Under the pieces are notes generated by a model. The model searched no databases. It worked only from the letters and a program-made list of their open reading frames with translations, and was not told the origin of the DNA. A program made the position numbers and the translations under genes. A DNA stretch of 64,000 bases. Source: Polycyclovorans algicola TG408. GTDB lineage: Bacteria; Pseudomonadota; Gammaproteobacteria; Nevskiales; Nevskiaceae. The DNA is taken from assembly GCF_000711245.1 (NCBI RefSeq), contig NZ_JOMH01000001.1:3528830-3592829 (forward strand), in the 5' to 3' direction. How positions within the stretch are numbered: position 1 is the first letter of the stretch; every line of letters begins with the position of its first letter. Positions 1 through 64,000 of this stretch are shown piece by piece.

Positions 1-1
1 C

Positions 2-895
2 GATCTGCTTAACTACGGGGTGCTCAACGACAAACTGGCCCAACCGACCGACGAGAACCTGGCGCGGTGGATTCGTGGCCGGTTGGATGCCCCGGGCATT
101 GATCGAGTGTCCGTGCAAAGCACCCCTAATCAGGGCGTCGAGGTCGACGCCCGCGATCATGCGCATGTGTGGCGGCGCTACCGGTTCCAGGCGGCCCATC
201 GCCTGCCGCATGTGCCACTGGGCCACAAGTGCGGACGCCTGCATGGTCATGGCTTCGAAGTCATCGTCCATGCCGACCAGGATCTGGCGGGAGCCGACCT
301 GAGCATCGACTATGACCATCTGGACGACCTGTGGGAGCCGATCGCGGCGCAGGTCAACTATCGCTGCCTGAACGAGATCCCGGGCCTTTCCAATCCCACC
401 AGCGAGATGATCTCGTCATGGTTGTGGGAGCGCTTGAAACCTGAACTGCCCGCGATGTCTTGGGTGACGGTCTACGAGACGGCCTCGTGCGGCGCGACCT
501 ACGACGGTGCCAACTACCGGATCTGGAAGGACTTCACCCTCGACAGCGCGGTGCAACTCCGCCACGCACCGGCCAACGATCCGCGGCATCGGATCCACGG
601 GCATACCTACACTTTGCGGCTTCACCTCGGGGCGCCGCTGGACCAAATCATGGGATGGACGCTGGACTTTGGAGACGTGAAAGCGGTATTCGATCCAATC
701 TTCAAGTCTCTGGATCACCACCCACTGCATGAACAAGCGGAATTGGCCGACGGCGACACGACGACGATTGCGCGCTGGTTGAATGAGCGCACCCGTCGCG
801 AACTGCCCCAATTGATCCGGGTCGACCTGTTCGAATCCGAAGGCTGTGGCTCGCTGGTGGGCTTGGACTTGGCGGGACCCGCCTTGCCGGTGTAG
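2..895 (+). CDS. queD: QueD-like protein with tandem PTPS domains, 5' end outside window
   Basis: A 6-carboxy-5,6,7,8-tetrahydropterin synthase-like protein of the preQ0 (7-deazaguanine) pathway. The reading frame is open to the left edge. The first available start (GTG at 20) falls inside a typical PTPS tail (LNYGVLND, QPTDENLARWI), so the true start is outside. Two more PTPS units follow. The middle one keeps AAH and CxxxHGH (KCGRLHGH, Cys codon at 230), the zinc ligands and catalytic Cys of QueD. The last one has HRIHGH but no Cys in that position, and ends with an ESEGCGS segment. One unit is therefore likely catalytic and another degenerate. It is followed 3 bp later by queE and lies next to the dpd genes, so it probably supplies preQ0 for DNA as well as or instead of tRNA. 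The family is clear; which unit works is inference. Confidence 0.88.
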   Translation, partial: DLLNYGVLNDKLAQPTDENLARWIRGRLDAPGIDRVSVQSTPNQGVEVDARDHAHVWRRYRFQAAHRLPHVPLGHKCGRLHGHGFEVIVHADQDLAGADLSIDYDHLDDLWEPIAAQVNYRCLNEIPGLSNPTSEMISSWLWERLKPELPAMSWVTVYETASCGATYDGANYRIWKDFTLDSAVQLRHAPANDPRHRIHGHTYTLRLHLGAPLDQIMGWTLDFGDVKAVFDPIFKSLDHHPLHEQAELADGDTTTIARWLNERTRRELPQLIRVDLFESEGCGSLVGLDLAGPALPV

Positions 896-898
896 GAC

Positions 899-1540
899 AT
901 GACGTACTCGGTCAAGGAGATCTTCTACACGCTGCAGGGCGAAGGTCTGCAGATGGGCATGCCGGCAGTGTTCTGCCGCTTTGCGGGCTGCAACCTGTGG
1001 ACGGGGCGCGAGGCGGATCGGGCGTCAGCGGTCTGCCGCTTCTGCGACACGGACTTCGTGGGGACCGATGGGACTCTGGGCGGCAAGTTCCAGACGGCCG
1101 AACGCTTGGCCGATAAGATCGCGGCGCTTTGGCCTGAGGACGACAGGCGGCATCGGCTGGTCGTGGCAACCGGCGGCGAACCGCTGCTGCAGGTCGACCC
1201 TGCACTGATCGATGCGCTGCATGCACGGGAGTTTCGGATTGCGATTGAGACGAATGGAACGATTGCGGCACCCGGAGGGATTGACTGGCTGTGCGTCAGT
1301 CCCAAGGCGGGAGCCGAGTGGGTGCAGCGACGGGGACATGAACTCAAACTGGTATTCCCGCAGCCGCGATTGATGCCTGACGCACTGCCCTGGTCGGAAC
1401 TTCAATTCGAACATCTCCTGCTGCAACCGATGGATGGCCTAGAAGCTACACGCAACACGGCGGCAGCAGTGGCCTACTGTCAGGCGCACCCCCAGTGGAG
1501 ACTATCGTTGCAGACACACAAGATGCTGGGAATCCGCTAG
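899..1540 (+). CDS. queE: 7-carboxy-7-deazaguanine synthase QueE
   Basis: A radical-SAM enzyme converting 6-carboxytetrahydropterin to 7-carboxy-7-deazaguanine, the step after QueD. The N-terminus has the QueE signature YTLQGEG. The cluster cysteines are C31, C46 and C49, i.e. CX14CX2C, the expanded spacing known in some proteobacterial QueE rather than the usual CX3CX2C. TGGEP (about residues 91-95) binds SAM, and ETNGT and SPKAG follow. At 213 residues it is the normal length. It starts 3 bp after the QueD-like gene, so the two are co-transcribed. It converges with the dpd operon on the other strand. Confidence 0.95.
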   Translation: MTYSVKEIFYTLQGEGLQMGMPAVFCRFAGCNLWTGREADRASAVCRFCDTDFVGTDGTLGGKFQTAERLADKIAALWPEDDRRHRLVVATGGEPLLQVDPALIDALHAREFRIAIETNGTIAAPGGIDWLCVSPKAGAEWVQRRGHELKLVFPQPRLMPDALPWSELQFEHLLLQPMDGLEATRNTAAAVAYCQAHPQWRLSLQTHKMLGIR

Positions 1541-1549
1541 AAAGGTTCG

Positions 1550-1591
1550 GCACCTAGGGGGGTGCTCGGTACTACTGCTGTCAGCGCTGAC
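1550..1591. terminator. Possible bidirectional terminator between queE and dpdD
   Basis: The 125-bp gap between convergent queE and dpdD holds a short stem (gcacc at 1550, ggtgc at 1561) and the perfect 12-bp palindrome gtcagcgctgac at 1580-1591. There is no clear T-run, so the terminator call rests mainly on position between two convergent operons. Confidence 0.3.
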
Positions 1592-1665
1592 GATTCGCGT
1601 GGTTGAGTCCGCCATGATGATCGAGTCGTAACCGCAGCACTTCGCCGCCCCGCGCAGATTGTGTT

Positions 1666-3669
1666 TCATGGCGCCATACCATCGGTGGCCCACTTTTCTG
1701 CAGCGCTGATGATGCTGACGGCACCGGTACCTTGGACGTACACCAATCGATCTCGACAATCATCAAACGCCCGGTAGACGGCGTGAGAACTCGCCGCCCA
1801 CACGAAGAGGATTAGATCTGCTTCGGAGGCCCTGCGGGTTTGCCCGCCCTGCACCGTGCCATTCACAAGGACGACCTCGGCGCCGGTCCGGGCTATCAGT
1901 TCTGCTGCGGCCTCGCGGGCGCCGGTTTCCTGCAGCGACACGATGGCAATTCGCTTCAAGCCGGCTTGTGCCAGGGTGTCGATCGTCTCATCCGATTCGA
2001 CAGCCGCCACGGGATCGAGCAGCGTGGCCACGTCGGTCGCGGAGTACTCAATCGCGGCGCCCACTCGACGCCACGTCTTCCTCTCGCTCGGCGTCAGGCG
2101 GTAGCCTTTTCGCTCGGCCAGGGTCAAGCCATCCCCCCACAGCGCCTGCAATGAGGTCGGGTCGGGATGCAGCAGCGCCACCGCATCCAATGCGGCAATC
2201 AACCACGGAAGTCGGGCGACGATGGCCCGTTGAGTCCACCAACCGCGAATGATCGCCGCGCAACGATCAGCGTGAGTGGGATTCAGATAGACAACGCCCG
2301 AGATCAGGCCCAAAAGGAGTTGAGCATCGGCCTCATTTGCCGAAGTCCCGCGCAGATACGTCAAGCAGTCAGCCAGGCCGAGGTAGATTTCGACGTGTTG
2401 CAGTAACGGAAATCCGGAGGAGCCAACTATCACGTCGATGATCGAAGACATCACTTCTTGGCGCAGAATCCGCGGTGCATTCCGCGATTCAATCTCGTCG
2501 TCGGATAACAGTTCCAGTAGGGCGTCGGGCGCCGCGCTGACAAACTCGATATCAGAGAGTAAAGAAGAGTCGATCTCTTCAATCAGCGTGCGCGCTCGCG
2601 CTTGCTGTCCGTCCCGAACTGCTCCGTGCAGACTGGTCCAGAACGATGCGCCGTTGCGGACCTCCGCCGTGGGGGCAGGTGCGATCTCCGGCGCCGGATC
2701 GTAAATCGGCGTCGCTGGCGGGACCGCCGCCGGTGCGGACGGAAGCAGTGCCTGAACATAGGCCGCCGCGGCAGGCGACAACTTAGGGACCAGCAACGCT
2801 GCCTTCGCGTAGTCCTGCTCGATGATCGCCGCGTAGGCCTGAAGGTGAGAGGCCTCCTCCGCCTGCTCCAGCAATGGCGCCAGTCGCCGATACCACTCAG
2901 TCTCGAACTTGGCCAGGGCATCTTGGAAGTGCCCGGTGGATTCCAGAGGCGCCAACTCCACGTCGAAGACGGCGCGCAAGATGGCCGACACGATCCGCCG
3001 AGGGTTCGAGAAGATCCAGGCCTCTTGCTTCACCACATATGCCACGAGGTCGGCGGTCGCCCCCCGTGCATCGAGCAGGCGGATGCGCATCTGCATCGTT
3101 CGATGCGCCTGATCCAGTTGGCGGCGATCGATCTCGTCCACTGCCGCCGCAGCGGCCACCCAATCACCGATTCGCAGTGCCATCGCAAAATGCAACTGCA
3201 AACTAGAGAGCGACGGCGCACTTCCCTGCTGGAGGGGTGGCGCGGACGCGAGATACGCGTGCATCGTGCTAAGCACCTCGAGCACTTCCAATGCATTCTT
3301 TGCTGGAGTCGTCCAGCGTAAATAGCCTTCCGAGGTCACCGCGGCGATTCGTTGCCCGAGGCGACCACTACCGGCATTGACAACGGAAGTAATCGAATCG
3401 GCAGACCCCTGGTACGGAAAAACCCAAGATCGCAGATCGTCGGCGTAGTGCCGCAACTCGGCGTTGCGCCCCCCCAGCGTGATCCACCAAATCGTGCCGT
3501 CGGTTGCCCGGAAGTACGGCAGCGACCCAATTATTCCTTGCTGAAGACGGTCCGCCAGTGCCGCTAGGGCATCGTGGGCTCTGCGCTCGGCCAACGAGAC
3601 GGGCTGCCGGAATTCCGCCGGCCACGTCGTTGCGAGTTCGCTAACAAGGTCGTCGACCGCAGTCGTCAT
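1666..3669 (-). CDS. dpdD: DpdD-like protein, last gene of the dpd operon
   Basis: A 667-residue protein assigned to DpdD from its place in a dpdE-to-K operon and its architecture; it has no textbook enzyme motif. Residues 1-350 are mostly helical with many Ala/Leu and a proline-rich linker near 315-335. The last 100 residues (KRIAIVSLQETGAREAAAE, then a DLILFVWAASSH segment and a GTGAVSII end) resemble the small Rossmann-like DUF2325 fold. In studied dpd islands, genes D to K are not needed to make the deazaguanine base but are linked to restriction of unmodified DNA. The start overlaps the dpdK stop in an ATGA junction. Confidence 0.72.
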   Translation of the reverse strand: MTTAVDDLVSELATTWPAEFRQPVSLAERRAHDALAALADRLQQGIIGSLPYFRATDGTIWWITLGGRNAELRHYADDLRSWVFPYQGSADSITSVVNAGSGRLGQRIAAVTSEGYLRWTTPAKNALEVLEVLSTMHAYLASAPPLQQGSAPSLSSLQLHFAMALRIGDWVAAAAAVDEIDRRQLDQAHRTMQMRIRLLDARGATADLVAYVVKQEAWIFSNPRRIVSAILRAVFDVELAPLESTGHFQDALAKFETEWYRRLAPLLEQAEEASHLQAYAAIIEQDYAKAALLVPKLSPAAAAYVQALLPSAPAAVPPATPIYDPAPEIAPAPTAEVRNGASFWTSLHGAVRDGQQARARTLIEEIDSSLLSDIEFVSAAPDALLELLSDDEIESRNAPRILRQEVMSSIIDVIVGSSGFPLLQHVEIYLGLADCLTYLRGTSANEADAQLLLGLISGVVYLNPTHADRCAAIIRGWWTQRAIVARLPWLIAALDAVALLHPDPTSLQALWGDGLTLAERKGYRLTPSERKTWRRVGAAIEYSATDVATLLDPVAAVESDETIDTLAQAGLKRIAIVSLQETGAREAAAELIARTGAEVVLVNGTVQGGQTRRASEADLILFVWAASSHAVYRAFDDCRDRLVYVQGTGAVSIISAAEKWATDGMAP

Positions 3670-4202
3670 GACGCCATCTGACCCCAGCGACGGTTTAGTT
3701 CGAGATAGGCCCGTCCGATGCGTTCAACGACCACGGCATCATCTCCAGCGTGATAGGCGACCTTCTCGGCATTGATGTGGACGCCCGAGTAGGTGACATT
3801 CATAGAGCCTTCGAAATAGAAATGCGGGGTCAGGAAACCTTTTTCGTGCAGCGAGTCCGCCGCGTAGCGCGTTTCGACGCCGCTACTGAGGCCCAGTCGT
3901 CCGAAGAATTGTCGAGACACTTCGGTATTGCGCGACACCACTCTGACCTCATGGAGTTTGCCCAACTGCCGTAGACAATCGGAGAGCCAAATGCGAGGCG
4001 TCCCGGAACAACTTGGAACCAAGACATCGAAATCGCAGAAGCGATTGTCAAAAACCACGAAGTCAGAAATCCAAGGACTGCACAGATAGACCGGCTTGGA
4101 ACTGGTGGGGTTGTCAACCATCAGCAATGAACCGAGCGCAGAGCGAAAGAGCGTTCGCAGTTGCCAGTTCGCGGCGTTTGACCAAAGATCTAAGGTTGGC
4201 AT
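3666..4202 (-). CDS. dpdK: Phospholipase D-like protein DpdK
   Basis: A 178-residue single-domain PLD-superfamily protein. The HKD-type motif is visible but imperfect: HEKGFL about 135 residues in, followed by FEGSMN (the HxK...GSxN pattern), with the usual Asp after the Lys not obvious. It begins with a segment reminiscent of restriction-associated PLD proteins (CSPWISDF). PLD-fold proteins of this type act as nucleases or DNA-end-binding subunits in restriction systems; the nuclease role here is inference. It starts 3 bp after dpdJ and overlaps dpdD by 4 bp. Confidence 0.82.
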   Translation of the reverse strand: MPTLDLWSNAANWQLRTLFRSALGSLLMVDNPTSSKPVYLCSPWISDFVVFDNRFCDFDVLVPSCSGTPRIWLSDCLRQLGKLHEVRVVSRNTEVSRQFFGRLGLSSGVETRYAADSLHEKGFLTPHFYFEGSMNVTYSGVHINAEKVAYHAGDDAVVVERIGRAYLELNRRWGQMAS

Positions 4203-4205
4203 GCC

Positions 4206-7200
4206 TTATCCCACTTCATTGGAGTCGACCTTGATCAAGGTTTCCCATCGATTGCTCGTCCGTTTAACACCGGCGATTTGAAAGGAGGCCGTCATGAACC
4301 CGCGATCAACCTCATTGGCCAATCGCCTGGCTAAGGCCACGGCGACCGTCGTTCGCCGATGAACCGGATAGCGCAGGGTGATGCGTCCCACTGACCGGAG
4401 TGCGTCTTCGAATTCCACGATCCACGCCTCCTTGTCGTCGACCTCCACGGTTCGTCCCGTGTTTTCAAAGTTGAGCCAGGCGCGCGCGACCCGCCGCGAC
4501 GCCGCTTTCCCTTCAATCTCTCTCGGACTCCCGAGGCATTCCGAACAGGTGTCCTGACAACGATCAAGGGTCAGCCGATTGAGGGCGCTAAACAACTGGG
4601 CAGGCGTGGGGGCGGTGTACGCCATCGCGGCGACCACTTGCTCGATCCGACGCCGGACGCCACGCCGAGACAACAACCAATAGGAGAAGAGCCGGACGTC
4701 AATGTTGATCCGCAAACGGGTACTCACTCGCTCTCGGGCGCGCCAGAGCAGGTGGACCCATCGGTCGCTGAGGGCGGTGGATCCCGGCATCATCACCTTG
4801 CCCATCAACGCGACAATGGCCTCCCGGTCGTAGCGCAGACCGGCGACATCGAGTTCGCGAATCAATGCGTCCTTGGCTGCCAAATGCTCCGTGTAACTCG
4901 CAGCCCCGCGGATATCGGCCACGGCGACCGCGACATCCGATTTCGGGTTGCACGCAACCCGCGCCGACTCGGTAACGCTCAGGATGAGTTGTTCGTTGCG
5001 ACAATTGACCAGGGCATCCCGCATCGCCGAATCGAGAATTCCCGGTTGGGCCTCAATTTCAGCGCGCAGGCGCTCGATGACCCCCACCCCGCCGGCCACG
5101 ACTTCCGTTACGAGGATGCTGTACCCACCGTCGAGTACCACGACTTCGACGGCCATCTCCCCATCGGCTGTCTCGGGCAGGATAGCGGCGACCGCGGCCT
5201 CGACAGTGGCCCGGGCTGTTTCGAGGCGCAGTTGTTGGAGCCAGGCCCTAAATTCATCTGAGGTCTCGTCCCACAGACTCGAACTCAGTTGCTGCATCTC
5301 GACGACGATTTCGTCCTGCAACCACAGGTCGAGCACATCAGTTGTACGCCGACCTTCATCCAGATCATCTTGACCTTGGTCAGCGGATGAAATGGTCTGC
5401 AGCACCTGTCTCGCAAGGTCTCGTTTGTCCTCGATCAAGTCCCAGGCATCTTTCAAACCCACTCGATGCTTCAGCGCAGTCGACACCAGCATTCCAATGG
5501 CGCTGTCGCACAGTGACTGGATCCCGAAGGTCGAGGTGTATCGCGCCAAAGCGCTCGACTGTCCGGCTTGCATGCGAAAAAAGAGCGGCCGCAGATCCTT
5601 CAGGACGGATTCTGGCAACGCTGGGGCCGCTTCGACAACGGACGACTTGAGCCGCAACTCGAGTCCGTCGACGGTCCTTGCATACCCGACTGCAGCGGGA
5701 ACCGACGCGCCGCCGATACCATCGGCGGTCAAACTCACGGTGCCTCGGCAGGTCCCGCCCCGGTCCGTCTGAATATCGAACCGAAACTGGGAGGCTAGGC
5801 GCAGAACACGCAAATGCGCCTGGTTCCGGTGTAACCAGAGGGCTGAGGACTCACACAGCGTCGAGAGCACCGTGCCGCCGTGGTAATCCACCTTTTCCGG
5901 TTGACCAACCCGACGCGCTTCTACGCGCCACTTCCAGAAGGCATTGCTGCTGGCCTTAACCTTGTCTGGCAATGCGTCAATGGACATCGCCAACGGCTGA
6001 ACCACTTTGAAGTCGGAGTCGGAATCGATTGGCTCCGAGTTGGTGAACAGATCGACAATGTCGAGCGCCGCTGGGATCGGGTCTGCGAGTAATGCTTCGG
6101 AACATTTAATCCAACGCGACGGCATCTTCGGATCGACTACAAAACGCCGAGATGCGCGCCCCGGCACTGCCTCATTTAGCGCTTTCCCCACATCCATGTA
6201 GATTGGGGCCTGGTTCGGAGTTATCAGTTCGGCCTCTTGCGAGTCCAACACGTCCCAGGTGTTCGATGGGATGAACTTCGGCAACAAGCGGGGGCGTTCG
6301 GTCGTTTTGACCGAAAAATTGTAAGTCAACTCCTTAAAAAGATCAGGGACTACGCTTCGCAGAACGGAACGAGGCGGGCTCCACAAAATGTCGTGCACGA
6401 GCGCCGTGACGTCCGCCGCCGACATCCCGGTCGTACCACTGCGGAGCCAGTACTGGATGTCCCGGGTGAAAGCCTCTCGCTCTTCGGCGCTGTGGATCAG
6501 GGAGGCGACCACCTCCTTCGCCCGCCGAGCTTGCGGCGTTTGGCGACTGAGGTACAGATTCGGTGATCCCTCGCCGACGCGCTTGGCGATCCAGTCCACG
6601 AGAAACCACGTAGCTTGGATTCGAAGCACATAAGGATTGAACGCTGGTAGCGACAACCGATCCAGAACGGGCGAGAACAGTCGCTCGCTGTCGCGGAAGG
6701 CCCAACGATCGCGTCCATGCCCGGAGAGCACCACTACGCACCACGGCCTCACGCCCGGCCGGCGCCCAGCGCGACCCTTTCTCTGAAGGAATGAGGCCGG
6801 CGATCGAGGTGCCTTATGCTGCAAAACCATGCCAACGTCGGGATCGTCGAACCCAACTTCGAGGGAACTGGTGGCGAAGACTAGGTCCGCCCCGGCATCG
6901 ACACCCTGATCCTGAGAGGTGGTGCGCGCAACTTTGAGTCGCGTCCGGAGTTGATGACCAAGATTTTCGGACAATCGCCACGTCTGCCCTGCATGATCAA
7001 CCGGCGCGTCTCCGGGGGTAGACGCTCGCAGGCCAGCCAGGCCCAGTTTGCCCTCCGCGTCCATGAAGTTCGGCAACCACCGATTCACCACATCGAGGTT
7101 ATCGGTGAATCCAAAGACCTTCCGGCCAAAAAACTGGGGGCCGATCTTGTCATCCACAACACCCGACCCTGCGCTATGGGGCGTCAGCAGGCGCGCCCCG

Positions 7201-8687
7201 AGCATGGCGACCTGAATCGACGTCGACAGAACGCTTGTTCCATTGCCGGACTGTGATTTCAAGGCGACGTTGTACTCATTGCCCGAAATCGCGATCTCTT
7301 CCGCCGCTTCGCTAGGCGAAATCTCAACCATCGCGTTCTCGTGGATGCCGCACAGAGTCGCCAAATGACCCACTGCGTCGTGCAAGGTCGCGGACAGGCC
7401 CACGTAGTGCGGGGAAGTTCGCCGCCCGTAGACTTTAGTCCAATGAGCGAGTCGCCGAAGGATCCATGGTACCTGAGCGCCCGTGATCCCCTCGTAGGTG
7501 TGAATTTCATCGAGCAGCACCAATCGCAAGGACTCGGTCGGGCGACCAAATCCGAGCAACTCACGTCCGATCTCCGACGAGATTTCCTTGTTGAGCATCT
7601 CGACCGAGGTCAAGAAAATATCGGGCGGGCGAAGACGCAGTTGCTCTCGGCTTAGCACCACCAGACCGTCCGGAAACACGACAGTCTGTGCGGAGGTGTT
7701 CTCCCGCAAGGTGCTACGTCCGTTGCGTCGATCCTCATCCAACCAAAGTAACTCGTCCCCGCTCACCGGATGCCGAATGTGCGGCGGAATCCAGGCGTTC
7801 GCGGCCGCCTTTCGCCGCCAATTCTTGAGCCACGAGTGATTTCGCCTATCACCTTCAAAATCAGCGCTGAGGGGGACATCTCCGACCAGGGCACCAACGG
7901 TAATCGGCCGCCCGAGTTGGTGCGCCAACCCTTGGTTCACCCGATTGGCTTGAGACGCAGCCTCGGAGAACTGATCGGTGAGCAGCACATTACGAGGATA
8001 GATTGACAGCACCTTGGTGGCCGGCCTGGAATCGGCTTTGACGTCCGCAGCGATGCCCATCAGGGCGGGTATGTAGAAGGCTTTGGTCTTTCCGCCGCCG
8101 GTACCCGCGGTCACCACACTGCCGGTGGGGTCCACGTTGCCTCGGTAGTGGCGAAGAACGCGGTCAATAGCTCGGACCTGGAAAGCGGCCAAGGTTTGTG
8201 AGGTGGTGCCTTTTCCGCACAGGGCCTCCAGAACCGACTTCTGGAGATCCCGATCCCAGCAGACAGAGGCAATCTGTAACCAGACCTTTTCGAGACTGAT
8301 CTCCCGCTTTGGAACGCGGCGTGGCGCCAGATGAAGACGGACCTCCGAAACCAGGTCGGGCGCCGACATCCAGTCATCGGCTTTGAACCGCTGCTTCAAC
8401 CTAGCCAGTAGACGAACCGACTCGGCAAAGCGCGAGCGATAGGCGGGGGGATACGAATCGGCAATTCGGTGAAGGACCTGCGTGGCGGCCAGATCGTCGA
8501 TCAAGAGTTCTTCAGAGCTTTCGTTCGCAGCCTCTCGGAACTCATCGCCAAAGACGGGGGAGTCGCCAAACAACTCGGCAATCTCCTGAGCGGTGTGACG
8601 AACATCGTAGAAGCCCCATTCAATGAGCGCGGCTTCTCGACGTTCAAGCAACGTAAGCAACTCGCCCAATATCTTAGGGGCAATCAT
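4206..8687 (-). CDS. dpdJ: DEAD/H-box helicase DpdJ
   Basis: A very large (1493-residue) superfamily 2 helicase. Visible motifs in order: Walker A GTGGGKT (about 195-201), a DEIH box (393-396), LSATLHD (motif III), ATSSLEVGFDDPDVG (motif V) and QRKGRAGRRPG (motif VI). After the two RecA-like lobes come about 800 residues with no motif I recognise, ending with a four-Cys-like cluster region (CQDTCSEC) about 80 residues before a basic C-terminus. The general layout is like DUF1998-type helicases of defence systems. The start codon directly follows the dpdI stop (TAAATG), so translation is coupled. Likely role: ATP-driven DNA translocation or remodelling in restriction of DNA lacking 7-deazaguanine. 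Confidence 0.88.
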   Translation of the reverse strand: MIAPKILGELLTLLERREAALIEWGFYDVRHTAQEIAELFGDSPVFGDEFREAANESSEELLIDDLAATQVLHRIADSYPPAYRSRFAESVRLLARLKQRFKADDWMSAPDLVSEVRLHLAPRRVPKREISLEKVWLQIASVCWDRDLQKSVLEALCGKGTTSQTLAAFQVRAIDRVLRHYRGNVDPTGSVVTAGTGGGKTKAFYIPALMGIAADVKADSRPATKVLSIYPRNVLLTDQFSEAASQANRVNQGLAHQLGRPITVGALVGDVPLSADFEGDRRNHSWLKNWRRKAAANAWIPPHIRHPVSGDELLWLDEDRRNGRSTLRENTSAQTVVFPDGLVVLSREQLRLRPPDIFLTSVEMLNKEISSEIGRELLGFGRPTESLRLVLLDEIHTYEGITGAQVPWILRRLAHWTKVYGRRTSPHYVGLSATLHDAVGHLATLCGIHENAMVEISPSEAAEEIAISGNEYNVALKSQSGNGTSVLSTSIQVAMLGARLLTPHSAGSGVVDDKIGPQFFGRKVFGFTDNLDVVNRWLPNFMDAEGKLGLAGLRASTPGDAPVDHAGQTWRLSENLGHQLRTRLKVARTTSQDQGVDAGADLVFATSSLEVGFDDPDVGMVLQHKAPRSPASFLQRKGRAGRRPGVRPWCVVVLSGHGRDRWAFRDSERLFSPVLDRLSLPAFNPYVLRIQATWFLVDWIAKRVGEGSPNLYLSRQTPQARRAKEVVASLIHSAEEREAFTRDIQYWLRSGTTGMSAADVTALVHDILWSPPRSVLRSVVPDLFKELTYNFSVKTTERPRLLPKFIPSNTWDVLDSQEAELITPNQAPIYMDVGKALNEAVPGRASRRFVVDPKMPSRWIKCSEALLADPIPAALDIVDLFTNSEPIDSDSDFKVVQPLAMSIDALPDKVKASSNAFWKWRVEARRVGQPEKVDYHGGTVLSTLCESSALWLHRNQAHLRVLRLASQFRFDIQTDRGGTCRGTVSLTADGIGGASVPAAVGYARTVDGLELRLKSSVVEAAPALPESVLKDLRPLFFRMQAGQSSALARYTSTFGIQSLCDSAIGMLVSTALKHRVGLKDAWDLIEDKRDLARQVLQTISSADQGQDDLDEGRRTTDVLDLWLQDEIVVEMQQLSSSLWDETSDEFRAWLQQLRLETARATVEAAVAAILPETADGEMAVEVVVLDGGYSILVTEVVAGGVGVIERLRAEIEAQPGILDSAMRDALVNCRNEQLILSVTESARVACNPKSDVAVAVADIRGAASYTEHLAAKDALIRELDVAGLRYDREAIVALMGKVMMPGSTALSDRWVHLLWRARERVSTRLRINIDVRLFSYWLLSRRGVRRRIEQVVAAMAYTAPTPAQLFSALNRLTLDRCQDTCSECLGSPREIEGKAASRRVARAWLNFENTGRTVEVDDKEAWIVEFEDALRSVGRITLRYPVHRRTTVAVALARRLANEVDRGFMTASFQIAGVKRTSNRWETLIKVDSNEVG

Positions 8688-9383
8688 TTACGTCAGTCTC
8701 AATCGCAGACGCTGCCAGAGGACAGGGTGCCGATCGAGGAAGGCCCGAATGTCGACATTTTCCAGTGCCTTTGGATCACCTCCGTTGCCGGTCATGCATG
8801 CTTGCAGAAACACGCCGGTGGGGCCGTCGAGCTTCAGTTCGCTTCGCGCTTGAAGCAGGTTCCACCGTGCAACTTTGTAGCGATCAGTCTCCACATCAGT
8901 ACTGGGAGGCGACGCCGTCAACTCTGAAAACTGTTGCAAAGCCCTTCGCAAACGATCCGCTGCCGCTTCATCGTACTGTTTCGCGATATCCAGAAATGCG
9001 CTGGCCTGTTCCTGGTCAGCACTCGAGACCTTTGTCCACTCTTTCGAAATCGCGTTGCGCAGAGCGCTCGCGGCCTGCTTCACGTCCTGGAGGGCCCCAC
9101 TGACCTCGGCGTTTTCTAGCACCTGCTCCGAGCAAGTTACCTTGATCAACACCCCGGCCCGCTTTCGGATAATGGCTATCTGCTTCTGGAAGATTTCGCC
9201 GAGCGCGGCAGACGGTTCGACCTCACGCAGAGTACTTGCCCGCTTCTGGGCCGCCTCGACCTCATTGCTGCACGCTTGGATGTCTTCGGCAATCTTTTGC
9301 AGTTGATTGAATTGAGCTTCCAGCAACTTCTGCTTCGGCCGGGCGCGAACGCGTTGGGCAAGCACAGCCAAACGATTGCTCAT
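8688..9383 (-). CDS. dpdI: DpdI-like coiled-coil protein
   Basis: A 231-residue, strongly helical and charged protein; heptad-like stretches in the first 80 residues (LEAQFNQLQKIAEDIQ and following) suggest a coiled coil. No catalytic motif is seen. It is assigned to DpdI by its position between the DpdH ATPase and the DpdJ helicase. It overlaps dpdH by 4 bp and abuts dpdJ. A structural or bridging role between the two ATPases is conceivable but not shown by the sequence. Confidence 0.68.
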   Translation of the reverse strand: MSNRLAVLAQRVRARPKQKLLEAQFNQLQKIAEDIQACSNEVEAAQKRASTLREVEPSAALGEIFQKQIAIIRKRAGVLIKVTCSEQVLENAEVSGALQDVKQAASALRNAISKEWTKVSSADQEQASAFLDIAKQYDEAAADRLRRALQQFSELTASPPSTDVETDRYKVARWNLLQARSELKLDGPTGVFLQACMTGNGGDPKALENVDIRAFLDRHPVLWQRLRLRLT

Positions 9384-12300
9384 GCGCCCCCCCCTGCAGC
9401 AACTACCAACTGTTGAAGCAACTCCTGAGCACGACGTCGCTCTACATCAAGTTCCTCGGTGGTGCGAATAGTTTCGCTTGATCGACGTAGCGCCTCATCA
9501 TGTTGCGTCATTAGGGCGTTCACCTCCTCCAAAAAATTGGCTTGCTTGAGAAAGAGGCTCATATCGAATGTCATCACCGCATGCCGTTTCTTTTCAACAA
9601 TCCGCTCGGCCTCAATAATTGCACTGGTCTGCTTCTGAATCTCACCGGCAGTCAATCCCGCAATTTTCTTCTGCAGGTCCACATTTCCGCCAGAATGGTT
9701 GGTCGCCTCCAAAGCCTTTACGACGAGTCGGGCCGACTCGCAATATTCTCGAAGATCGGCGTCCCACACCTCCCCGGCAATACTCCATTGACGAAGGATG
9801 AGTCGTAGGCTCTCGACCCTGGCTTCCAACGCGGTAGCCTCTTCTTCAAGGAAGGCACTCAGGTCGGACCAAGCTGATTTACAAAGCCGCGATATCGTCG
9901 AGAAATGTCCTGCCTCCCAAGTTTCATCCACCGCGGGCAAGTTTATCGGTTGCGAGTCTTCAGACAATGTCTCGATGATGATGCTGGGATCGATGAAGTT
10001 AATGCTCGAAGTAGCGCCTTGAGGAACATTGATGCCAGCCATTAGGAAACCGCGAGCGCGATCCACCCAGTCAACCAAAATTCTGGCTAATTCTTGACCG
10101 GGCGCCGATAGCGGTTCGCCCGCCTTGGGCCGGAACTTCATCAGCGACTGCACTGAGCCCGCGGTATCACGAGGCAGCTCTTTCTTCTCACTAAACCGAT
10201 ACGCCATAACCAAAAAGCGGACCGCGATTCGATGCGCCTGTCGCGGATCGGCTTGCTCGTACGCATAGGACTGGACCATGCGGTTCTGATGGCGGCGCAG
10301 CCACATTGAATAGACGCGTCGCTGCGATTCTGCACCGTCAAAAGCCCACGACTTTTCACCTTTACTATAGTAATCCGTCAAAGTGGAGAGTAGCGAATAG
10401 GTCTCCTGATCTCGGGAAAACGCGAACGCCGCACCTTGTTTAACCCCCCGGCGAGTCCTCATACCTTCGATCTCGATGCTGGCCGCCGTAAGTTTGGTGC
10501 GGCTCCGCTGATCAGCAGAGGGAACGCGATAGAACTCCGCGTTGAGGGAGTTCTTAATGACGTTGAGCAGATATTCGCGATACTCCTTGTCATGCTCGAG
10601 TACGCCCGCTTGTTGATACCACACGGCAAGCCGTTTGATCGATTCACTGTAAGCTGGCGAACTCGACTTATCTGTACCCAGTACCACGCTTGCGGGTGCC
10701 TTCGGGCTCGTGATCGGTACTACCGGGAGGGTCACAGCCCCACTAAACGGCCGCAAACCGAACCAGGGCAGCATCGCTTTGAGACGCCCGACTCCTTGCT
10801 CCAAACTGTCGTTGCCGGTCCAGTACCAATTGAGATACGACAGTCGACTCTGATCCGCATTGCTCCATCCCCCGAGCAGCGCGCCTTTTTTTGCTCCGAG
10901 ATCTATGGGCGTCCGCGGCTCAACGTCCAGTCCGACCGTTGGGCCATTGCGATTGAAGTGATCAGAGGCTGATCGCAGCAGTGGCTCAACGATTTTCTGC
11001 AATAGGCTGCGCGGAGTAGCCGGGGCCTTGGTGTCGAGGCCTCCCAAGAATCGTGTGGCCGCCCCTTGCGAGAACGGGAAGAGACCTACATTTGCTTGCC
11101 CAAGCGCAACCGATCCAAAGGCCGCGAAACATCCCTCTTGGAGCCGGCATCCGTCGCACGCCGAATCGGTCACCTCACCGGATTGCCGAATACCTGCAAC
11201 CAACGATGTTAACTGTTGCGGGCCCGCGCGGACCGCATTGAGGTACCGACCAACGAATTGATCCGCATACTGCGACTCGATGAGTTCGGATCGCCCAGTT
11301 TGCTCACCTTTGATCTCAACCACGAGGTTAAGGCGATCCATCAGATTTTGTGGGAGCCGTTTGAACGCCGGAATGGTCATTCCCAGCACGCTCAACATTT
11401 CACACAGGCTTGGGTCGTTCTGTGGCTCAACCGCGTTGACGAGTTCCTCGTCGAGGATCGAGAGTGTCGAGACATCCTCGACAAAGAAGGCCAAGCATTC
11501 TTTCGCCGCCCGCAGATCTTTTCGGATATTCCGGAACACCTCGTGAAGCGTGTTGCCCCGCAAGCCCGTTAGATTTGCGATTGCGGTTCTCAGATGTCGG
11601 TTTACCTCCGCCGCGGCGGCCTCGCGATTGGCTCGATCGTCATCAAAGAAGTCGAGCAGATCGCCGTCGACCGCCGAACGGCGGCGTATCGCTTTCGGAA
11701 TATCAAACTCTTCTGCGGAAAATTCAGGAAGCGGATCGCCTTCGGCGCTCTGCGCTCCCGTTGTGAGATGCGCTATGCACGCTTCGACCACGCCGCCGCT
11801 ACGGGCCATGTGCTCGACGGTCGCGACGTCCTGGAACAACTCGAAGAGATGCTTCCAGCGCCTTTTGGGGGGCTGTTCTTGATCTCGCGCGGCGAGCAAC
11901 GCCTGACTAAGCGCGAAGCAGAGGTCGCGGTTGGCTTGTTCCCCGCTCAGCACCGAGATAGCGGCTCCGACATCAGTGAGATAGCCCTCGTAACCGGGTA
12001 GTTGCTCCACGAGTTGTTGCAGCGCGTCTTTCAGACTGCCCGATCGACGTTTGATCATGACCGTGCGTAGCGTGCCCATCCGATGCGTCGGTTGCAGGTC
12101 GTCTCGGAGGGCTTCATCAAACCGCAGTTTCAGCCAGTTGATGAGTTGCGATTTTCCGGCACCCGGACCTCCCTTCACTACTGCCACAAACTCTTCGCCG
12201 GCCGAGTTAAACAGCCGATCAAAGATCGCTTGTTGGGGCAGATCGCCATCGGCTGGCGTGGTGCACGTGATTGGCGAATGGGTGGCGAGAAACCAGTCGG

Positions 12301-12403
12301 CGTGGCTTTCCCCGATGCGAGCAATCGGCGAGATCATTGACTCCGCGTACGCGAGATCCCAACAGGGGTCACCCATTCGATCGGGTGCTTTCATCGGATT
12401 CAT
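9380..12403 (-). CDS. dpdH: P-loop ATPase DpdH
   Basis: A 1007-residue protein with an N-terminal P-loop (KGGPGAGKS, about 78-85) in an AAA/STAND-like context, followed by a long helical body. A Cys-rich patch (CDGCRLQEGC) lies near residue 410, perhaps a metal site. The C-terminal 170 residues are coiled-coil-like (AEQ/ERIVEKKRH and LDVERRRAQELLQQL). It is assigned to DpdH by size, the ATPase motif and position. Both junctions are 4-bp overlaps, with dpdG upstream and dpdI downstream. It probably powers or gates the restriction arm of the system. Confidence 0.82.
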   Translation of the reverse strand: MNPMKAPDRMGDPCWDLAYAESMISPIARIGESHADWFLATHSPITCTTPADGDLPQQAIFDRLFNSAGEEFVAVVKGGPGAGKSQLINWLKLRFDEALRDDLQPTHRMGTLRTVMIKRRSGSLKDALQQLVEQLPGYEGYLTDVGAAISVLSGEQANRDLCFALSQALLAARDQEQPPKRRWKHLFELFQDVATVEHMARSGGVVEACIAHLTTGAQSAEGDPLPEFSAEEFDIPKAIRRRSAVDGDLLDFFDDDRANREAAAAEVNRHLRTAIANLTGLRGNTLHEVFRNIRKDLRAAKECLAFFVEDVSTLSILDEELVNAVEPQNDPSLCEMLSVLGMTIPAFKRLPQNLMDRLNLVVEIKGEQTGRSELIESQYADQFVGRYLNAVRAGPQQLTSLVAGIRQSGEVTDSACDGCRLQEGCFAAFGSVALGQANVGLFPFSQGAATRFLGGLDTKAPATPRSLLQKIVEPLLRSASDHFNRNGPTVGLDVEPRTPIDLGAKKGALLGGWSNADQSRLSYLNWYWTGNDSLEQGVGRLKAMLPWFGLRPFSGAVTLPVVPITSPKAPASVVLGTDKSSSPAYSESIKRLAVWYQQAGVLEHDKEYREYLLNVIKNSLNAEFYRVPSADQRSRTKLTAASIEIEGMRTRRGVKQGAAFAFSRDQETYSLLSTLTDYYSKGEKSWAFDGAESQRRVYSMWLRRHQNRMVQSYAYEQADPRQAHRIAVRFLVMAYRFSEKKELPRDTAGSVQSLMKFRPKAGEPLSAPGQELARILVDWVDRARGFLMAGINVPQGATSSINFIDPSIIIETLSEDSQPINLPAVDETWEAGHFSTISRLCKSAWSDLSAFLEEEATALEARVESLRLILRQWSIAGEVWDADLREYCESARLVVKALEATNHSGGNVDLQKKIAGLTAGEIQKQTSAIIEAERIVEKKRHAVMTFDMSLFLKQANFLEEVNALMTQHDEALRRSSETIRTTEELDVERRRAQELLQQLVVAAGGGA

Positions 12404-13269
12404 GAACCCACCTTCCGACGTTCGATCTGATCGAAGCGATCCGAATCCAGTACGCCCGGTTCGTTCACGTGTCCTGACAGGGATAGGTCCCAGCCCTTAC
12501 TGTCTGGAGGGCATTTCAGACAGATCACGCCTTCGTCGTGAAGGTTACGCAGAGCGGACGCGAGCCCCGCCGTACACTGACGATCACTTTCGGCATGCCG
12601 AGCGGCGCCGATCTCGCGAAATATATGCCCGCCATCAAGCTCCGGGCACTGTGCCGCCATTCGCCTCATGAACTCACCTGCATCCAATAAATCGTCTTGA
12701 CCAAAGATGGTCGGAAGGGCTCGTTCGAGTCGAGTGGTTGGGTCTGCTACGAATTCTGCTTGAGGGCCAAACCATCCCAATCCGACGTACGCATACCAGT
12801 CAAGGTACTGAGGAAGCTTCGTCCGGTTCATCGGATTGACGGGCTCAATTTCCGCCGGCAATCCGTCCATGAACTGCGTTGTCAGATTCTCATAGGTCGC
12901 CCCGGCGATTTGGCTCGGCGGCAATTGCAGCAAGAAGGTGTACATCCGCGCCGCCCACCGTTCGACGTCCGTCTTCGCCAGCACCATGGCCTCGAACGCC
13001 GCGATGATCTGGCCGCGTGCGTCGTGCTCGCCACGCACCTTGTAGTTCAGCCGAAAGTTACCCTCAGTATCCTTCACGATGAGGTTCAACTGGTCGGCGG
13101 CAGAGATATGGTCATTGGCCTGTTTACTGCTTTCGCTTATACCGGGGAGGCCCTCTGGCTGCAGCAGGGCTTTAACGGTGTCTCTGTCGGCCTTACGACC
13201 GTGCATGAGATGTAACACGTCGAGTAGCACTTCGAGTCGAGCGGGTACGGTTGGGTTATCAATGAACAT
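12400..13269 (-). CDS. dpdG: DpdG-like protein
   Basis: A 289-residue protein with no catalytic motif. The first 80 residues (PARLEVLLDVLHLMHGRKADRD, split by a Leu/Pro turn) look like a winged-helix-type fold, and a second similar segment (LASALRNLHDEGVICL) sits near the C-terminus. DpdG assignment comes from position between the RecQ-like DpdF and the ATPase DpdH. It starts 18 bp after dpdF and overlaps dpdH by 4 bp. A DNA-binding adaptor role is a guess. Confidence 0.7.
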   Translation of the reverse strand: MFIDNPTVPARLEVLLDVLHLMHGRKADRDTVKALLQPEGLPGISESSKQANDHISAADQLNLIVKDTEGNFRLNYKVRGEHDARGQIIAAFEAMVLAKTDVERWAARMYTFLLQLPPSQIAGATYENLTTQFMDGLPAEIEPVNPMNRTKLPQYLDWYAYVGLGWFGPQAEFVADPTTRLERALPTIFGQDDLLDAGEFMRRMAAQCPELDGGHIFREIGAARHAESDRQCTAGLASALRNLHDEGVICLKCPPDSKGWDLSLSGHVNEPGVLDSDRFDQIERRKVGS

Positions 13270-13287
13270 GTTGTTGACTCGTATCGG

Positions 13288-15714
13288 TTAGCCGTAACTC
13301 GCCAACCATCGATCTAGGCCGTCCGCGCCCTGATAGGGACGCGACCGGAAGTCATGGAGAAAAGGCCATATTCCTGGCGTATTTTCGACTGGCTGGCCCA
13401 GGAGCCAGTGAGAACACCGCCGCCCGCGATGATTCAAGCCCTTCGCTTGTTGATGGAACGTTTCGAAGTGAAGGACCACGGTCCGTTCTAGCGGGCCAAT
13501 TGATTCAGCCACGTCGGCGTCAAGCGGGTCTACGCGAAACGGATGCTCAACCCCCTCAGCGGCCTTTTCGAACAATGTGCGGACCTCCGATACCAGGGGC
13601 GCCGACACAATGAAACGACTCGCCGCCCCATTGGCTAACAAGACCTGGCGCAGTGCATGGCTAAGGTCCGCCCGTCCTCTTACGGTTCGCGGCGAGGGCG
13701 CTTCGACAACGTCCACCGTCGGTTGACCCGGCGGCAAATCGAACTCGACCTCATGCGATGCCACCCGCGCCGGCGCTTCTGTTCCGCTTCGGCACCCCGC
13801 GCAAGACCCGCACGCCCGCTTGGTATCCTCGCCGTAGTGTTTCCGCAGGATACGACAGACCGCCTGGCGGTTCCCCAACGCCATATCCAAAGACTGCCGG
13901 CCTTGGTTCAGCGTCGCCATTTCAGACTTGCGAACCGGTTCGAGCATCTGAGGGAGCGATGTCTCGATCTCGAGTGTGTTTCTCTTGGGGACGATCACCG
14001 CAGTCTGCACAAACTCCTCATCAGCACCCACTTCCCATTCCAGTGCCTCCAACCGAATGATGCCGGCTCGCTGCACCATCATCAGGAGGCGCTTGTTCCA
14101 ACGCGTGTTCTCCTCGTAAGAGCGAGAGCCGAGAAGATGGGAGGCTTGTGGATTGAGACGAACTCTAAAATGTCCGGGCTCGCTCAGGGCCTCACTCGTT
14201 CCCCATAATGCCTCCCACCGCCCGATGATTTTGGTTTGATCTGCGAGGAGCGTGGGCCCGAGTCCAGCAGCGATGGCCTCATCTCGTTTGGTCCAAAGGG
14301 CGATCGAGATTGTCGGTGCCCCATCGCGTCCACCTCGGCCAACTTCCTGATAGAAGCGATCAATGTTCTCGGGATAGCACGCGTGAACGACACACCGAAC
14401 GTCGGCTTTGTCGACGCCCATTCCGAACGCGGACGTGGCAATCACCAAGTCGAGGCGGTCCGTTCTCCATTCATCCATGACCTGATGTCGTGCTGGCGGG
14501 CTTGTATCCCCGTGGAACGTGCGCATTCGCCGCAGGCCCATTCCCCAGAGAGTTCGGTAGATGGATTCGGCCTCCTTCTTCTCTGTGACATAGACGATAA
14601 GCGGACGAGGCAAGCGGTGAATAACCTCCATGAGGTGCTGATGCTTGGCTTCGGGGCTCAACCGGTCGCCGGGCGAGAAGTATTTAATTTCGGGACGGAG
14701 TCGCTTGAGAACAAATGGAACCCAGGGTGTGCCGTCTTTCCAGAACAAGCGCTTGAGGACCTCGGCCGTGCTGGTGGTAAAGGTGGCCGATAGCAAAAGC
14801 GTCCGGACGCCGCGGGGTCCGATGTTGCGCCACTCGGCGATGAGGCCGCCAAGCAGTTGAAACTCGATCCTGAAACTCGCCCCCCAGGACTCAATGATGT
14901 GAGCTTCGTCGACGACCACGAGGCTCAACCAGCCTTCTTGCGCCATCTGGGTCAGCATCGCTCTCAAGCGTCCGTTGATGCAGGCTTCGGGCGACGTGAT
15001 AAGGAGGCGGCATCGACGCTCTTCGACCGCTTCCAATACCTCGGCTTGGTTCTCGCCGGTCGCGTAGAGCAGAGGGCGATGCGTCTGCGCCAAGGGCGAA
15101 TCTTTCAGTGCGTCCCGTTGATCTAGTCCCAGGGCGACCGTGGGCACGATGACCAGGGTCAACCCCGATTCAAACGCTGCCGCCGCTTGATAGACGAGGC
15201 TCTTCCCGGATCCGGTCGGCAATCCGATCATCAGAGTGGCGTTGGGCTCTGCCTGCAAAGCAAGCCAGGTCGCCTCTCGCTGGGCAGACGACTTCCAAAA
15301 ACGCTTTCCCACCCGCTTTTCCAACCACGGTTCTGCGGGAATCTCTTCCTCTGGTGTCACGCGTTCGCACGCGGGGGCGTCCACTTCCGGGGCCGGGCTT
15401 TCGTTAATCCATTGCGGCTTGTACGGCTCCACCACGATCGTGCCGTCCACCAACTGCTCAACCCCCACGACTCTCAAAAGATCGAGCAGATCCGCGGCGA
15501 GGTGGCGAACCACAAGTTGATCGTTCGCCCCGAGATAGCGCAGGCATTGCCGCAGTAGGATCGCCGAGTCCACGCTCAGCGGTCCGTCTCCCAGCACCGT
15601 CAGGAGGCGCCAGACTGCGTAGTCAAATCCCCATGTCTGCTTCGGCTTCGGCGGTGCAGGCCTAGGCCCCGAGCGAACCGCCAGGGCGGATTGAAGCGCC
15701 TCGCGGTAGATCAA
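13288..15714 (-). CDS. dpdF: RecQ-like helicase DpdF
   Basis: An 808-residue RecQ-type superfamily 2 helicase. Walker A PTGSGKS sits near 166-172 and the DEAH box at 269-272. LLSATFTTST is motif III and ATSAFGMGVDKADVR motif V; motif VI reads FYQEVGRGGRDG. After the core, CGSCAGC resembles the zinc-binding part of RecQ. The N-terminal 130 residues are extra compared with housekeeping RecQ, which distinguishes it. The start is TTG in a TTGA overlap with the dpdE stop, preceded by agggag, so it is translationally coupled. Part of the restriction arm of the dpd island. Confidence 0.88.
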   Translation of the reverse strand: MIYREALQSALAVRSGPRPAPPKPKQTWGFDYAVWRLLTVLGDGPLSVDSAILLRQCLRYLGANDQLVVRHLAADLLDLLRVVGVEQLVDGTIVVEPYKPQWINESPAPEVDAPACERVTPEEEIPAEPWLEKRVGKRFWKSSAQREATWLALQAEPNATLMIGLPTGSGKSLVYQAAAAFESGLTLVIVPTVALGLDQRDALKDSPLAQTHRPLLYATGENQAEVLEAVEERRCRLLITSPEACINGRLRAMLTQMAQEGWLSLVVVDEAHIIESWGASFRIEFQLLGGLIAEWRNIGPRGVRTLLLSATFTTSTAEVLKRLFWKDGTPWVPFVLKRLRPEIKYFSPGDRLSPEAKHQHLMEVIHRLPRPLIVYVTEKKEAESIYRTLWGMGLRRMRTFHGDTSPPARHQVMDEWRTDRLDLVIATSAFGMGVDKADVRCVVHACYPENIDRFYQEVGRGGRDGAPTISIALWTKRDEAIAAGLGPTLLADQTKIIGRWEALWGTSEALSEPGHFRVRLNPQASHLLGSRSYEENTRWNKRLLMMVQRAGIIRLEALEWEVGADEEFVQTAVIVPKRNTLEIETSLPQMLEPVRKSEMATLNQGRQSLDMALGNRQAVCRILRKHYGEDTKRACGSCAGCRSGTEAPARVASHEVEFDLPPGQPTVDVVEAPSPRTVRGRADLSHALRQVLLANGAASRFIVSAPLVSEVRTLFEKAAEGVEHPFRVDPLDADVAESIGPLERTVVLHFETFHQQAKGLNHRGRRCSHWLLGQPVENTPGIWPFLHDFRSRPYQGADGLDRWLASYG

Positions 15715-18700
15715 GCGGTTGGACTCCCTTTGTTGATGACGATGCCAATGCTGTCAAAAGCCAGCGACGCGCATTGCACCGCTTGAATATTGGCCTCGTA
15801 AAGCTCAGCGATTTCGCTCGTGTCACCGGCCATCGCACTCAACCCTGCTCGTAACTCGACCTGAAGCCGTTGCACAAACTCATCATCGAGTTCCGCGAAT
15901 TTAGCCCTCGCCGCAGCCTCACAGGCTTGGTGAACTTGCGTCAAACGCACGCTCACCAACTCAGGCCAGTCGTCCAAGAGTTCGGCGAAGACTTTTGTCA
16001 GGTAGTCCTTTGGCACCTCTCTGATGGTGGACGCGGTGCGCAGGCAGGTGGTGTATAGCTTCTCGGCGACCTCGGCGCTGAGCAGTTCTCCCGTGTCGAT
16101 CTCGGCAGCGCCGAAGACACGCCGTGGAAACAGATGGCGCTCGGCCCGGCTCAGATTGGGGGACATCGCCGGATCCGCGGGCAAGGGCAATGCCGCGCGC
16201 GTTCCGACCACCAGGTAACGACCCGGCGGTAAATCGCCCGCGCTGACAGCTACAGCATAGGTTCGCCCCCGCACATGATCCGTTGAGACCTTCGAGATCG
16301 CGTCAAAAAGCGCGTTTCCGGGCGCGAAGAACTCCAAATCACGCCGGTCGCGCGCCACCGCCCGAGAGAAAGTGCCGATGTGTTCGGCCAGTCCGGCGTC
16401 GCCCGACTTCATCACCCCCAGCAACCGAATGCCGGCCAAATGTTCGGGTTGAAGGCGCCAGACTTGCTGGTTGGGATCTTTCGAATCCGAAGTGCGCTTG
16501 GCGGAATCAGCCCTCGCCATCGAACGAAAGTACGGTGGCAGCGCCTCTTCGACATACCGATCGGACTCTGCGGCTGTCGTGCGCATGTAGCGAGATCCGG
16601 TCCTGAATGAGTTGGCATCGGTGATGGCATCCGCATCGTCGGCCGCTCGTTCCGTCTCACAACGCTCCTCAATCCCTCCGATGCAATCCAGGACCCCTTG
16701 CATCCCATTTAGCAACGCGGCCTCGACGACCTTCTGCTCGGCATCTCGGAGCGTGAACTCGAGACCACTGATGGATTGTTCGAAGACTTTGAAACCTTGG
16801 GCCAGGCACTGCGCCCAGGCCCACTCGAGCGTGTGCTTTGCCGCGATGACGACCGATTCAACGGGCGCGGTTCGGCCAATGCGATCCAATCGACCCACGC
16901 GCTGCTCGACTGCGGCCACCGACCACGGCAGATCGTAGTGGATGACGGCATCGGCGAATTGAAAGTTGCGACCTTCGCCGCCCGATTCGTCGCAGACCAA
17001 GAACCGGCATCCCGCCTCGAGACGAAAGAGCGTGACGCTACGCTCCTTTTCGTCATCGCTCAAATCGTGTCGAAAACTGGTGGCACAGTGAAGCCCGAAG
17101 CGCTTCGCAAGCGCTGTATCCAACAGTTCGCTCGTCCGGAAGGTTCCCGCGAAGATCACCACCTTCTTCAGTCCTTGGGATTCGAGGGTATTGATGGCTG
17201 AGAACAGCGCGTCGAGGCGAGGTTGTTTCTTCAGATCTTCAAGCCAGCCCTCCAACCGGGAGACCAGGCGCTTGACCTCAGGCGCCGGAATAGAAGGCCG
17301 TAGGACCTCGGAGAAAAACTCCAGCAAGCCGTCGTGCTCTTCGTAGTCAAGAATCAACCCGCTATCGAAGTATTTCGGCCGGGTATAAGTCCCTCCTGAG
17401 GTTGGCGCCGTCTGAAGCGAGGCTACAACCTCAAAAGCGGCGACCGGATCACACACCGACGGCATCGCTTTGCGCAAGAACCCGTGCAAACAGCCTCGAT
17501 GGGCATCGGTGGTCGCCAATTCCATGGCGATGGAAAGTAAAGTATCGGCAACATCGCGCTCGATCGGCCGGGGTTCGTACTCCACGAAGGTAAGTCGACG
17601 CGTGACCGGCGCCATGATCTCGCTTTGGACCAACCGACTCCGTCGATTCTTGATGATCCGACGGCTGATCCGAAAGCGACTGGAGATCGTGTTGCCCAAG
17701 ACTTCAAGCAAAGGTAAAAGATCCGGAAGATCTTGAGTGTCGATGGCAGCTCGAACCTCCGCCAAGGAAGCATCGTCTCGCACCACGGGGCACGTAAGCA
17801 GACGTTTTGCCGCATCGCGGATTTCGTCCACGGTGGCCTCGGCCGCCGGATCCAACTCCTTTACGAGCATGCGAAGTCGGCGTCCGATCATTTCCTGTGC
17901 CGAATAGAGTTCGGCGAAGCGATCGGCGGCGGGCGTGCCGGATTGATAATGATGCGGAGCGATCAATTGCAGCAGACGCAGCAAGTCTGACTCACGCTCG
18001 CGCGCAGGGATCGCACTCAGGAGGAGCACGCCCTTCGCGGTCCGACTCAACTCTCGAACCAATTCATACTGGACGTCGTTCCAGAGAAGATGATGGGCCT
18101 CGTCCACGATGATGAGATCCCACGGCATGACCTTGATAGCGTCGCGGTGGTGGCGCACGGCAACCTTCAGCGAGCAGATCAATCGCGTCCATTGGGACCA
18201 ACGGACCGCCTGCGGAGGATGAAGATCGACAAGACGAAATTCTCGTCCGCCGAACGACATGTGCATCTCGCAAAGCCACTGCCGGGACAATGCCCCAGGG
18301 CAGAGAACCAGAACACGAGCATCTGGCCGACTCGCCAGCAACTCGTGGGCAATAGCACCGGCCTCAATGGTCTTTCCTAGCCCGACCTCGTCAGCAAGTA
18401 CGTACCGCCAAACGGGGTCGTCGATGACTGTCCCGATCACGAAAGCCTGATGCGGGAGTAAATCAATTCGACTAGAGGCAAGCGAACGAATTCCGGCGGA
18501 TTCACTATGCTGTTTACGTAGAGCAGCACGGAATCGCTCCCTTGCGACGAAATGCGCAAACGGATCGGGATCCATACCGGAAATTTTGGTGAGCGGTGTC
18601 TCGAGCAAACTGCCTGGGATCGGAGTAAGTTCGCGCTCACTTAAGGTCGCGGTGTCTCGCGACTCATTTTCAAACTCAACTTGGTATTCGTAGGCCCCAC

Positions 18701-18944
18701 TTTCATTGTTTGAGGCGAGCGGCGACCGACGGATCAGACAGATCCCTCGGTTTTCTACGTGGCACTTGAGCCCTGCCGGAAGAGGCTTCCGACGGAAATC
18801 TCGCTGGTTAAGAATAGCGGCTCCGGCATACCATGCCTCGCGCTGATCTGCGCAGAAGCGGAGTCGGACACGTTGATCGATGTGCGATGTGATCTTGCAG
18901 TAGCCGAACTCACGGCTGACTAAGATCAAGCCCACTAGTCCCAT
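15711..18944 (-). CDS. dpdE: SNF2-type helicase/translocase DpdE
   Basis: First gene of the dpd restriction operon, 1077 residues from the start chosen here. SNF2/RapA-like motifs: Walker A in ADEVGLGKTIEAG (about 185-195), DEAHH (281-285), LLLSAIP, and motifs V/VI in EGRNFQFADAVIHYDLPW and QRVGRLDRIGR. The frame is open further up to an ATG at 19031, but the ATG at 18944 has a good ribosome site (agagg, 7 bases upstream) and starts a sensible beta-rich N-terminus, so it is preferred. Known SNF2 members of restriction systems translocate on duplex DNA; the same is inferred here. Downstream dpdF overlaps it by 4 bp. Confidence 0.87.
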   Translation of the reverse strand: MGLVGLILVSREFGYCKITSHIDQRVRLRFCADQREAWYAGAAILNQRDFRRKPLPAGLKCHVENRGICLIRRSPLASNNESGAYEYQVEFENESRDTATLSERELTPIPGSLLETPLTKISGMDPDPFAHFVARERFRAALRKQHSESAGIRSLASSRIDLLPHQAFVIGTVIDDPVWRYVLADEVGLGKTIEAGAIAHELLASRPDARVLVLCPGALSRQWLCEMHMSFGGREFRLVDLHPPQAVRWSQWTRLICSLKVAVRHHRDAIKVMPWDLIIVDEAHHLLWNDVQYELVRELSRTAKGVLLLSAIPARERESDLLRLLQLIAPHHYQSGTPAADRFAELYSAQEMIGRRLRMLVKELDPAAEATVDEIRDAAKRLLTCPVVRDDASLAEVRAAIDTQDLPDLLPLLEVLGNTISSRFRISRRIIKNRRSRLVQSEIMAPVTRRLTFVEYEPRPIERDVADTLLSIAMELATTDAHRGCLHGFLRKAMPSVCDPVAAFEVVASLQTAPTSGGTYTRPKYFDSGLILDYEEHDGLLEFFSEVLRPSIPAPEVKRLVSRLEGWLEDLKKQPRLDALFSAINTLESQGLKKVVIFAGTFRTSELLDTALAKRFGLHCATSFRHDLSDDEKERSVTLFRLEAGCRFLVCDESGGEGRNFQFADAVIHYDLPWSVAAVEQRVGRLDRIGRTAPVESVVIAAKHTLEWAWAQCLAQGFKVFEQSISGLEFTLRDAEQKVVEAALLNGMQGVLDCIGGIEERCETERAADDADAITDANSFRTGSRYMRTTAAESDRYVEEALPPYFRSMARADSAKRTSDSKDPNQQVWRLQPEHLAGIRLLGVMKSGDAGLAEHIGTFSRAVARDRRDLEFFAPGNALFDAISKVSTDHVRGRTYAVAVSAGDLPPGRYLVVGTRAALPLPADPAMSPNLSRAERHLFPRRVFGAAEIDTGELLSAEVAEKLYTTCLRTASTIREVPKDYLTKVFAELLDDWPELVSVRLTQVHQACEAAARAKFAELDDEFVQRLQVELRAGLSAMAGDTSEIAELYEANIQAVQCASLAFDSIGIVINKGSPTA

Positions 18945-19206
18945 TTCCCAACCTCTTTTCCATGTCACGGGATCGATGATGGACGTCCCCCGTCGCAGAT
19001 CACCCCTAGTACCTAGCTTTCGGAGAACCATCGTACAGCTTGGTTGACTCCCTAATCGCTTCCGCCAGCACCTCCCGAGGAATCTCCCGAGGAATCACCC
19101 CCTGCTGCCGAAAAATCACTTGCCCTTGGAAACGCAACAAAGCCGAGGGAAAGCCCATAAAACGGGCACTGTGACCAGACATACTGGCGAAACATCTCAT
19201 AAGGTT
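18945..19206 (-). promoter_or_regulatory. Intergenic region upstream of dpdE
   Basis: About 260 bp separates the AddA-like gene from dpdE and should hold the dpd operon promoter if the operon is not read through from addA. A 64-codon open frame (19006-19200) is present but has no ribosome site. I see no convincing -35/-10 pair, only a small direct repeat (gaggaatc twice, near 19080-19095). Confidence 0.3.
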
Positions 19207-22200
19207 TTAGCTGTCACGCGCTAGTTGCAGTATCGACCCAAGCGTAGGCGCCAGCACCCACAACGCTGCCGATGGGTCCCCCATCACATCCCGGTACACC
19301 GCAAGCTGCCCCGCATACTCGCTGACTGTTCCATCGTCCATCTGACTGCTTCGATAGCCAGTCTTGTGATCGATGATCACCCAGCCCGTTGGGGACTTGA
19401 TGAGCAGGTCGATCTGACCACGGCAGATCTGTCCACTAGGCATGCGCACATCGATGGGCAGCTCGGCATAGCGCGGGCAGCCGGGCCACGTCCGCTCCAA
19501 CCAGGCCAGCACCTCGTTACAGGTCGTGTACAGACCGGCGGCAGTGAGCGATACCTCAACGCCCTCGGCCCGGATCAAGGCATCGAGCTGATTGACCTCT
19601 AGCGCTCTGCTCTGACTGATGGCGGCTGCCAGCGCTGCGTGCACGACATTGCCGACATTTGCAGCATTACTGCCCTTCTCAACTGCCAACGGTGCACCGT
19701 AGCGTTCCGTCTTGACGATGCTGGCTTTGACCGGCTCAGCGCTGGACGGGTTTGTAATCAGCGGAAGCCGCACTGCATCTGTCGGGGCAATTAGACTGGG
19801 CCACATCAGCGCGGGTCGTTGTGAAACACCGCGAGAGTCTGGTGTCGACTCCGCCTGCTCGTGATTGAAGACCCGGAATGCGCTTGGCACTTGCCAGTCA
19901 CTCGGCAGCAGCGCTTCCCCGTCTTCCCGATCCGGCAACAACTCCGGCGACTCGGTGGTTTCGGCCAACCAATTGGCTTTGCTGAAGTCGGGCTTGTTGA
20001 ACGCAAGAATGAGCAGATCCCGGGCCCGTGTCATGCTGACGTAGAGCAGCCGCCGCCGCTCTTCCAGCGCCCGCTTCCGGGCTTGTTGTCCTGTTTCGGT
20101 GCTCTCGACCTGCTGCGCAGCGGGCACCTTCTTCTTGTCGCCAAAAGGCCAGGGCCAGTGGCGCACGAAGCGGGATGCCAGTGGTGCGCTGATATCGAGC
20201 GCATCGACTTGTTCGCCGCGAATGGACCAAAGATCGTTCCGAATTTCCTTGTCCAGATCGAAGAGGATCACCACCGGCCACTCAAGACCTTTGGCAGCAT
20301 GGTGGGTCATCACGCTGACGGCGTTGGCCTCGGTGCGCGCCTCAAGATCATTCTTGTCGTTGGCCTGGGTCTGCATCCAGAGTAAGAAGTCGCCAATCGA
20401 ACCCGGCGCATCCCGAGCAACGCGCTCGTCTTCGTAGGTCTTCGCCATTTCCAGCAGCGCATCCAGATTGGCGAGCCGTGAACGAAGGGCTTCAGCACAG
20501 CTGGACCAGCGGGCCATCACCCGTCCGAGATCGGCCAGGGCCATCACCGCAAACAGTGCCTCACGCGGTGTGAGCACAGATAACCGCTGACGTCGCAGTT
20601 GACCAATGGCAGCCAGCAGCGGCGAAGCCGGATGATCAGGCCCGTGGTCCTGCTCGCGCCAACCGGCGCGGGCTTTAGAATCTTCGTGAATGGCATTGAA
20701 GCGCAGCCGTTCAGTGAGCCACTGCTCGGGCAACTCTACCTCTGCTAGCGACAGAATCTCGGCGGTGGCGAGCGTGTCGCGGTCATCATAGAGACGTCGC
20801 AGGCAGGCCAGCGCCAGCACGGCCTCGGGCTTTTGAAGCAGCCCGTGGCTGGCCAGCGCAGTGGGGATCCCCGCGCGACGCAGGGCAAACCCTGTGTCAC
20901 GCGCAGAGTCGTTGGCTGAAACCAGAATGGCGATGTCTTTCCAATGCAGTGGCTTCAGGCCATCGCCCTTTTTCTCAGGGATCTGGCGCCCCTCGGCCAT
21001 CAGGGTGTTGAGCGCGAGGATGAGATCGGCCTGTCGTTTGGCCTTGTTCTTCCCGGGCAGTTGCCAGACTTCGTAGGCCGTCAATTCGGGCGTGCGCTCC
21101 GGCCGCTGGGCGACGAGCGCCACATCTTCCACGCTCAATGAATCGCGAAAGGCATGCGTGAACACCTTGTTGGTGAGCGCCACCAAGGGGGGGCGCTGGC
21201 GCCACGAGTGATCCATGCGCTGAACGACGCCCTGCATCTGTGGCAGTGCTGCGATCACCGATTGCATCAGTGCGGTATCAGATCCCCGGAACCCGTAGAT
21301 GGCCTGCTTGATGTCCCCCACCCAGACGCTTTCACGCGCGATCTCCGAAAGCTTGAGAAAGATCGCCAATTGCAGCGGCGACACGTCCTGAAACTCATCC
21401 ACCACCACAAGCTGCAACTCTTCCTTCAGCGCTTCATGGACCAGTGGTTGATCAAGGTGATGGAGCAGCAGGGCTTCCTGGTCGATGAAGTCCAGCGTGC
21501 CGGCGCGTGACTTGGTGTCTCGATACGTCTCCAGCGTTCTGGCGGCCAGATCGAAAACCAGCATCAAGTATTCGCGGATATCCGCCGCAAAACGCGGGTG
21601 ATGCACGAAGCGTCCTGCGGCCTCACGAATGGCATCAGCGCTGGGGACCAGACCCTTCTCGGGATCCTTCGCGGTATGGAGTCCCGCCCATTCCGGCCAG
21701 GTGGGCACATCCCTAGCGAGTTCGGCGCGAAATTTCTCGATGGTGGCGAGATAGGTCCGCGTCAGGGCAACCGGCTTGGGTGATTGAACCGCTTCTTTGA
21801 AGGCAGGCATCTGGGCATCTAGCACCCGCTTCAGATCTTCTTCCAGCGCCTCATTAGGCACATGCCCAAACGCGGCAATGCAGGCATCGGAATTACGGCT
21901 GCCCATCTCCCTGAGGGCATCAGCTGACAGATCGTTGCTGCGAGCTTGCGCAATGATGTGGTGGACGTTGTCGTCCACTTCCTTCAAGCCGAATCGCCAC
22001 GCCAAATGGGTCAGCTGTCGACGCTCATCCGGGGTGATGGTCTCGTCGAGTGCTTCGCGTAAGAGGCGCTTGGATTCGTTTTCATCCAGCACGCGCAGAT
22101 CAGGCGACAGGCCGATCTCAAAGCTGAAGCGCTGAACGAGTTCACCGCAGACCGCGTTGATGGTGCCGATGCGGGACTCACCCATGGCGTTGGCCAGATC

Positions 22201-22425
22201 AAACAGCTTGGCCTCGAGCAGGTGCCCTCGAACCCGCTCACGCAACTCACCGGCCGCCTTGCGGGTGAACGTGGTGGCCAGAATGCCGGCTGGCGCGAGC
22301 TCACCTGCAACCAGGCGTTCGCGCAGGATTTCGGTGAGCCGATAGGTCTTGCCGCTGCCGGCGCCGGCACTGAGAAACTTAATTCGTGGCGATGAGTGAG
22401 CGTCCGTCACGAGTTGGGCTCCCAT
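19207..22425 (-). CDS. addA: AddA-like UvrD helicase/nuclease
   Basis: A 1072-residue superfamily 1A helicase with a C-terminal nuclease, the AddA layout. Visible: Walker A AGAGSGKT (20-27), motif Ia FTRKAAGELRERV, Walker B VVDEFQDVSPLQL, GDIKQAIYGFRG (motif III), HHAAKGLEWPVV (motif V) and LYVSMTRARDLL (motif VI). A PD-(D/E)XK nuclease follows (GQIDLLI...VIIDHKTGY). It works with the AddB-like product of the upstream gene, which it overlaps by 19 bp, to resect double-strand breaks for recombination. Whether this is the chromosomal repair pair or a defence-associated one cannot be told from the window; it is co-oriented with the dpd operon. Confidence 0.9.
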   Translation of the reverse strand: MGAQLVTDAHSSPRIKFLSAGAGSGKTYRLTEILRERLVAGELAPAGILATTFTRKAAGELRERVRGHLLEAKLFDLANAMGESRIGTINAVCGELVQRFSFEIGLSPDLRVLDENESKRLLREALDETITPDERRQLTHLAWRFGLKEVDDNVHHIIAQARSNDLSADALREMGSRNSDACIAAFGHVPNEALEEDLKRVLDAQMPAFKEAVQSPKPVALTRTYLATIEKFRAELARDVPTWPEWAGLHTAKDPEKGLVPSADAIREAAGRFVHHPRFAADIREYLMLVFDLAARTLETYRDTKSRAGTLDFIDQEALLLHHLDQPLVHEALKEELQLVVVDEFQDVSPLQLAIFLKLSEIARESVWVGDIKQAIYGFRGSDTALMQSVIAALPQMQGVVQRMDHSWRQRPPLVALTNKVFTHAFRDSLSVEDVALVAQRPERTPELTAYEVWQLPGKNKAKRQADLILALNTLMAEGRQIPEKKGDGLKPLHWKDIAILVSANDSARDTGFALRRAGIPTALASHGLLQKPEAVLALACLRRLYDDRDTLATAEILSLAEVELPEQWLTERLRFNAIHEDSKARAGWREQDHGPDHPASPLLAAIGQLRRQRLSVLTPREALFAVMALADLGRVMARWSSCAEALRSRLANLDALLEMAKTYEDERVARDAPGSIGDFLLWMQTQANDKNDLEARTEANAVSVMTHHAAKGLEWPVVILFDLDKEIRNDLWSIRGEQVDALDISAPLASRFVRHWPWPFGDKKKVPAAQQVESTETGQQARKRALEERRRLLYVSMTRARDLLILAFNKPDFSKANWLAETTESPELLPDREDGEALLPSDWQVPSAFRVFNHEQAESTPDSRGVSQRPALMWPSLIAPTDAVRLPLITNPSSAEPVKASIVKTERYGAPLAVEKGSNAANVGNVVHAALAAAISQSRALEVNQLDALIRAEGVEVSLTAAGLYTTCNEVLAWLERTWPGCPRYAELPIDVRMPSGQICRGQIDLLIKSPTGWVIIDHKTGYRSSQMDDGTVSEYAGQLAVYRDVMGDPSAALWVLAPTLGSILQLARDS

Positions 22426-25127
22426 CCGACCAGATGGCGGTAGTCGTCATACATCGTCTTGGGCGGATCGGGCTCAAAGGCGCCCTCGGGAGCACTGCTG
22501 TCGTCGTCCTCGAGGCTCAGCGTGGCGTCAGCGATCACCTCGATACGACCAGCACCCAGCTGATCTCGACGCCATTGCCAGGTCTGCACCGCCTGCCTGC
22601 GGATCTCGGCCGGCGAGTCGGGCGTGCTCGGCGAATGAACTTCTGCTGCATCGAAGAAGCCTTGATGCTGCGCCAACATGGCCTGCTTGGAGAGGATGAA
22701 GTAGGCGGCCTCAGGCCAAAGCCCGTCTTCTTGGTCAGCGACCATTCCTGCGTAGAGCAACAGCTGCAGGTGTCGATTGCCCTTTAGCTGCTTGGCGCGA
22801 TCGTTTGCAGATCCCCATTTCATGTCGACGACTGCCTGCGCCCCATCGGCGCGCGTCAGCAGAAGGTCTGCATAGCCATGGAGACGGACAGCGCCGTCCG
22901 CGAAGCTTCCGTCCAGTTCTTTTTCGGGCAGTGCTTCCACGACTTCGGCCTTGCGCATGGCCTCCCACAACACCTCAGCGCTCTTGGCGACCTGCACCCG
23001 CAGGCGGCCGATCTCGCCGCCCTGGCCGGGCATCAGCAGAATGGCGCCCTTGGTCTCTACTAGCGTTTCCAGCGCTTCCAGAGCCCGGGCGGACACTTCG
23101 TCTGGTGACCATGACAGGGCATCCGGGCTGGACTTGAGCAGTGCCTCGACCACGTCGTGCGCCAGGGTCCCGAACAACAGCGGGCCGGATGGGATCGCAA
23201 GTACCTGCGATGGACGAATCTGTGCGCCGTAACGAAGCACCCACTGTTGCGGCGCGCTCAGATAGAGATCGATCGAGCTGTAGGAATCTTTGTCCTTGCG
23301 GCTGGTCGGCACGATGCCCGGCGGCAGCTGCCACCAGCGACGCGGTTCCGGCAGGGGCTCGTGGGTGACGGGCAGCAAAAACGCGCTTGTCTCCGCATCG
23401 GCTGCCTGCCCTTCAAGCAGATCGTCCAGTGAGGCGACTGGGAGGTTTGTCACGGCATGCTGCACCCACTGAAGCAGCGGATGCGCTTCTTCACTGTGGG
23501 CGGGAAGCACCAAGGTCAGGCGGGTGCGCGCCGCAAGCAACGGCCGGAGCACCTCGGCCTGCGCACGCTTGATCCGGTCGGCATGCCTGGGCAGCTCAAT
23601 GCCGGCCTTGAGCAGCTCGGCCCGTTCCCGCAACGTGTAAGGGTCTTTTGCCGGCAGGGTCATTTTTTCGAGGCCCCACCAGATCACCTCATCAGCCGAC
23701 TCGATGACCTGCGCCGGCGTATCGGCGACGCGACAGGCGCCAACTTGCGCGATACGACCCGGCGGCAGTGCGCCTTTTGAGGACGCTTGGCGCACGAGTT
23801 TTTGCAGAACACGCGGCTGAATCACCGTTTCGCCCTGAGCGGTCAACTGCCCAAGCCCGTCGAGCAGAGCCATGCACTGCTGAAACGCGGCCCCTTCACT
23901 CAAGCCGATGGTGCTGTCCTCGGACTTCAGTCCCAGGCGCTTGCGGAAGAACTCGCTAATCCGGTTCACCCGCTGGACTACATCCGAGATGGGCGCGCCC
24001 TCCTCCGGGCGATAACGCGTGCTGAACAACCAGAACTCGGCCTCGCGCACCATGGCATCGACGTCGATGCGCTGCTCTGGACGTTCCAGATTTTGGTCAT
24101 CGGCCTCTTTACGAATGTCAGCAAAGGTTTTGGCCAGATGATCCCGGTCAATGCCTGGCTGCGAGGCAATCTTGGTAGCCAGCCGACTGCGTGCCAGTCC
24201 CCTGATCGGACAGAGACCATGGGTGAGAAAGGCCACCAAGCCAAAAATATCGACGGGTTGCCACAGCTGCGTCAGCGCCAAGGGCAGCACCTGCAGCGCG
24301 GGTCGCATGGGGCTGGCATCGGCGAACCCAAGCGCGGGTTGCTGCTGCGCGCTGAGCAGATCATCCAATAGCTGGGCATCGTCCTCGACCAGCAGCACGG
24401 TGTCGTAGGGTGACGCTTGCGATTTCAGTTGATGGGCCAGCCACGCGCCGCTGAGCAGGCGCGAGCCGGCTTTGACGACGCGCACACTGCCGTCATCGAC
24501 ATAGCCCAGCGGCGCTGCGTCTGACTGCTCACTGGCAGAACTGAGCAGCCGTTGTTGCAGACCTTGCAAGAGCGTTCCTGCGCCAGCCTGCGGTGCGGGC
24601 GGCAGGTACTCGGTCGGCAGAACATTCAGGACAGCGCGCCACCGCAGCGGTAGTGATTCGGGGGCATCGAAGCAGTACAGCACTTCGATCGGGGTCTGCG
24701 CCGTCTGGAGTTCAGCCTCGAGGCGCATCAATCGCTCACCGATGCCGGGACTGACCTGGCCCTTGGCAAGCTGTTCGACCGCCGTCAGGTCCGCCATGCG
24801 GCCGGTGAAGAATGGGTGAGCATCGCCATTCCAGCCTTCGAGGTACCACTGATCCCGCCATCGCAACAGTCGCTCGGCCGTGCCCAGTTCATCGACCGTA
24901 AACGAGGCTTCAAAAAAGCAGCTAGGACGATCAGCAAGCGCCTGCTTGAGGTGCCGCCGGTACTGAACGGCGCGCTGCGCCTGAGTGACATTTGGCGCGC
25001 CGCATCCGAGATGGAGTTCCAGCAATGCCAGCAGGCCCAAGGGCCCCACCACGCTCTCGCCGGGGTTCTCCGCAGGGCAGATACTGCGGGCGCCGTCCAT
25101 GGCGCTACTGAAGCGTAGTCTCAGCAC
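22407..25127 (-). CDS. addB: AddB-like PD-(D/E)XK nuclease subunit
   Basis: A 906-residue partner of AddA. The N-terminal part carries helicase-like but degenerate segments, consistent with AddB, and no Walker A is visible. The C-terminal nuclease reads LHGYADLLL, then AVVDMKWG, then HLQLLLYAG, the PD-(D/E)XK signature with the QxxxY-like tail. The four-Cys iron-sulfur cluster of Bacillus AddB is not apparent around the nuclease. It starts with GTG preceded by gggaggcag. First gene of the addB-addA pair. Confidence 0.85.
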   Translation of the reverse strand: MLRLRFSSAMDGARSICPAENPGESVVGPLGLLALLELHLGCGAPNVTQAQRAVQYRRHLKQALADRPSCFFEASFTVDELGTAERLLRWRDQWYLEGWNGDAHPFFTGRMADLTAVEQLAKGQVSPGIGERLMRLEAELQTAQTPIEVLYCFDAPESLPLRWRAVLNVLPTEYLPPAPQAGAGTLLQGLQQRLLSSASEQSDAAPLGYVDDGSVRVVKAGSRLLSGAWLAHQLKSQASPYDTVLLVEDDAQLLDDLLSAQQQPALGFADASPMRPALQVLPLALTQLWQPVDIFGLVAFLTHGLCPIRGLARSRLATKIASQPGIDRDHLAKTFADIRKEADDQNLERPEQRIDVDAMVREAEFWLFSTRYRPEEGAPISDVVQRVNRISEFFRKRLGLKSEDSTIGLSEGAAFQQCMALLDGLGQLTAQGETVIQPRVLQKLVRQASSKGALPPGRIAQVGACRVADTPAQVIESADEVIWWGLEKMTLPAKDPYTLRERAELLKAGIELPRHADRIKRAQAEVLRPLLAARTRLTLVLPAHSEEAHPLLQWVQHAVTNLPVASLDDLLEGQAADAETSAFLLPVTHEPLPEPRRWWQLPPGIVPTSRKDKDSYSSIDLYLSAPQQWVLRYGAQIRPSQVLAIPSGPLLFGTLAHDVVEALLKSSPDALSWSPDEVSARALEALETLVETKGAILLMPGQGGEIGRLRVQVAKSAEVLWEAMRKAEVVEALPEKELDGSFADGAVRLHGYADLLLTRADGAQAVVDMKWGSANDRAKQLKGNRHLQLLLYAGMVADQEDGLWPEAAYFILSKQAMLAQHQGFFDAAEVHSPSTPDSPAEIRRQAVQTWQWRRDQLGAGRIEVIADATLSLEDDDSSAPEGAFEPDPPKTMYDDYRHLVGWEPNS

Positions 25128-25158
25128 CCCTGCCTCCCTGCTTAGCCGCAGTCTATTT

Positions 25159-25172
25159 GGGCGCTAGCGCCC
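25159..25172. terminator. 14-bp palindrome upstream of addB
   Basis: Perfect inverted repeat gggcgc-ta-gcgccc followed on the plus strand by ttcgtttctt. It resembles a terminator read rightwards, but no plus-strand gene ends here. It lies just upstream of addB, so an operator is also possible. Confidence 0.35.
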
Positions 25173-25334
25173 TTCGTTTCTTATGCTCGTTTGCGCGATG
25201 ACGTGCCGACGGTATGTCTCACCGGCCGACCACCCATCACAGGACGTCAGCAGAGGCCGCGAAAACAAGGCTCTGTGACGACCCGAGACTACCAGCATCA
25301 GTCGGTAGGTAACGATTCGAAGTCGCGATGCGCA

Positions 25335-25895
25335 TCACCCACGCTGCATAAGTGACGAGCGCGCAGACGCCGCAACGGACGCATCCTGATGCTTTGACAA
25401 TGCTCTGAGCAGAACCTTTGGCATGTGCGCCATCTCTGCGATCTGTTTCAGCATCGAAGGATCAGGTGATTCCAGAATCGCCTCGGTCAAGCTCGTGAGC
25501 GCGGCCTCGTCCGCGCTCCCGTCGTCATAGATGTCGTCAAGATAAATGATGATCTGCGTCAACAACCACCATCGCTGCTTGAGGGTTTCGGCCCAGCGCT
25601 CTGCACCAAAGGCAACCAAATGGTCCCTGACCCCTGCAGCTTCCGCCGCAACTTCAGGATGTGGGTCGTTGATAAGGGTCATCCAAGCCTCAAACGGCAG
25701 TGCGCCTTGCTGTGCAACCCTACGCCTCACTTCGAAGCTGGGGTGTCTGGCAAGCACGCTGAGGCCTTCACTCGACTCAGAGACGCACCCAACCAGAGCC
25801 GCGAGATCCCAGTTCGATCCTGGGTGCAGCTCGACTTCCAGACCATCGAGATTCACGGTGATGCGCATGGCGACTTCCAAGTGAGCATTGAGCAT
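25335..25895 (-). CDS. HEAT/ARM-repeat-like protein
   Basis: A 186-residue acidic, helical protein. Two short repeats near residues 45-90 (VLARHPSFEVRRRVAQQG, then LINDPHPEVAAEAA) and one near the end (ALSKHQDASVAASARSS) have the LxxDpxxxVRxxAA pattern of HEAT or leucine-rich-variant repeats. The first 30 residues form a separate strand-rich start. Such repeats mediate protein binding; no enzyme motif is seen. No obvious operon partner; the next gene to the right is in the same direction, 43 bp away. Confidence 0.65.
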   Translation of the reverse strand: MLNAHLEVAMRITVNLDGLEVELHPGSNWDLAALVGCVSESSEGLSVLARHPSFEVRRRVAQQGALPFEAWMTLINDPHPEVAAEAAGVRDHLVAFGAERWAETLKQRWWLLTQIIIYLDDIYDDGSADEAALTSLTEAILESPDPSMLKQIAEMAHMPKVLLRALSKHQDASVAASARSSLMQRG

Positions 25896-25938
25896 TCATG
25901 ATGCAGCGCTCATGCGTCAGTTTTGGACGTATTTCCGA

Positions 25939-26226
25939 TCACTTCTTGCGCGGCGTGACCTTTGAATTAGCGCCCTTCTTCGCTTTTGAGCCAACAAGGT
26001 ACCGAGGCGACGTCAGTTCCTTGTTGACCGTTATCCCGCCGTCACCTGGCATGAACTCGAGCACCAAGTCAGTGATGCCCTTGAGTCCCAGTTGGACGCG
26101 ATCGGGAAGGTTCTTAACCCAGTAGTCGCTCATTAGGGCTTGGCGTTTTTCGCGATGTGTAAAAAAGCCACCCTCGTGCTGCTCATGGATGTGGCGAATG
26201 GCGTAGATGGTGTAGAGCACCTTCAT
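25939..26226 (-). CDS. Small basic hypothetical protein
   Basis: A 95-residue protein beginning MKVLYTIYAIRHIHEQ. The ATG at 26226 is preferred over upstream starts because aggaga lies 5 bases before it. The C-terminus is strongly basic (SKAKKGANSKVTPRKK), which suggests nucleic-acid binding. No family recognised. The upstream membrane-protein gene ends 65 bp before this start on the same strand. Confidence 0.6.
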   Translation of the reverse strand: MKVLYTIYAIRHIHEQHEGGFFTHREKRQALMSDYWVKNLPDRVQLGLKGITDLVLEFMPGDGGITVNKELTSPRYLVGSKAKKGANSKVTPRKK

Positions 26227-26291
26227 GAAGGTCTCCTGGTGGCGGAGGGGAGTAAATGCGTTGATGCGTGATCCAGCGGCATCAACCTGAT

Positions 26292-26690
26292 TCACCCGTG
26301 CGTGAAATCGACGACTGCACCACTTCGCTGGTCAACAGCGCGGGCCTTGTTGGCATCTCGGCGCGCACGCAAAGCGCGCTCCATCGCCTGATGAACTGCG
26401 GCGCCCTGCTCGTTGGCAGATCCTGCATAAGTCCATCGGCCGTTGGCGCCCATCACTTCTATGCGTATGGGGCTACTGCTGTTGCGAGCGACATCGTTAG
26501 AGGTTGCCGCCTGCGTACCGCCGGACCCTGCAAAGGCGATAACTGCGATCAACCCCTTGATCACGACTGCGCCTACAAAGAACACGGCGACCAGCGTGAT
26601 GAGCCCTGCGCCGAGTACCTTTTGGCCGCCATCGTCCGAGCTACGCATCATCTGCAGCGCCCGATCTTTCCAGCGCGCGAGCAAGTTCAT
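26292..26690 (-). CDS. Single-pass membrane protein, unknown
   Basis: A 132-residue protein with a positively charged N-terminus, one strong transmembrane helix (LGAGLITLVAVFFVGAVVI, about 27-45) that continues into a second hydrophobic stretch, and a soluble C-terminal half containing RWTYAGSANEQG. No family recognised. It overlaps the preceding lipoprotein gene by 4 bp, so the two are probably made together at the envelope. Confidence 0.6.
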   Translation of the reverse strand: MNLLARWKDRALQMMRSSDDGGQKVLGAGLITLVAVFFVGAVVIKGLIAVIAFAGSGGTQAATSNDVARNSSSPIRIEVMGANGRWTYAGSANEQGAAVHQAMERALRARRDANKARAVDQRSGAVVDFTHG

Positions 26691-26908
26691 TGAGTTGACT
26701 CCGAGGAGGAGAAGCGCTGCGCACTGATCTTCTCGAGCACCCGTCGGGAGTCTACGGAGCAGTAGTGATTGTTCTGGTCAATGCTCCCGGTGCAGTACAT
26801 GCCCACCTCGCCGCCGGAGTAAGAAATGCGACCATCCGAGTCAGCGCCGATGACGACACATCCAGCAGTAAGAGCCGGCACCAGCACAAACAATAAAAAT
26901 CGATTCAT
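26687..26908 (-). CDS. Small lipoprotein
   Basis: A 73-residue protein with a signal peptide and lipobox: MNRFLLFVLVPALTAGC, with the acylated Cys at 17. The start at 26908 is chosen because it gives this clean signal; the frame is open 29 codons further up. The mature part has three more Cys residues (MYCTGS, HYCSVD), perhaps one disulphide. Its stop overlaps the start of the membrane-protein gene by 4 bp. Confidence 0.6.
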   Translation of the reverse strand: MNRFLLFVLVPALTAGCVVIGADSDGRISYSGGEVGMYCTGSIDQNNHYCSVDSRRVLEKISAQRFSSSESTQ

Positions 26909-27003
26909 TCGGCCAACCTTAATATATTTAGGCGTTACTTCCGCCGAAGACGGGTGCGCTACTGTTTCGTACAGCAAATAAAGGGCGACATACAATGGGT
27001 GCT

Positions 27004-27822
27004 CTAATCGTCTTCAAACGAATAAATAAGCTCCCCGAGAACCCCGCCATAGTCACGATCGCGAATCCAAGAAGACTCAATCTGCATGTCAGAGTTCTCC
27101 CATAAAGGCTCAGAAATTCTGGCAAGCACCCTTTTTTTTGTTCCCCGGGCGGGGGCCTCACGAACAAGGTAGTGAGCTGCCTCTATTGGCAATTTGAACC
27201 TTCCAGATTCAACCTCATTACGGTCTACACCAACAATTTTGTGTCCCCTTCGAAGTCCATTATCACTTAACAAGTACAAACTCCTAATTCCCTGATCAGG
27301 AAGTTCCGCCAAAGAGAATAGCGGCGGTGATTCTGAAGATATTATCCGATTTAACTCTGCCCGCACTGCATAATCAAGCAACTTGTCCAAACTCTTTGCT
27401 CCGTTCGGACGTCTACCGCTTAAAAGAAGACACTGTGATATCGAATAATAGCTGATTTCTTCAGTGCTAGTTACATGGTGGACTCTACTATCAACAAACT
27501 TATCCAGATCACCCGCCTCAGTCAGGCCGATGACGAGATCGCGAGCTGCCTTCGAAATAGCGGCGGTGCCATCAACCAGGACCTCCCAAGCGAAGGTGTC
27601 TACGATGTGCTCAGCGCGATTATATCTATCCCAAAGATGAAGAAGATAAACTAGGGCTTCATGCTCGATGGCTTGCGAGCGGCTCACTTTGCAGCCGTAG
27701 ATTTGGTAACAATCCACCCAATGGATTAAATCAAGATCAACGGTTTCTTTCACTGTTAAGTCCCTGTGTGCTCCATGAGTAGCGGCAATCCTAACGTTCA
27801 GGCTTCCTGCTTGTGACGCCAC
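27004..27822 (-). CDS. Hypothetical protein, 272 residues
   Basis: I do not recognise this protein. It is soluble, evenly charged and lower in GC than its neighbours, with mixed helix and strand. A central segment YSISQCLLLSGRRPNG and a C-terminal REAPARGTKKRVLAR are its most distinctive stretches. The proposed start is GTG with a ribosome-like gagg too close to it, so the start is uncertain. The lower GC suggests recent acquisition. Confidence 0.5.
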   Translation of the reverse strand: MASQAGSLNVRIAATHGAHRDLTVKETVDLDLIHWVDCYQIYGCKVSRSQAIEHEALVYLLHLWDRYNRAEHIVDTFAWEVLVDGTAAISKAARDLVIGLTEAGDLDKFVDSRVHHVTSTEEISYYSISQCLLLSGRRPNGAKSLDKLLDYAVRAELNRIISSESPPLFSLAELPDQGIRSLYLLSDNGLRRGHKIVGVDRNEVESGRFKLPIEAAHYLVREAPARGTKKRVLARISEPLWENSDMQIESSWIRDRDYGGVLGELIYSFEDD

Positions 27823-27993
27823 CCTCAGAATTAGGATTTACAACCAGCCGAGTCGAATCTGATAACGGCACGCCGGCTCGCGAAGAGCCGATACAACCAA
27901 GAGCATACTCATACGATGCGCCGGGGGCTCATTTGACAACAGAGATAGCATCGCATCGATACACGTCACTATCGGTCGTATATCTCACAGAGA

Positions 27994-28481
27994 TCAATGA
28001 TGCTTCAGATCACAAAAATCGAAGTTGATCTGCACGGCGTCTGCCTGCTTCGTACACGTCCAGTGCGCCCCCAGATCGAACCCTGCCCCTTCGACCATGG
28101 TGGCGAGCTGCTGGGCATTTAGATGCTCGACCAGGTCGGCTCGAAACGTGATCGTGTGGCCCCGAATGCCGCTCCACTCCCAGCATAGGCACCGGCTGCC
28201 TACTGCACCGGGGGAAGTCCATCGTAGCTTGCTGAACGTCCGTCAATTCGGATACGCCTTTCGACAATCAGCCGGTCAAATCCGTGTTCAACAGGCCGTA
28301 GGTTGGTGGCTGCCTCAGCTTGGCGATGCAGCGCGTGTATCGCCCGCCTGACCCATCTGCCCGGCAGACAGAGCCCCGCCACCCTTCTGCACCATCTGGC
28401 GATCGCACTCATCAGACCGCGGACGGATTGGCGGCGGATCATCGCCAAACGGTCCTGTGTTAGGAACATTGCCTGATCCAC
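27994..28481 (-). pseudogene. Frameshifted relative of the 29162-29524 gene
   Basis: Two overlapping frames carry the parts. The first (28481 down to 28200) starts MDQAMFLTQDRLAM and stops. The second frame continues to a stop at 27994 with WEWSGIRGHTITFRADL, then LNAQQLATMVEGAGF and VQINFDF. This second part aligns with the C-terminal half of the protein at 29162-29524 (WHWDGISGSTLIF, LSGEDLKRLVEGEG, VFFNFAF). The second frame has no usable start of its own. Seen: shared pattern in two frames. Inferred: an old duplicate broken by a frameshift. Whether the first frame belongs to the same gene is unsure. Confidence 0.55.
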
Positions 28482-28484
28482 TGA

Positions 28485-28985
28485 CTAGGGCTCCCGCGTC
28501 TTAATGGTTGAAGCTCCCGTTGAGAGGATTAGCCCTTCTCCCTCAGTCAGCGTTGTACGCATTGGAGTGGACACGGAAGGCTCACCCTGTCGATCAAGCG
28601 TCGCTGCAGGGGACATGGGCTCCCGAGGCAACCGAACGACATAGGTGTCCTGATCGAACTTGGAGAGACTGCCGGTCCCCATGTCGACGGCAAGGCCAAT
28701 CAATCCGCCGACGAGGATGTTTCCCCACACCCAGCCATTGGAACCCTTCCCAGGGTGGAGAATCGTGTCTTCAAAACCTTGCCGCCTGAGAACAAAGCTC
28801 GGGCTCTCCTTGCGTTTGAGGTTCAGCGTGAGCGGCGTAACCCCATAGCTCGCGCCATTTCGCGTCACCGTCGCACCACTGGGCTCAGACAGAATCGTGA
28901 TGTCCTGAGTCGAGCCTGTCACGATGGTTGCGCAGCCATTGAGCAGCAGCACGCTGGCGACTGCCGAGACCATTTTTATTTTCAC
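28485..28985 (-). CDS. Lipoprotein with PEGA-like domain
   Basis: A 166-residue envelope protein. Signal peptide and lipobox MKIKMVSAVASVLLLNGC, followed by ATIVTGSTQDITILSEPSGATV, the PEGA-like beta module with the typical EPSGA turn, then a small glycine-rich hydrophobic helix (WGNILVGGLIGLAVDMGTG) as in many envelope lipoproteins. The last 45 residues are Thr/Ser-rich. PEGA modules often bind peptidoglycan or other surface polymers; the exact function is unknown. It ends 3 bp before the start of the pseudogene on the same strand. Confidence 0.78.
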   Translation of the reverse strand: MKIKMVSAVASVLLLNGCATIVTGSTQDITILSEPSGATVTRNGASYGVTPLTLNLKRKESPSFVLRRQGFEDTILHPGKGSNGWVWGNILVGGLIGLAVDMGTGSLSKFDQDTYVVRLPREPMSPAATLDRQGEPSVSTPMRTTLTEGEGLILSTGASTIKTREP

Positions 28986-29161
28986 GCCGACACTCCCTTG
29001 TGCGGTGCCGGAACGTGCCCCCGGCGGTCCGCAATGAACGGATCGCCATGGTGGTGTTGGACTACGTCAGTTTCGGACGTCTCTCTGCTCGGGATCTGAA
29101 GCGGTCAGTCCAGCGAGATTTCGGTCAGCATTTCTTTATCGCCATTGGTTGCGCCAGTCCC

Positions 29162-29524
29162 TCAGGCATCAAACGCGAAGTTAAAGAAGACCTGTCCCGC
29201 ATGTTCGGTTCGCGTCCAGTCCTCTCCAACGATTACGCCCTCACCCTCAACGAGTCGCTTGAGATCCTCACCCGAGAGCGTTGCCATGTCGGGCAGCAAG
29301 AAGATCAGGGTACTGCCTGAGATGCCGTCCCAATGCCAGCGCTGGTACCGAGCACGGTACCCAGCGAAAGTTACTTCCCGGTCACAACTCAGTCGGTCAT
29401 AGTCCTGTGGAGACTGCACATCATCGGGTTGAACTCGAAGCTCAACTGCGCCCTGCAGTGCGTCATGCAACTCATGAGCAGAATGGCGAACTGCGATGTC
29501 ATGCCAAACCTTAAACCGTGACAT
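29162..29524 (-). CDS. Small partner of the double-AAA ATPase, unknown
   Basis: A 120-residue protein of no recognised family, with aromatic residues concentrated in YQRWHWDGISGSTLIF and a C-terminal VFFNFAFDA. The ATG at 29524 sits inside the last codons of the upstream AAA gene (14-bp overlap), so the two are translationally coupled and the proteins probably work together. A decayed paralogue of its C-terminal half lies 0.7 kb downstream. Possible roles are substrate or adaptor of the ATPase; the sequence does not decide. Confidence 0.65.
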   Translation of the reverse strand: MSRFKVWHDIAVRHSAHELHDALQGAVELRVQPDDVQSPQDYDRLSCDREVTFAGYRARYQRWHWDGISGSTLIFLLPDMATLSGEDLKRLVEGEGVIVGEDWTRTEHAGQVFFNFAFDA

Positions 29525-31607
29525 GACGTTGCTCCGGCGCTTGCGTGGCAACGAATCCGATGTCGTGACGAGTCCCCTCGCGCTCCCGGCTGATCTCAGC
29601 AAGATCGCGGAGCACCCGCGATGTGTCTGGCGTGATGCTAAGAACGGTATAGCGCTGGTTGATCCTCGTCATGTCAGCAGGCACCAATCCCCTTGGAATG
29701 TGCCGAATGTCGGTCTGAAAGCCCCACTGCGTTTTGATGATCTTTTGCGATTGAACGCGCGTCATGGGGTCGAAGCGAAGCTGAAACAGGAACCGGCGCA
29801 ACGCCGCGGAATCAATACATTCAAGGTGATTGGTGGTGCAGACGATGGGGATGGGGTGTTGCTCGAGGTGCGTCAGCAGCTCATTTACCAGGGTGCGCTC
29901 CCAAGTTTTTGAGTCCGCACGTCGCCCGGAGAGAAAGCTGTCCACCTCATCGATAACGAGCAGTGACTGATCGCGGATTGCCTGCCTGAACGCTGCAGCG
30001 AGTTGCTGCTCGCTTTCGCCCACCATCGGCGCGAGGACGTCAGACGGACGAAGCAGGTGAACCGGCATGGCGAGTTGCTCACCGAGGTGCCGCGCATAGA
30101 GCGACTTTCCAGTACCCGGAACGCCTGATATCAGAATCGAAAGCGGCGACTGGCGAAGGGTCTCACGACAGCCTTGAAGCTCCCTAAGTAGCGCCCAGTC
30201 AGGACTCCGACAGTTGATCCGATCCGCGTCGAAGCAAGGGGCGCCGCTGCCAGATTCCATAGATGCGTCAGCTCGGGGTGCGATCAGCGAAACCAAGCCG
30301 CTGATCACCTGCTTCAGGTCTGGGTCGGCTGTCCCACCGGCAAGACTGACGGTGCGCATCGCGTTGTGGGCAATGGCGGGTGACAGGCGCGCGTCGCCCG
30401 CACAGCGGGCAAGCGTTTGCTCGATACCCGTCAGCCGATTTGTGGACGCGGCATCGTTCCAGATGCGCTGTCGCACACCCAATGGCGGCGGATTCATTTC
30501 AATCACCACGCTCATGCGCCGCAGGATGGTGTTCGGGAGCTGTGTAGCGTCGTTCAACACCCAAATGACCGGGCAGCGGTTGGTTTCCAGCAACCTGTTC
30601 AGGTAGACCTTCGAGCCCGTGCCGGTCACCCGACGCGCACCAAAGAGCCTAGCAAGTTCCATCCCTTCGGCGCCGAGCACATCATCGGCTTCGTCTGCCA
30701 TCAGCAGCGCCTGCCGTCCCCCCAGCAACCGGTCCGAAAGCTTCAGGCTCGCCAAGCGCTCACTACGGGTTGGCTCAGCCCCGTATTCATCAGACTCTGC
30801 TGCCAGGAACAGCGGAACGCCTATTGAACGGGCGAGCGATTTGACGAATTCGGTCTTCCCCGTGCCCGGTGAGCCTTGGATCAGCACGTTGATCCCGCGC
30901 TCTTCCCGGTCGAGCGCCCCGAGCAGCATTCGCTGCAGCAATGGCGCGCCATCGACATGACTTGATACTTCTTCCCACTGCAACGTTGCATCGACCGGGC
31001 GCCCGAGCAGGCAGGCAGCAATGTCACTTACCTCGCCGCCACCGGACGACTGCGCGAACCAGGTCGTGACACGGCTGGACATCCGACATTCACCATCAGC
31101 GTCGACGGTTGCCAGTCCGTTTTCAATGATGGCGGCGTTGTCGCAAAGGCTTCGCCGAAGACTCGCTGATCCAACATTAAGAATTGTTGCCATCAGTCCC
31201 ATGACACGCGCATCAGAGGTGTAGAACCCCATCACGTCGATCGACGTCATCAAGCTCTGCAGTGCCCCGCCCATCTGACAATGTGCCAGGTGATCCAGCA
31301 GCGAGACCTCGTGTGCCTGCAACGCAAATCGGCTTTGCAGTGTTTGCAGCTGAACAAGGTGATTTGCGTGCGCCGCTTCGCTGGACTCAACAGCCGCGAG
31401 AAGACGTGTGCTGCGCCTGACGAGCTCCGCCGCTGATCGCTCGATGGCGTCGTCAGCACAGCCAGTTTCAGTGCCGTTGCTGTCCGCGTCGTAACTCAGC
31501 TCGATAGCTGACAGGGCGTTATCGAGGGCGTCCAGATGGCGTCTTGAATGAACGCTCGCGGACAGACGGGCAATGGCGCGCAAGGCAAGCAAGTCGGTGT
31601 AGATCAT
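29511..31607 (-). CDS. Double AAA-domain ATPase
   Basis: A 698-residue protein with two AAA modules. First: Walker A QGSPGTGKT (about 244-252) and Walker B ALLMADEADDVL (300-311). Second: Walker A SGVPGTGKS (494-502) and Walker B LLVIDEVDSFL (549-559), with a sensor-like CTTNHLECID. About 230 helical residues precede the first module. The tandem arrangement is like Cdc48-type unfoldases, but the sequence is not close to any standard member I know. It is coupled to the small gene downstream. Its promoter region is shared with a metallophosphatase gene on the other strand and carries a motif also found before the WYL regulator. Confidence 0.85.
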   Translation of the reverse strand: MIYTDLLALRAIARLSASVHSRRHLDALDNALSAIELSYDADSNGTETGCADDAIERSAAELVRRSTRLLAAVESSEAAHANHLVQLQTLQSRFALQAHEVSLLDHLAHCQMGGALQSLMTSIDVMGFYTSDARVMGLMATILNVGSASLRRSLCDNAAIIENGLATVDADGECRMSSRVTTWFAQSSGGGEVSDIAACLLGRPVDATLQWEEVSSHVDGAPLLQRMLLGALDREERGINVLIQGSPGTGKTEFVKSLARSIGVPLFLAAESDEYGAEPTRSERLASLKLSDRLLGGRQALLMADEADDVLGAEGMELARLFGARRVTGTGSKVYLNRLLETNRCPVIWVLNDATQLPNTILRRMSVVIEMNPPPLGVRQRIWNDAASTNRLTGIEQTLARCAGDARLSPAIAHNAMRTVSLAGGTADPDLKQVISGLVSLIAPRADASMESGSGAPCFDADRINCRSPDWALLRELQGCRETLRQSPLSILISGVPGTGKSLYARHLGEQLAMPVHLLRPSDVLAPMVGESEQQLAAAFRQAIRDQSLLVIDEVDSFLSGRRADSKTWERTLVNELLTHLEQHPIPIVCTTNHLECIDSAALRRFLFQLRFDPMTRVQSQKIIKTQWGFQTDIRHIPRGLVPADMTRINQRYTVLSITPDTSRVLRDLAEISREREGTRHDIGFVATQAPEQRHVTV

Positions 31608-31662
31608 CGATCTCTCCGTTGTGAAAGGGCCTTGGCGAATGAGAGAAGCCTAGATCGGCACC

Positions 31663-31689
31663 ACGTCAGATTCGGTCGTTACCCCGTGC
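31663..31689. promoter_or_regulatory. Putative WYL-regulator site, copy 1
   Basis: A 27-bp stretch in the 118-bp gap between the ATPase and metallophosphatase genes. It begins ACGTCA and contains GGTCGTTAC, ending GTGC. It matches a stretch before the WYL gene at 21 of 27 positions by hand alignment. A regulator site is inferred from this match and from location between two divergent starts. Confidence 0.5.
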
Positions 31690-31725
31690 GATCATCTGCG
31701 GACCGGACTTACACGTTGCTCAACG

Positions 31726-32766
31726 ATGAACGTTATCCAAAAGCTGCCAGAGGGCGCCCTTGATGTTGTGGGTGATGTCCACGGCGAATGGAGCGCGCTG
31801 CGGGCGCTGCTCGCACATCTCGGCTACCGGGAGGACGGCACCCACCCAGACGGGCGAACACTGGTCTTCGTCGGCGACCTTGTGGATCGAGGCGAGAGCA
31901 GCCCCGCCGTGCTGGATTGGGTGCTTCCCAAAGTTGCCGATGGTCGGGTGGTGTGCGTCATTGGCAACCACGAGCTGAACCTGATCCGTGGCGATGCAAA
32001 AGAAGGCAATGGCTGGTTCTTTGAGCCGAACCACGACCATGCTGAGGGCAAGTTTCGGGATGCGCCGGCGTTACCGCCAACCAAGCGCACCGAAGTCGTT
32101 GCGCTGCTCGACCGCCTGCCGATCGCCGCTGAGAGGTCCGACCTCCGGATCGTCCACGCGTGCTGGGATCCGGTATCGCTGAATGAGCTGACAACAACCG
32201 CGGCACATTACAGCGGATGGTCCAGCTGCTTTGATCATTTTCAGCGCCGTCTCGACGAGCAGCTTCGTGCCGTGGCCGCCCAGTCCGGTTTTGAGGAAGA
32301 ATGCCGACGGTTTGACCAACTGCGTGAACTGCCTACCGATGAACTGGGACTGCACTCACCCGCCGATTACCCACTGCTCGCGCGGTATCAGGCGCTAGAG
32401 CAAAACGGCAACCCCGTCAGGGTGCTGACTTCAGGGAAGGAAGAAATGAGCGGAGAGGTCTTCCACGCCGGCGGCAAGCCCCGCTTACTTCGGCGGGTTC
32501 ACTGGTGGGACCGATACGCCGACCAAGTCGCCGTCGTTTACGGGCATCACTGGCGGAAGGCAACAAATGCCCAGGGACCCGACCATTGGTATGGCGCCCA
32601 AGGATCGCGGCCCAGCGCTTACTGCGTGGACTTCTCTGTAGGCAGTCGTTTCGACAAACGAGCACAAGGGCAAACCGACTTCAGCGAGTGCAGGCTCGGC
32701 GCCGTCCGGTGGCCCGAGGCGATCGTGATGTTCGACGATGGGGAGTCAGTTCAGACGCAGCGGTAG
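31726..32766 (+). CDS. Calcineurin-like metallophosphatase
   Basis: A 346-residue phosphoesterase of the PPP/ApaH-like type: GDVHGE (16-21), GDLVDRG (50-56), GNHELNL (80-86), and later HACWDP and YGHHW, which give the remaining metal ligands. Such enzymes cleave dinucleoside tetraphosphates, phosphoproteins or small nucleotides. The substrate cannot be read from sequence. It is about 100 residues longer than typical ApaH. It converges with the cyclic-phosphate-processing receiver gene (119-bp gap), and it is transcribed away from the AAA gene. Confidence 0.85.
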   Translation: MNVIQKLPEGALDVVGDVHGEWSALRALLAHLGYREDGTHPDGRTLVFVGDLVDRGESSPAVLDWVLPKVADGRVVCVIGNHELNLIRGDAKEGNGWFFEPNHDHAEGKFRDAPALPPTKRTEVVALLDRLPIAAERSDLRIVHACWDPVSLNELTTTAAHYSGWSSCFDHFQRRLDEQLRAVAAQSGFEEECRRFDQLRELPTDELGLHSPADYPLLARYQALEQNGNPVRVLTSGKEEMSGEVFHAGGKPRLLRRVHWWDRYADQVAVVYGHHWRKATNAQGPDHWYGAQGSRPSAYCVDFSVGSRFDKRAQGQTDFSECRLGAVRWPEAIVMFDDGESVQTQR

Positions 32767-32885
32767 CGGTGGCGCGAACCGCTGAACAGACTCTTTCGTC
32801 GGTTTCGAGCGAGTCATGGGGTCACCGCATCGATGACGACGATCCGCACGCGCCAACAGCATGGGCTTGCCATCAAGACTCGCCG

Positions 32886-33194
32886 CTATTGCGAGCCCCC
32901 GCGCGCAGCCATCAACGCAGTGATGCTCTGGATGCCAAGGGCCATCTTTTGTCTGGCGGACGAATTGGCTGAGTGAACGAGAACGCGAGGGGCGATGAAA
33001 CCTCGCGTGGCGACCGCTTCTTCAATCCACAGCACAACGTCATATCCCGTACCGCGCGCATCGTCACCGAGGTCATGGTCCAGGCTGATCTCCGTGACAG
33101 CGCCGGTTTCCAGCAGCGCGATGGCCTCATCGGGCCAGTAGACCCTGTCCCAACCGCCTGGCGTCTGACGCTCGTCATCCAAGAACACTTTCAC
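32886..33194 (-). CDS. Cyclic-phosphate-processing receiver-domain protein
   Basis: A 102-residue stand-alone receiver-fold protein. LDDERQTPGGW (5-15) and SLDHDLGDDARGTGYDV carry the acidic and histidine pattern of the cyclic-phosphate-processing receiver family, with VHSAN near the end. These are proposed to act on cyclic phosphate nucleotide or RNA ends instead of phosphorelay. It lies 62 bp downstream of the WYL regulator gene on the same strand and may be co-transcribed. The nearby phosphatase fits a nucleotide-end or nucleotide-signal theme, which is inference. Confidence 0.85.
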   Translation of the reverse strand: MKVFLDDERQTPGGWDRVYWPDEAIALLETGAVTEISLDHDLGDDARGTGYDVVLWIEEAVATRGFIAPRVLVHSANSSARQKMALGIQSITALMAARGGSQ

Positions 33195-33256
33195 TGAGGC
33201 GCTTCCCTCTTGAGAGCCGGCTGAAAGTGCATTTGGCCGGTGGCCTCTGAGCCAAG

Positions 33257-34276
33257 TCAGAGATCAGTCGGAGCATCCGCTGGAGTCCGAGTATGTATCG
33301 CCGATCCGTGGCGCCGCCGCAGTTCAGCCGGCTCAACCACTTCAACCGAGTCGCCCCAGGTGTAGAGGTGCCAGTCCATTTCTTGGATGCCCCCACAGCG
33401 GAAGCGCACATGGAGGCTGCCGTCGTCACCCCACTCCGTGACTTGAGTTGGATGAAAGATGAACTCAGCGGCATCCTCGGCTGCTTCAGGTTTGAAACGC
33501 CAGTGAACGTTAACCGCATCTTCCTGCCAGATCCCGAAGGCCCGATCCGCATGGCGCTGCAGATTAAATTTGGCGGGCTTTATAACTGCATGCCGGAGCA
33601 GCTCAGCGTGTTCGATCCTGCCGAGAATGAAGTACTTCGGTGCGCCTCCTGGCGTTCGACTACCAACCAGGTAGTGCCGATGGCCGTAGAGCAAGCCATA
33701 GGGATGGAGATCGTAGGTACGAAGGACATTGGTCTTTCGGTACCGGTACTGCACCCGCACGACCCGCTGTTGCTGCAGCGCCTCACGAATGACCGCCAGC
33801 GCATCGGTCGAGACCCTGACGCGAGGACCCGGCCGTAGCGCAAGCCCTTCTGCAATGGTCAGCGCTTCGACTTGCGGTTCCAGCGCCCTCTGCTGTTCGG
33901 GTTGGAGGAGGCTGTTGAGCAACCCGCGGAGGCGCTCGAGGTTCTGCGCCTGATCGACGAGCCCCTCTTGTTCCAGCAGTTTGCGGCCGGTTTCAAGGCT
34001 CGCAAGCATCACGGGGTCGATCTGATACAGGCCACGCAGCCATGAAGACCGTATGCGCCATCGCTTGGTGTTGTTAGCCCCCACCAGCTCTTCGACTTGG
34101 TCGGGGAACACCCTGAGCACAGCGTCCCTGAGCCGCTCGGCAGTACGCCTGGAGATCGGCTCATCCGAGTACCCCTCGGCGATATCCTGAAGGGACAGCC
34201 CCTGCGAGCGCCCCTGCATGTCCATCGCAATCTGGAGCATCACCTCGGCCTTTTCGTAGCGCATCGGAACCGTCAT
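33257..34276 (-). CDS. WYL-domain transcriptional regulator
   Basis: A 339-residue regulator. The N-terminal 70 residues form a winged HTH (SLQDIAEGYSDEPISRRTAER). The WYL domain spans about 165-225 with RVVRVQYRY, YDLHPYGLLYGHRHYLVG, and a beta-rich C-terminal extension (WYL-C) follows. Members sense nucleic acids or nucleotides and control defence and repair genes. It is likely autoregulated: the upstream gap holds two ACGTCACT repeats and a motif shared with the AAA/phosphatase promoter. The cyclic-phosphate receiver gene lies downstream. Confidence 0.9.
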   Translation of the reverse strand: MTVPMRYEKAEVMLQIAMDMQGRSQGLSLQDIAEGYSDEPISRRTAERLRDAVLRVFPDQVEELVGANNTKRWRIRSSWLRGLYQIDPVMLASLETGRKLLEQEGLVDQAQNLERLRGLLNSLLQPEQQRALEPQVEALTIAEGLALRPGPRVRVSTDALAVIREALQQQRVVRVQYRYRKTNVLRTYDLHPYGLLYGHRHYLVGSRTPGGAPKYFILGRIEHAELLRHAVIKPAKFNLQRHADRAFGIWQEDAVNVHWRFKPEAAEDAAEFIFHPTQVTEWGDDGSLHVRFRCGGIQEMDWHLYTWGDSVEVVEPAELRRRHGSAIHTRTPADAPTDL

Positions 34277-34298
34277 CGAATAAGTCTTGCGAAAGGTT

Positions 34299-34335
34299 AC
34301 GTCACTTTTGGTCGTTACATGGTGCTAACGTCACT
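34299..34335. promoter_or_regulatory. Putative WYL operator, copy 2
   Basis: Just upstream of the WYL gene. It contains two near-direct copies of the sequence tacgtcact/aacgtcact, about 29 bp apart, and between them GGTCGTTAC. The first 27 bases match the site at 31663. Inferred autoregulatory operator. Confidence 0.5.
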
Positions 34336-34455
34336 CAAGTTGAACTGCGGAACGTGCTCACAGAAAGCTTGAATAAGCGACGTGGCCCTTGGGGCCAACG
34401 ATACAAACGGTAGTTATACTTACCCTTGAGAAATAATAAAGACTTCACCTGAAAT

Positions 34456-35085
34456 ATGAACAGAACCTTGACTTACGATTTTTGTGCCCTGAGATACTTG
34501 AACCAGTGGCTCGAGAATGAACGGCGATTGACCTCTAATGCCTCGAAAGGGGCAACCGAACTTGAAAACTCAATGAAGGAGTCGGTTAGCTACTTCTCAG
34601 TTGCCAGAAGTCTAAGAATTTCGTCAGAGGATATCTACAAAAATCGATTCAAAATAATCAGCAAAATCATTGACGCGCCAACAAACAATCCAGGCAGCAA
34701 ATCAGTGCCTGAGGTTGCTAGTATTGTCGAGGCAACCGAAAACAAATTGCGAATCGCCCTTTCGATAAATAGCAAGCTATTATCACTAACCAGCAAACTG
34801 TTGTGGGTGCGCTGGCAGGGGAGCTTTAGAATCTATGACAAACAGGCGCGCGTCGCACTCAAACTGAGCACAAGCTGCACGATTCAGGATTTCTTCGCGG
34901 AATGGCAGAAGCTCTATCTAACCCATCAGATGGGCATATCAGAGGCTTGCCTCGCTCTTGAAAAAGTCAGAAACTACTATTTCGACCCAGATGCTATGTC
35001 AAATGAAGAATTCCATAACCTGATCGAGTCGGAGTGGTTTAAGCAACGCGTGTTTGATATCTACATCTGGGAGCTTGGCCGCTAG
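34456..35085 (+). CDS. Hypothetical protein, low GC
   Basis: I do not recognise this 209-residue protein. It is helical and lysine/serine-rich, with short conserved-looking patches RISSEDIYKNRFKIISK and WQGSFRIYDKQARV. GC is near 43%, well below neighbours, so it is probably a recent import or a phage/plasmid gene. The ribosome site is weak. No operon partner: the next 200 bp hold no gene, then a strong hairpin. Confidence 0.6.
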   Translation: MNRTLTYDFCALRYLNQWLENERRLTSNASKGATELENSMKESVSYFSVARSLRISSEDIYKNRFKIISKIIDAPTNNPGSKSVPEVASIVEATENKLRIALSINSKLLSLTSKLLWVRWQGSFRIYDKQARVALKLSTSCTIQDFFAEWQKLYLTHQMGISEACLALEKVRNYYFDPDAMSNEEFHNLIESEWFKQRVFDIYIWELGR

Positions 35086-35290
35086 AAAGATTGTATTAGA
35101 CGCCGAAGCAGCGTGCCATTACATGGGCCAAACAGCCTCCTTTGTTGGCTCTCTTCAGCTTTACAACAACTTTCAATTCAATTTAATCAAGCACCTATCG
35201 ACATCAAAACCACACCAATGGCCAACTTTCCTCAACGAACAGGCCAAACGAGGTTGCGTTGCAAATTTAACGAGATTTCGGTCATCTTAA

Positions 35291-35326
35291 ACCCCAACCA
35301 GGTGCGCTTCCGCACCTGGTTGGGGT
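35291..35326. terminator. Strong hairpin, likely terminator
   Basis: A perfect 16-bp stem (accccaaccaggtgcg and its complement) with a cttc loop, after the low-GC plus-strand gene. A T-run is not immediate on the plus strand (gacacgaaaagttt follows), so the stem may also be a recombination or regulatory hairpin. It lies between plus- and minus-strand genes, the normal place for a bidirectional terminator. Confidence 0.6.
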
Positions 35327-35404
35327 GACACGAAAAGTTTCTTTTCAAGATTCTGGCGACAGGGAATAAGGCTCGATCACGAGCCCCGAACCATAGAATC
35401 ACCC

Positions 35405-35821
35405 TTAGTATTCAAACTTTACGTGTAAAGGCCAACTCTCACTCACCTGACCAAGGGAGTCGCCATCGAACCCATCGGTCATGTAGACGAATTCCCCATC
35501 GTCATCATCGGCTTTTTTGATGAGCTCCACCCCCTTCTCTGTAAGAGTGAACGAATCCTCGTCATCTGAAAAGGCGCCACAGATTCCCATCATCTCATTG
35601 AAGATTTCAGAGTGCTCATGCTCTTCGATGTCATCGAACTCCAGAACACTTTCTTCATCATTTTCAACATCGATGAAGAAGAATCCACTCTCGTGCTCTC
35701 CCCCACCAATGAATCAAAAATAGGCTCCTACGATCAAATTGCCATCTTCACCCTCAACATCTTTATACGCAATAGCAGTGTGAAATTGTTTATCTGATGT
35801 GGCTCGCAAATACAGTTCCAT
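35405..35821 (-). pseudogene. Small acidic protein gene with in-frame TGA
   Basis: A good ribosome site (aggag, 6 bases before ATG at 35821) starts an acidic frame (MELYLRATSDKQ) that meets TGA at codon 36 (35714-35716) and then continues to a normal stop at 35405, 138 amino-acid positions in all. Downstream of the TGA the frame still codes for a plausible protein (FIGGGEHESGFFFIDVEN). Read TGG instead, codon 36 would be Trp. Either a recent nonsense mutation, a sequencing error or a rare readthrough; no selenocysteine signals were identified. Family unknown. Last of four small minus-strand low-GC genes. Confidence 0.55.
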
Positions 35822-35903
35822 AAATTCTCCTGAAATTAATGTCATGAATGAACTGGAGTGCAGGTTTCCTGCACTTTCCTCTCAAACCGGCTCGGGGCAA
35901 ACA

Positions 35904-36320
35904 CTAAGATATCTTTGGTTTTTTAACACTTGCCTCAAGAACCTTAAAGCCGTCTCCAGATGGAAAGCTTTCACCGAGTATCCAGAACTGCTCTACCTCA
36001 ACCTGAAGCCCACCACCCTTGAACTTATCCAACACAGCTTTGGGGACATTAGCTATGAACACCCCACCTGCTGAGACTGTTAGGGAACTCCCATTCAACA
36101 ACCAACCGAGAGATCCCGCTACCGCATCATCGGGCTTAATCGACGCATAGCCAACAATTTCACTGGCATTACCTTCCCTCAGAGCAATGCTCAGGGAGAC
36201 AGCCTTCAACTTAAATCTTGTCGCCTCCTCGAGCTTCTGCGGGTTAGAAAAAATATCGACAACCTCTTTCTCAACCTGCTCTGAGCCCTGACCGACAATA
36301 TTCAAATATATCTTTGGCAT
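35904..36320 (-). CDS. Hypothetical protein, low-GC cluster
   Basis: A 138-residue protein I do not recognise. It begins MPKIYLNIVGQG and contains Gly-rich strands (SLGWLLNGSSLTVSAGGVF). No signal peptide or metal motif. It lies in a run of four short minus-strand genes with weak ribosome sites and low GC. Confidence 0.5.
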   Translation of the reverse strand: MPKIYLNIVGQGSEQVEKEVVDIFSNPQKLEEATRFKLKAVSLSIALREGNASEIVGYASIKPDDAVAGSLGWLLNGSSLTVSAGGVFIANVPKAVLDKFKGGGLQVEVEQFWILGESFPSGDGFKVLEASVKKPKIS

Positions 36321-36348
36321 GTTTTGTTCCGCTCGAAATAGAATTGGG

Positions 36349-36507
36349 TCAGATCAAACCTTCATTTTCAAGTTTCTCGACCAGATCCTCGTCAGTGATC
36401 AAGGCCATTCCGCCAATCTGCTTTACAACGTCCTCAGGGGATATGCCATTCTCAATGCAGGCGTTGTACCAATTGCCGAAGATTTCGTTAGCCTCATCAT
36501 GCGTCAT
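36349..36507 (-). CDS. 52-residue hypothetical protein
   Basis: A small acidic protein (MTHDEANEIFGNWYNACIEN start) with a strong ribosome site (aaggag, 7 bases before ATG). It is shorter than the usual ORF cutoff. Helical, one Cys, ending EKLENEGLI. It lies 28 bp before the 138-residue gene and is probably co-transcribed. The small size and acidic charge would fit an immunity or antitoxin-like protein, but nothing proves it. Confidence 0.5.
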   Translation of the reverse strand: MTHDEANEIFGNWYNACIENGISPEDVVKQIGGMALITDEDLVEKLENEGLI

Positions 36508-36568
36508 ATCACACTCCTTGTTGGAACTGCATCAATGATTTACCGCTTTATTTGCTTTACATCGAAGA

Positions 36569-36793
36569 TTACGTTAGCAACTCGCCATCAAAGTAAACAT
36601 CCACATCGGGAAGTTCTATTGCATTTATAGAAAGCGAGAGCGTGCATCCGCTGGGCTCGCAATCCGAATTTATTTCTTCTGTAGTTTTTCGTCCGATCGA
36701 TTCTTGCCAAACTCGCGTTAAACCCGGTGAGAGTCGGATCACTGCGCTGCCATTAGATTCAATGATGAGGGTCGCTTTATTTTTTTCTTTCAT
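36569..36793 (-). CDS. 74-residue hypothetical protein
   Basis: A small beta-rich protein (TLIIESNGSAVIRLSPG, VDVYFDGELL) with no signal peptide and no family I know. Its ribosome site is weak. It begins the run of four small minus-strand genes of low GC. Confidence 0.42.
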   Translation of the reverse strand: MKEKNKATLIIESNGSAVIRLSPGLTRVWQESIGRKTTEEINSDCEPSGCTLSLSINAIELPDVDVYFDGELLT

Positions 36794-37337
36794 CTTTTGT
36801 CAGCCATTTAGAGAATGGTTACAGCCAAGGACCTCAATTCACGGGCTTATATATAACTCCGCGACTTGAAGCGCCCAGATGCGGCGTGTCGTTCGGTTGG
36901 CACGCCTGTGCCTTCTGGATACTCCGACAAGATGGCCGACATGCTGATCTCGTCAACGGATTGTTGCAGCAGACCCAAAGCATTGACGACCATCGCTGTA
37001 ATCACGGCAATTTAGCGGTGTAGATTCATGCCATCACGATCCCATGCTGCCACGTCAAAAATGGTCGTGCCTTGCCAATCGGCACGTACCTTGATTGGCT
37101 GGCCAAGCCTTGAGCGTTGCTGGCCCATGTATAGACGACTCAAGCCGTAGCTACAGTGCTAACGGTCGCAGAGCTAACCGCGCCATTGAGCTACCCGACT
37201 TTACCCTGAACGACGCAGTCATTGCGATATCGGTTGATGGCGATTCACCGTGACACATCAAACGGTTCTTAACTGCATCCCCCACTGCGTTGAACACCGC
37301 CATCAAGGTCGAGTGTCGCGAACTAATGGGGAGTGTG
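36794..37337. other. Non-coding stretch, nothing seen
   Basis: About 540 bp without a credible gene on either strand. Several short frames overlap and none has a ribosome site together with a sensible composition. No repeat or tRNA-like fold was found. The GC rises back to island average here. Confidence 0.4.
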
Positions 37338-37529
37338 ATGGTGACTTCTGCCGACCGTCGCGACGACAGTGCGGTCAACAAGAAGCGCCACGCGATCTGT
37401 GAACGGATCGAAGAGGGTGAGCTGACCCTCGATGAAGGCATCGCGCTCTTTGAAGAGGAGCGAGATCGCTGGCGTTCCCGAACCCGCCTGCGTAAGCAGA
37501 TCGAGTCGTCAGGGTTTGCTGCTGGATAG
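37338..37529 (+). CDS. Small charged protein
   Basis: A 63-residue helical protein (KKRHAICERIEEGELTLDEG, then ALFEEERDRWRSRTRLRKQ). The ATG at 37338 is chosen over upstream starts because ggggagtgtg precedes it. The alternating charge suggests a small coiled coil. No family recognised. It converges with the MmcB-like gene. Confidence 0.4.
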   Translation: MVTSADRRDDSAVNKKRHAICERIEEGELTLDEGIALFEEERDRWRSRTRLRKQIESSGFAAG

Positions 37530-37575
37530 TCTGGTGTCCGGCTAATCGGTTGCGGTGTCCTGCGGTTTGCCTTCA

Positions 37576-38274
37576 TCACAACATCTCCCCCCGAAACCGC
37601 TGCGACCTGTACGGCGTGGCCTTGGCCAGACTCATCCACGTCGATACGGTCGGTATGAACGGCTCCGCTCTCGGTGCTGCTCTCACTGTCATGAGCCTGT
37701 CGCCTTCCTCGACCATTACCCCGCAGCACTCCGGAATCTCTTCTGGCTTTGCGATGCCTGCCGCCAGCACGTAGATGCACTGTCCGGCAGCGGCCAGATA
37801 GCCCTGATGCTTCGCGGACTTTTTGAGGTCACCCAACAGATCAGCCCGCCGGACCTTCACCTCAAAGATGATCGGTTCGAGGTACTTCTCTGAAGTGGTT
37901 TTCCGAATCGAGAACACATCCGGTTTCGAGTGCTGCCAGTCCTCACCGGGTTTGCTGAGCAGAGTCAGGTCCAGGTAGGCAATACGGCCTTGTTCGATCT
38001 GATGCTCTGCCACTTTTCTGACCAGCGCCTCATGGGCGTCATAGGCCGCCCGGTTGGTGTTCAGTGATTCGGCCAGCACCTGCATGCCGGTATCACTGAC
38101 CCTCAGGTACTCGGGTCGACCTTCCGGATTGATCCGCTCCAGCAGCCCTGCGGCGATCAGGTCGATTTCGATGGTATCGAGGCATGGCCATCCTGCAGAT
38201 CGGTATATCTGCCGCAGGCGTTGCAGGTGAATGCGCTTGAGGTTGTGCGTGTGTATGGCCTGATCACTCGTCAC
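37576..38274 (-). CDS. MmcB-like PD-(D/E)XK DNA-repair protein
   Basis: A 232-residue protein with an N-terminal winged-helix-like part (RIHLQRLRQIYRSAGWPCLD, GLLERINPEGRPEYLRVS) and a C-terminal PD-(D/E)XK-type core: KPDVFSI, then IIFEVKVRRADLLGDL, then YLAAAGQCIYVLAAG and PEECGVMVEE-like strand. This resembles MmcB/DUF-type DNA-repair nucleases, which are often SOS-controlled. It starts at GTG 28 bp after umuC, so it is likely part of the umuDC operon. The exact reaction is unknown. Confidence 0.6.
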   Translation of the reverse strand: MTSDQAIHTHNLKRIHLQRLRQIYRSAGWPCLDTIEIDLIAAGLLERINPEGRPEYLRVSDTGMQVLAESLNTNRAAYDAHEALVRKVAEHQIEQGRIAYLDLTLLSKPGEDWQHSKPDVFSIRKTTSEKYLEPIIFEVKVRRADLLGDLKKSAKHQGYLAAAGQCIYVLAAGIAKPEEIPECCGVMVEEGDRLMTVRAAPRAEPFIPTVSTWMSLAKATPYRSQRFRGEML

Positions 38275-38302
38275 TCGATGCTTCTGGTGTGATGGTTTTT
38301 GC

Positions 38303-39649
38303 TCACTGCACAGTCGGCAGCGACCGCCAATCCGTCGTGTACGCCGCCGACAGGTTGCCGCGCTTCATGCTCCAAGTCTTGTGGATGCCGGCACCGGCCG
38401 TTTGCAGCGTGCGGCTGCCGTAGCGGCGATTGATGGTGTCCAGCGTGGCGTTCAGCCGTTCCCGCTTCTCTCGGCCTGCCGTGTCCTCGAACAGCGTGAT
38501 CTGCCGCTCGGTTCTGGGGCTGAGATCGCTGAGCATGATCGATGCCTTCTGGTAGACGAAGCCCTCCCGGTAGAGCTGCCTGAGCATTCGCACGGCGTAC
38601 TGACCTAGCACCAGCGTGTCGTCAGTGGCCTCTGCCAGCTTGCAGCTGAGGGCCTTGTGGTACTGCGGCGTATCGGGCTTGAAGGGATTGGTGCGAATGC
38701 CCACCTGCAGCATCCCGGCAATGGAGCCCTGCGCCCGCAGCTTCTCGGCCGCACGGGCCAGATAGGTCAGCACGGCCTCCCTGAGGTCTGCCTCAGAAGT
38801 GACCTGCTTGCCGAAGCTGCGGGAGGACAGGATCTGCTGCTTCTTCGGTGACAGCTCTTCAAGGTCGAGACAGCTGATGCCGTTCAACTCATTGACGGTG
38901 CGTTCCAGCACCACGGAGAAGTGAGATCGAATCCGCTTGGGGTTGGCATCCTTCAGATCCTGCACGGTGTGGATGCCCATGGCCTTCAGCTGGGCAGTGA
39001 GTCTTCCGCCCACACCCCAGACCTCGCCGACATCCAGTGAGGACAGCCAGTGCTGCTGTTCGTCACTGGAGCGGGATTCCAGATCAAAGCTCCCTGCCCA
39101 TTGAGGGTTCTTCTTGGCGATGTGGTTTGCGAGCTTGGCGCGGGTCTTGGTGGAACCGACACCAACGCAGACGGTGAGACCCGTCCACTGCTGAATCCTA
39201 TTGCGGATGAGCAGGCCATGATCTCGAAGGGAGGTGGTGATCAATCCCATCCCGGAGAAATCGAGGAAACACTCGTCGATGGAGTAGACCTCTTGTCTGG
39301 GTGCCATGCCCCCGAGGATGGTCATCACCCTGTGACTCATATCGGCATACAGGGTGTAGTTGCTGGACAGGGCCTGCAGTCCCTGAGCCTTCAGCTCTCT
39401 GGGTACCTGATGCCAAGGCTGGCCCATCTTGATACCCATGGCCTTGGCTTCAGCAGAGCGGGCCACCACGCAACCGTCGTTGTTCGACAGCACCACCAGC
39501 GGCTTACCGGCGAGCCGGGGATCGAACACCGCCTCACAACTGCAGTAGAAGTTGTTGACATCGACGAGGGCAAAACGAGTTTGCGGCCCTGGCCGCGATC
39601 TGGTCACGAGGCCGTCTGTGTCGATGCTGGATGGGGTGATCTTGTCCAT
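38303..39649 (-). CDS. umuC: DNA polymerase V catalytic subunit UmuC
   Basis: A 448-residue Y-family polymerase. [15 protein letters not shown] and [12 protein letters not shown] hold the catalytic carboxylates. [18 protein letters not shown] is the thumb-entry motif, and the C-terminal beta-clamp-binding and DUF4113 parts follow ([11 protein letters not shown]). It carries out error-prone lesion bypass with UmuD' and RecA. The upstream umuD ends 89 bp before the start. In mobile islands such copies raise mutation rates after DNA damage. Confidence 0.95.
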
Positions 39650-39738
39650 GACGAGGGAGGCTATCGGGCACCTGTCTCAAACCGTGAGACGCCGAGCGAG
39701 CAACGCAACACCCCGTCTGAGCCGCTACCGCCGCTGGC

Positions 39739-40245
39739 CTAGAACCGCCGCACTGAGCCGGTAACCACACCCCACAGCGTGCAGTCCTCAGCCTGGTCGA
39801 GATACAGAATCGGGTACTCATCCCGCAGGGCGGCATTCTCGGACACCAGCGCCAGGCGCCCACCGGCCAGCCTTGAGAGCCGCTTCACATACAGATCACC
39901 GGAATAGCTGGCCACAACGATGTGCCCCGGTCGCGGGTCGATAGATCGATCCACCGACAGGACATCGCCCTCGAAGACCTTGGCATCGACCATCGACTCA
40001 CCACGCACCCGGACGAAGAAGGTTGCTGGCGGGTTACGAACCATCAGCTCGTTCAGATCGAGAGTCTCCTCGACGTAGTCAGCCGCTGGTGAGGGAAAGC
40101 CCGCCTGCGGAGACGGCGAGGCAATCAGCGGCAGGCGCTGTGCCATGGGTTCGGGATGGGCAACGCCTAGATGCGCCGCATTGGCACTTCTGCGCATGAC
40201 ATATCGCGGCGTGTCGGCGATGGCAGAGAGGTGCAACGGCTGCAT
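39739..40245 (-). CDS. umuD: UmuD-like S24 peptidase
   Basis: A LexA-like self-cleaving protein. The cleavage site is in PSPQAGFPSPAADYVEE, Ser in FVRVRGESM and Lys in GDLYVKRLSRL. ATG at 40245 gives 168 residues; GTG at 40317 would give 192, and a further inner ATG gives 135, close to the E. coli 139. No ribosome site favours one start clearly. Cleaved UmuD' joins UmuC. I could not confirm an SOS box. Confidence 0.9.
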   Translation of the reverse strand: MQPLHLSAIADTPRYVMRRSANAAHLGVAHPEPMAQRLPLIASPSPQAGFPSPAADYVEETLDLNELMVRNPPATFFVRVRGESMVDAKVFEGDVLSVDRSIDPRPGHIVVASYSGDLYVKRLSRLAGGRLALVSENAALRDEYPILYLDQAEDCTLWGVVTGSVRRF

Positions 40246-40456
40246 GGGGATGACCAGAGAAACGGGGACTGACTGGATGTACAGTCTCACGGCTGCCGCT
40301 GCCGAACAAGGTGTCACAGCGGCCGACCCTCGCTAAATCAGCCCCGGCGGTCAGTCGGCCTACCTGCTCTTAAGCAACCGCCACAGTTAAACAGGACAAT
40401 AGCGTCCTCCCGATCCTGTTCCCGAGTCGGTGCGCCCCGGCGCCGACTTGATCCCC

Positions 40457-41584
40457 ATGCCCAAAAGAAAAACCAAGGCTGCAACGCCGAGGCGTCGCAG
40501 CCGTAAGGCGGCGCCTGTCCGACACGGACCATCGCGCATTGCGCGAGTCATTCCTGTGCTGTGGGTGGTGTTTGTGATCGTGGTGGCGACGGCGTTCGTG
40601 CGTTCCGAGCCGGGGTCGGCGTGGGCGCAGCGGACGCTGACAGCGCTCACGACTGATGCGCAGATTGATCGGGCTGCGGACACCACCTCAACGCCTGAGA
40701 CGAGATCGGTTGCGGCAGAAGCGCCAGCCCCGGCAGCAACTGCACGACCAGTCCCCAAACCGACAGCGCGTCCAAGCCCCGCGCCAACCTCGCGACCGTC
40801 GACAAAGTCCAGTCCAACGCCAACGTCAGAAGCCATGACGGCTGCTGCGCCCGCCGCTGCAAAGGTGGTTACGCCAACTGCTGTGGCCAAGCCCACGACC
40901 AGCCCCGCGCCTCAGGACATCATCCTGGAAGCCAAGGGCTTTCCCACCAGCTTCGACGCCGCCAAGCGTCTGCTCGAAAGGGATGTGTATTTCGACGTAC
41001 GCACCGACCGTTATTGCGGCTGCTCTTTCGATCGATCCCTCACTGTCGATGTGAAGTCCTGCCCAATGCGGACAGCGCTGTACCAAGACCTTCAGGACAG
41101 CATTGAGTGGGAGCATGTCGTTCCGGCTTCCGATTTCGGTCGTCAGCGTGCCTGTTGGCGCAATCCCCCGTCAGGCACCTCTGGACGCGATCACTGCGGC
41201 AGAGTCGATAAGACCTTCCGGATGATGGAGGCCGATCCGCACAACCTGATTCCGGTGATCGGAGCATTGAACCGAATCCGCTCCAATCATCGCTTTGGGA
41301 TGGTTGCTTCAGGAACAGAGGACCCGGTGGTTCTCGGGTGCGGGTTCCGGGTCGCCAGAGCCGACGGCGGTCGCTTCATCGAGCCGCCGGATCTGGTCAA
41401 GGGCAAGATCGCCCGGATCTATTTCTACATGGAAGACCGCTACGGCCATCGCATTGGTCGTTCACAGCGCCGGGTGTTTGATGCCTGGAACCGGCAGTTT
41501 CCGCCGGATGCCTTCGAGATCGAACGTGACCAGCGGCTGGCCAAGGCCATCGGGGTTTCCAACCCGTTTGTGGCGTTGTACTGA
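40457..41584 (+). CDS. Endonuclease I (EndA)-like nuclease, membrane-anchored
   Basis: A 375-residue protein. A basic start and one transmembrane helix (VIPVLWVVFVIVVATAF, about 31-47), a long Pro/Thr/Ala-rich spacer (about 70-155), then a EndA-like nuclease domain: DRYCGCSFDRSLTV, SIEWEHVVPASDFGR (the His of the ββα-metal motif), DPHNLIPVIGALNRIRSN, and YFYMEDRYGHRI. The C-terminal part matches the deoxyribonuclease I family (Vvn/EndA). The anchor suggests a periplasmic-facing nuclease. The ATG at 40457 is preferred to GTG at 40430. Confidence 0.85.
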   Translation: MPKRKTKAATPRRRSRKAAPVRHGPSRIARVIPVLWVVFVIVVATAFVRSEPGSAWAQRTLTALTTDAQIDRAADTTSTPETRSVAAEAPAPAATARPVPKPTARPSPAPTSRPSTKSSPTPTSEAMTAAAPAAAKVVTPTAVAKPTTSPAPQDIILEAKGFPTSFDAAKRLLERDVYFDVRTDRYCGCSFDRSLTVDVKSCPMRTALYQDLQDSIEWEHVVPASDFGRQRACWRNPPSGTSGRDHCGRVDKTFRMMEADPHNLIPVIGALNRIRSNHRFGMVASGTEDPVVLGCGFRVARADGGRFIEPPDLVKGKIARIYFYMEDRYGHRIGRSQRRVFDAWNRQFPPDAFEIERDQRLAKAIGVSNPFVALY

Positions 41585-41713
41585 GCGCCGGGTTGGCTGA
41601 CGATGGAATCAACAACCAACTTGTCTGGTTGAGCAGTTGCGCGGCTGTAAGCCGTACCCGGACCAGCCCTGACCAACCAGGCTGAATTGATCTTGCCCCC
41701 ATTAAAGGATCGT

Positions 41714-41899
41714 ATGACCGCGACACCCCTCAGTTACAAAGAGCTGCAGGAACGCATTGCAGCCCTCGAAGCACAGGCCCGGATGATCAAGGCCGTAGAA
41801 CGCAAGCAGAAGGTCCTCGATATCCTCGAACAGATGGACAGCAACGGCATCACCATCGCCGATCTCCGGAAGTGGAAACGCGACCGCAACGCGGACTGA
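41714..41899 (+). CDS. Short H-NS-like protein
   Basis: A 61-residue protein with good ribosome site (aaagga, 5 bases before ATG). Residues 7-45 (ELQERIAALEAQ, KQKVLDILEQMDSNGITIADL) match the N-terminal oligomerisation region of H-NS-family proteins. The C-terminal DNA-binding domain (the TWTG/AT-hook segment) is missing; it ends RKWKRDRNAD. Such truncated H-NS-like proteins on islands are known to interfere with host H-NS; that role is inferred by analogy. Confidence 0.6.
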   Translation: MTATPLSYKELQERIAALEAQARMIKAVERKQKVLDILEQMDSNGITIADLRKWKRDRNAD

Positions 41900-41989
41900 T
41901 GTCCTGGTAGAGGTGCCATGATCGGCTGTGGCGACGCTTCAGGTGCCACATAGTCGTAGTAAGCCAGCCAGACCGGGAGGCAACCGATC

Positions 41990-42622
41990 ATGTGCGCCAA
42001 CTTCCAACCGCCGCCGCTCGAAACCCTGCTGGCGTGGGGTTTCGACATTGCTGAGGGCGCGCAGTACAAATCCGAGGTGTATCCGGGTCAGGTGGCGCCG
42101 ATCCTCACGAGTAGCGATCCAAACCGGATTCATCTCGCCTGCTTTGGGCTGGTCCCGCATTGGGCGCAGCCCAAGTTGGCACGGATGACCTACAACGCCC
42201 GATCAGAAACCGTGTCCAGCAAACCCAGCTTCAGATCGGCCTGGCGCAACGGGCAGTTGGCGGCCATCCCGGTGCAATGCTTCTATGAGCCCAACTACGA
42301 GACTGGAAAGGCTGTTCGTCACGCCATCAAACGCAAGGACGGACAACCTTTCTGGCTTGCAGGACTGTGGGAGCGGCGGATGGATGATCCGGGACCCACG
42401 CGGATGTCCTTCACACTACTGACGCTGGCCGCTGCAGGGCATCCCATCATGGCCAGGATGCATGGACCCGAAGATGAGAAGCGGTCGGTGGTGGTGTTGG
42501 GGGACGACACCAGGTCGGATTGGCTCAGGGCGCAGCGAGCCACGGATCGACAGGGGTTTATCGAGCTTTTTGACGGCAGCGAGTTCGTGGACGAGGCGGC
42601 GGCGCGAGCTGGGTCGCCGTGA
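41990..42622 (+). CDS. yedK: HMCES/YedK (SRAP) family protein
   Basis: A 210-residue SRAP-family protein that binds abasic sites in single-stranded DNA through its Cys2 thiazolidine link (MCANF start, with Met removed). Further family residues: NARSETVSSKPSFRSAW, CFYEPNY, GLWERR and HPIMARMHG (the His that catalyses the DNA link). It protects abasic DNA; its place beside UmuDC, MmcB-like and EndA-like genes makes a local DNA-damage set. Confidence 0.93.
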   Translation: MCANFQPPPLETLLAWGFDIAEGAQYKSEVYPGQVAPILTSSDPNRIHLACFGLVPHWAQPKLARMTYNARSETVSSKPSFRSAWRNGQLAAIPVQCFYEPNYETGKAVRHAIKRKDGQPFWLAGLWERRMDDPGPTRMSFTLLTLAAAGHPIMARMHGPEDEKRSVVVLGDDTRSDWLRAQRATDRQGFIELFDGSEFVDEAAARAGSP

Positions 42623-42897
42623 ACCCATCACTGACTGGGCACGGTCGCATGCGGCCTCAACATGAAGTTCGATCGGTTATTGACGAGCAAATAAGTTGAG
42701 TGGCCGACCAAATCTGGCTACTGCGGCAAGTCCAGACGTAGCTTCGCTGGTGTGATGCTGTCCATCGCGGAGGTGATGTTTGCGGGCCTAGCTGACCACG
42801 TTCAGCCGCACGGTTAGCCCGACGGTGAGACCCGTCGCATCAAGAAGCAAACTAAGAGCTGAAAGTTCAAGCGGCGGTTGGGGAATTGGGGAGCGTG

Positions 42898-43065
42898 CAT
42901 CCGGAAAATCTCCACAGCCTCATCGGCGCCGCCAAACTCAACGGCATTAATCCCTAAGCCTATCTACGCCACGTCCTCGAACGCATTGCCGACCATCCCA
43001 TCCACATGCTCGACGGACTGCGGCCATCGAAGATCCACAACAACATCCCTCTTCTCAACGCTTGA
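42898..43065 (+). mobile_element. IS66-type transposase fragment
   Basis: One frame translates to a typical C-terminal end of IS66 TnpC: HPENLHSLIGAAKLNGIN, a stop, then AYLRHVLERIADHPIHMLDG. It has an internal stop and lacks the rest of the element. It marks a scar of an IS66-family insertion at the start of the SLOG region. Confidence 0.72.
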
Positions 43066-43522
43066 TCATTACCGCAGCGTCAAGATGGTGGACGGTTACG
43101 CATGGAAGAAAGCACCCGCTGGGAACAATGCCAAAGACCCTGTCCGTACGTCCGGGAACACCAGCGGGATTGGGACGATTTTGGCCCATCGCTACGCTAT
43201 TGGTCAATTGCACGGAGAGCTGATCTGGAGTGGTCGAAGCGCCAGCCTGAGCCTTGTTTCCCAGTCTGGCCGGCCCCTTTCGAGTACCGCCACCACTACT
43301 CAACCTTCGACGAGTCGGTCCACCGTGACTGAGCTACCGGGCGAGGCCAGAAACCTCAATGTCGAACCGGCCTCAAGAAACTCTTGCGGACCAAACCAGC
43401 CCTGCAAGTACGCCAGAAACCGCTTCTGGCGTCAAATCGATCTCATCCGCAGGTGTCATGTCTGATTTGGAGCCCGTCTCGGGCATTTCTCTTTGCGGAG
43501 GGGCCTGCGCAGAGTTTTCGGG
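43066..43522. other. Decayed DNA between IS66 fragment and SLOG gene
   Basis: About 450 bp with several overlapping frames and no solid gene. One Trp-rich plus-strand frame (from 43102) is 76 codons long but has no ribosome site or family. Probably decayed sequence around the IS66 scar. Confidence 0.4.
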
Positions 43523-44452
43523 TCACTCTGAAACGAGCGACTCCTGCATGACCTCAAGCAGTTGTCGGGTCAGGCGGTAGATGCCGGGTCGTTTCGATTC
43601 ACGCGGGCCGGCAACGTTCAAGATTTGAATTCCGTGCCTGCGCAGCCAGGCAACTACGGCGAGTGCGTTGTGCGCGTGAACACCGTCATCAGCTTGCAGA
43701 ACCAGGCAAGGTTTGCCCAACTTCTGCGCGAAGACTTTTGTGGCGTAGGTGCCGTCGCTGAGTTCACCAATATTAACGATCAGCGTGCCGTCGCTGTCTG
43801 CCACATTTCGGCGGGTCCGCTGCCGGTAGCCGCCATCAGTGACTTCTGTGAGCTGGTACTTCAGGGCGATGGCGCCGTCCTCTGCTGCGCGCCCGCGTGG
43901 CGCCCAGCCACCGTGGACATAACGATGCAGGATTGCAAAATCCAGGGCTGCGCGATCAGCCCCTGTCTGACCGCCAGAAATGATCTTCTCGCAAAAGCGG
44001 ACAGGTTCCTTGTCGGCATTTCGATGCACGGCAAGCGGCTTGAAGTTGCCGATGCGCTCAATTTCAGTGCGCTCATCAACTCGATGATTGGGGTCTTCAA
44101 CGGGTTTTTCGTAAATCACGCGATAGGCGCTACCGACCTCCTCCTTCAACCATTGAGATAGCTGCAGCCCGCGGGCATGGAAGACGCGCCAGTCCCAGTC
44201 GGCGTCATCGAATTCGGCGGTAAAGAATGATGTCCGGTCAAAATCAATAGCCCAGTCAGCGAACTTCCGCCATAGTCCTTCTGACATTGGGAACGAGGGG
44301 TCCCAAGAGCTGCCATCACAAATATTTGGGCCGACCCCGTCTCGCCCCCCATCGCGACTGATCCACAGAAATGGCGCATTTCCATACTCCGCCATAACCG
44401 TAAGGATGGGGACCTCCGTGTTGGTGGGACCGGTTCGGTTGTCGTCATTCAT
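43523..44452 (-). CDS. SLOG/YpsA-like nucleotide-binding-domain protein
   Basis: A 309-residue protein. The C-terminal half (about 155-300) carries KIISGGQTGADRAALDFAI, GGWAPRGRAAEDGAI, TRRNVADSDGTLIV and GKPCLVLQ, the signature of the YpsA/putative-molybdenum-carrier branch of the SLOG superfamily. The N-terminal 150 residues are of unknown type. SLOG domains bind nucleotide-like ligands and occur in conflict systems. It overlaps the upstream 574-residue gene by 4 bp (ATGA), so they form an operon. Confidence 0.75.
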   Translation of the reverse strand: MNDDNRTGPTNTEVPILTVMAEYGNAPFLWISRDGGRDGVGPNICDGSSWDPSFPMSEGLWRKFADWAIDFDRTSFFTAEFDDADWDWRVFHARGLQLSQWLKEEVGSAYRVIYEKPVEDPNHRVDERTEIERIGNFKPLAVHRNADKEPVRFCEKIISGGQTGADRAALDFAILHRYVHGGWAPRGRAAEDGAIALKYQLTEVTDGGYRQRTRRNVADSDGTLIVNIGELSDGTYATKVFAQKLGKPCLVLQADDGVHAHNALAVVAWLRRHGIQILNVAGPRESKRPGIYRLTRQLLEVMQESLVSE

Positions 44453-46173
44453 TTCGAAGCACCAATGACCGAGTCGTCCCCACTTCGGTCAGCTTGGTCC
44501 TGAAGTGCCTCCTGCAATGCCTCGGTGAGTTCCACGGCCTTCTGGCGATGGCGCTCCCACCATTCATCGCTGCCCACATGGTTTGGGGGATCAAAGGTTG
44601 CGTCGTACTCGTATTGCCAGCGCGCGATTTGCTGAATCAGGGAGAACGGGAGATCAACAAGGTCGTACGGCAGCATTTTCCCATCCAAGGTCCAGAGCCC
44701 GCTGCTACCGAAGTCGCACTCGATCCGGATGCCGCTGAGGCGCCGCGTGAACGCACTGCGTTGATTCTGTCGCACAGCAACGCGCTCAGCAGCACCTCGC
44801 TGCGCTAGGGAGGTTTTGGGGTTGTTCAATTGCCGTCGATCAACATAGAAGTACTGACACTTGATGCCCAATTCGAGGCTGAGCCAAAGCAAATCCTCCA
44901 CGTCATCTGGAAGCATCAAGTCGAAACCGGATGATGGAGTCCGTTCATTGGCAATCACGCAAAGTTCATCCGCAAGCGCAAGTGTTTCCAGCGGTTCTTT
45001 CAGCGACTTTCCCTTTTGGTAACGGAAGCCCGAGGTTCGGCAGTTGCGCGTCGCCTTATCGATCCACTCCTCGGTGGCCAATGACTGCGGCGCCACGATG
45101 CAAACGTCCATGTTGATCTTCTGCTCCAGAAGCCATTCAGCAACATTCCTTGATTCCGGTGTTGAGAAAACGATGACGAGACGTTTGCGCGTTTCAGGGG
45201 GCACGTACTCGAAGCGACATATCAAGGGGTCCAGCCCATAGAAAGCACAGTTCATCTTGTACGGATGGCGATATGCAGTCGGCTCGATGAGTGCTGCTTT
45301 GAGCTCTTCCACGTCCCTGCCACCGCTGATCTTGAGCAGGTAGCGCACATACGCAGACTCGGGTTTCGTGCTGCAGCACCAATGAAGCAGCAGAAACCGA
45401 TGTGCCGCATCGTCGTCGTGGTCACAGCGAGGATCTGCGAAGTAGTACACCGCCTCACCAAGCGCTCGCTCCAGAGCCAATGCGGGCGCCCGTATGGACT
45501 CGCGCCAGCGCCAGATCGGCCTTCGAACATCATTCCAGTTGTCGAAATCCCCCTCTTCTGGCCATGGCGGTCCGGGCACGAACTCAATCATTGCTTGGGG
45601 TGGCGCAACGGGTGGCAGCGTCTCCAGCGACCAGCCACTTTCAGGACTGTCTGGTCCTCGGAATATGGCGGCGTGTCGCGTCACTTCAGCGGCCTTCTCT
45701 ATGAAATCAAGCAAGTCGCGGGGAACAAGTACAGGCCCGGTGGTTGATCCGCAGACCGCTTTCAGGCTGCTCTTCGCAGAATGGACACTCTCGCCGTCTG
45801 CGAGGTGCTCATTGCGAAGCCACGACACAAATTTTTGAACGGGGATGCATTCATCGGGATCTGGATCAAAAAAATCGAAAGGAACGATCCAGAGGTCTTC
45901 ACCTAGATCACTTCGCATTCGGCCTACTGCTTCCTGGGCGCTCCATGTCGCGTCCTGCTCGGCGAGTCCTTGCCCCAGAAGGAGCACTTCGAGGGCCTTT
46001 CGTGGATTGACAAAGGGCGTGCCGCGCATCCCCGCCGGGGGCTCGATCAAGTTGATCGTGTGGCGCCACTGATTTTCGTTTGGCCCCTCAACGATGCCGC
46101 TCAGGCAGGCGATTCTCGCTGGGCTCAGCCCCGATACGGGGAGCGCGTCCATCAGCCTTTCAATGTTGATCAT
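44449..46173 (-). CDS. Large unknown protein in SLOG operon
   Basis: A 574-residue protein, start chosen at ATG 46173 with a very good ribosome site (gaggaagagag); the frame runs further up without a start as good. A Rossmann-like segment is visible at about 345-430 (KRLVIVFSTPESRNVAEWLL, MDVCIVAPQSL, ETLALADELCVIA). No catalytic motif recognised. Overlap with the SLOG gene means shared translation. Possible roles: an effector or a sensor partner for the SLOG protein. Divergent to it, across 95 bp, is an XRE regulator. Confidence 0.6.
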   Translation of the reverse strand: MINIERLMDALPVSGLSPARIACLSGIVEGPNENQWRHTINLIEPPAGMRGTPFVNPRKALEVLLLGQGLAEQDATWSAQEAVGRMRSDLGEDLWIVPFDFFDPDPDECIPVQKFVSWLRNEHLADGESVHSAKSSLKAVCGSTTGPVLVPRDLLDFIEKAAEVTRHAAIFRGPDSPESGWSLETLPPVAPPQAMIEFVPGPPWPEEGDFDNWNDVRRPIWRWRESIRAPALALERALGEAVYYFADPRCDHDDDAAHRFLLLHWCCSTKPESAYVRYLLKISGGRDVEELKAALIEPTAYRHPYKMNCAFYGLDPLICRFEYVPPETRKRLVIVFSTPESRNVAEWLLEQKINMDVCIVAPQSLATEEWIDKATRNCRTSGFRYQKGKSLKEPLETLALADELCVIANERTPSSGFDLMLPDDVEDLLWLSLELGIKCQYFYVDRRQLNNPKTSLAQRGAAERVAVRQNQRSAFTRRLSGIRIECDFGSSGLWTLDGKMLPYDLVDLPFSLIQQIARWQYEYDATFDPPNHVGSDEWWERHRQKAVELTEALQEALQDQADRSGDDSVIGASK

Positions 46174-46250
46174 CTCTCTTCCTCGGGAGGCTCTTGCATT
46201 GAGTGTCGCCATGATGGCGAATCGGTCGCAGTTGCTAAATTGCGTGTTCT

Positions 46251-46263
46251 GTGTACCATACAC
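46251..46263. promoter_or_regulatory. Dyad in the shared divergent promoter
   Basis: A perfect inverted repeat GTGTA-CCA-TACAC, with TACAC repeated once more just after, directly in front of the XRE start (46269) and 78 bp from the SLOG-operon start. Typical size for an XRE operator; binding is inferred. Confidence 0.45.
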
Positions 46264-46268
46264 TACAC

Positions 46269-46619
46269 ATGACATTTGGCACCCATCTACGTCGTCGCCG
46301 TGAGTCCTGTCGCCTTCAGGATCGCCGCTTCTCCTTGCGTCAGGTTGCGCAGAGAGTCGGCGTAGAGCCCGCATACCTGTCAAAGATTGAGCGGGATGAA
46401 TTCCCGCCTCCCGGCGAGGAGACAGTTCGCAAGCTGGCTCGCGAGGTCGGGGAGGACGAAGACATCTTGTTGGCGATGGCAGGGAAAGTATCGACCGACC
46501 TGCTCCAGATCATTCGCCGTCGTCCCAAGCTGTTTGCGACGCTGATCAGATCGCTAAAAGACTTGCCGGATGACGCGCTACTGACGATTGTGAGAGAGGT
46601 TGATGATGGTGAATGGTGA
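46269..46619 (+). CDS. XRE-family transcriptional regulator
   Basis: A 116-residue DNA-binding protein: HTH at about 22-75 (FSLRQVAQRVGVEPAYLSKIE, FPPPGEETVRKLAREVG), followed by a helical tail (LLQIIRRRPKLFATLIRSLKDL). The ATG at 46269 is chosen; the upstream GTG would put codons into the dyad. There is no clear ribosome site before this ATG, so leaderless translation is possible. First gene of a three-gene run. Confidence 0.82.
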   Translation: MTFGTHLRRRRESCRLQDRRFSLRQVAQRVGVEPAYLSKIERDEFPPPGEETVRKLAREVGEDEDILLAMAGKVSTDLLQIIRRRPKLFATLIRSLKDLPDDALLTIVREVDDGEW

Positions 46620-47610
46620 AACCGAACGTGGCGTTACCCTGAATCTCGACGAAATATCCTTTCGCTTTCAGGATCTTCACAGTCAGGCAGTCTTCAAGCT
46701 CGGCATTCAGCGCACGCTGAAGGTTGCTGACGACGGGCGTGAGTACGACTTGCCGGCCGGTCTTGGTCGTTTCCCAGTCGTACCGGTGCGTGAATGTGCC
46801 AACCCTACTGCCCAGATGCGGGTCCGCAAGGGCGTCGCCATCCCGATGTGGCCATCCGAGGCCGCGTGGCTGTCCTTTGAAGCGGAATATCCATTTCTAC
46901 TGATGATTGCAGCCGGCAAGATCAATGCCGTGACCGGTGAGTCATGGCAGGACGGCATCAACACGAATAACCAGAATTTCATTGTTGTTCCCGCTCAGCC
47001 CTGGTTGGATGGATTCCGTGTCGATCCTCGTACTGTGCGGCAGTTTGTGGCAACGAAGCTGGGCGCCGGTGCAACGGTCGAAGAGCAGTTGACGGGTCAG
47101 GCCGAGTGGGGCGGGCTTCAGATCAAGGTAGTACCGATGAAGCCCGCATTTCACTGGCGGCAGATTGGTCGAGAACGTTTTGAGGCCAAGGTCCGTCGCG
47201 ACATGGAGCGCAGGTTGCGAGGAGACCGGATCGGTGTTGATGAACACACTCCGTACAACGAAATTGCGTTTTCTCGATCCGGTCAGGCCGATTCGGAGAT
47301 GGGAATGGCGGCTGGCGGAAAGATTCGGCAAGCCATCGAGAAAGATCCATATGGTCCGCGGGCATGGATGGAGGATCTGTCATTGCGTTGCTTTTTTCAT
47401 CTGGTCGATGCGCGCGTTTGGGAGCATGTCGCCGGTAGGCCCTGCCCCACTGCGCCGATCTCTGAAGACGAGTACCGCAAGCGGGGCATTCCATGGTTCA
47501 GGCACTACGAAGCGGCGGCACTGACCACACCGACTTCGCTCGCCGGAATCAGGGGCCTTGATAGCTTTAACCCGACCTCACATACCGTAATAGAAAGTGA
47601 GGACCTCTAG
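46606..47610 (+). CDS. Conserved protein of unknown function
   Basis: A 334-residue protein. It overlaps the XRE gene slightly; ribosome site agagg precedes the ATG by 6 bases. Distinctive parts: SFRFQDLHSQAVFKLGIQRTL, YDLPAGLGRFPVVPV, AGKINAVTGESWQDG and VVPAQPWLDGF, and a segment QLTGQAEWGGLQIKV. I recall similar proteins of unknown function in actinobacteria, but cannot check. No enzyme motif. It is followed 5 bp later by the ELQSDW protein. Confidence 0.6.
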   Translation: MVNGETERGVTLNLDEISFRFQDLHSQAVFKLGIQRTLKVADDGREYDLPAGLGRFPVVPVRECANPTAQMRVRKGVAIPMWPSEAAWLSFEAEYPFLLMIAAGKINAVTGESWQDGINTNNQNFIVVPAQPWLDGFRVDPRTVRQFVATKLGAGATVEEQLTGQAEWGGLQIKVVPMKPAFHWRQIGRERFEAKVRRDMERRLRGDRIGVDEHTPYNEIAFSRSGQADSEMGMAAGGKIRQAIEKDPYGPRAWMEDLSLRCFFHLVDARVWEHVAGRPCPTAPISEDEYRKRGIPWFRHYEAAALTTPTSLAGIRGLDSFNPTSHTVIESEDL

Positions 47611-47615
47611 GGGCA

Positions 47616-49268
47616 ATGCCGCTGACCTATCCCAGGCAACGCCAACGGGCCGTTCGCGATAGCGGGTCGAACTGTTACTCCAGACCCCTGCGACTACCGA
47701 ACGGGCTGGATCTGATCCTTACAGACATGCGCGCGGAGGAGCGGGTCTTCTTTGGGCGGGCCCTGCCTCCAGGAACCAATACGGTCGCCCCCCTTCTGCA
47801 CCTTCTCGACATTGCCTATACGGAAAGCGGTGGCGCTGACTACAGGATTCCGGGGAAGAGTGCCGCTCAATGGCTGGCGGATGTCAGGCTAGGAGGTGGC
47901 TCCTTCCCTGACGACGCCGGCGCGTGGATCAACGCCGTCGTTACGGAGTTGCTCAGTAAACGCGACTATCGGGACCTTATGAGGGAGGAAGTCATTGCCC
48001 GCAAGGTTGAGTTGCCCCCCTTTGAATCGCGTCTGCAGTGGATGGTCGAGCGGCACATGCCGGACCACCTGACCTCCGGGCAATGGCTGGGAACCCTACA
48101 GGGACTCGCAACAAAGGGCTACAGCAGCGAGGAGCTCTCACGGTCAGGTCTGCTGGACTGGCTATCCAGCCATCCACAAAGTCAACGGCTTGCGCGTCAG
48201 CAACTTCTCGATCAGATCGATCTGGATTCGATTCGTCCCGAAGTAGTGACGGAGGTTCGCCGAGAGTTCCGCGCCCGATCAGGCTGGTCCTTGGTAGACG
48301 ACGGATCGTCCGGCACCTTTCCAGCTTTCGCGGGACTGCCTTCAAAGCGCGGATGTCCAGCGCAGTCACAGTACTACAAACATCTGGCGCTCGGATGGCA
48401 AGTCCATCACCTCAAGTATCAGGACCTCATCTCCAACTTGGAAGGAACGTGGGTTGTTCTTGACCATGAGGGGCAATGGGCACACCGTGACGCGGTGTAC
48501 TTCTGCCGGCCGCAGGACGCGCTTTCATACGCCGAATTCCGGATGAGCGAGGTTTTTAGTGGATGGTCGAAAGATCTGGATCAGCCACAATGGAATCATT
48601 ACGCACTGCCATCAGATTACGATCGGAACTATCGCGAATACGTTATTCGCCTTCCGAACTATGACTACTGTTACTGGCCAATTCACTTCAACGTGCAGAA
48701 TGGCCTGGCGCACCTAAGGACTTCAAAGCGCTACACCCAATCGGGCAAGCGAATCCTTTTGGTTGAGGAGCTACAGAGTGATTGGATGATTGACGTGACG
48801 CAGATCGGCATCGATCCGCCTCCGTTGAAGAAGGATTGGCAACTTCTTGCGGTCAAGGCGGCCCTGGCCGTTGCACAGAGAGAAGGTCTGTCCGGAGTTG
48901 CCTTCATAAGTCAGCAGATGGTCGATAAATTATGGTTCAAAGAACGGCCGCCGCAGCAGCTGTATGCCCGAGTCATACCCCAGCAGGTAGAGCGGTTGGC
49001 TAGGGCACTTTCACTGCCGATTTCGCACGAGGTCATCGCACTGAGCACGAGAGATGTTGCTGGAGGATGCGACAATCCAAAATCAGCCCGTGTCAGCCCG
49101 ATAAGAGCCCACGTCCGCGTTGAAGACCCTAACAAAGAAACGCGCCTTATGCTCAGCGATTTGCAAGGTATTGATACCCAATGCCTCACCATTGCAGTGA
49201 GTGACCTGCCAACCATTCGCCGCATTCCTATTTGGGGTGTCGGTGATCGCAGCTTCTGGTGCCACTGA
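47616..49268 (+). CDS. Protein with ELQSDW motif, polyvalent-protein-like
   Basis: A 550-residue protein. The central part has HFNVQNGLAHLRTSKRY followed by RILLVEELQSDW, then KKDWQLLAVKAALAVAQREG and VAFIS, a combination that I know from large polyvalent proteins of phages and conjugative elements (there as EIQSDWHQ). About 300 residues of unknown type precede it. Role unknown; these proteins are often injected or early-expressed in element/host conflict. Likely partner of the preceding gene (5-bp gap). Confidence 0.58.
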   Translation: MPLTYPRQRQRAVRDSGSNCYSRPLRLPNGLDLILTDMRAEERVFFGRALPPGTNTVAPLLHLLDIAYTESGGADYRIPGKSAAQWLADVRLGGGSFPDDAGAWINAVVTELLSKRDYRDLMREEVIARKVELPPFESRLQWMVERHMPDHLTSGQWLGTLQGLATKGYSSEELSRSGLLDWLSSHPQSQRLARQQLLDQIDLDSIRPEVVTEVRREFRARSGWSLVDDGSSGTFPAFAGLPSKRGCPAQSQYYKHLALGWQVHHLKYQDLISNLEGTWVVLDHEGQWAHRDAVYFCRPQDALSYAEFRMSEVFSGWSKDLDQPQWNHYALPSDYDRNYREYVIRLPNYDYCYWPIHFNVQNGLAHLRTSKRYTQSGKRILLVEELQSDWMIDVTQIGIDPPPLKKDWQLLAVKAALAVAQREGLSGVAFISQQMVDKLWFKERPPQQLYARVIPQQVERLARALSLPISHEVIALSTRDVAGGCDNPKSARVSPIRAHVRVEDPNKETRLMLSDLQGIDTQCLTIAVSDLPTIRRIPIWGVGDRSFWCH

Positions 49269-49350
49269 CCTGCCCCATATTGGATGACGGATTTTAGGTG
49301 CAGAGTTGCATTAACGGTCTACGATCTGATTGATAACATAGAGACCGCAC

Positions 49351-49677
49351 ATGAAGAAATTCCACATTTCCCTCGGAGTGGAGAGCATCGAGGTGACGGT
49401 TCACGACTACACGCAGCGCCTTGGTCAACCTCCAGACTTGGTTGTACCTGGTGAGTACGCCCTGTGGCGTACTGCCCATCTCAACTTCTCTGTCCGAAAA
49501 TCTGACGCTGTATCCTCCGGGAAGCTCCGACACTTGGGATGGGAGACTAATGACGCGAATTCCTTCACCAGCGATACCGACTGCAACGGAATTCTGTGGG
49601 AGCGATTTTCTGCAGAGATACAGGCACGAGAAATTGAAGAGCTTTGGCCATGTACAGGCAAACCAACACTGTCATGA
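49351..49677 (+). CDS. VOC/glyoxalase-like small protein
   Basis: A 108-residue protein with the beta-alpha-beta start of the VOC fold (MKKFHISLGVESIEVTVHDY), and ALWRTAHLNFSVRK as the second strand. It lacks an obvious complete metal-binding set for one module. Related single-domain VOC proteins are dioxygenases or thiol-binding proteins. The product is uncertain. Confidence 0.5.
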   Translation: MKKFHISLGVESIEVTVHDYTQRLGQPPDLVVPGEYALWRTAHLNFSVRKSDAVSSGKLRHLGWETNDANSFTSDTDCNGILWERFSAEIQAREIEELWPCTGKPTLS

Positions 49678-49781
49678 TCAATCTCAAGCACAAATACAAT
49701 GCTGGAATTCACCCAGCGCGGCACACTATTTGCTGTTCTGGGAAGGTCCATCCAGCATGCACCGAGAAATGCGAGGTAGCG

Positions 49782-49991
49782 ATGAGCAAGGAAATCAGGT
49801 ACGAGATGAAGGTAAGTCAATCCATCAACGATGCCCTAGGTCGCATCGCGGCAGAGACAAGCAGCAGCAAAGGCGAGATATTGACTAAAGCGCTGAACCT
49901 GCTGATCTTTGCTCGTGACCAGCATAAAAACGGAAGGCAGATCGCGGCTGTAGAGAACGGGCAGGTGGTGACGGAGGTTGTTGGCATGTAG
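49782..49991 (+). CDS. Ribbon-helix-helix-like small protein
   Basis: A 69-residue protein with good ribosome site (gaggtagcg before ATG). Pattern YEMKVSQSINDALGRIAAET and SSSKGEILTKALNLLIF fits a ribbon-helix-helix DNA-binding protein. It could be an antitoxin-type repressor, but no toxin gene adjoins it. The VOC-like gene ends about 100 bp upstream. Confidence 0.55.
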   Translation: MSKEIRYEMKVSQSINDALGRIAAETSSSKGEILTKALNLLIFARDQHKNGRQIAAVENGQVVTEVVGM

Positions 49992-50457
49992 GTACCACAG
50001 ACAACCGTGAGGATGAAGATCGTAGCTAGCGGGGCGTTTCGTGTTGAACTAGATGGAGCCTCGGCAATCGGCGGACCTGATGCTGCCCATCAACCTAATC
50101 GGTCCACACCATTCAGCTTCCATGGCAGGATCGCCGCGGTTGGTGATACGGATGTCATCAGTATGGGCTCGTGGGCTGATCGAGAAAGTCGAACAAGTAG
50201 TGTGCTCGGCAAAGGGGCCTCACAAATAGCTAGTGGAAGCCCGAGAGCCTCAAAACGCGGCAGAGGATCCCGCGATGTTGAAGATGCGTTGACCTGGCGG
50301 TTTAGTGCCATTTGCTGCCACTCGCGAACATCCGGTCTGGGCCGACCGAATGTCGACGAAGCGATACGACCGATTGTTGGCAAGAGACATCAGGCCCATT
50401 CCCTTTGCCAACAATAGTTTGGTGCGCGGCGTCGATTGGGCGAGCGGTTCCCCGGTC
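49992..50457. other. Junction region before the metal-resistance cluster
   Basis: No gene I would support. It holds the inverted repeat attgttggcaa (50373-50383) and ttgccaacaat (50405-50415), 11 bp perfect, 21-bp loop, just before ynfA. It may be a terminator for one side, or an end of an inserted element. Frames in the segment have ambiguous composition. Confidence 0.4.
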
Positions 50458-50787
50458 TCAACGAAAAGATGCCGCTACAAGGATGCTGCAGCCCAGCGCG
50501 ATGGTGCCGACGCCGGCCACATCGAAAACGGTCGGCGTTACGCGATCCACGATCCACAGCCACGCCAGCGCGGTGCAGGTATACACACCGCCGTAAGCCG
50601 CATACACGCGACCCGATTCCGCGGGGTGTCGCGTCAACAACCACGCGAAGGCCATGAGGCTGAGCGCGGCGCCTGCAAGCACCCAAAGACTGGCACCGCG
50701 CTTGGCCCACAGCAGCACCAGATAGCAGCCGACGATTTCCGCGACGGCAGTCAGAACAAACAGTCCCAGCGTGGTCGTCCAGCTCAT
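50458..50787 (-). CDS. ynfA: YnfA-family (UPF0060) membrane protein
   Basis: A 109-residue four-helix membrane protein: [54 protein letters not shown] and [14 protein letters not shown]. The family resembles small multidrug-resistance pumps; members occur often next to metal-resistance genes. ATG at 50787 overlaps the stop of the cadR-like gene, so they are co-transcribed. Substrate unknown. Confidence 0.85.
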
Positions 50788-51248
50788 TAATGGCCCCTGT
50801 TCGGTCCATGCACGCCGGCACGGCGAGATGCCGTTCGGGATTTCGTGGGCGTGGCCAGGCCTTGCAAGATGCCGCATTCCTTCGACGTGCCCGGCGCGTC
50901 GCAGCGTGCGCGCAGGTCCTTGAGCTGGCCCTGCAGGCTGCGCAACACGCGGATGCGTTCGGCGACGTGGCCGATGTGTTCGTCGAGCACGGTGTTGACC
51001 TCGGCGCAGCCCCGCTCCGGCGCGTCACGCAGTCGCAGCAGGTTGCGGATTTCCTCGTGGGTCATGTCCAGCGCCCGGCAGTGCAGGATGAATCCCAGTC
51101 GCTGGCGCTCGGCGTCCGAGTAAAGACGGTAGTTGCCCTCGCTGCGGGCAGGCTGCGGTAGCAGCCCCTCCTTCTCGTAATAGCGGATGGTCTCGATGGC
51201 GACCGACAGATGACTCGCCAGCTCACCGATGCGGTAGGTCTTGGGCAT
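50787..51248 (-). CDS. cadR: CadR-like MerR-family regulator
   Basis: A 153-residue MerR-type regulator. HTH in [21 protein letters not shown] and [13 protein letters not shown], then a dimerisation helix and a Cys-based site: RGCAEVN and [16 protein letters not shown], which fits Cd/Pb-responsive CadR. The C-terminus has extra His residues. It probably acts on the dyad promoter between it and the plus-strand transporter gene. Confidence 0.92.
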
Positions 51249-51263
51249 GTGCTGCTCCGGGGC

Positions 51264-51294
51264 TTGACCCTGAAGTTACTACAGGCTGTCCAAT
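51264..51294 (+). promoter_or_regulatory. MerR-type promoter of the czc cluster
   Basis: TTGACC (-35) at 51264 and TCCAAT (-10) at 51289 with a 19-bp spacer holding an imperfect dyad (accctgaag...ctacaggct), the classical layout for MerR/CadR activation. It faces the plus-strand transport genes. Confidence 0.7.
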
Positions 51295-51322
51295 ACGGTC
51301 CATCGTCCACGTCGGGATTCCG

Positions 51323-51964
51323 ATGGCTATTGATTTCTGTGCTTCCAATTGTGCCTCGAACGTGCTGGTTCCGCCGCGCTATCGCCGAGTGCTGTGGATC
51401 GCGTTATGCGTGAACCTGGCGATGTTCGGGGTGGAGCTGGCGGCTGGCTGGGGAGCGGGCTCGGTCTCACTGCTGGCCGACGCCGTGGACTTCTTTGGCG
51501 ATGCCGCGAACTATGCGGTGTCGCTGTTCGTGCTGTCGATGGGGCTGGCCGCTCGCGCCCGCACGGCACTGCTCAAGGGGCTGTTCATGGGCGGCTATGG
51601 CGTCTATGTCCTGGGTCATGCGAGCTGGAACGCGCTGCACGGGGTGGTGCCAGAGCCGCTGACGATGGGCCTCGTCGGTGGCCTGGCCCTAGTCGCGAAC
51701 CTGAGCGTGGCCTGGCTGCTATACGCCTACCGCGAGGGGGATGCCAACATGCGCTCCGTGTGGCTGTGCTCACGCAACGACGCCATCGGTAATGTCGCGG
51801 TGATGATGGCGGCGGTGGGCGTCGTTGGAACTGGTACTGCCTGGCCGGATCTCACCGTAGCGGTCGGGATGGGCCTACTGGGCCTCTGTGCCGCGCGGCA
51901 GGTCATTGCGCAGGCACGCGTTGAACTTGCATCGACCCGGGAGGTGCGCCGTGCTCACGCCTGA
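51323..51964 (+). CDS. CDF-like cation transporter
   Basis: A 213-residue membrane protein with about six transmembrane helices. DAVDFFGDAANYAVSLFVL carries the Asp residues of the cation site in CDF transporters (the usual HxxxD has Asp for His). NDAIGNVAVMM is the second site. It lacks the large C-terminal cytoplasmic domain of CzcD. It probably exports Co, Zn or Cd. First gene after the MerR-type promoter. Confidence 0.8.
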   Translation: MAIDFCASNCASNVLVPPRYRRVLWIALCVNLAMFGVELAAGWGAGSVSLLADAVDFFGDAANYAVSLFVLSMGLAARARTALLKGLFMGGYGVYVLGHASWNALHGVVPEPLTMGLVGGLALVANLSVAWLLYAYREGDANMRSVWLCSRNDAIGNVAVMMAAVGVVGTGTAWPDLTVAVGMGLLGLCAARQVIAQARVELASTREVRRAHA

Positions 51965-52247
51965 ATTGACCTATACGGCCTTGCTGATCGTGCAGGCCCT
52001 GCATCTGCTGCATCACCGTCTGATCAAGCGACACATCAGCTCTGCGGAAGTGGTGTCGGCGGCGGTGCTGTGCGTACCGCCCACGGTCGCGATCCCCGTC
52101 GGCCTGCTGATGGGCACGCACCTGACGCTGATCGCCGTGCAAATCGTCGACAGCGTGTGGGTTCGGACGCTGTCGCCGAGCTGGTCGTCGTCGCCCGGCG
52201 ATCCGCGCGCCCTGAATGCTGTCCCTTCCGTGATAGCCTCTCAGTGA
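51951..52247 (+). CDS. Small membrane protein in czc cluster
   Basis: A 98-residue protein starting at GTG with gggaggtgcgcc before it. Two hydrophobic stretches (LTYTALLIVQALHLL, AVLCVPPTVAIPVGLLMG) suggest two transmembrane helices. It overlaps the preceding transporter gene by 14 bp and the following gene by 1 bp. Function unknown. Confidence 0.55.
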   Translation: MLTPELTYTALLIVQALHLLHHRLIKRHISSAEVVSAAVLCVPPTVAIPVGLLMGTHLTLIAVQIVDSVWVRTLSPSWSSSPGDPRALNAVPSVIASQ

Positions 52248-52645
52248 TGACCCGCATGCCCGCCATCTGGTTGCTGTGCCTCGGCCTCGCGCTGACGCGG
52301 ATGCTCGGTCTGCACGCGCACGCCTGTGCTGGCCTGGAAAGCGCGGGCCACGAGCACGAGGCGCCGCACTACGCTGACGCGGGGCTCCTGTTCGGCGAGT
52401 TCCACGTTGATGATCATCCCGACAACCTGGAATTGGAACTTTCGGCGGCGCTGTCGCCGGCCCAGTTCCAGCTCGACCTGAGCGCCGACGAACCTGTGCT
52501 GCACTCAGCCGACATCGCCGATCCTGTCGCGGCCTCGGGCGGACTGACGGTGCTCACCGCGCGCGGACCGCCCGACGCGCACGAAACCCGACCGCCTCAC
52601 TTCGCACCGCCGCTGCGCGGTCCGCCCTCGATCTCCCTCGCCTGA
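52247..52645 (+). CDS. Periplasmic small protein, CzcI-like position
   Basis: A 132-residue protein with an N-terminal signal-like stretch (MPAIWLLCLGLALTRMLGLHA), many His residues (HEHEAPHYADAG, FHVDDHPDN) and a Pro-rich tail. By place before czcC, it resembles the metal-binding CzcI-type periplasmic proteins, but similarity was not shown. Its start overlaps the previous stop (tgATGA). Confidence 0.6.
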   Translation: MTRMPAIWLLCLGLALTRMLGLHAHACAGLESAGHEHEAPHYADAGLLFGEFHVDDHPDNLELELSAALSPAQFQLDLSADEPVLHSADIADPVAASGGLTVLTARGPPDAHETRPPHFAPPLRGPPSISLA

Positions 52646-52702
52646 ACCCACCCCTTGCCCTGATCCCAGGGCATCCGTTCACGCTGCACGGGAGTTCCCC
52701 TC

Positions 52703-53959
52703 ATGTTTCGATTCACCGCCACCGGGCGCTTCGCGCTCGCGGCACTGCTGGCTTTTGGCGCGGCCAGTGCCGCGCTTGCAGCCGAGGTCCCTCTGACCTT
52801 GCGCGAAGCGTTATCACGCACGTTGCAATCCAATCCAGACCTAGCGGCCTATCAATACGTACTCAAGGCGCAAGACGGCCTCGTCACACAGGCGGGCCTG
52901 AAGCCGAACCCCAGGCTGACGGCCGATCTGGAGAACGTGCTCGGCACCGGCGACACCAGCGGCTTCGATGCTGCCGAACTCACCATTGGGCTGAGCCAGT
53001 TGATCGAACTGGACGGCCTGCGCGACAAGCGCGTCGCCAGTGCCCGCCTGGAACGTGAAGGCCTTGAAGTTGAGGGCCACATAGCGCGCCTGGACTTGCT
53101 GGCCGAAACGGCCAGACGATTCGTCTCGTTGGTCAGCCAGCAAGAGGAACATCGTCTCGCACATCTGGCTGTGGAGCTTGCAGACAAGACTGCGGCAGCG
53201 GTGAAGCGCCGCGTGGAAGCAGCCAAATCGCCCGAGGCGGAGCTGGATCGGGCGGCTGTGGCACTCGAACGCGCCCGCATCGCCGATGCACATGCCGAGC
53301 ACGAACTGCTCGCCGCGCGCTCCGATCTGGCGGCGTCCTGGGGCGCGGCGATGCCTGATTTCACCGAGGCTGCGGCCGACCTTTACCAGCTTCCCGAGAT
53401 TGCGCCGTATCCGGATCTGCTCACTGCGCTGGAACGCACGCCTGATCTGACGCGCTACCTGAGCCAGGCCCGTCTGCGTGAATCGGAAATTACGCTGGCG
53501 CTGGCCAGCCGCCGCCCGGGCATCGAGATCGGTGCGGGCCTGCGCCGGCAGCAAGCGGTCAGGGACACCGCGCTGGTTTTTTCGGTGGGCATCCCGCTGC
53601 TGACTTCTGATCGCAACCAGGGCCGCATCGCCGCAGCCGAGGCACTCAGGGACGGCGCCGAAGCGCAACGCATTGCAGCGCTGGTGAATGCGCGGGCCCA
53701 ACTGTTCCGCAATCATCGCGAGCTGCTTGACCTGCGGCAGCAGGTGTCCGCGCTGCGCGAGCGTGCCCTGCCCCAGATTGAGGCCGCGCTCAAGAAGACC
53801 GAATACGCCTACGAGCGTGGACGCTACAGCTACCTCGAACTGGTGGACGCACAGCGCGAGCTGGTGGCGGTGCGCGACAGCCTGATTGATGCAGCCACCG
53901 CCTACCACCTGACCCTGATTGAAATCGAACGGCTCAGCGGCCTGGCCGCCAGCCGCTAA
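52703..53959 (+). CDS. czcC: Outer-membrane efflux protein CzcC
   Basis: A 418-residue TolC-family protein: signal peptide (FALAALLAFGAASAALA), TLREALSRTLQSNPDLAAYQ start typical of the TolC repeat, and long coiled helices ending KKTEYAYERGRYSYLELVDAQRELV. It forms the outer-membrane channel of the RND metal pump with CzcB and CzcA. Confidence 0.9.
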   Translation: MFRFTATGRFALAALLAFGAASAALAAEVPLTLREALSRTLQSNPDLAAYQYVLKAQDGLVTQAGLKPNPRLTADLENVLGTGDTSGFDAAELTIGLSQLIELDGLRDKRVASARLEREGLEVEGHIARLDLLAETARRFVSLVSQQEEHRLAHLAVELADKTAAAVKRRVEAAKSPEAELDRAAVALERARIADAHAEHELLAARSDLAASWGAAMPDFTEAAADLYQLPEIAPYPDLLTALERTPDLTRYLSQARLRESEITLALASRRPGIEIGAGLRRQQAVRDTALVFSVGIPLLTSDRNQGRIAAAEALRDGAEAQRIAALVNARAQLFRNHRELLDLRQQVSALRERALPQIEAALKKTEYAYERGRYSYLELVDAQRELVAVRDSLIDAATAYHLTLIEIERLSGLAASR

Positions 53960-53973
53960 AGGATCGCTCCACC

Positions 53974-55117
53974 ATGAAGACCATCACCTACTCCGCCTTA
54001 TTACTGACGCTCGGGCTTGCCCTGACGGCCTGCGGTAAGCCGAATGAACCCGCCCACACCGACGAGGAAGGGCACGCTCACGATGACGCGAAGAGTCATT
54101 CCGAGGCCGAGCCGCACAACGAAAGCGAAGGCCATCACGAAGGAGATCGCCACGAGTCAGCAGGCGAAGCCAACCACACTGACGAAAAAGGCCATGCCCA
54201 CGATGACGCGGAGGGCCATTCGGAGAGTGATCCCCACAACGAGCGGGAGGATCACAGCGAGGGGGATCGCCACGAACAAGGCGAAAGCGGCCACACCGAG
54301 GAAGAAGGCCATGCCGAAGCGCTGAACCTCAGCGCTGAGGCCCGCGCGGCCGCAGGCCTGGTGATTGCACCCGCCGGGCCCGCGATGTTGAGGGAAACCC
54401 TTTCTCTCTATGGCGTGGTCAAGCCCAATCCCGAACGCGTGGCCAGTGTCACGGCCCGTTTTCCCGGCATGGTTCGCAGCGTCAATGTGCAGATCGGAGA
54501 CACCGTCAAACGCGGCCAGTCACTGGCCACCGTCGAAAGCAACGAGAGCTTGCAGGTCTACACCGTCAGCAGTCCACAGGGGGGTGTGGTGACTGAACGA
54601 TTCACCAATCCCGGTGAGCAGGTTCAGGGTCAGCCGCTGTTTACAGTGGTGGATCTGTCCACAGTGTGGGTTGAGTTGTCGCTGTTCCCGCGAGATCGAT
54701 CTCTTGTGAAAGTGGGCCAGAACGCTCGGGTGCAGACCGCCGACCGGGGATCGACCAGCGAGGGCCGTATCGTGTTCGTGTCACCGCTCTCAGTCAGTGC
54801 CACACAGAGCCTCACTGCGCGGGTCGAGCTGGAGAACGCTGACGGCCGTTGGGCCCCAGGTCTTTACGTACAGGCCGAGGTGGCCATCGGCGAGGCTCAG
54901 CTTGCGCTGGCCGTGCCGGAAGTCGCCCTGCAGGAGCTGGAGGGTCGGACGTCCGTATTTGTCGAAGACGCTGGCGGATTTGAATCACGGGTCGTAAAGA
55001 CAGGCCGCCGTGACGGCGACGTTGTCGAGATTCTGGACGGCCTCACGGCGGGTGAAGCGGTGGTGGGTGAGGGCAGCTTTGTGCTCAAGGCAGAGTTGGG
55101 CAAGGGGGAGGCCGAGC

Positions 55118-55128
<11 letters not shown>
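53974..55128 (+). CDS. czcB: RND periplasmic adaptor CzcB with His-rich N-terminal repeat
   Basis: A 384-residue membrane-fusion protein. Lipobox LTACG at about 20. Then a His/Asp/Glu-rich stretch of about 100 residues with a two-copy unit (HTDEEGHAHDDA, HTDEKGHAHDDA, later HNESEGHHEGDRHE and HNEREDHSEGDRHE). The lipoyl-like and beta-barrel domains follow (GVVKPNPERVASVTARFPG, GDTVKRGQSLATVES). The His-rich part likely binds metals before transport. It follows czcC by 14 bp. Confidence 0.92.
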
Positions 55129-60216
<5,088 letters not shown>

Positions 60217-60220
<4 letters not shown>

Positions 60221-60324
60221 GCGCGGGGCACGCCCACGGACGCAGCGCCAGCGAACGCGCGACGTGGATCGCGTTCGCACTCACCGGCGGCTTCATGCTG
60301 GCCGAAGTCGCGAACGTGTGCTGA
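60217..60324 (+). pseudogene. CzcD-type transporter, cut off after about 31 codons
   Basis: The frame starts MSAGHAHGRS and continues ERATWIAFALTGGFMLAEV, the N-terminus and first helix of CzcD-type CDF transporters, then changes to ANVC and stops. A normal CzcD is about 300 residues. The abrupt end marks a deletion or recombination point. Its start overlaps the desaturase by 4 bp, so it was once part of the same operon. Confidence 0.7.
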
Positions 60325-60523
60325 GCGGCCATTTGTTCAGCATCGCGAATGACAGGTTTGGGCTGAGAGCTGCCATTCCCGATTTTTCTTAGATCCTACT
60401 GACCCAGAATCACTGGGCATCTGAGGATAGTAATATGAACCGCCCCGTGTTTCGTGGAGGCCCTTGGGTTAAGTCATGCTGCCATCGTAACAATGGACGT
60501 CATCGTTGACAGAGGTGGTGAAT

Positions 60524-60988
60524 CTATCCATCCGGTCCCTCCATCAATTCGTCCATGAGTTCCTCGATCAGTGAAATGATGCCCTTGAAAGTTTCAGGCG
60601 TCAGCACGCTCATCTCGGGGCTCAGCTTGTGTTCGACAAGCAATTTCTCGAGCGACTTGAACATGCCATGTGTTTCTTCTGGCACCACCAAATTGATCTG
60701 TTTTTTGCCGACCGCCGCAAGTTTTGCGCGCTTTTTTGCCTGATACTTCGCAGAACTCGATTTCTGAACTTCTGCGGTAAAGTGGGTAACCGTTTCACCC
60801 GACTTGCTCGGTATAATGCGAATCGTTCCTTCATATTTGGTCCCGCCAGATACTTGCGGCGTCGGCGTTTCGGCCGAGGTGTCCTGCGGGTTGTCACTGG
60901 ACTGGGGCGGGATCTCGTTGGCAGCGTCGCTCTGGCCGCATTGATCTGCGAGTGGTCGGATTAATAAAGCTTTAGATTTTCGCGTCAT
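60524..60988 (-). CDS. Hypothetical basic protein, plasmid-like
   Basis: A 154-residue protein starting MTRKSKALLIRPLADQ. Its middle is Ser/Pro/Thr-rich and flexible, then a Lys-rich region (YQAKKRAKLAAVGKKQINLVV) leads to a helical tail (PEETHGMFKSLEKLLVEHK). The region KQINLVVPEETH resembles ribbon-helix-helix entry strands. Family unknown. A cluster of hairpins lies upstream. Confidence 0.5.
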   Translation of the reverse strand: MTRKSKALLIRPLADQCGQSDAANEIPPQSSDNPQDTSAETPTPQVSGGTKYEGTIRIIPSKSGETVTHFTAEVQKSSSAKYQAKKRAKLAAVGKKQINLVVPEETHGMFKSLEKLLVEHKLSPEMSVLTPETFKGIISLIEELMDELMEGPDG

Positions 60989-61081
60989 GGTCGATCTCAA
61001 ATGATTGACGGCGCGCAGGGATAAGTCAGACGGGCATCAAGAGATGCCGACGACAATCGCTGTAGCCGAGGGAGGATTGGG

Positions 61082-61190
61082 GGCGCGAAGCAAGCGCGCC
61101 TGACGTAGGCAGCTCGAAATAGCTGCTGCCGCTGGAGGCGAAACAGCGTTAGCTGTTCACCTCGGAATCAACTAGTTGTGACTAGTTGAT
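61082..61190. repeat. Four consecutive stem-loops
   Basis: Within about 110 bp: GGCGCG/CGCGCC (61082-61100), GCAGCT/AGCTGC (61109-61126), AACAGC/GCTGTT with flanking pairing (61142-61157), and ATCAACTAGT/ACTAGTTGAT (61167-61190, 10 bp perfect). No coding frame covers them. Such arrays occur at origins, transfer origins and structured RNAs. Confidence 0.55.
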
Positions 61191-61321
61191 TTGCTCCTGT
61201 CATTTTTGATCGAAAAGACCACGATCTGACGATACACAGATTTTTCAAGAAAGCAAGTGGCTGACCTACGTTCCCCTAATTGTGTTGGAATTCAACCACA
61301 AAACCGTCGTATCCCGTCGTC

Positions 61322-61537
61322 ATGGAAACCACAACCATCATTGGCCTCGCGATCTTCGCCGCCTACATGCTCGCCGTTCTTGGTCCGCTCAGTTTGGCGG
61401 TGTTCTTCCACGGTGCGTGCCAACCGGTAGCGGCAGATGTGCGTTCAGGTGATTGCAACAGGGCCAGACCTGAAGCCGAGCACGCATTGAAACGCACGCC
61501 CAAGACGGAATACGACCCCGAGACAGGTTCGCTGTGA
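61322..61537 (+). CDS. Small membrane-anchored protein
   Basis: A 71-residue protein from ATG 61322 with one hydrophobic helix (TIIGLAIFAAYMLAVLGPL) and a soluble tail. No ribosome site is seen, and the start is doubtful. No family recognised. Confidence 0.35.
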   Translation: METTTIIGLAIFAAYMLAVLGPLSLAVFFHGACQPVAADVRSGDCNRARPEAEHALKRTPKTEYDPETGSL

Positions 61538-61644
61538 CTGGCCGCATCAGGGGGCCAAGTCTGATCACGCCATCGTCATGCCAATGGACTGATCGTTGAT
61601 CTGGACCCTGAATGAAACATCTCTAATCCAGGGTCCGCGGGGCG

Positions 61645-62046
61645 CTAGGGCAGCCGAAGCTTGCGGGTTTGCAATGACCCAGCCTTCTTGACCAACTTCC
61701 GGTCAAAACTGGCGAACTGTGTTGCAGGGCCAGACAGCGCCAGATGGAGCGCGTCAGCAAAGTCGAGCCCTGCCCGGTAGCCATTCAGGGATTCTGAGAC
61801 AGCCTCAGGCTCTGCCATTTGCACCTGCGGCAGTCCCAGGAATGCAAGCAGATGGTCGGCGATATCTTGTGAGGTGCAGCCATAACCGCTTCGCAACACC
61901 CATTCGCATTCCAGTAGCACGGTCGACGTCACCCAAACTGGCCCCGCAGCAATTAATGCCTTCGCGCGCCGAGCCTGCGCGGGGTCGTCGGCCATCAAAA
62001 AACGTACGATGACATTAGTGTCCAGCGCCACCAGTTCGCGATTCAT
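61645..62046 (-). CDS. vapC: VapC-type PIN toxin
   Basis: A 133-residue PIN-domain ribonuclease. Acidic residues are at ALDTNVIVRFL (Asp9), ECEWVL and DFADALHLA, as in VapC toxins. It overlaps the antitoxin gene by 4 bp. It likely cleaves tRNA or rRNA when antitoxin is lost, stabilising the island. Confidence 0.9.
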   Translation of the reverse strand: MNRELVALDTNVIVRFLMADDPAQARRAKALIAAGPVWVTSTVLLECEWVLRSGYGCTSQDIADHLLAFLGLPQVQMAEPEAVSESLNGYRAGLDFADALHLALSGPATQFASFDRKLVKKAGSLQTRKLRLP

Positions 62047-62309
62047 CGCCGGCGCGCCGCCTCCGTCTGCACGGCCTCGTCCATCTGCTTGAGCGACAGA
62101 CGCCGCCCCTTACCCGTGCCCCTGCCGATACCAAACACATCGTCGAGGCGGGTGGGCGCAAACACGGGCGCCGACGACAGGGGCGATAGCAGTACGCCCT
62201 CAGGCAGTTCCTTTACTTCAAACACGGTGCCTGCTGCCCAACCATGCGCATTGCGCACCCGCTGCGGCAGCACCAATTGGCCCTTGCTGGACAGTTGTGC
62301 GGTTTCCAT
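62043..62309 (-). CDS. vapB: AbrB/VapB-type antitoxin
   Basis: An 88-residue protein: AbrB/SpoVT-type DNA-binding start AQLSSKGQLVLPQRVRNAHG, then a C-terminal toxin-binding tail ending AARRR. It is upstream of the PIN toxin in the usual order and should repress the operon as well as block the toxin. Confidence 0.88.
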   Translation of the reverse strand: METAQLSSKGQLVLPQRVRNAHGWAAGTVFEVKELPEGVLLSPLSSAPVFAPTRLDDVFGIGRGTGKGRRLSLKQMDEAVQTEAARRR

Positions 62310-62432
62310 GTCGAGTACTCCGGTAAGAACGAAGTAAGAATAGCGCAGTCAAGCGCACACCGTCCGTGGGCCGACTTGCGGAGGCTTCGAACATCAACCG
62401 CCCCGACGATTCCTGGGAGCTTTAATGGCCGC

Positions 62433-64000
62433 CTATCTCGCGAACAGCTCAGACTCATGGAGCGCCACCCACCACGTCATCGCCCAGCGAATGGCCCCGG
62501 CTGCTCTGCGTCCGTGCTCGGCTTCGCGCACTCCATCTGTGTCGCATTCGACAGGGAACCGGATCCGGAGTCGATAGCGTGGTTGGCTGGCAACGCCCTT
62601 TCGTGACTTTGCGACCGAAACCTGCCTGGTCTCAAGAGCGATGCCGGCGTCATGCGGCATGGCCTTCAGTCGCTCGAGATCCGCTTCGCCATCCAACCGC
62701 ATTGAGCCCTCTTGAGCGTCGCTGTAATACAGCCACTTTTCGATCAGCCAGCGATAGTCTTCAGGTCGGTCCGCTTTCAATTGCAGGAGCCATAACAACA
62801 ACACTTGGGCGTGCCGGACTGGAACTCCGGCCACAATCATCACGGGTAGCGGTGTCCCTGCTGGATCACTCAGGGGCATAGGGTGCCTCGGCAATGTCGA
62901 GCCCTTCTTGCCGGACCTGATGGATGCGATGGCGTGCAGTGCGTTGCGGATGGAGTCGATATCGGCGGGGGGCTCCCCTTTGCCTTCCATCAGATGGGTA
63001 TGCGCGGCTTCAAACTGTGCGATCAGGGCCTCAGCTGATCCCGCCCCATTGGGATCTCCCGTCACGATAGTTCGGAGAATCAACGGCGACTCGTCTCGCC
63101 AGACCAGAGTCTGGCCACCCTTCACCCCTGTCGGACTGGTGTACTGCTCCTGTGCTGATTCTTCCAATCGGTCACGCAGATGTCTCACCGCGCAGAGGCC
63201 CTTGGTCCGGGCATCCGAAAAATAGCGGGCCAGCGTTGCGCGACTGTTGATTCGTTGGGCAAATGCGATGTGTAATGGGATCGACGGTAATCCAAGCAGA
63301 TAAGCATGGAGTCCCACACAGAGCGTGTGGGTGTAATGGCGCAGGGTGGTGGTCTCGTGCAAATGACCGAGCATGGCGCTGATGGCCTTTGCGCCTTGTC
63401 CGCACTGCCCCGCCGAACCCAGCAACGCAGCTTGCTGGTCCGGCGGTGGCAGCAGGCCATTGACCCACGGCAGATCAATCGACAACCGATCAAGATCAAC
63501 GGCATTGGCAAGCATGCCGAGCAGCAGCGCACTGGCCTTGGTGTGGCGCAGGTGGTGAGGCCCCATATCAATGTCGCCGGTCGCCGCTTTCATTGCCTTT
63601 GCGACGCGGTCAAAAAAATTGTCACCTGAAGCATCGTGACCCGGTGCACCGTCAATCGGCTTGCCTGTGCCCAGTGAACGCGATTCGTCAAAGAGTGACG
63701 ATAACTCCGCATCCATCAGCCCCTTTGGCAGGGCCCGCTGTGCGGAGGCGGTTTTGAGCCGTCGGCCCTCGTATTCACGAATGCGGATCATGTCGTCGTC
63801 AAAATCAATCCACCTCAACTTCTCGGTCTCTGCGCGGCGGGCGCCCGTGGCCGTGGTCAGCGCGAAATGCCGGACAGCCGCTTGGCGATTGTCTGCCGTA
63901 CCGATCCCCGACTGAACGGACTGCAACACCTGTCTGATGCGCTGAATTTCGGTCGCCGAAAGAATCTTGGCGCTGACAAGTCGTGCTGCTGACCCTGCAA
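62433..64000 (-). CDS. Tyrosine-recombinase-like integrase, N-terminus outside window
   Basis: The frame is open to the right edge. Catalytic pattern of tyrosine recombinases: TGARRAETEKLRW (Arg), the Lys in RRLKTASAQRALPKG, HHLRHTKASALL (HxxR), GHLHETTTLRHYTHT (His and Tyr). After the Tyr come about 290 further residues, far more than in most integrases, so it is a long variant with an added C-terminal region (SPTGVKGGQTLVWRDES). It probably belongs to the mobility module of the island. Confidence 0.8.
   Translation of the reverse strand, partial: AGSAARLVSAKILSATEIQRIRQVLQSVQSGIGTADNRQAAVRHFALTTATGARRAETEKLRWIDFDDDMIRIREYEGRRLKTASAQRALPKGLMDAELSSLFDESRSLGTGKPIDGAPGHDASGDNFFDRVAKAMKAATGDIDMGPHHLRHTKASALLLGMLANAVDLDRLSIDLPWVNGLLPPPDQQAALLGSAGQCGQGAKAISAMLGHLHETTTLRHYTHTLCVGLHAYLLGLPSIPLHIAFAQRINSRATLARYFSDARTKGLCAVRHLRDRLEESAQEQYTSPTGVKGGQTLVWRDESPLILRTIVTGDPNGAGSAEALIAQFEAAHTHLMEGKGEPPADIDSIRNALHAIASIRSGKKGSTLPRHPMPLSDPAGTPLPVMIVAGVPVRHAQVLLLWLLQLKADRPEDYRWLIEKWLYYSDAQEGSMRLDGEADLERLKAMPHDAGIALETRQVSVAKSRKGVASQPRYRLRIRFPVECDTDGVREAEHGRRAAGAIRWAMTWWVALHESELFAR

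Follow-up and report, generated by a model that had tools for sequence, protein, structure and literature searches.

A cluster of five genes in Polycyclovorans algicola TG408, lying at 29162-34335 of the 64,000-nucleotide stretch of DNA analysed here (the window), raises the question of what its WYL regulator responds to and what it controls. WYL regulators are frequent in defence islands, and for most of them we know of no ligand. The original prediction was that a WYL regulator, a cyclic-phosphate-processing receiver protein (cREC), a metallophosphatase and a tandem-AAA protein with a coupled partner lie together. All five genes were recovered by Pfam, open reading frame calls and motif reading, and Pfam matches and intact motifs confirmed their clustering. 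The tandem (type II) AAA ATPase of the Cdc48/NVL/Rix7 class (29511-31607, minus strand; Pfam 1.8e-29, two stretches) is followed by an orphan gene coding for 120 residues (29162-29524, minus strand), the most likely start of which, the ATG at 29524, makes it overlap the AAA stop by 14 nt. Divergent from the AAA gene, and separated from it by 118 bp, is the gene of an ApaH/PrpE/Pnkp-phosphatase-like metallophosphoesterase (31726-32766, plus strand; Pfam 1.4e-12), with intact metal motifs (GDVHG, GDLVDRG and GNHE). The WYL+WCX protein (33257-34276; Pfam 3.2e-11 and 3.3e-12; alternative ATG at 34264) and, downstream of it after a 62-bp gap, the cREC_REC protein (32886-33194; PF20274, 7.2e-27), which has a receiver fold and is predicted to process cyclic phosphates, form a separate pair on the minus strand.

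No named system was known to match this combination, and PADLOC called none; its models matched the AAA domain, as IetA, and the WYL protein, and nothing else in the set. IetAS consists of a full-length IetA and a protease-like IetS. Membership in this system was rejected, as the IetA models match the AAA domain only (1e-23), the partner has no family, no protease-like partner was found, and the NCBIfam IteA score is 68.9 for a cut-off of 510.

The regulator itself points to a known protein. DriD is a WYL activator of Caulobacter crescentus that is switched on by single-stranded DNA (ssDNA; PDB 8tp8 and 9pfq). The window protein shares 38% identity with it across 313 aligned residues, over its full length: positions 1-320 of the query align to positions 1-314 of the DriD chain in solved structures (9pfq_Q, E=4e-53; 8tp8_A, E=1.6e-52), and wHTH, helix-bundle linker, WYL and WCX occupy the entire length, as in DriD. 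Five solved-structure matches were found at E≤0.01, all of one sequence, that of DriD; BrxR, CapW and PafBC chains were not among them, and a closest kinship to the BrxR/CapW repressors was discarded for this reason. In the alignment, the presumed recognition helix, assigned by reading, is nearly identical (RRTAERLRDAV and RRTAERMRDAV). The DriD 3HB residues R120, R121, R122, P125 and E128 are reported to contact RNA polymerase; using a deduced numbering offset of 4, R121, P125 and E128 are retained, and R120 and R122 are changed. The homology to DriD, like the presence of the five genes, is a computational observation, and by its sequence the window protein is a DriD-type regulator. By analogy, its trigger would be ssDNA, and it would be an activator, not a repressor. 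A cyclic-phosphate or RNA-end signal for the sensor, as earlier suggested from the gene families, is the weaker reading, all matches below this E-value being to an ssDNA sensor. No relative of the WYL query was found in viral contigs.

In sequence and in fold, the AAA protein is best matched by the type II unfoldases Cdc48/p97, NVL, Rix7 and AFG2, with which it shares a pair of AAA domains and intact Walker motifs in each. In the window protein these motifs read GSPGTGKT and GVPGTGKS (Walker A) and DEAD and DEVD (Walker B), in columns that are invariant in 11 AAA proteins. It differs from the Cdc48 class in its helical N-terminal part, modelled at low confidence, and in having no known adaptor. 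Because the listed matches have low overall TM-scores (TMq 0.23-0.28), it was assigned to a class only; by analogy it would be a two-ring Cdc48-like unfoldase, the substrate of which we infer.

Is this neighbourhood conserved? A WYL gene lay within 5 kb of the AAA gene in 36 of 74 AAA loci, compared with 0/20 random windows and 0/56 further controls, a co-occurrence that is a lower bound (the loci differ in length, and contig ends truncate several), holds among the matches listed in the collection scans, and was counted with a WYL profile itself grown on these AAA loci. The AAA gene can also occur without WYL, since 37 of the 74 loci show none in the stretch read. The phosphatase has relatives in five of the AAA loci (six counting the window), and it is also present in 7 related genomes (8 loci) with neither WYL nor AAA in the stretches read. 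The outcome is thus a divided one: the WYL-AAA core recurs, its pairing being kept on plasmids and in genomes, and the phosphatase accompanies it at times, but the five-gene set is not conserved. Neither the cREC nor the partner turned up in any other of the AAA loci examined, and the five genes as a conserved unit were rejected accordingly. Also rejected as a conserved neighbourhood were 673-aa AAA paralogs on the chromosomes of sister genera (loci L031-L036), which resemble a housekeeping locus flanked by dnaX/ybaB and a TsaD-domain gene (judged by Pfam for L031 and by gene order for the others); WYL and a significant operator box are absent in 6/6. No paper on the WYL-AAA pairing was found among the matches listed in the openly licensed literature.

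The partner has no significant relative in Pfam, PADLOC, NCBIfam, solved structures or plasmids, and its structure model is poor (mean pLDDT 52). In a class sample of 339 genomes it was found in two, its own genome and one with a weak match carrying two stops; a decayed partial copy with two TGA stops lies at about 28015-28287 (minus strand) of the window.

The published DriD operator is of the type ATACGAC-N7-GTCGTAT, with a spacing of 7. Two tests of it are independent of the window: a search for the published consensus ahead of AAA genes in the relatives, and the application of the relatives' matrix to the window. In the former, which left out AAA genes that were uncalled or truncated at a contig end, the consensus was present at p≤0.05 upstream of 17/34 AAA genes with a WYL gene within 5 kb, versus 4/27 without; after removal of 12 near-duplicates, the counts were 16/29 and 2/21 (Fisher p=8.5e-4). 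Once this result had been seen, the consensus was relaxed by one position per half, which gave 81.5 boxes per Mb in 37 WYL+AAA relatives (L038 and L039, with cut AAA genes, excluded), 7.5 in AAA loci without WYL and 2.5 in random windows; under the same relaxation, spacing N7 accounted for 49 sites in WYL loci, and each of N3-N6 and N8-N11 for 1 to 8. Boxes also precede ARG (ADP-ribosylglycohydrolase) in 3 loci, AddB in 2 and the phosphatase in 1 (L037). The box accompanies WYL rather than AAA alone, because six plasmid loci with such a WYL gene and no AAA gene in the stretch hold 5 boxes in 101,562 bp. In 9 of the 17 cases, the box is centred 48-71 bp ahead of the AAA start codon, a position compatible with an overlap of the -35 element as in DriD, which is no proof of activation. 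The repeated operator and its conservation ahead of the AAA gene in distant genomes are computational observations.

In the window, a relaxed search (CGAC-N7-GTCG, one mismatch) gave no enrichment, with 44 matches for 48.6 expected; a longer core, ACGTCA-N5-GGTCGT, was spotted among these matches. This likely window operator shares the DriD geometry (ACG-N9-GTCGT), and the spacing of 7 is common to relatives and window, the left half being ACGTC here, not ACGAC. At up to one mismatch the window holds 6 boxes (one within the AddA-like gene) versus 0.31 expected, a number reached by 0/100 shuffles, and the exact core has 7 copies in the 3.65-Mb genome, 4 of them intergenic inside 9.1 kb here and the other 3 intragenic; as the core was picked after inspecting the window, neither count is blind. 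Genome-wide at one mismatch, the core (28) and its reversed control (27) are equal.

An exact core lies between the AAA and phosphatase genes (31661-31681), with its centre some 64 bp before the AAA start codon; its score with the relatives' matrix is weak (7.7), it agrees with the published consensus at 9/14 positions, and it stands out by its recurrence in the window. Another precedes the WYL-cREC pair (34297-34317; score 11.6), with its centre 31 bp from the WYL start codon. Further putative boxes were found upstream of a PEGA-domain gene (28485-28985, minus strand; box 29062-29082, one mismatch, score 11.0) and of a hypothetical gene with 47% G+C, compared with 59% for the window (27004-27822, minus strand; box 27961-27981, exact core, score 16.6). 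The best score in the window, 18.9 by a matrix derived solely from other genomes, belongs to box 25912-25932, centred 27 bp upstream of gene 25335-25895 (minus strand). About 207 bp beyond this gene begins an AddB/AddA-like pair, which may share its promoter: a PD-(D/E)XK nuclease/AddB-like protein (22407-25127, minus strand; PDDEXK_1, 6.9e-20), with relatives in six AAA-WYL loci (L069, L070, L072, L075, L104 and L108) and a broken one in L109, and a UvrD/AddA-like helicase (19207-22425, minus strand; PADLOC UvrD-helicase models), with relatives in AAA loci. Box 37050-37070 (exact core at 37052), about 267 bp upstream of small minus-strand genes (36793-35904), is outside the 25 best window sites by the relatives' matrix.

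With this matrix, boxes 25912, 27961, 34297 and 29062 are among the top five sites of the window, the fifth being inside DpdJ. At scores ≥12, 2 sites occur in the 64-kb window and 6 in 400 kb of random windows; at ≥15 the counts are 2 and 0, and the difference is clear only at this level, so that the scores of boxes 34297 and 29062, taken alone, could be due to chance. The neighbouring Dpd cluster (DpdD, J, H, G and F by PADLOC), a 7-deazaguanine DNA modification system, was treated as separate; none of the 25 best sites falls between its genes. Control by the WYL protein, as originally proposed, is upheld as a prediction, an operator of the right type recurring between AAA and phosphatase as well as ahead of WYL-cREC and of further genes.

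We propose, with a probability of roughly 0.6, that a DriD-type regulon on a genomic island has its core here and controls a Cdc48-like unfoldase; we infer that it serves in defence or DNA repair. Fragments of ssDNA would bind the WYL domain and probably render the activator active, as in DriD. It would then bind the ACG-N9-GTCGT boxes before the AAA-partner pair and before its own gene with cREC, as well as those before the PEGA-domain gene, gene 27004, the small-gene group and gene 25335, ahead of the AddB/AddA-like helicase-nuclease. The main product, the two-ring unfoldase, may strip or remodel proteins on damaged or invading DNA, together with variable nucleases encoded alongside, often PD-(D/E)XK, and the phosphatase and cREC may be accessory end- or nucleotide-cleaning enzymes. 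More tentatively, and at somewhat less than even odds, such loci would form a mobile, SOS-independent immune or damage regulon, in which a DriD-like ssDNA switch of its own, a Cdc48-like unfoldase and interchangeable helicase-nucleases travel on plasmids and islands; ssDNA from chewed invading or damaged DNA would then call up more machinery for the proteins on that DNA.

The DriD regulon resembles the window in the full-length architecture of the regulator, its near-identical presumed recognition helix, the operator geometry, a box in a divergent promoter and a DNA-damage theme, with recJ and bapE among the DriD targets (PMC12340889, accessible part). Among the Caulobacter targets named in the accessible text there is no tandem-AAA, phosphatase or cREC gene and, unlike Caulobacter DriD, the window-type regulator is carried together with its targets by islands and plasmids.

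Three other explanations were weighed. The WYL protein might sense cyclic-ended RNA or ADP-ribose derivatives, with cREC and phosphatase cleaning ends after toxin or phage damage. Such a function is predicted for ARG-centred WYL/Nudix systems, which likewise combine a WYL regulator, a phosphatase, REase-fold nucleases and helicases, and cyclic phosphates are the predicted substrate of cREC (PMC9503650, accessible part). Within the class sample, the closest relative of the cREC has two RlaP genes at a distance of about 3.3 kb; ARG is found in 8 AAA loci, and 4 contain a Sir2 cluster. In Methylomonas the AAA gene is followed by RtcB, and in Rhodoferax it has a macro-domain gene nearby. Against this, the regulator here is DriD-like and the DriD ligand is ssDNA; tandem AAA is absent from the accessible text of section 3.8 of PMC9503650; the ARG cluster contains none of the genes called in the window, and Pfam on 18 window genes detected no ARG, and no RNA ligase, RtcB/RtcA or RlaP beside cREC. 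The confinement of cREC to this AAA locus among those examined, and three of seven plasmid cREC regions in which hypothetical genes predominate and neither WYL nor AAA is annotated, further make this reading unlikely, and the RNA-end theme looks accessory.

It is likewise improbable that the WYL protein is a BrxR/CapW-style repressor of a toxic or costly AAA effector, freed on phage infection. WYL repressors do occur in defence islands (PMC9122601, accessible part), and the box close to the WYL start codon is possibly autoregulatory; yet BrxR and CapW chains are missing from the solved-structure matches at E≤0.01, and the box position upstream of AAA is compatible with, if no proof of, activation. 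That the five genes are unrelated cargo sharing a site in a hypervariable island would suit the cREC and the partner, which have no conserved link, and the phosphatase found elsewhere away from WYL and AAA, but for WYL-AAA it is largely refuted by the linkage over controls and the shared operator, and as an account of the locus we deem it very improbable.

The DriD-type regulon thus remains our preferred reading. One WYL lineage is hereby assigned to the DriD type on sequence grounds alone, which provides a testable operator, and an operator of this kind precedes the same AAA motor in plasmids and genomes that are unrelated. If this reading is true, ssDNA sensing would give mobile elements a built-in alarm, and a bacterial Cdc48-like motor that is apparently unstudied would become a candidate DNA-damage or anti-phage effector.

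Five genes lie together at 29162-34335, as the original prediction had it: a WYL regulator (33257-34276, - strand), a cREC protein (32886-33194, -), a metallophosphoesterase (31726-32766, +), a tandem-AAA ATPase (29511-31607, -) and a 120-aa partner. Domain matches are strong and catalytic motifs intact. The ATG at 29524 is the likely start of the partner, which gives a 14-nt overlap with the end of the AAA gene. WYL and cREC are paired on the - strand, and the phosphatase and AAA genes are transcribed divergently from a 118-bp gap. PADLOC called no system at the locus: its IetA models matched the AAA domain only, and its CRISPR-associated WYL models matched the WYL. The AAA protein also scored far under the cut-off of NCBIfam IteA. 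Its best family profile matches were Cdc48/VCP, NVL, Rix7 and AFG2, and Foldseek searches with a moderately confident model (pLDDT 70.6) gave the same class as best matches (E 3.4e-17, low overall TM). Protein unfolding is therefore its likely activity.

Compared with solved structures, the WYL protein matched five distinct chains at E≤0.01, the best over its full length (4e-53 and 1.6e-52); in the printed alignments the five are one sequence. 8TP8 is described as DriD of Caulobacter in extracts of PMC11804915, and 9PFQ appears in those of PMC12340889. With DriD, 120 of 313 aligned residues are identical. According to the same extracts of PMC12340889, DriD is activated by ssDNA bound to its WYL domain, its operator ATACGAC-N7-GTCGTAT coincides in part with the -35 element, and the driD promoter drives transcription in both directions.

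We looked for such an operator in the window. The relaxed core CGAC-N7-GTCG was not enriched there (44 observed, 48.6 expected). Four of its matches have a longer core in common, ACGTCA-N5-GGTCGT, which is spaced as in DriD (ACG, nine bases, GTCGT). This core occurs in the window four times exactly and twice with one mismatch, one of the latter inside the AddA-like gene; six sites compare with 0.31 expected, and none of 100 shuffles reached six. Seven exact copies exist in the whole genome, four in the window, all intergenic, and three inside genes. At one mismatch, the genome-wide count (28) equals that of a reversed control (27), so that only the cluster in the window stands out. As the core was chosen after seeing the window, further tests were made independent of it.

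Relatives of the AAA protein came from the taxonomic family (58 genomes), the class (24 of 369 genomes at E≤1e-25, own genome counted), plasmids (19 of 72,556 records, with 14 regions read), a survey of 84,980 species genomes (at least 80 loci, L102-L125 used) and viral contigs (at least 18 loci, L182-L188 used). The co-occurrence set excluded six chromosomal paralogs and comprised 74 AAA loci. A WYL of the window's lineage was found within 1 kb of the AAA gene in 27 of the 74 loci, within 5 kb in 36 and anywhere in the stretch in 37, compared with 0 of 20 random 20-kb windows drawn from these genomes and none of 56 control loci of other AAA proteins. Recurrent neighbour clusters, named from the Pfam match of one member or, for AddA, AddB and phosphatase, from the window protein, were DUF2779 (13 AAA loci), ADP-ribosylglycohydrolase (8), AddA (8, window included), AddB (7, window outside the cluster), phosphatase (6, window included), Sir2 (4) and MoxR/vWA (3). 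In Methylomonas, RtcB follows the AAA gene.

One locus of a related genome, L037, combines the AAA gene with a WYL of 58% identity and a phosphatase 32% identical over 159 residues; phosphatase and AAA are divergent as in the window, and the contig stops inside the AAA gene. Three plasmid records carry the phosphatase, one of them as a Pnkp matching a quarter of the query; in one of the three (Diaphorobacter) the AAA gene lies about 5 kb away. In seven sister genomes (8 loci), the stretches read show the phosphatase with neither WYL nor AAA. The predicted co-occurrence held for WYL and, in six loci counting the window, for the phosphatase; cREC and partner were found in no other AAA locus examined. 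At L259 (9158-14450), two adjacent RlaP genes (PF10127) lie some 3.3 kb from a very similar cREC gene, which hints at a link of this cREC lineage with RNA repair outside the window.

The 250 bp ahead of AAA genes elsewhere were scored with the published DriD consensus. It was matched at p≤0.05 for 17 of 34 genes with a WYL within 5 kb versus 4 of 27 without (dereplicated, 16/29 vs 2/21, Fisher p=8.5e-4), and for none of the six chromosomal paralogs (L031-L036). These paralogs, from two sister genera, have no WYL and no significant box; that of L031 lies between dnaX/ybaB and a TsaD-domain gene. A matrix built from 18 of the relatives' upstream sites was then scored over the window. Four intergenic boxes ranked among its top five, at 25912 (18.9), 27961 (16.6), 34297 (11.6) and 29062 (11.0), the fifth being inside DpdJ; the AAA/phosphatase box scored only 7.7. 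Two window sites reached 12, versus 6 in 400 kb of random windows, and two reached 15, versus none; the test therefore best supports 25912 and 27961.

Box density was measured at 12 or more of 14 positions matching, the consensus having been loosened by one position in each half once the upstream test had been seen. We counted 49 boxes in 37 WYL-AAA loci (81.5/Mb), 4 in 35 AAA loci without WYL (7.5/Mb) and 1 in 20 random windows (2.5/Mb); dereplicated, 44 in 32 loci versus 3 in 28. Spacing 7 accounted for 49 sites in WYL loci, compared with 1-8 for each of the spacings 3-6 and 8-11. Forty-one of the 49 boxes lie outside called genes, and boxes stand ahead of AAA in 16 loci, of WYL in 4, of ADP-ribosylglycohydrolase in 3, of AddB in 2 and, in L037, of the phosphatase. 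In six plasmid loci that have such a WYL and lack the AAA gene, 5 boxes occur in about 102 kb: the box therefore follows the WYL. Relaxed boxes matching 14/14 at three AAA-WYL loci (L098 12362, L101 14600, L110 13375), before genes or without a called start nearby, mark candidate further regulon members.

The surroundings we take to be an island. Going left from the locus, an AddB-like PD-(D/E)XK protein and a UvrD/AddA-like helicase come before a Dpd cluster (DpdD, DpdJ, DpdH, DpdG and DpdF by PADLOC, 1666-19031), to which we add by eye DpdE- and DpdI-like genes and, at 20-1540, QueD/QueE-like genes. To the right are umuDC-like genes (by eye), an SRAP protein, a cpYpsA/SLOG-domain protein (43523-44452, -) paired with 44449-46383, and at the far end a phage-integrase-family gene (62433-63929), a possible boundary. 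Small genes around two boxes at 34456-37070 (G+C 44-47% vs 59%) are possibly recently acquired cargo. At 28015-28287, beside the box at 27961, lies a second copy of the orphan partner gene that is partial, decayed and interrupted by two TGA stops.

DriD and type II AAA proteins were known already; among the openly licensed papers listed by our searches, none described a DriD-type regulon that has a tandem AAA motor at its centre and sits on mobile islands. The WYL/ARG systems predicted in PMC9503650 include phosphatases, REases and helicases and overlap in part with our relatives. The defence-type role originally proposed is plausible given Dpd next door here and PD-(D/E)XK nucleases beside relatives.

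Building on the observed gene content, DriD homology and conserved operator, we suggest that ssDNA from damaged or degraded DNA would activate the WYL. In turn, the WYL would raise expression of the AAA and partner genes, of its own gene together with cREC, and of several genes nearby; through the box at 25912, these may include the AddB/AddA-like pair. The unfoldase would then clear or remodel proteins on DNA, and the phosphatase and cREC may clean nucleotide or RNA ends.
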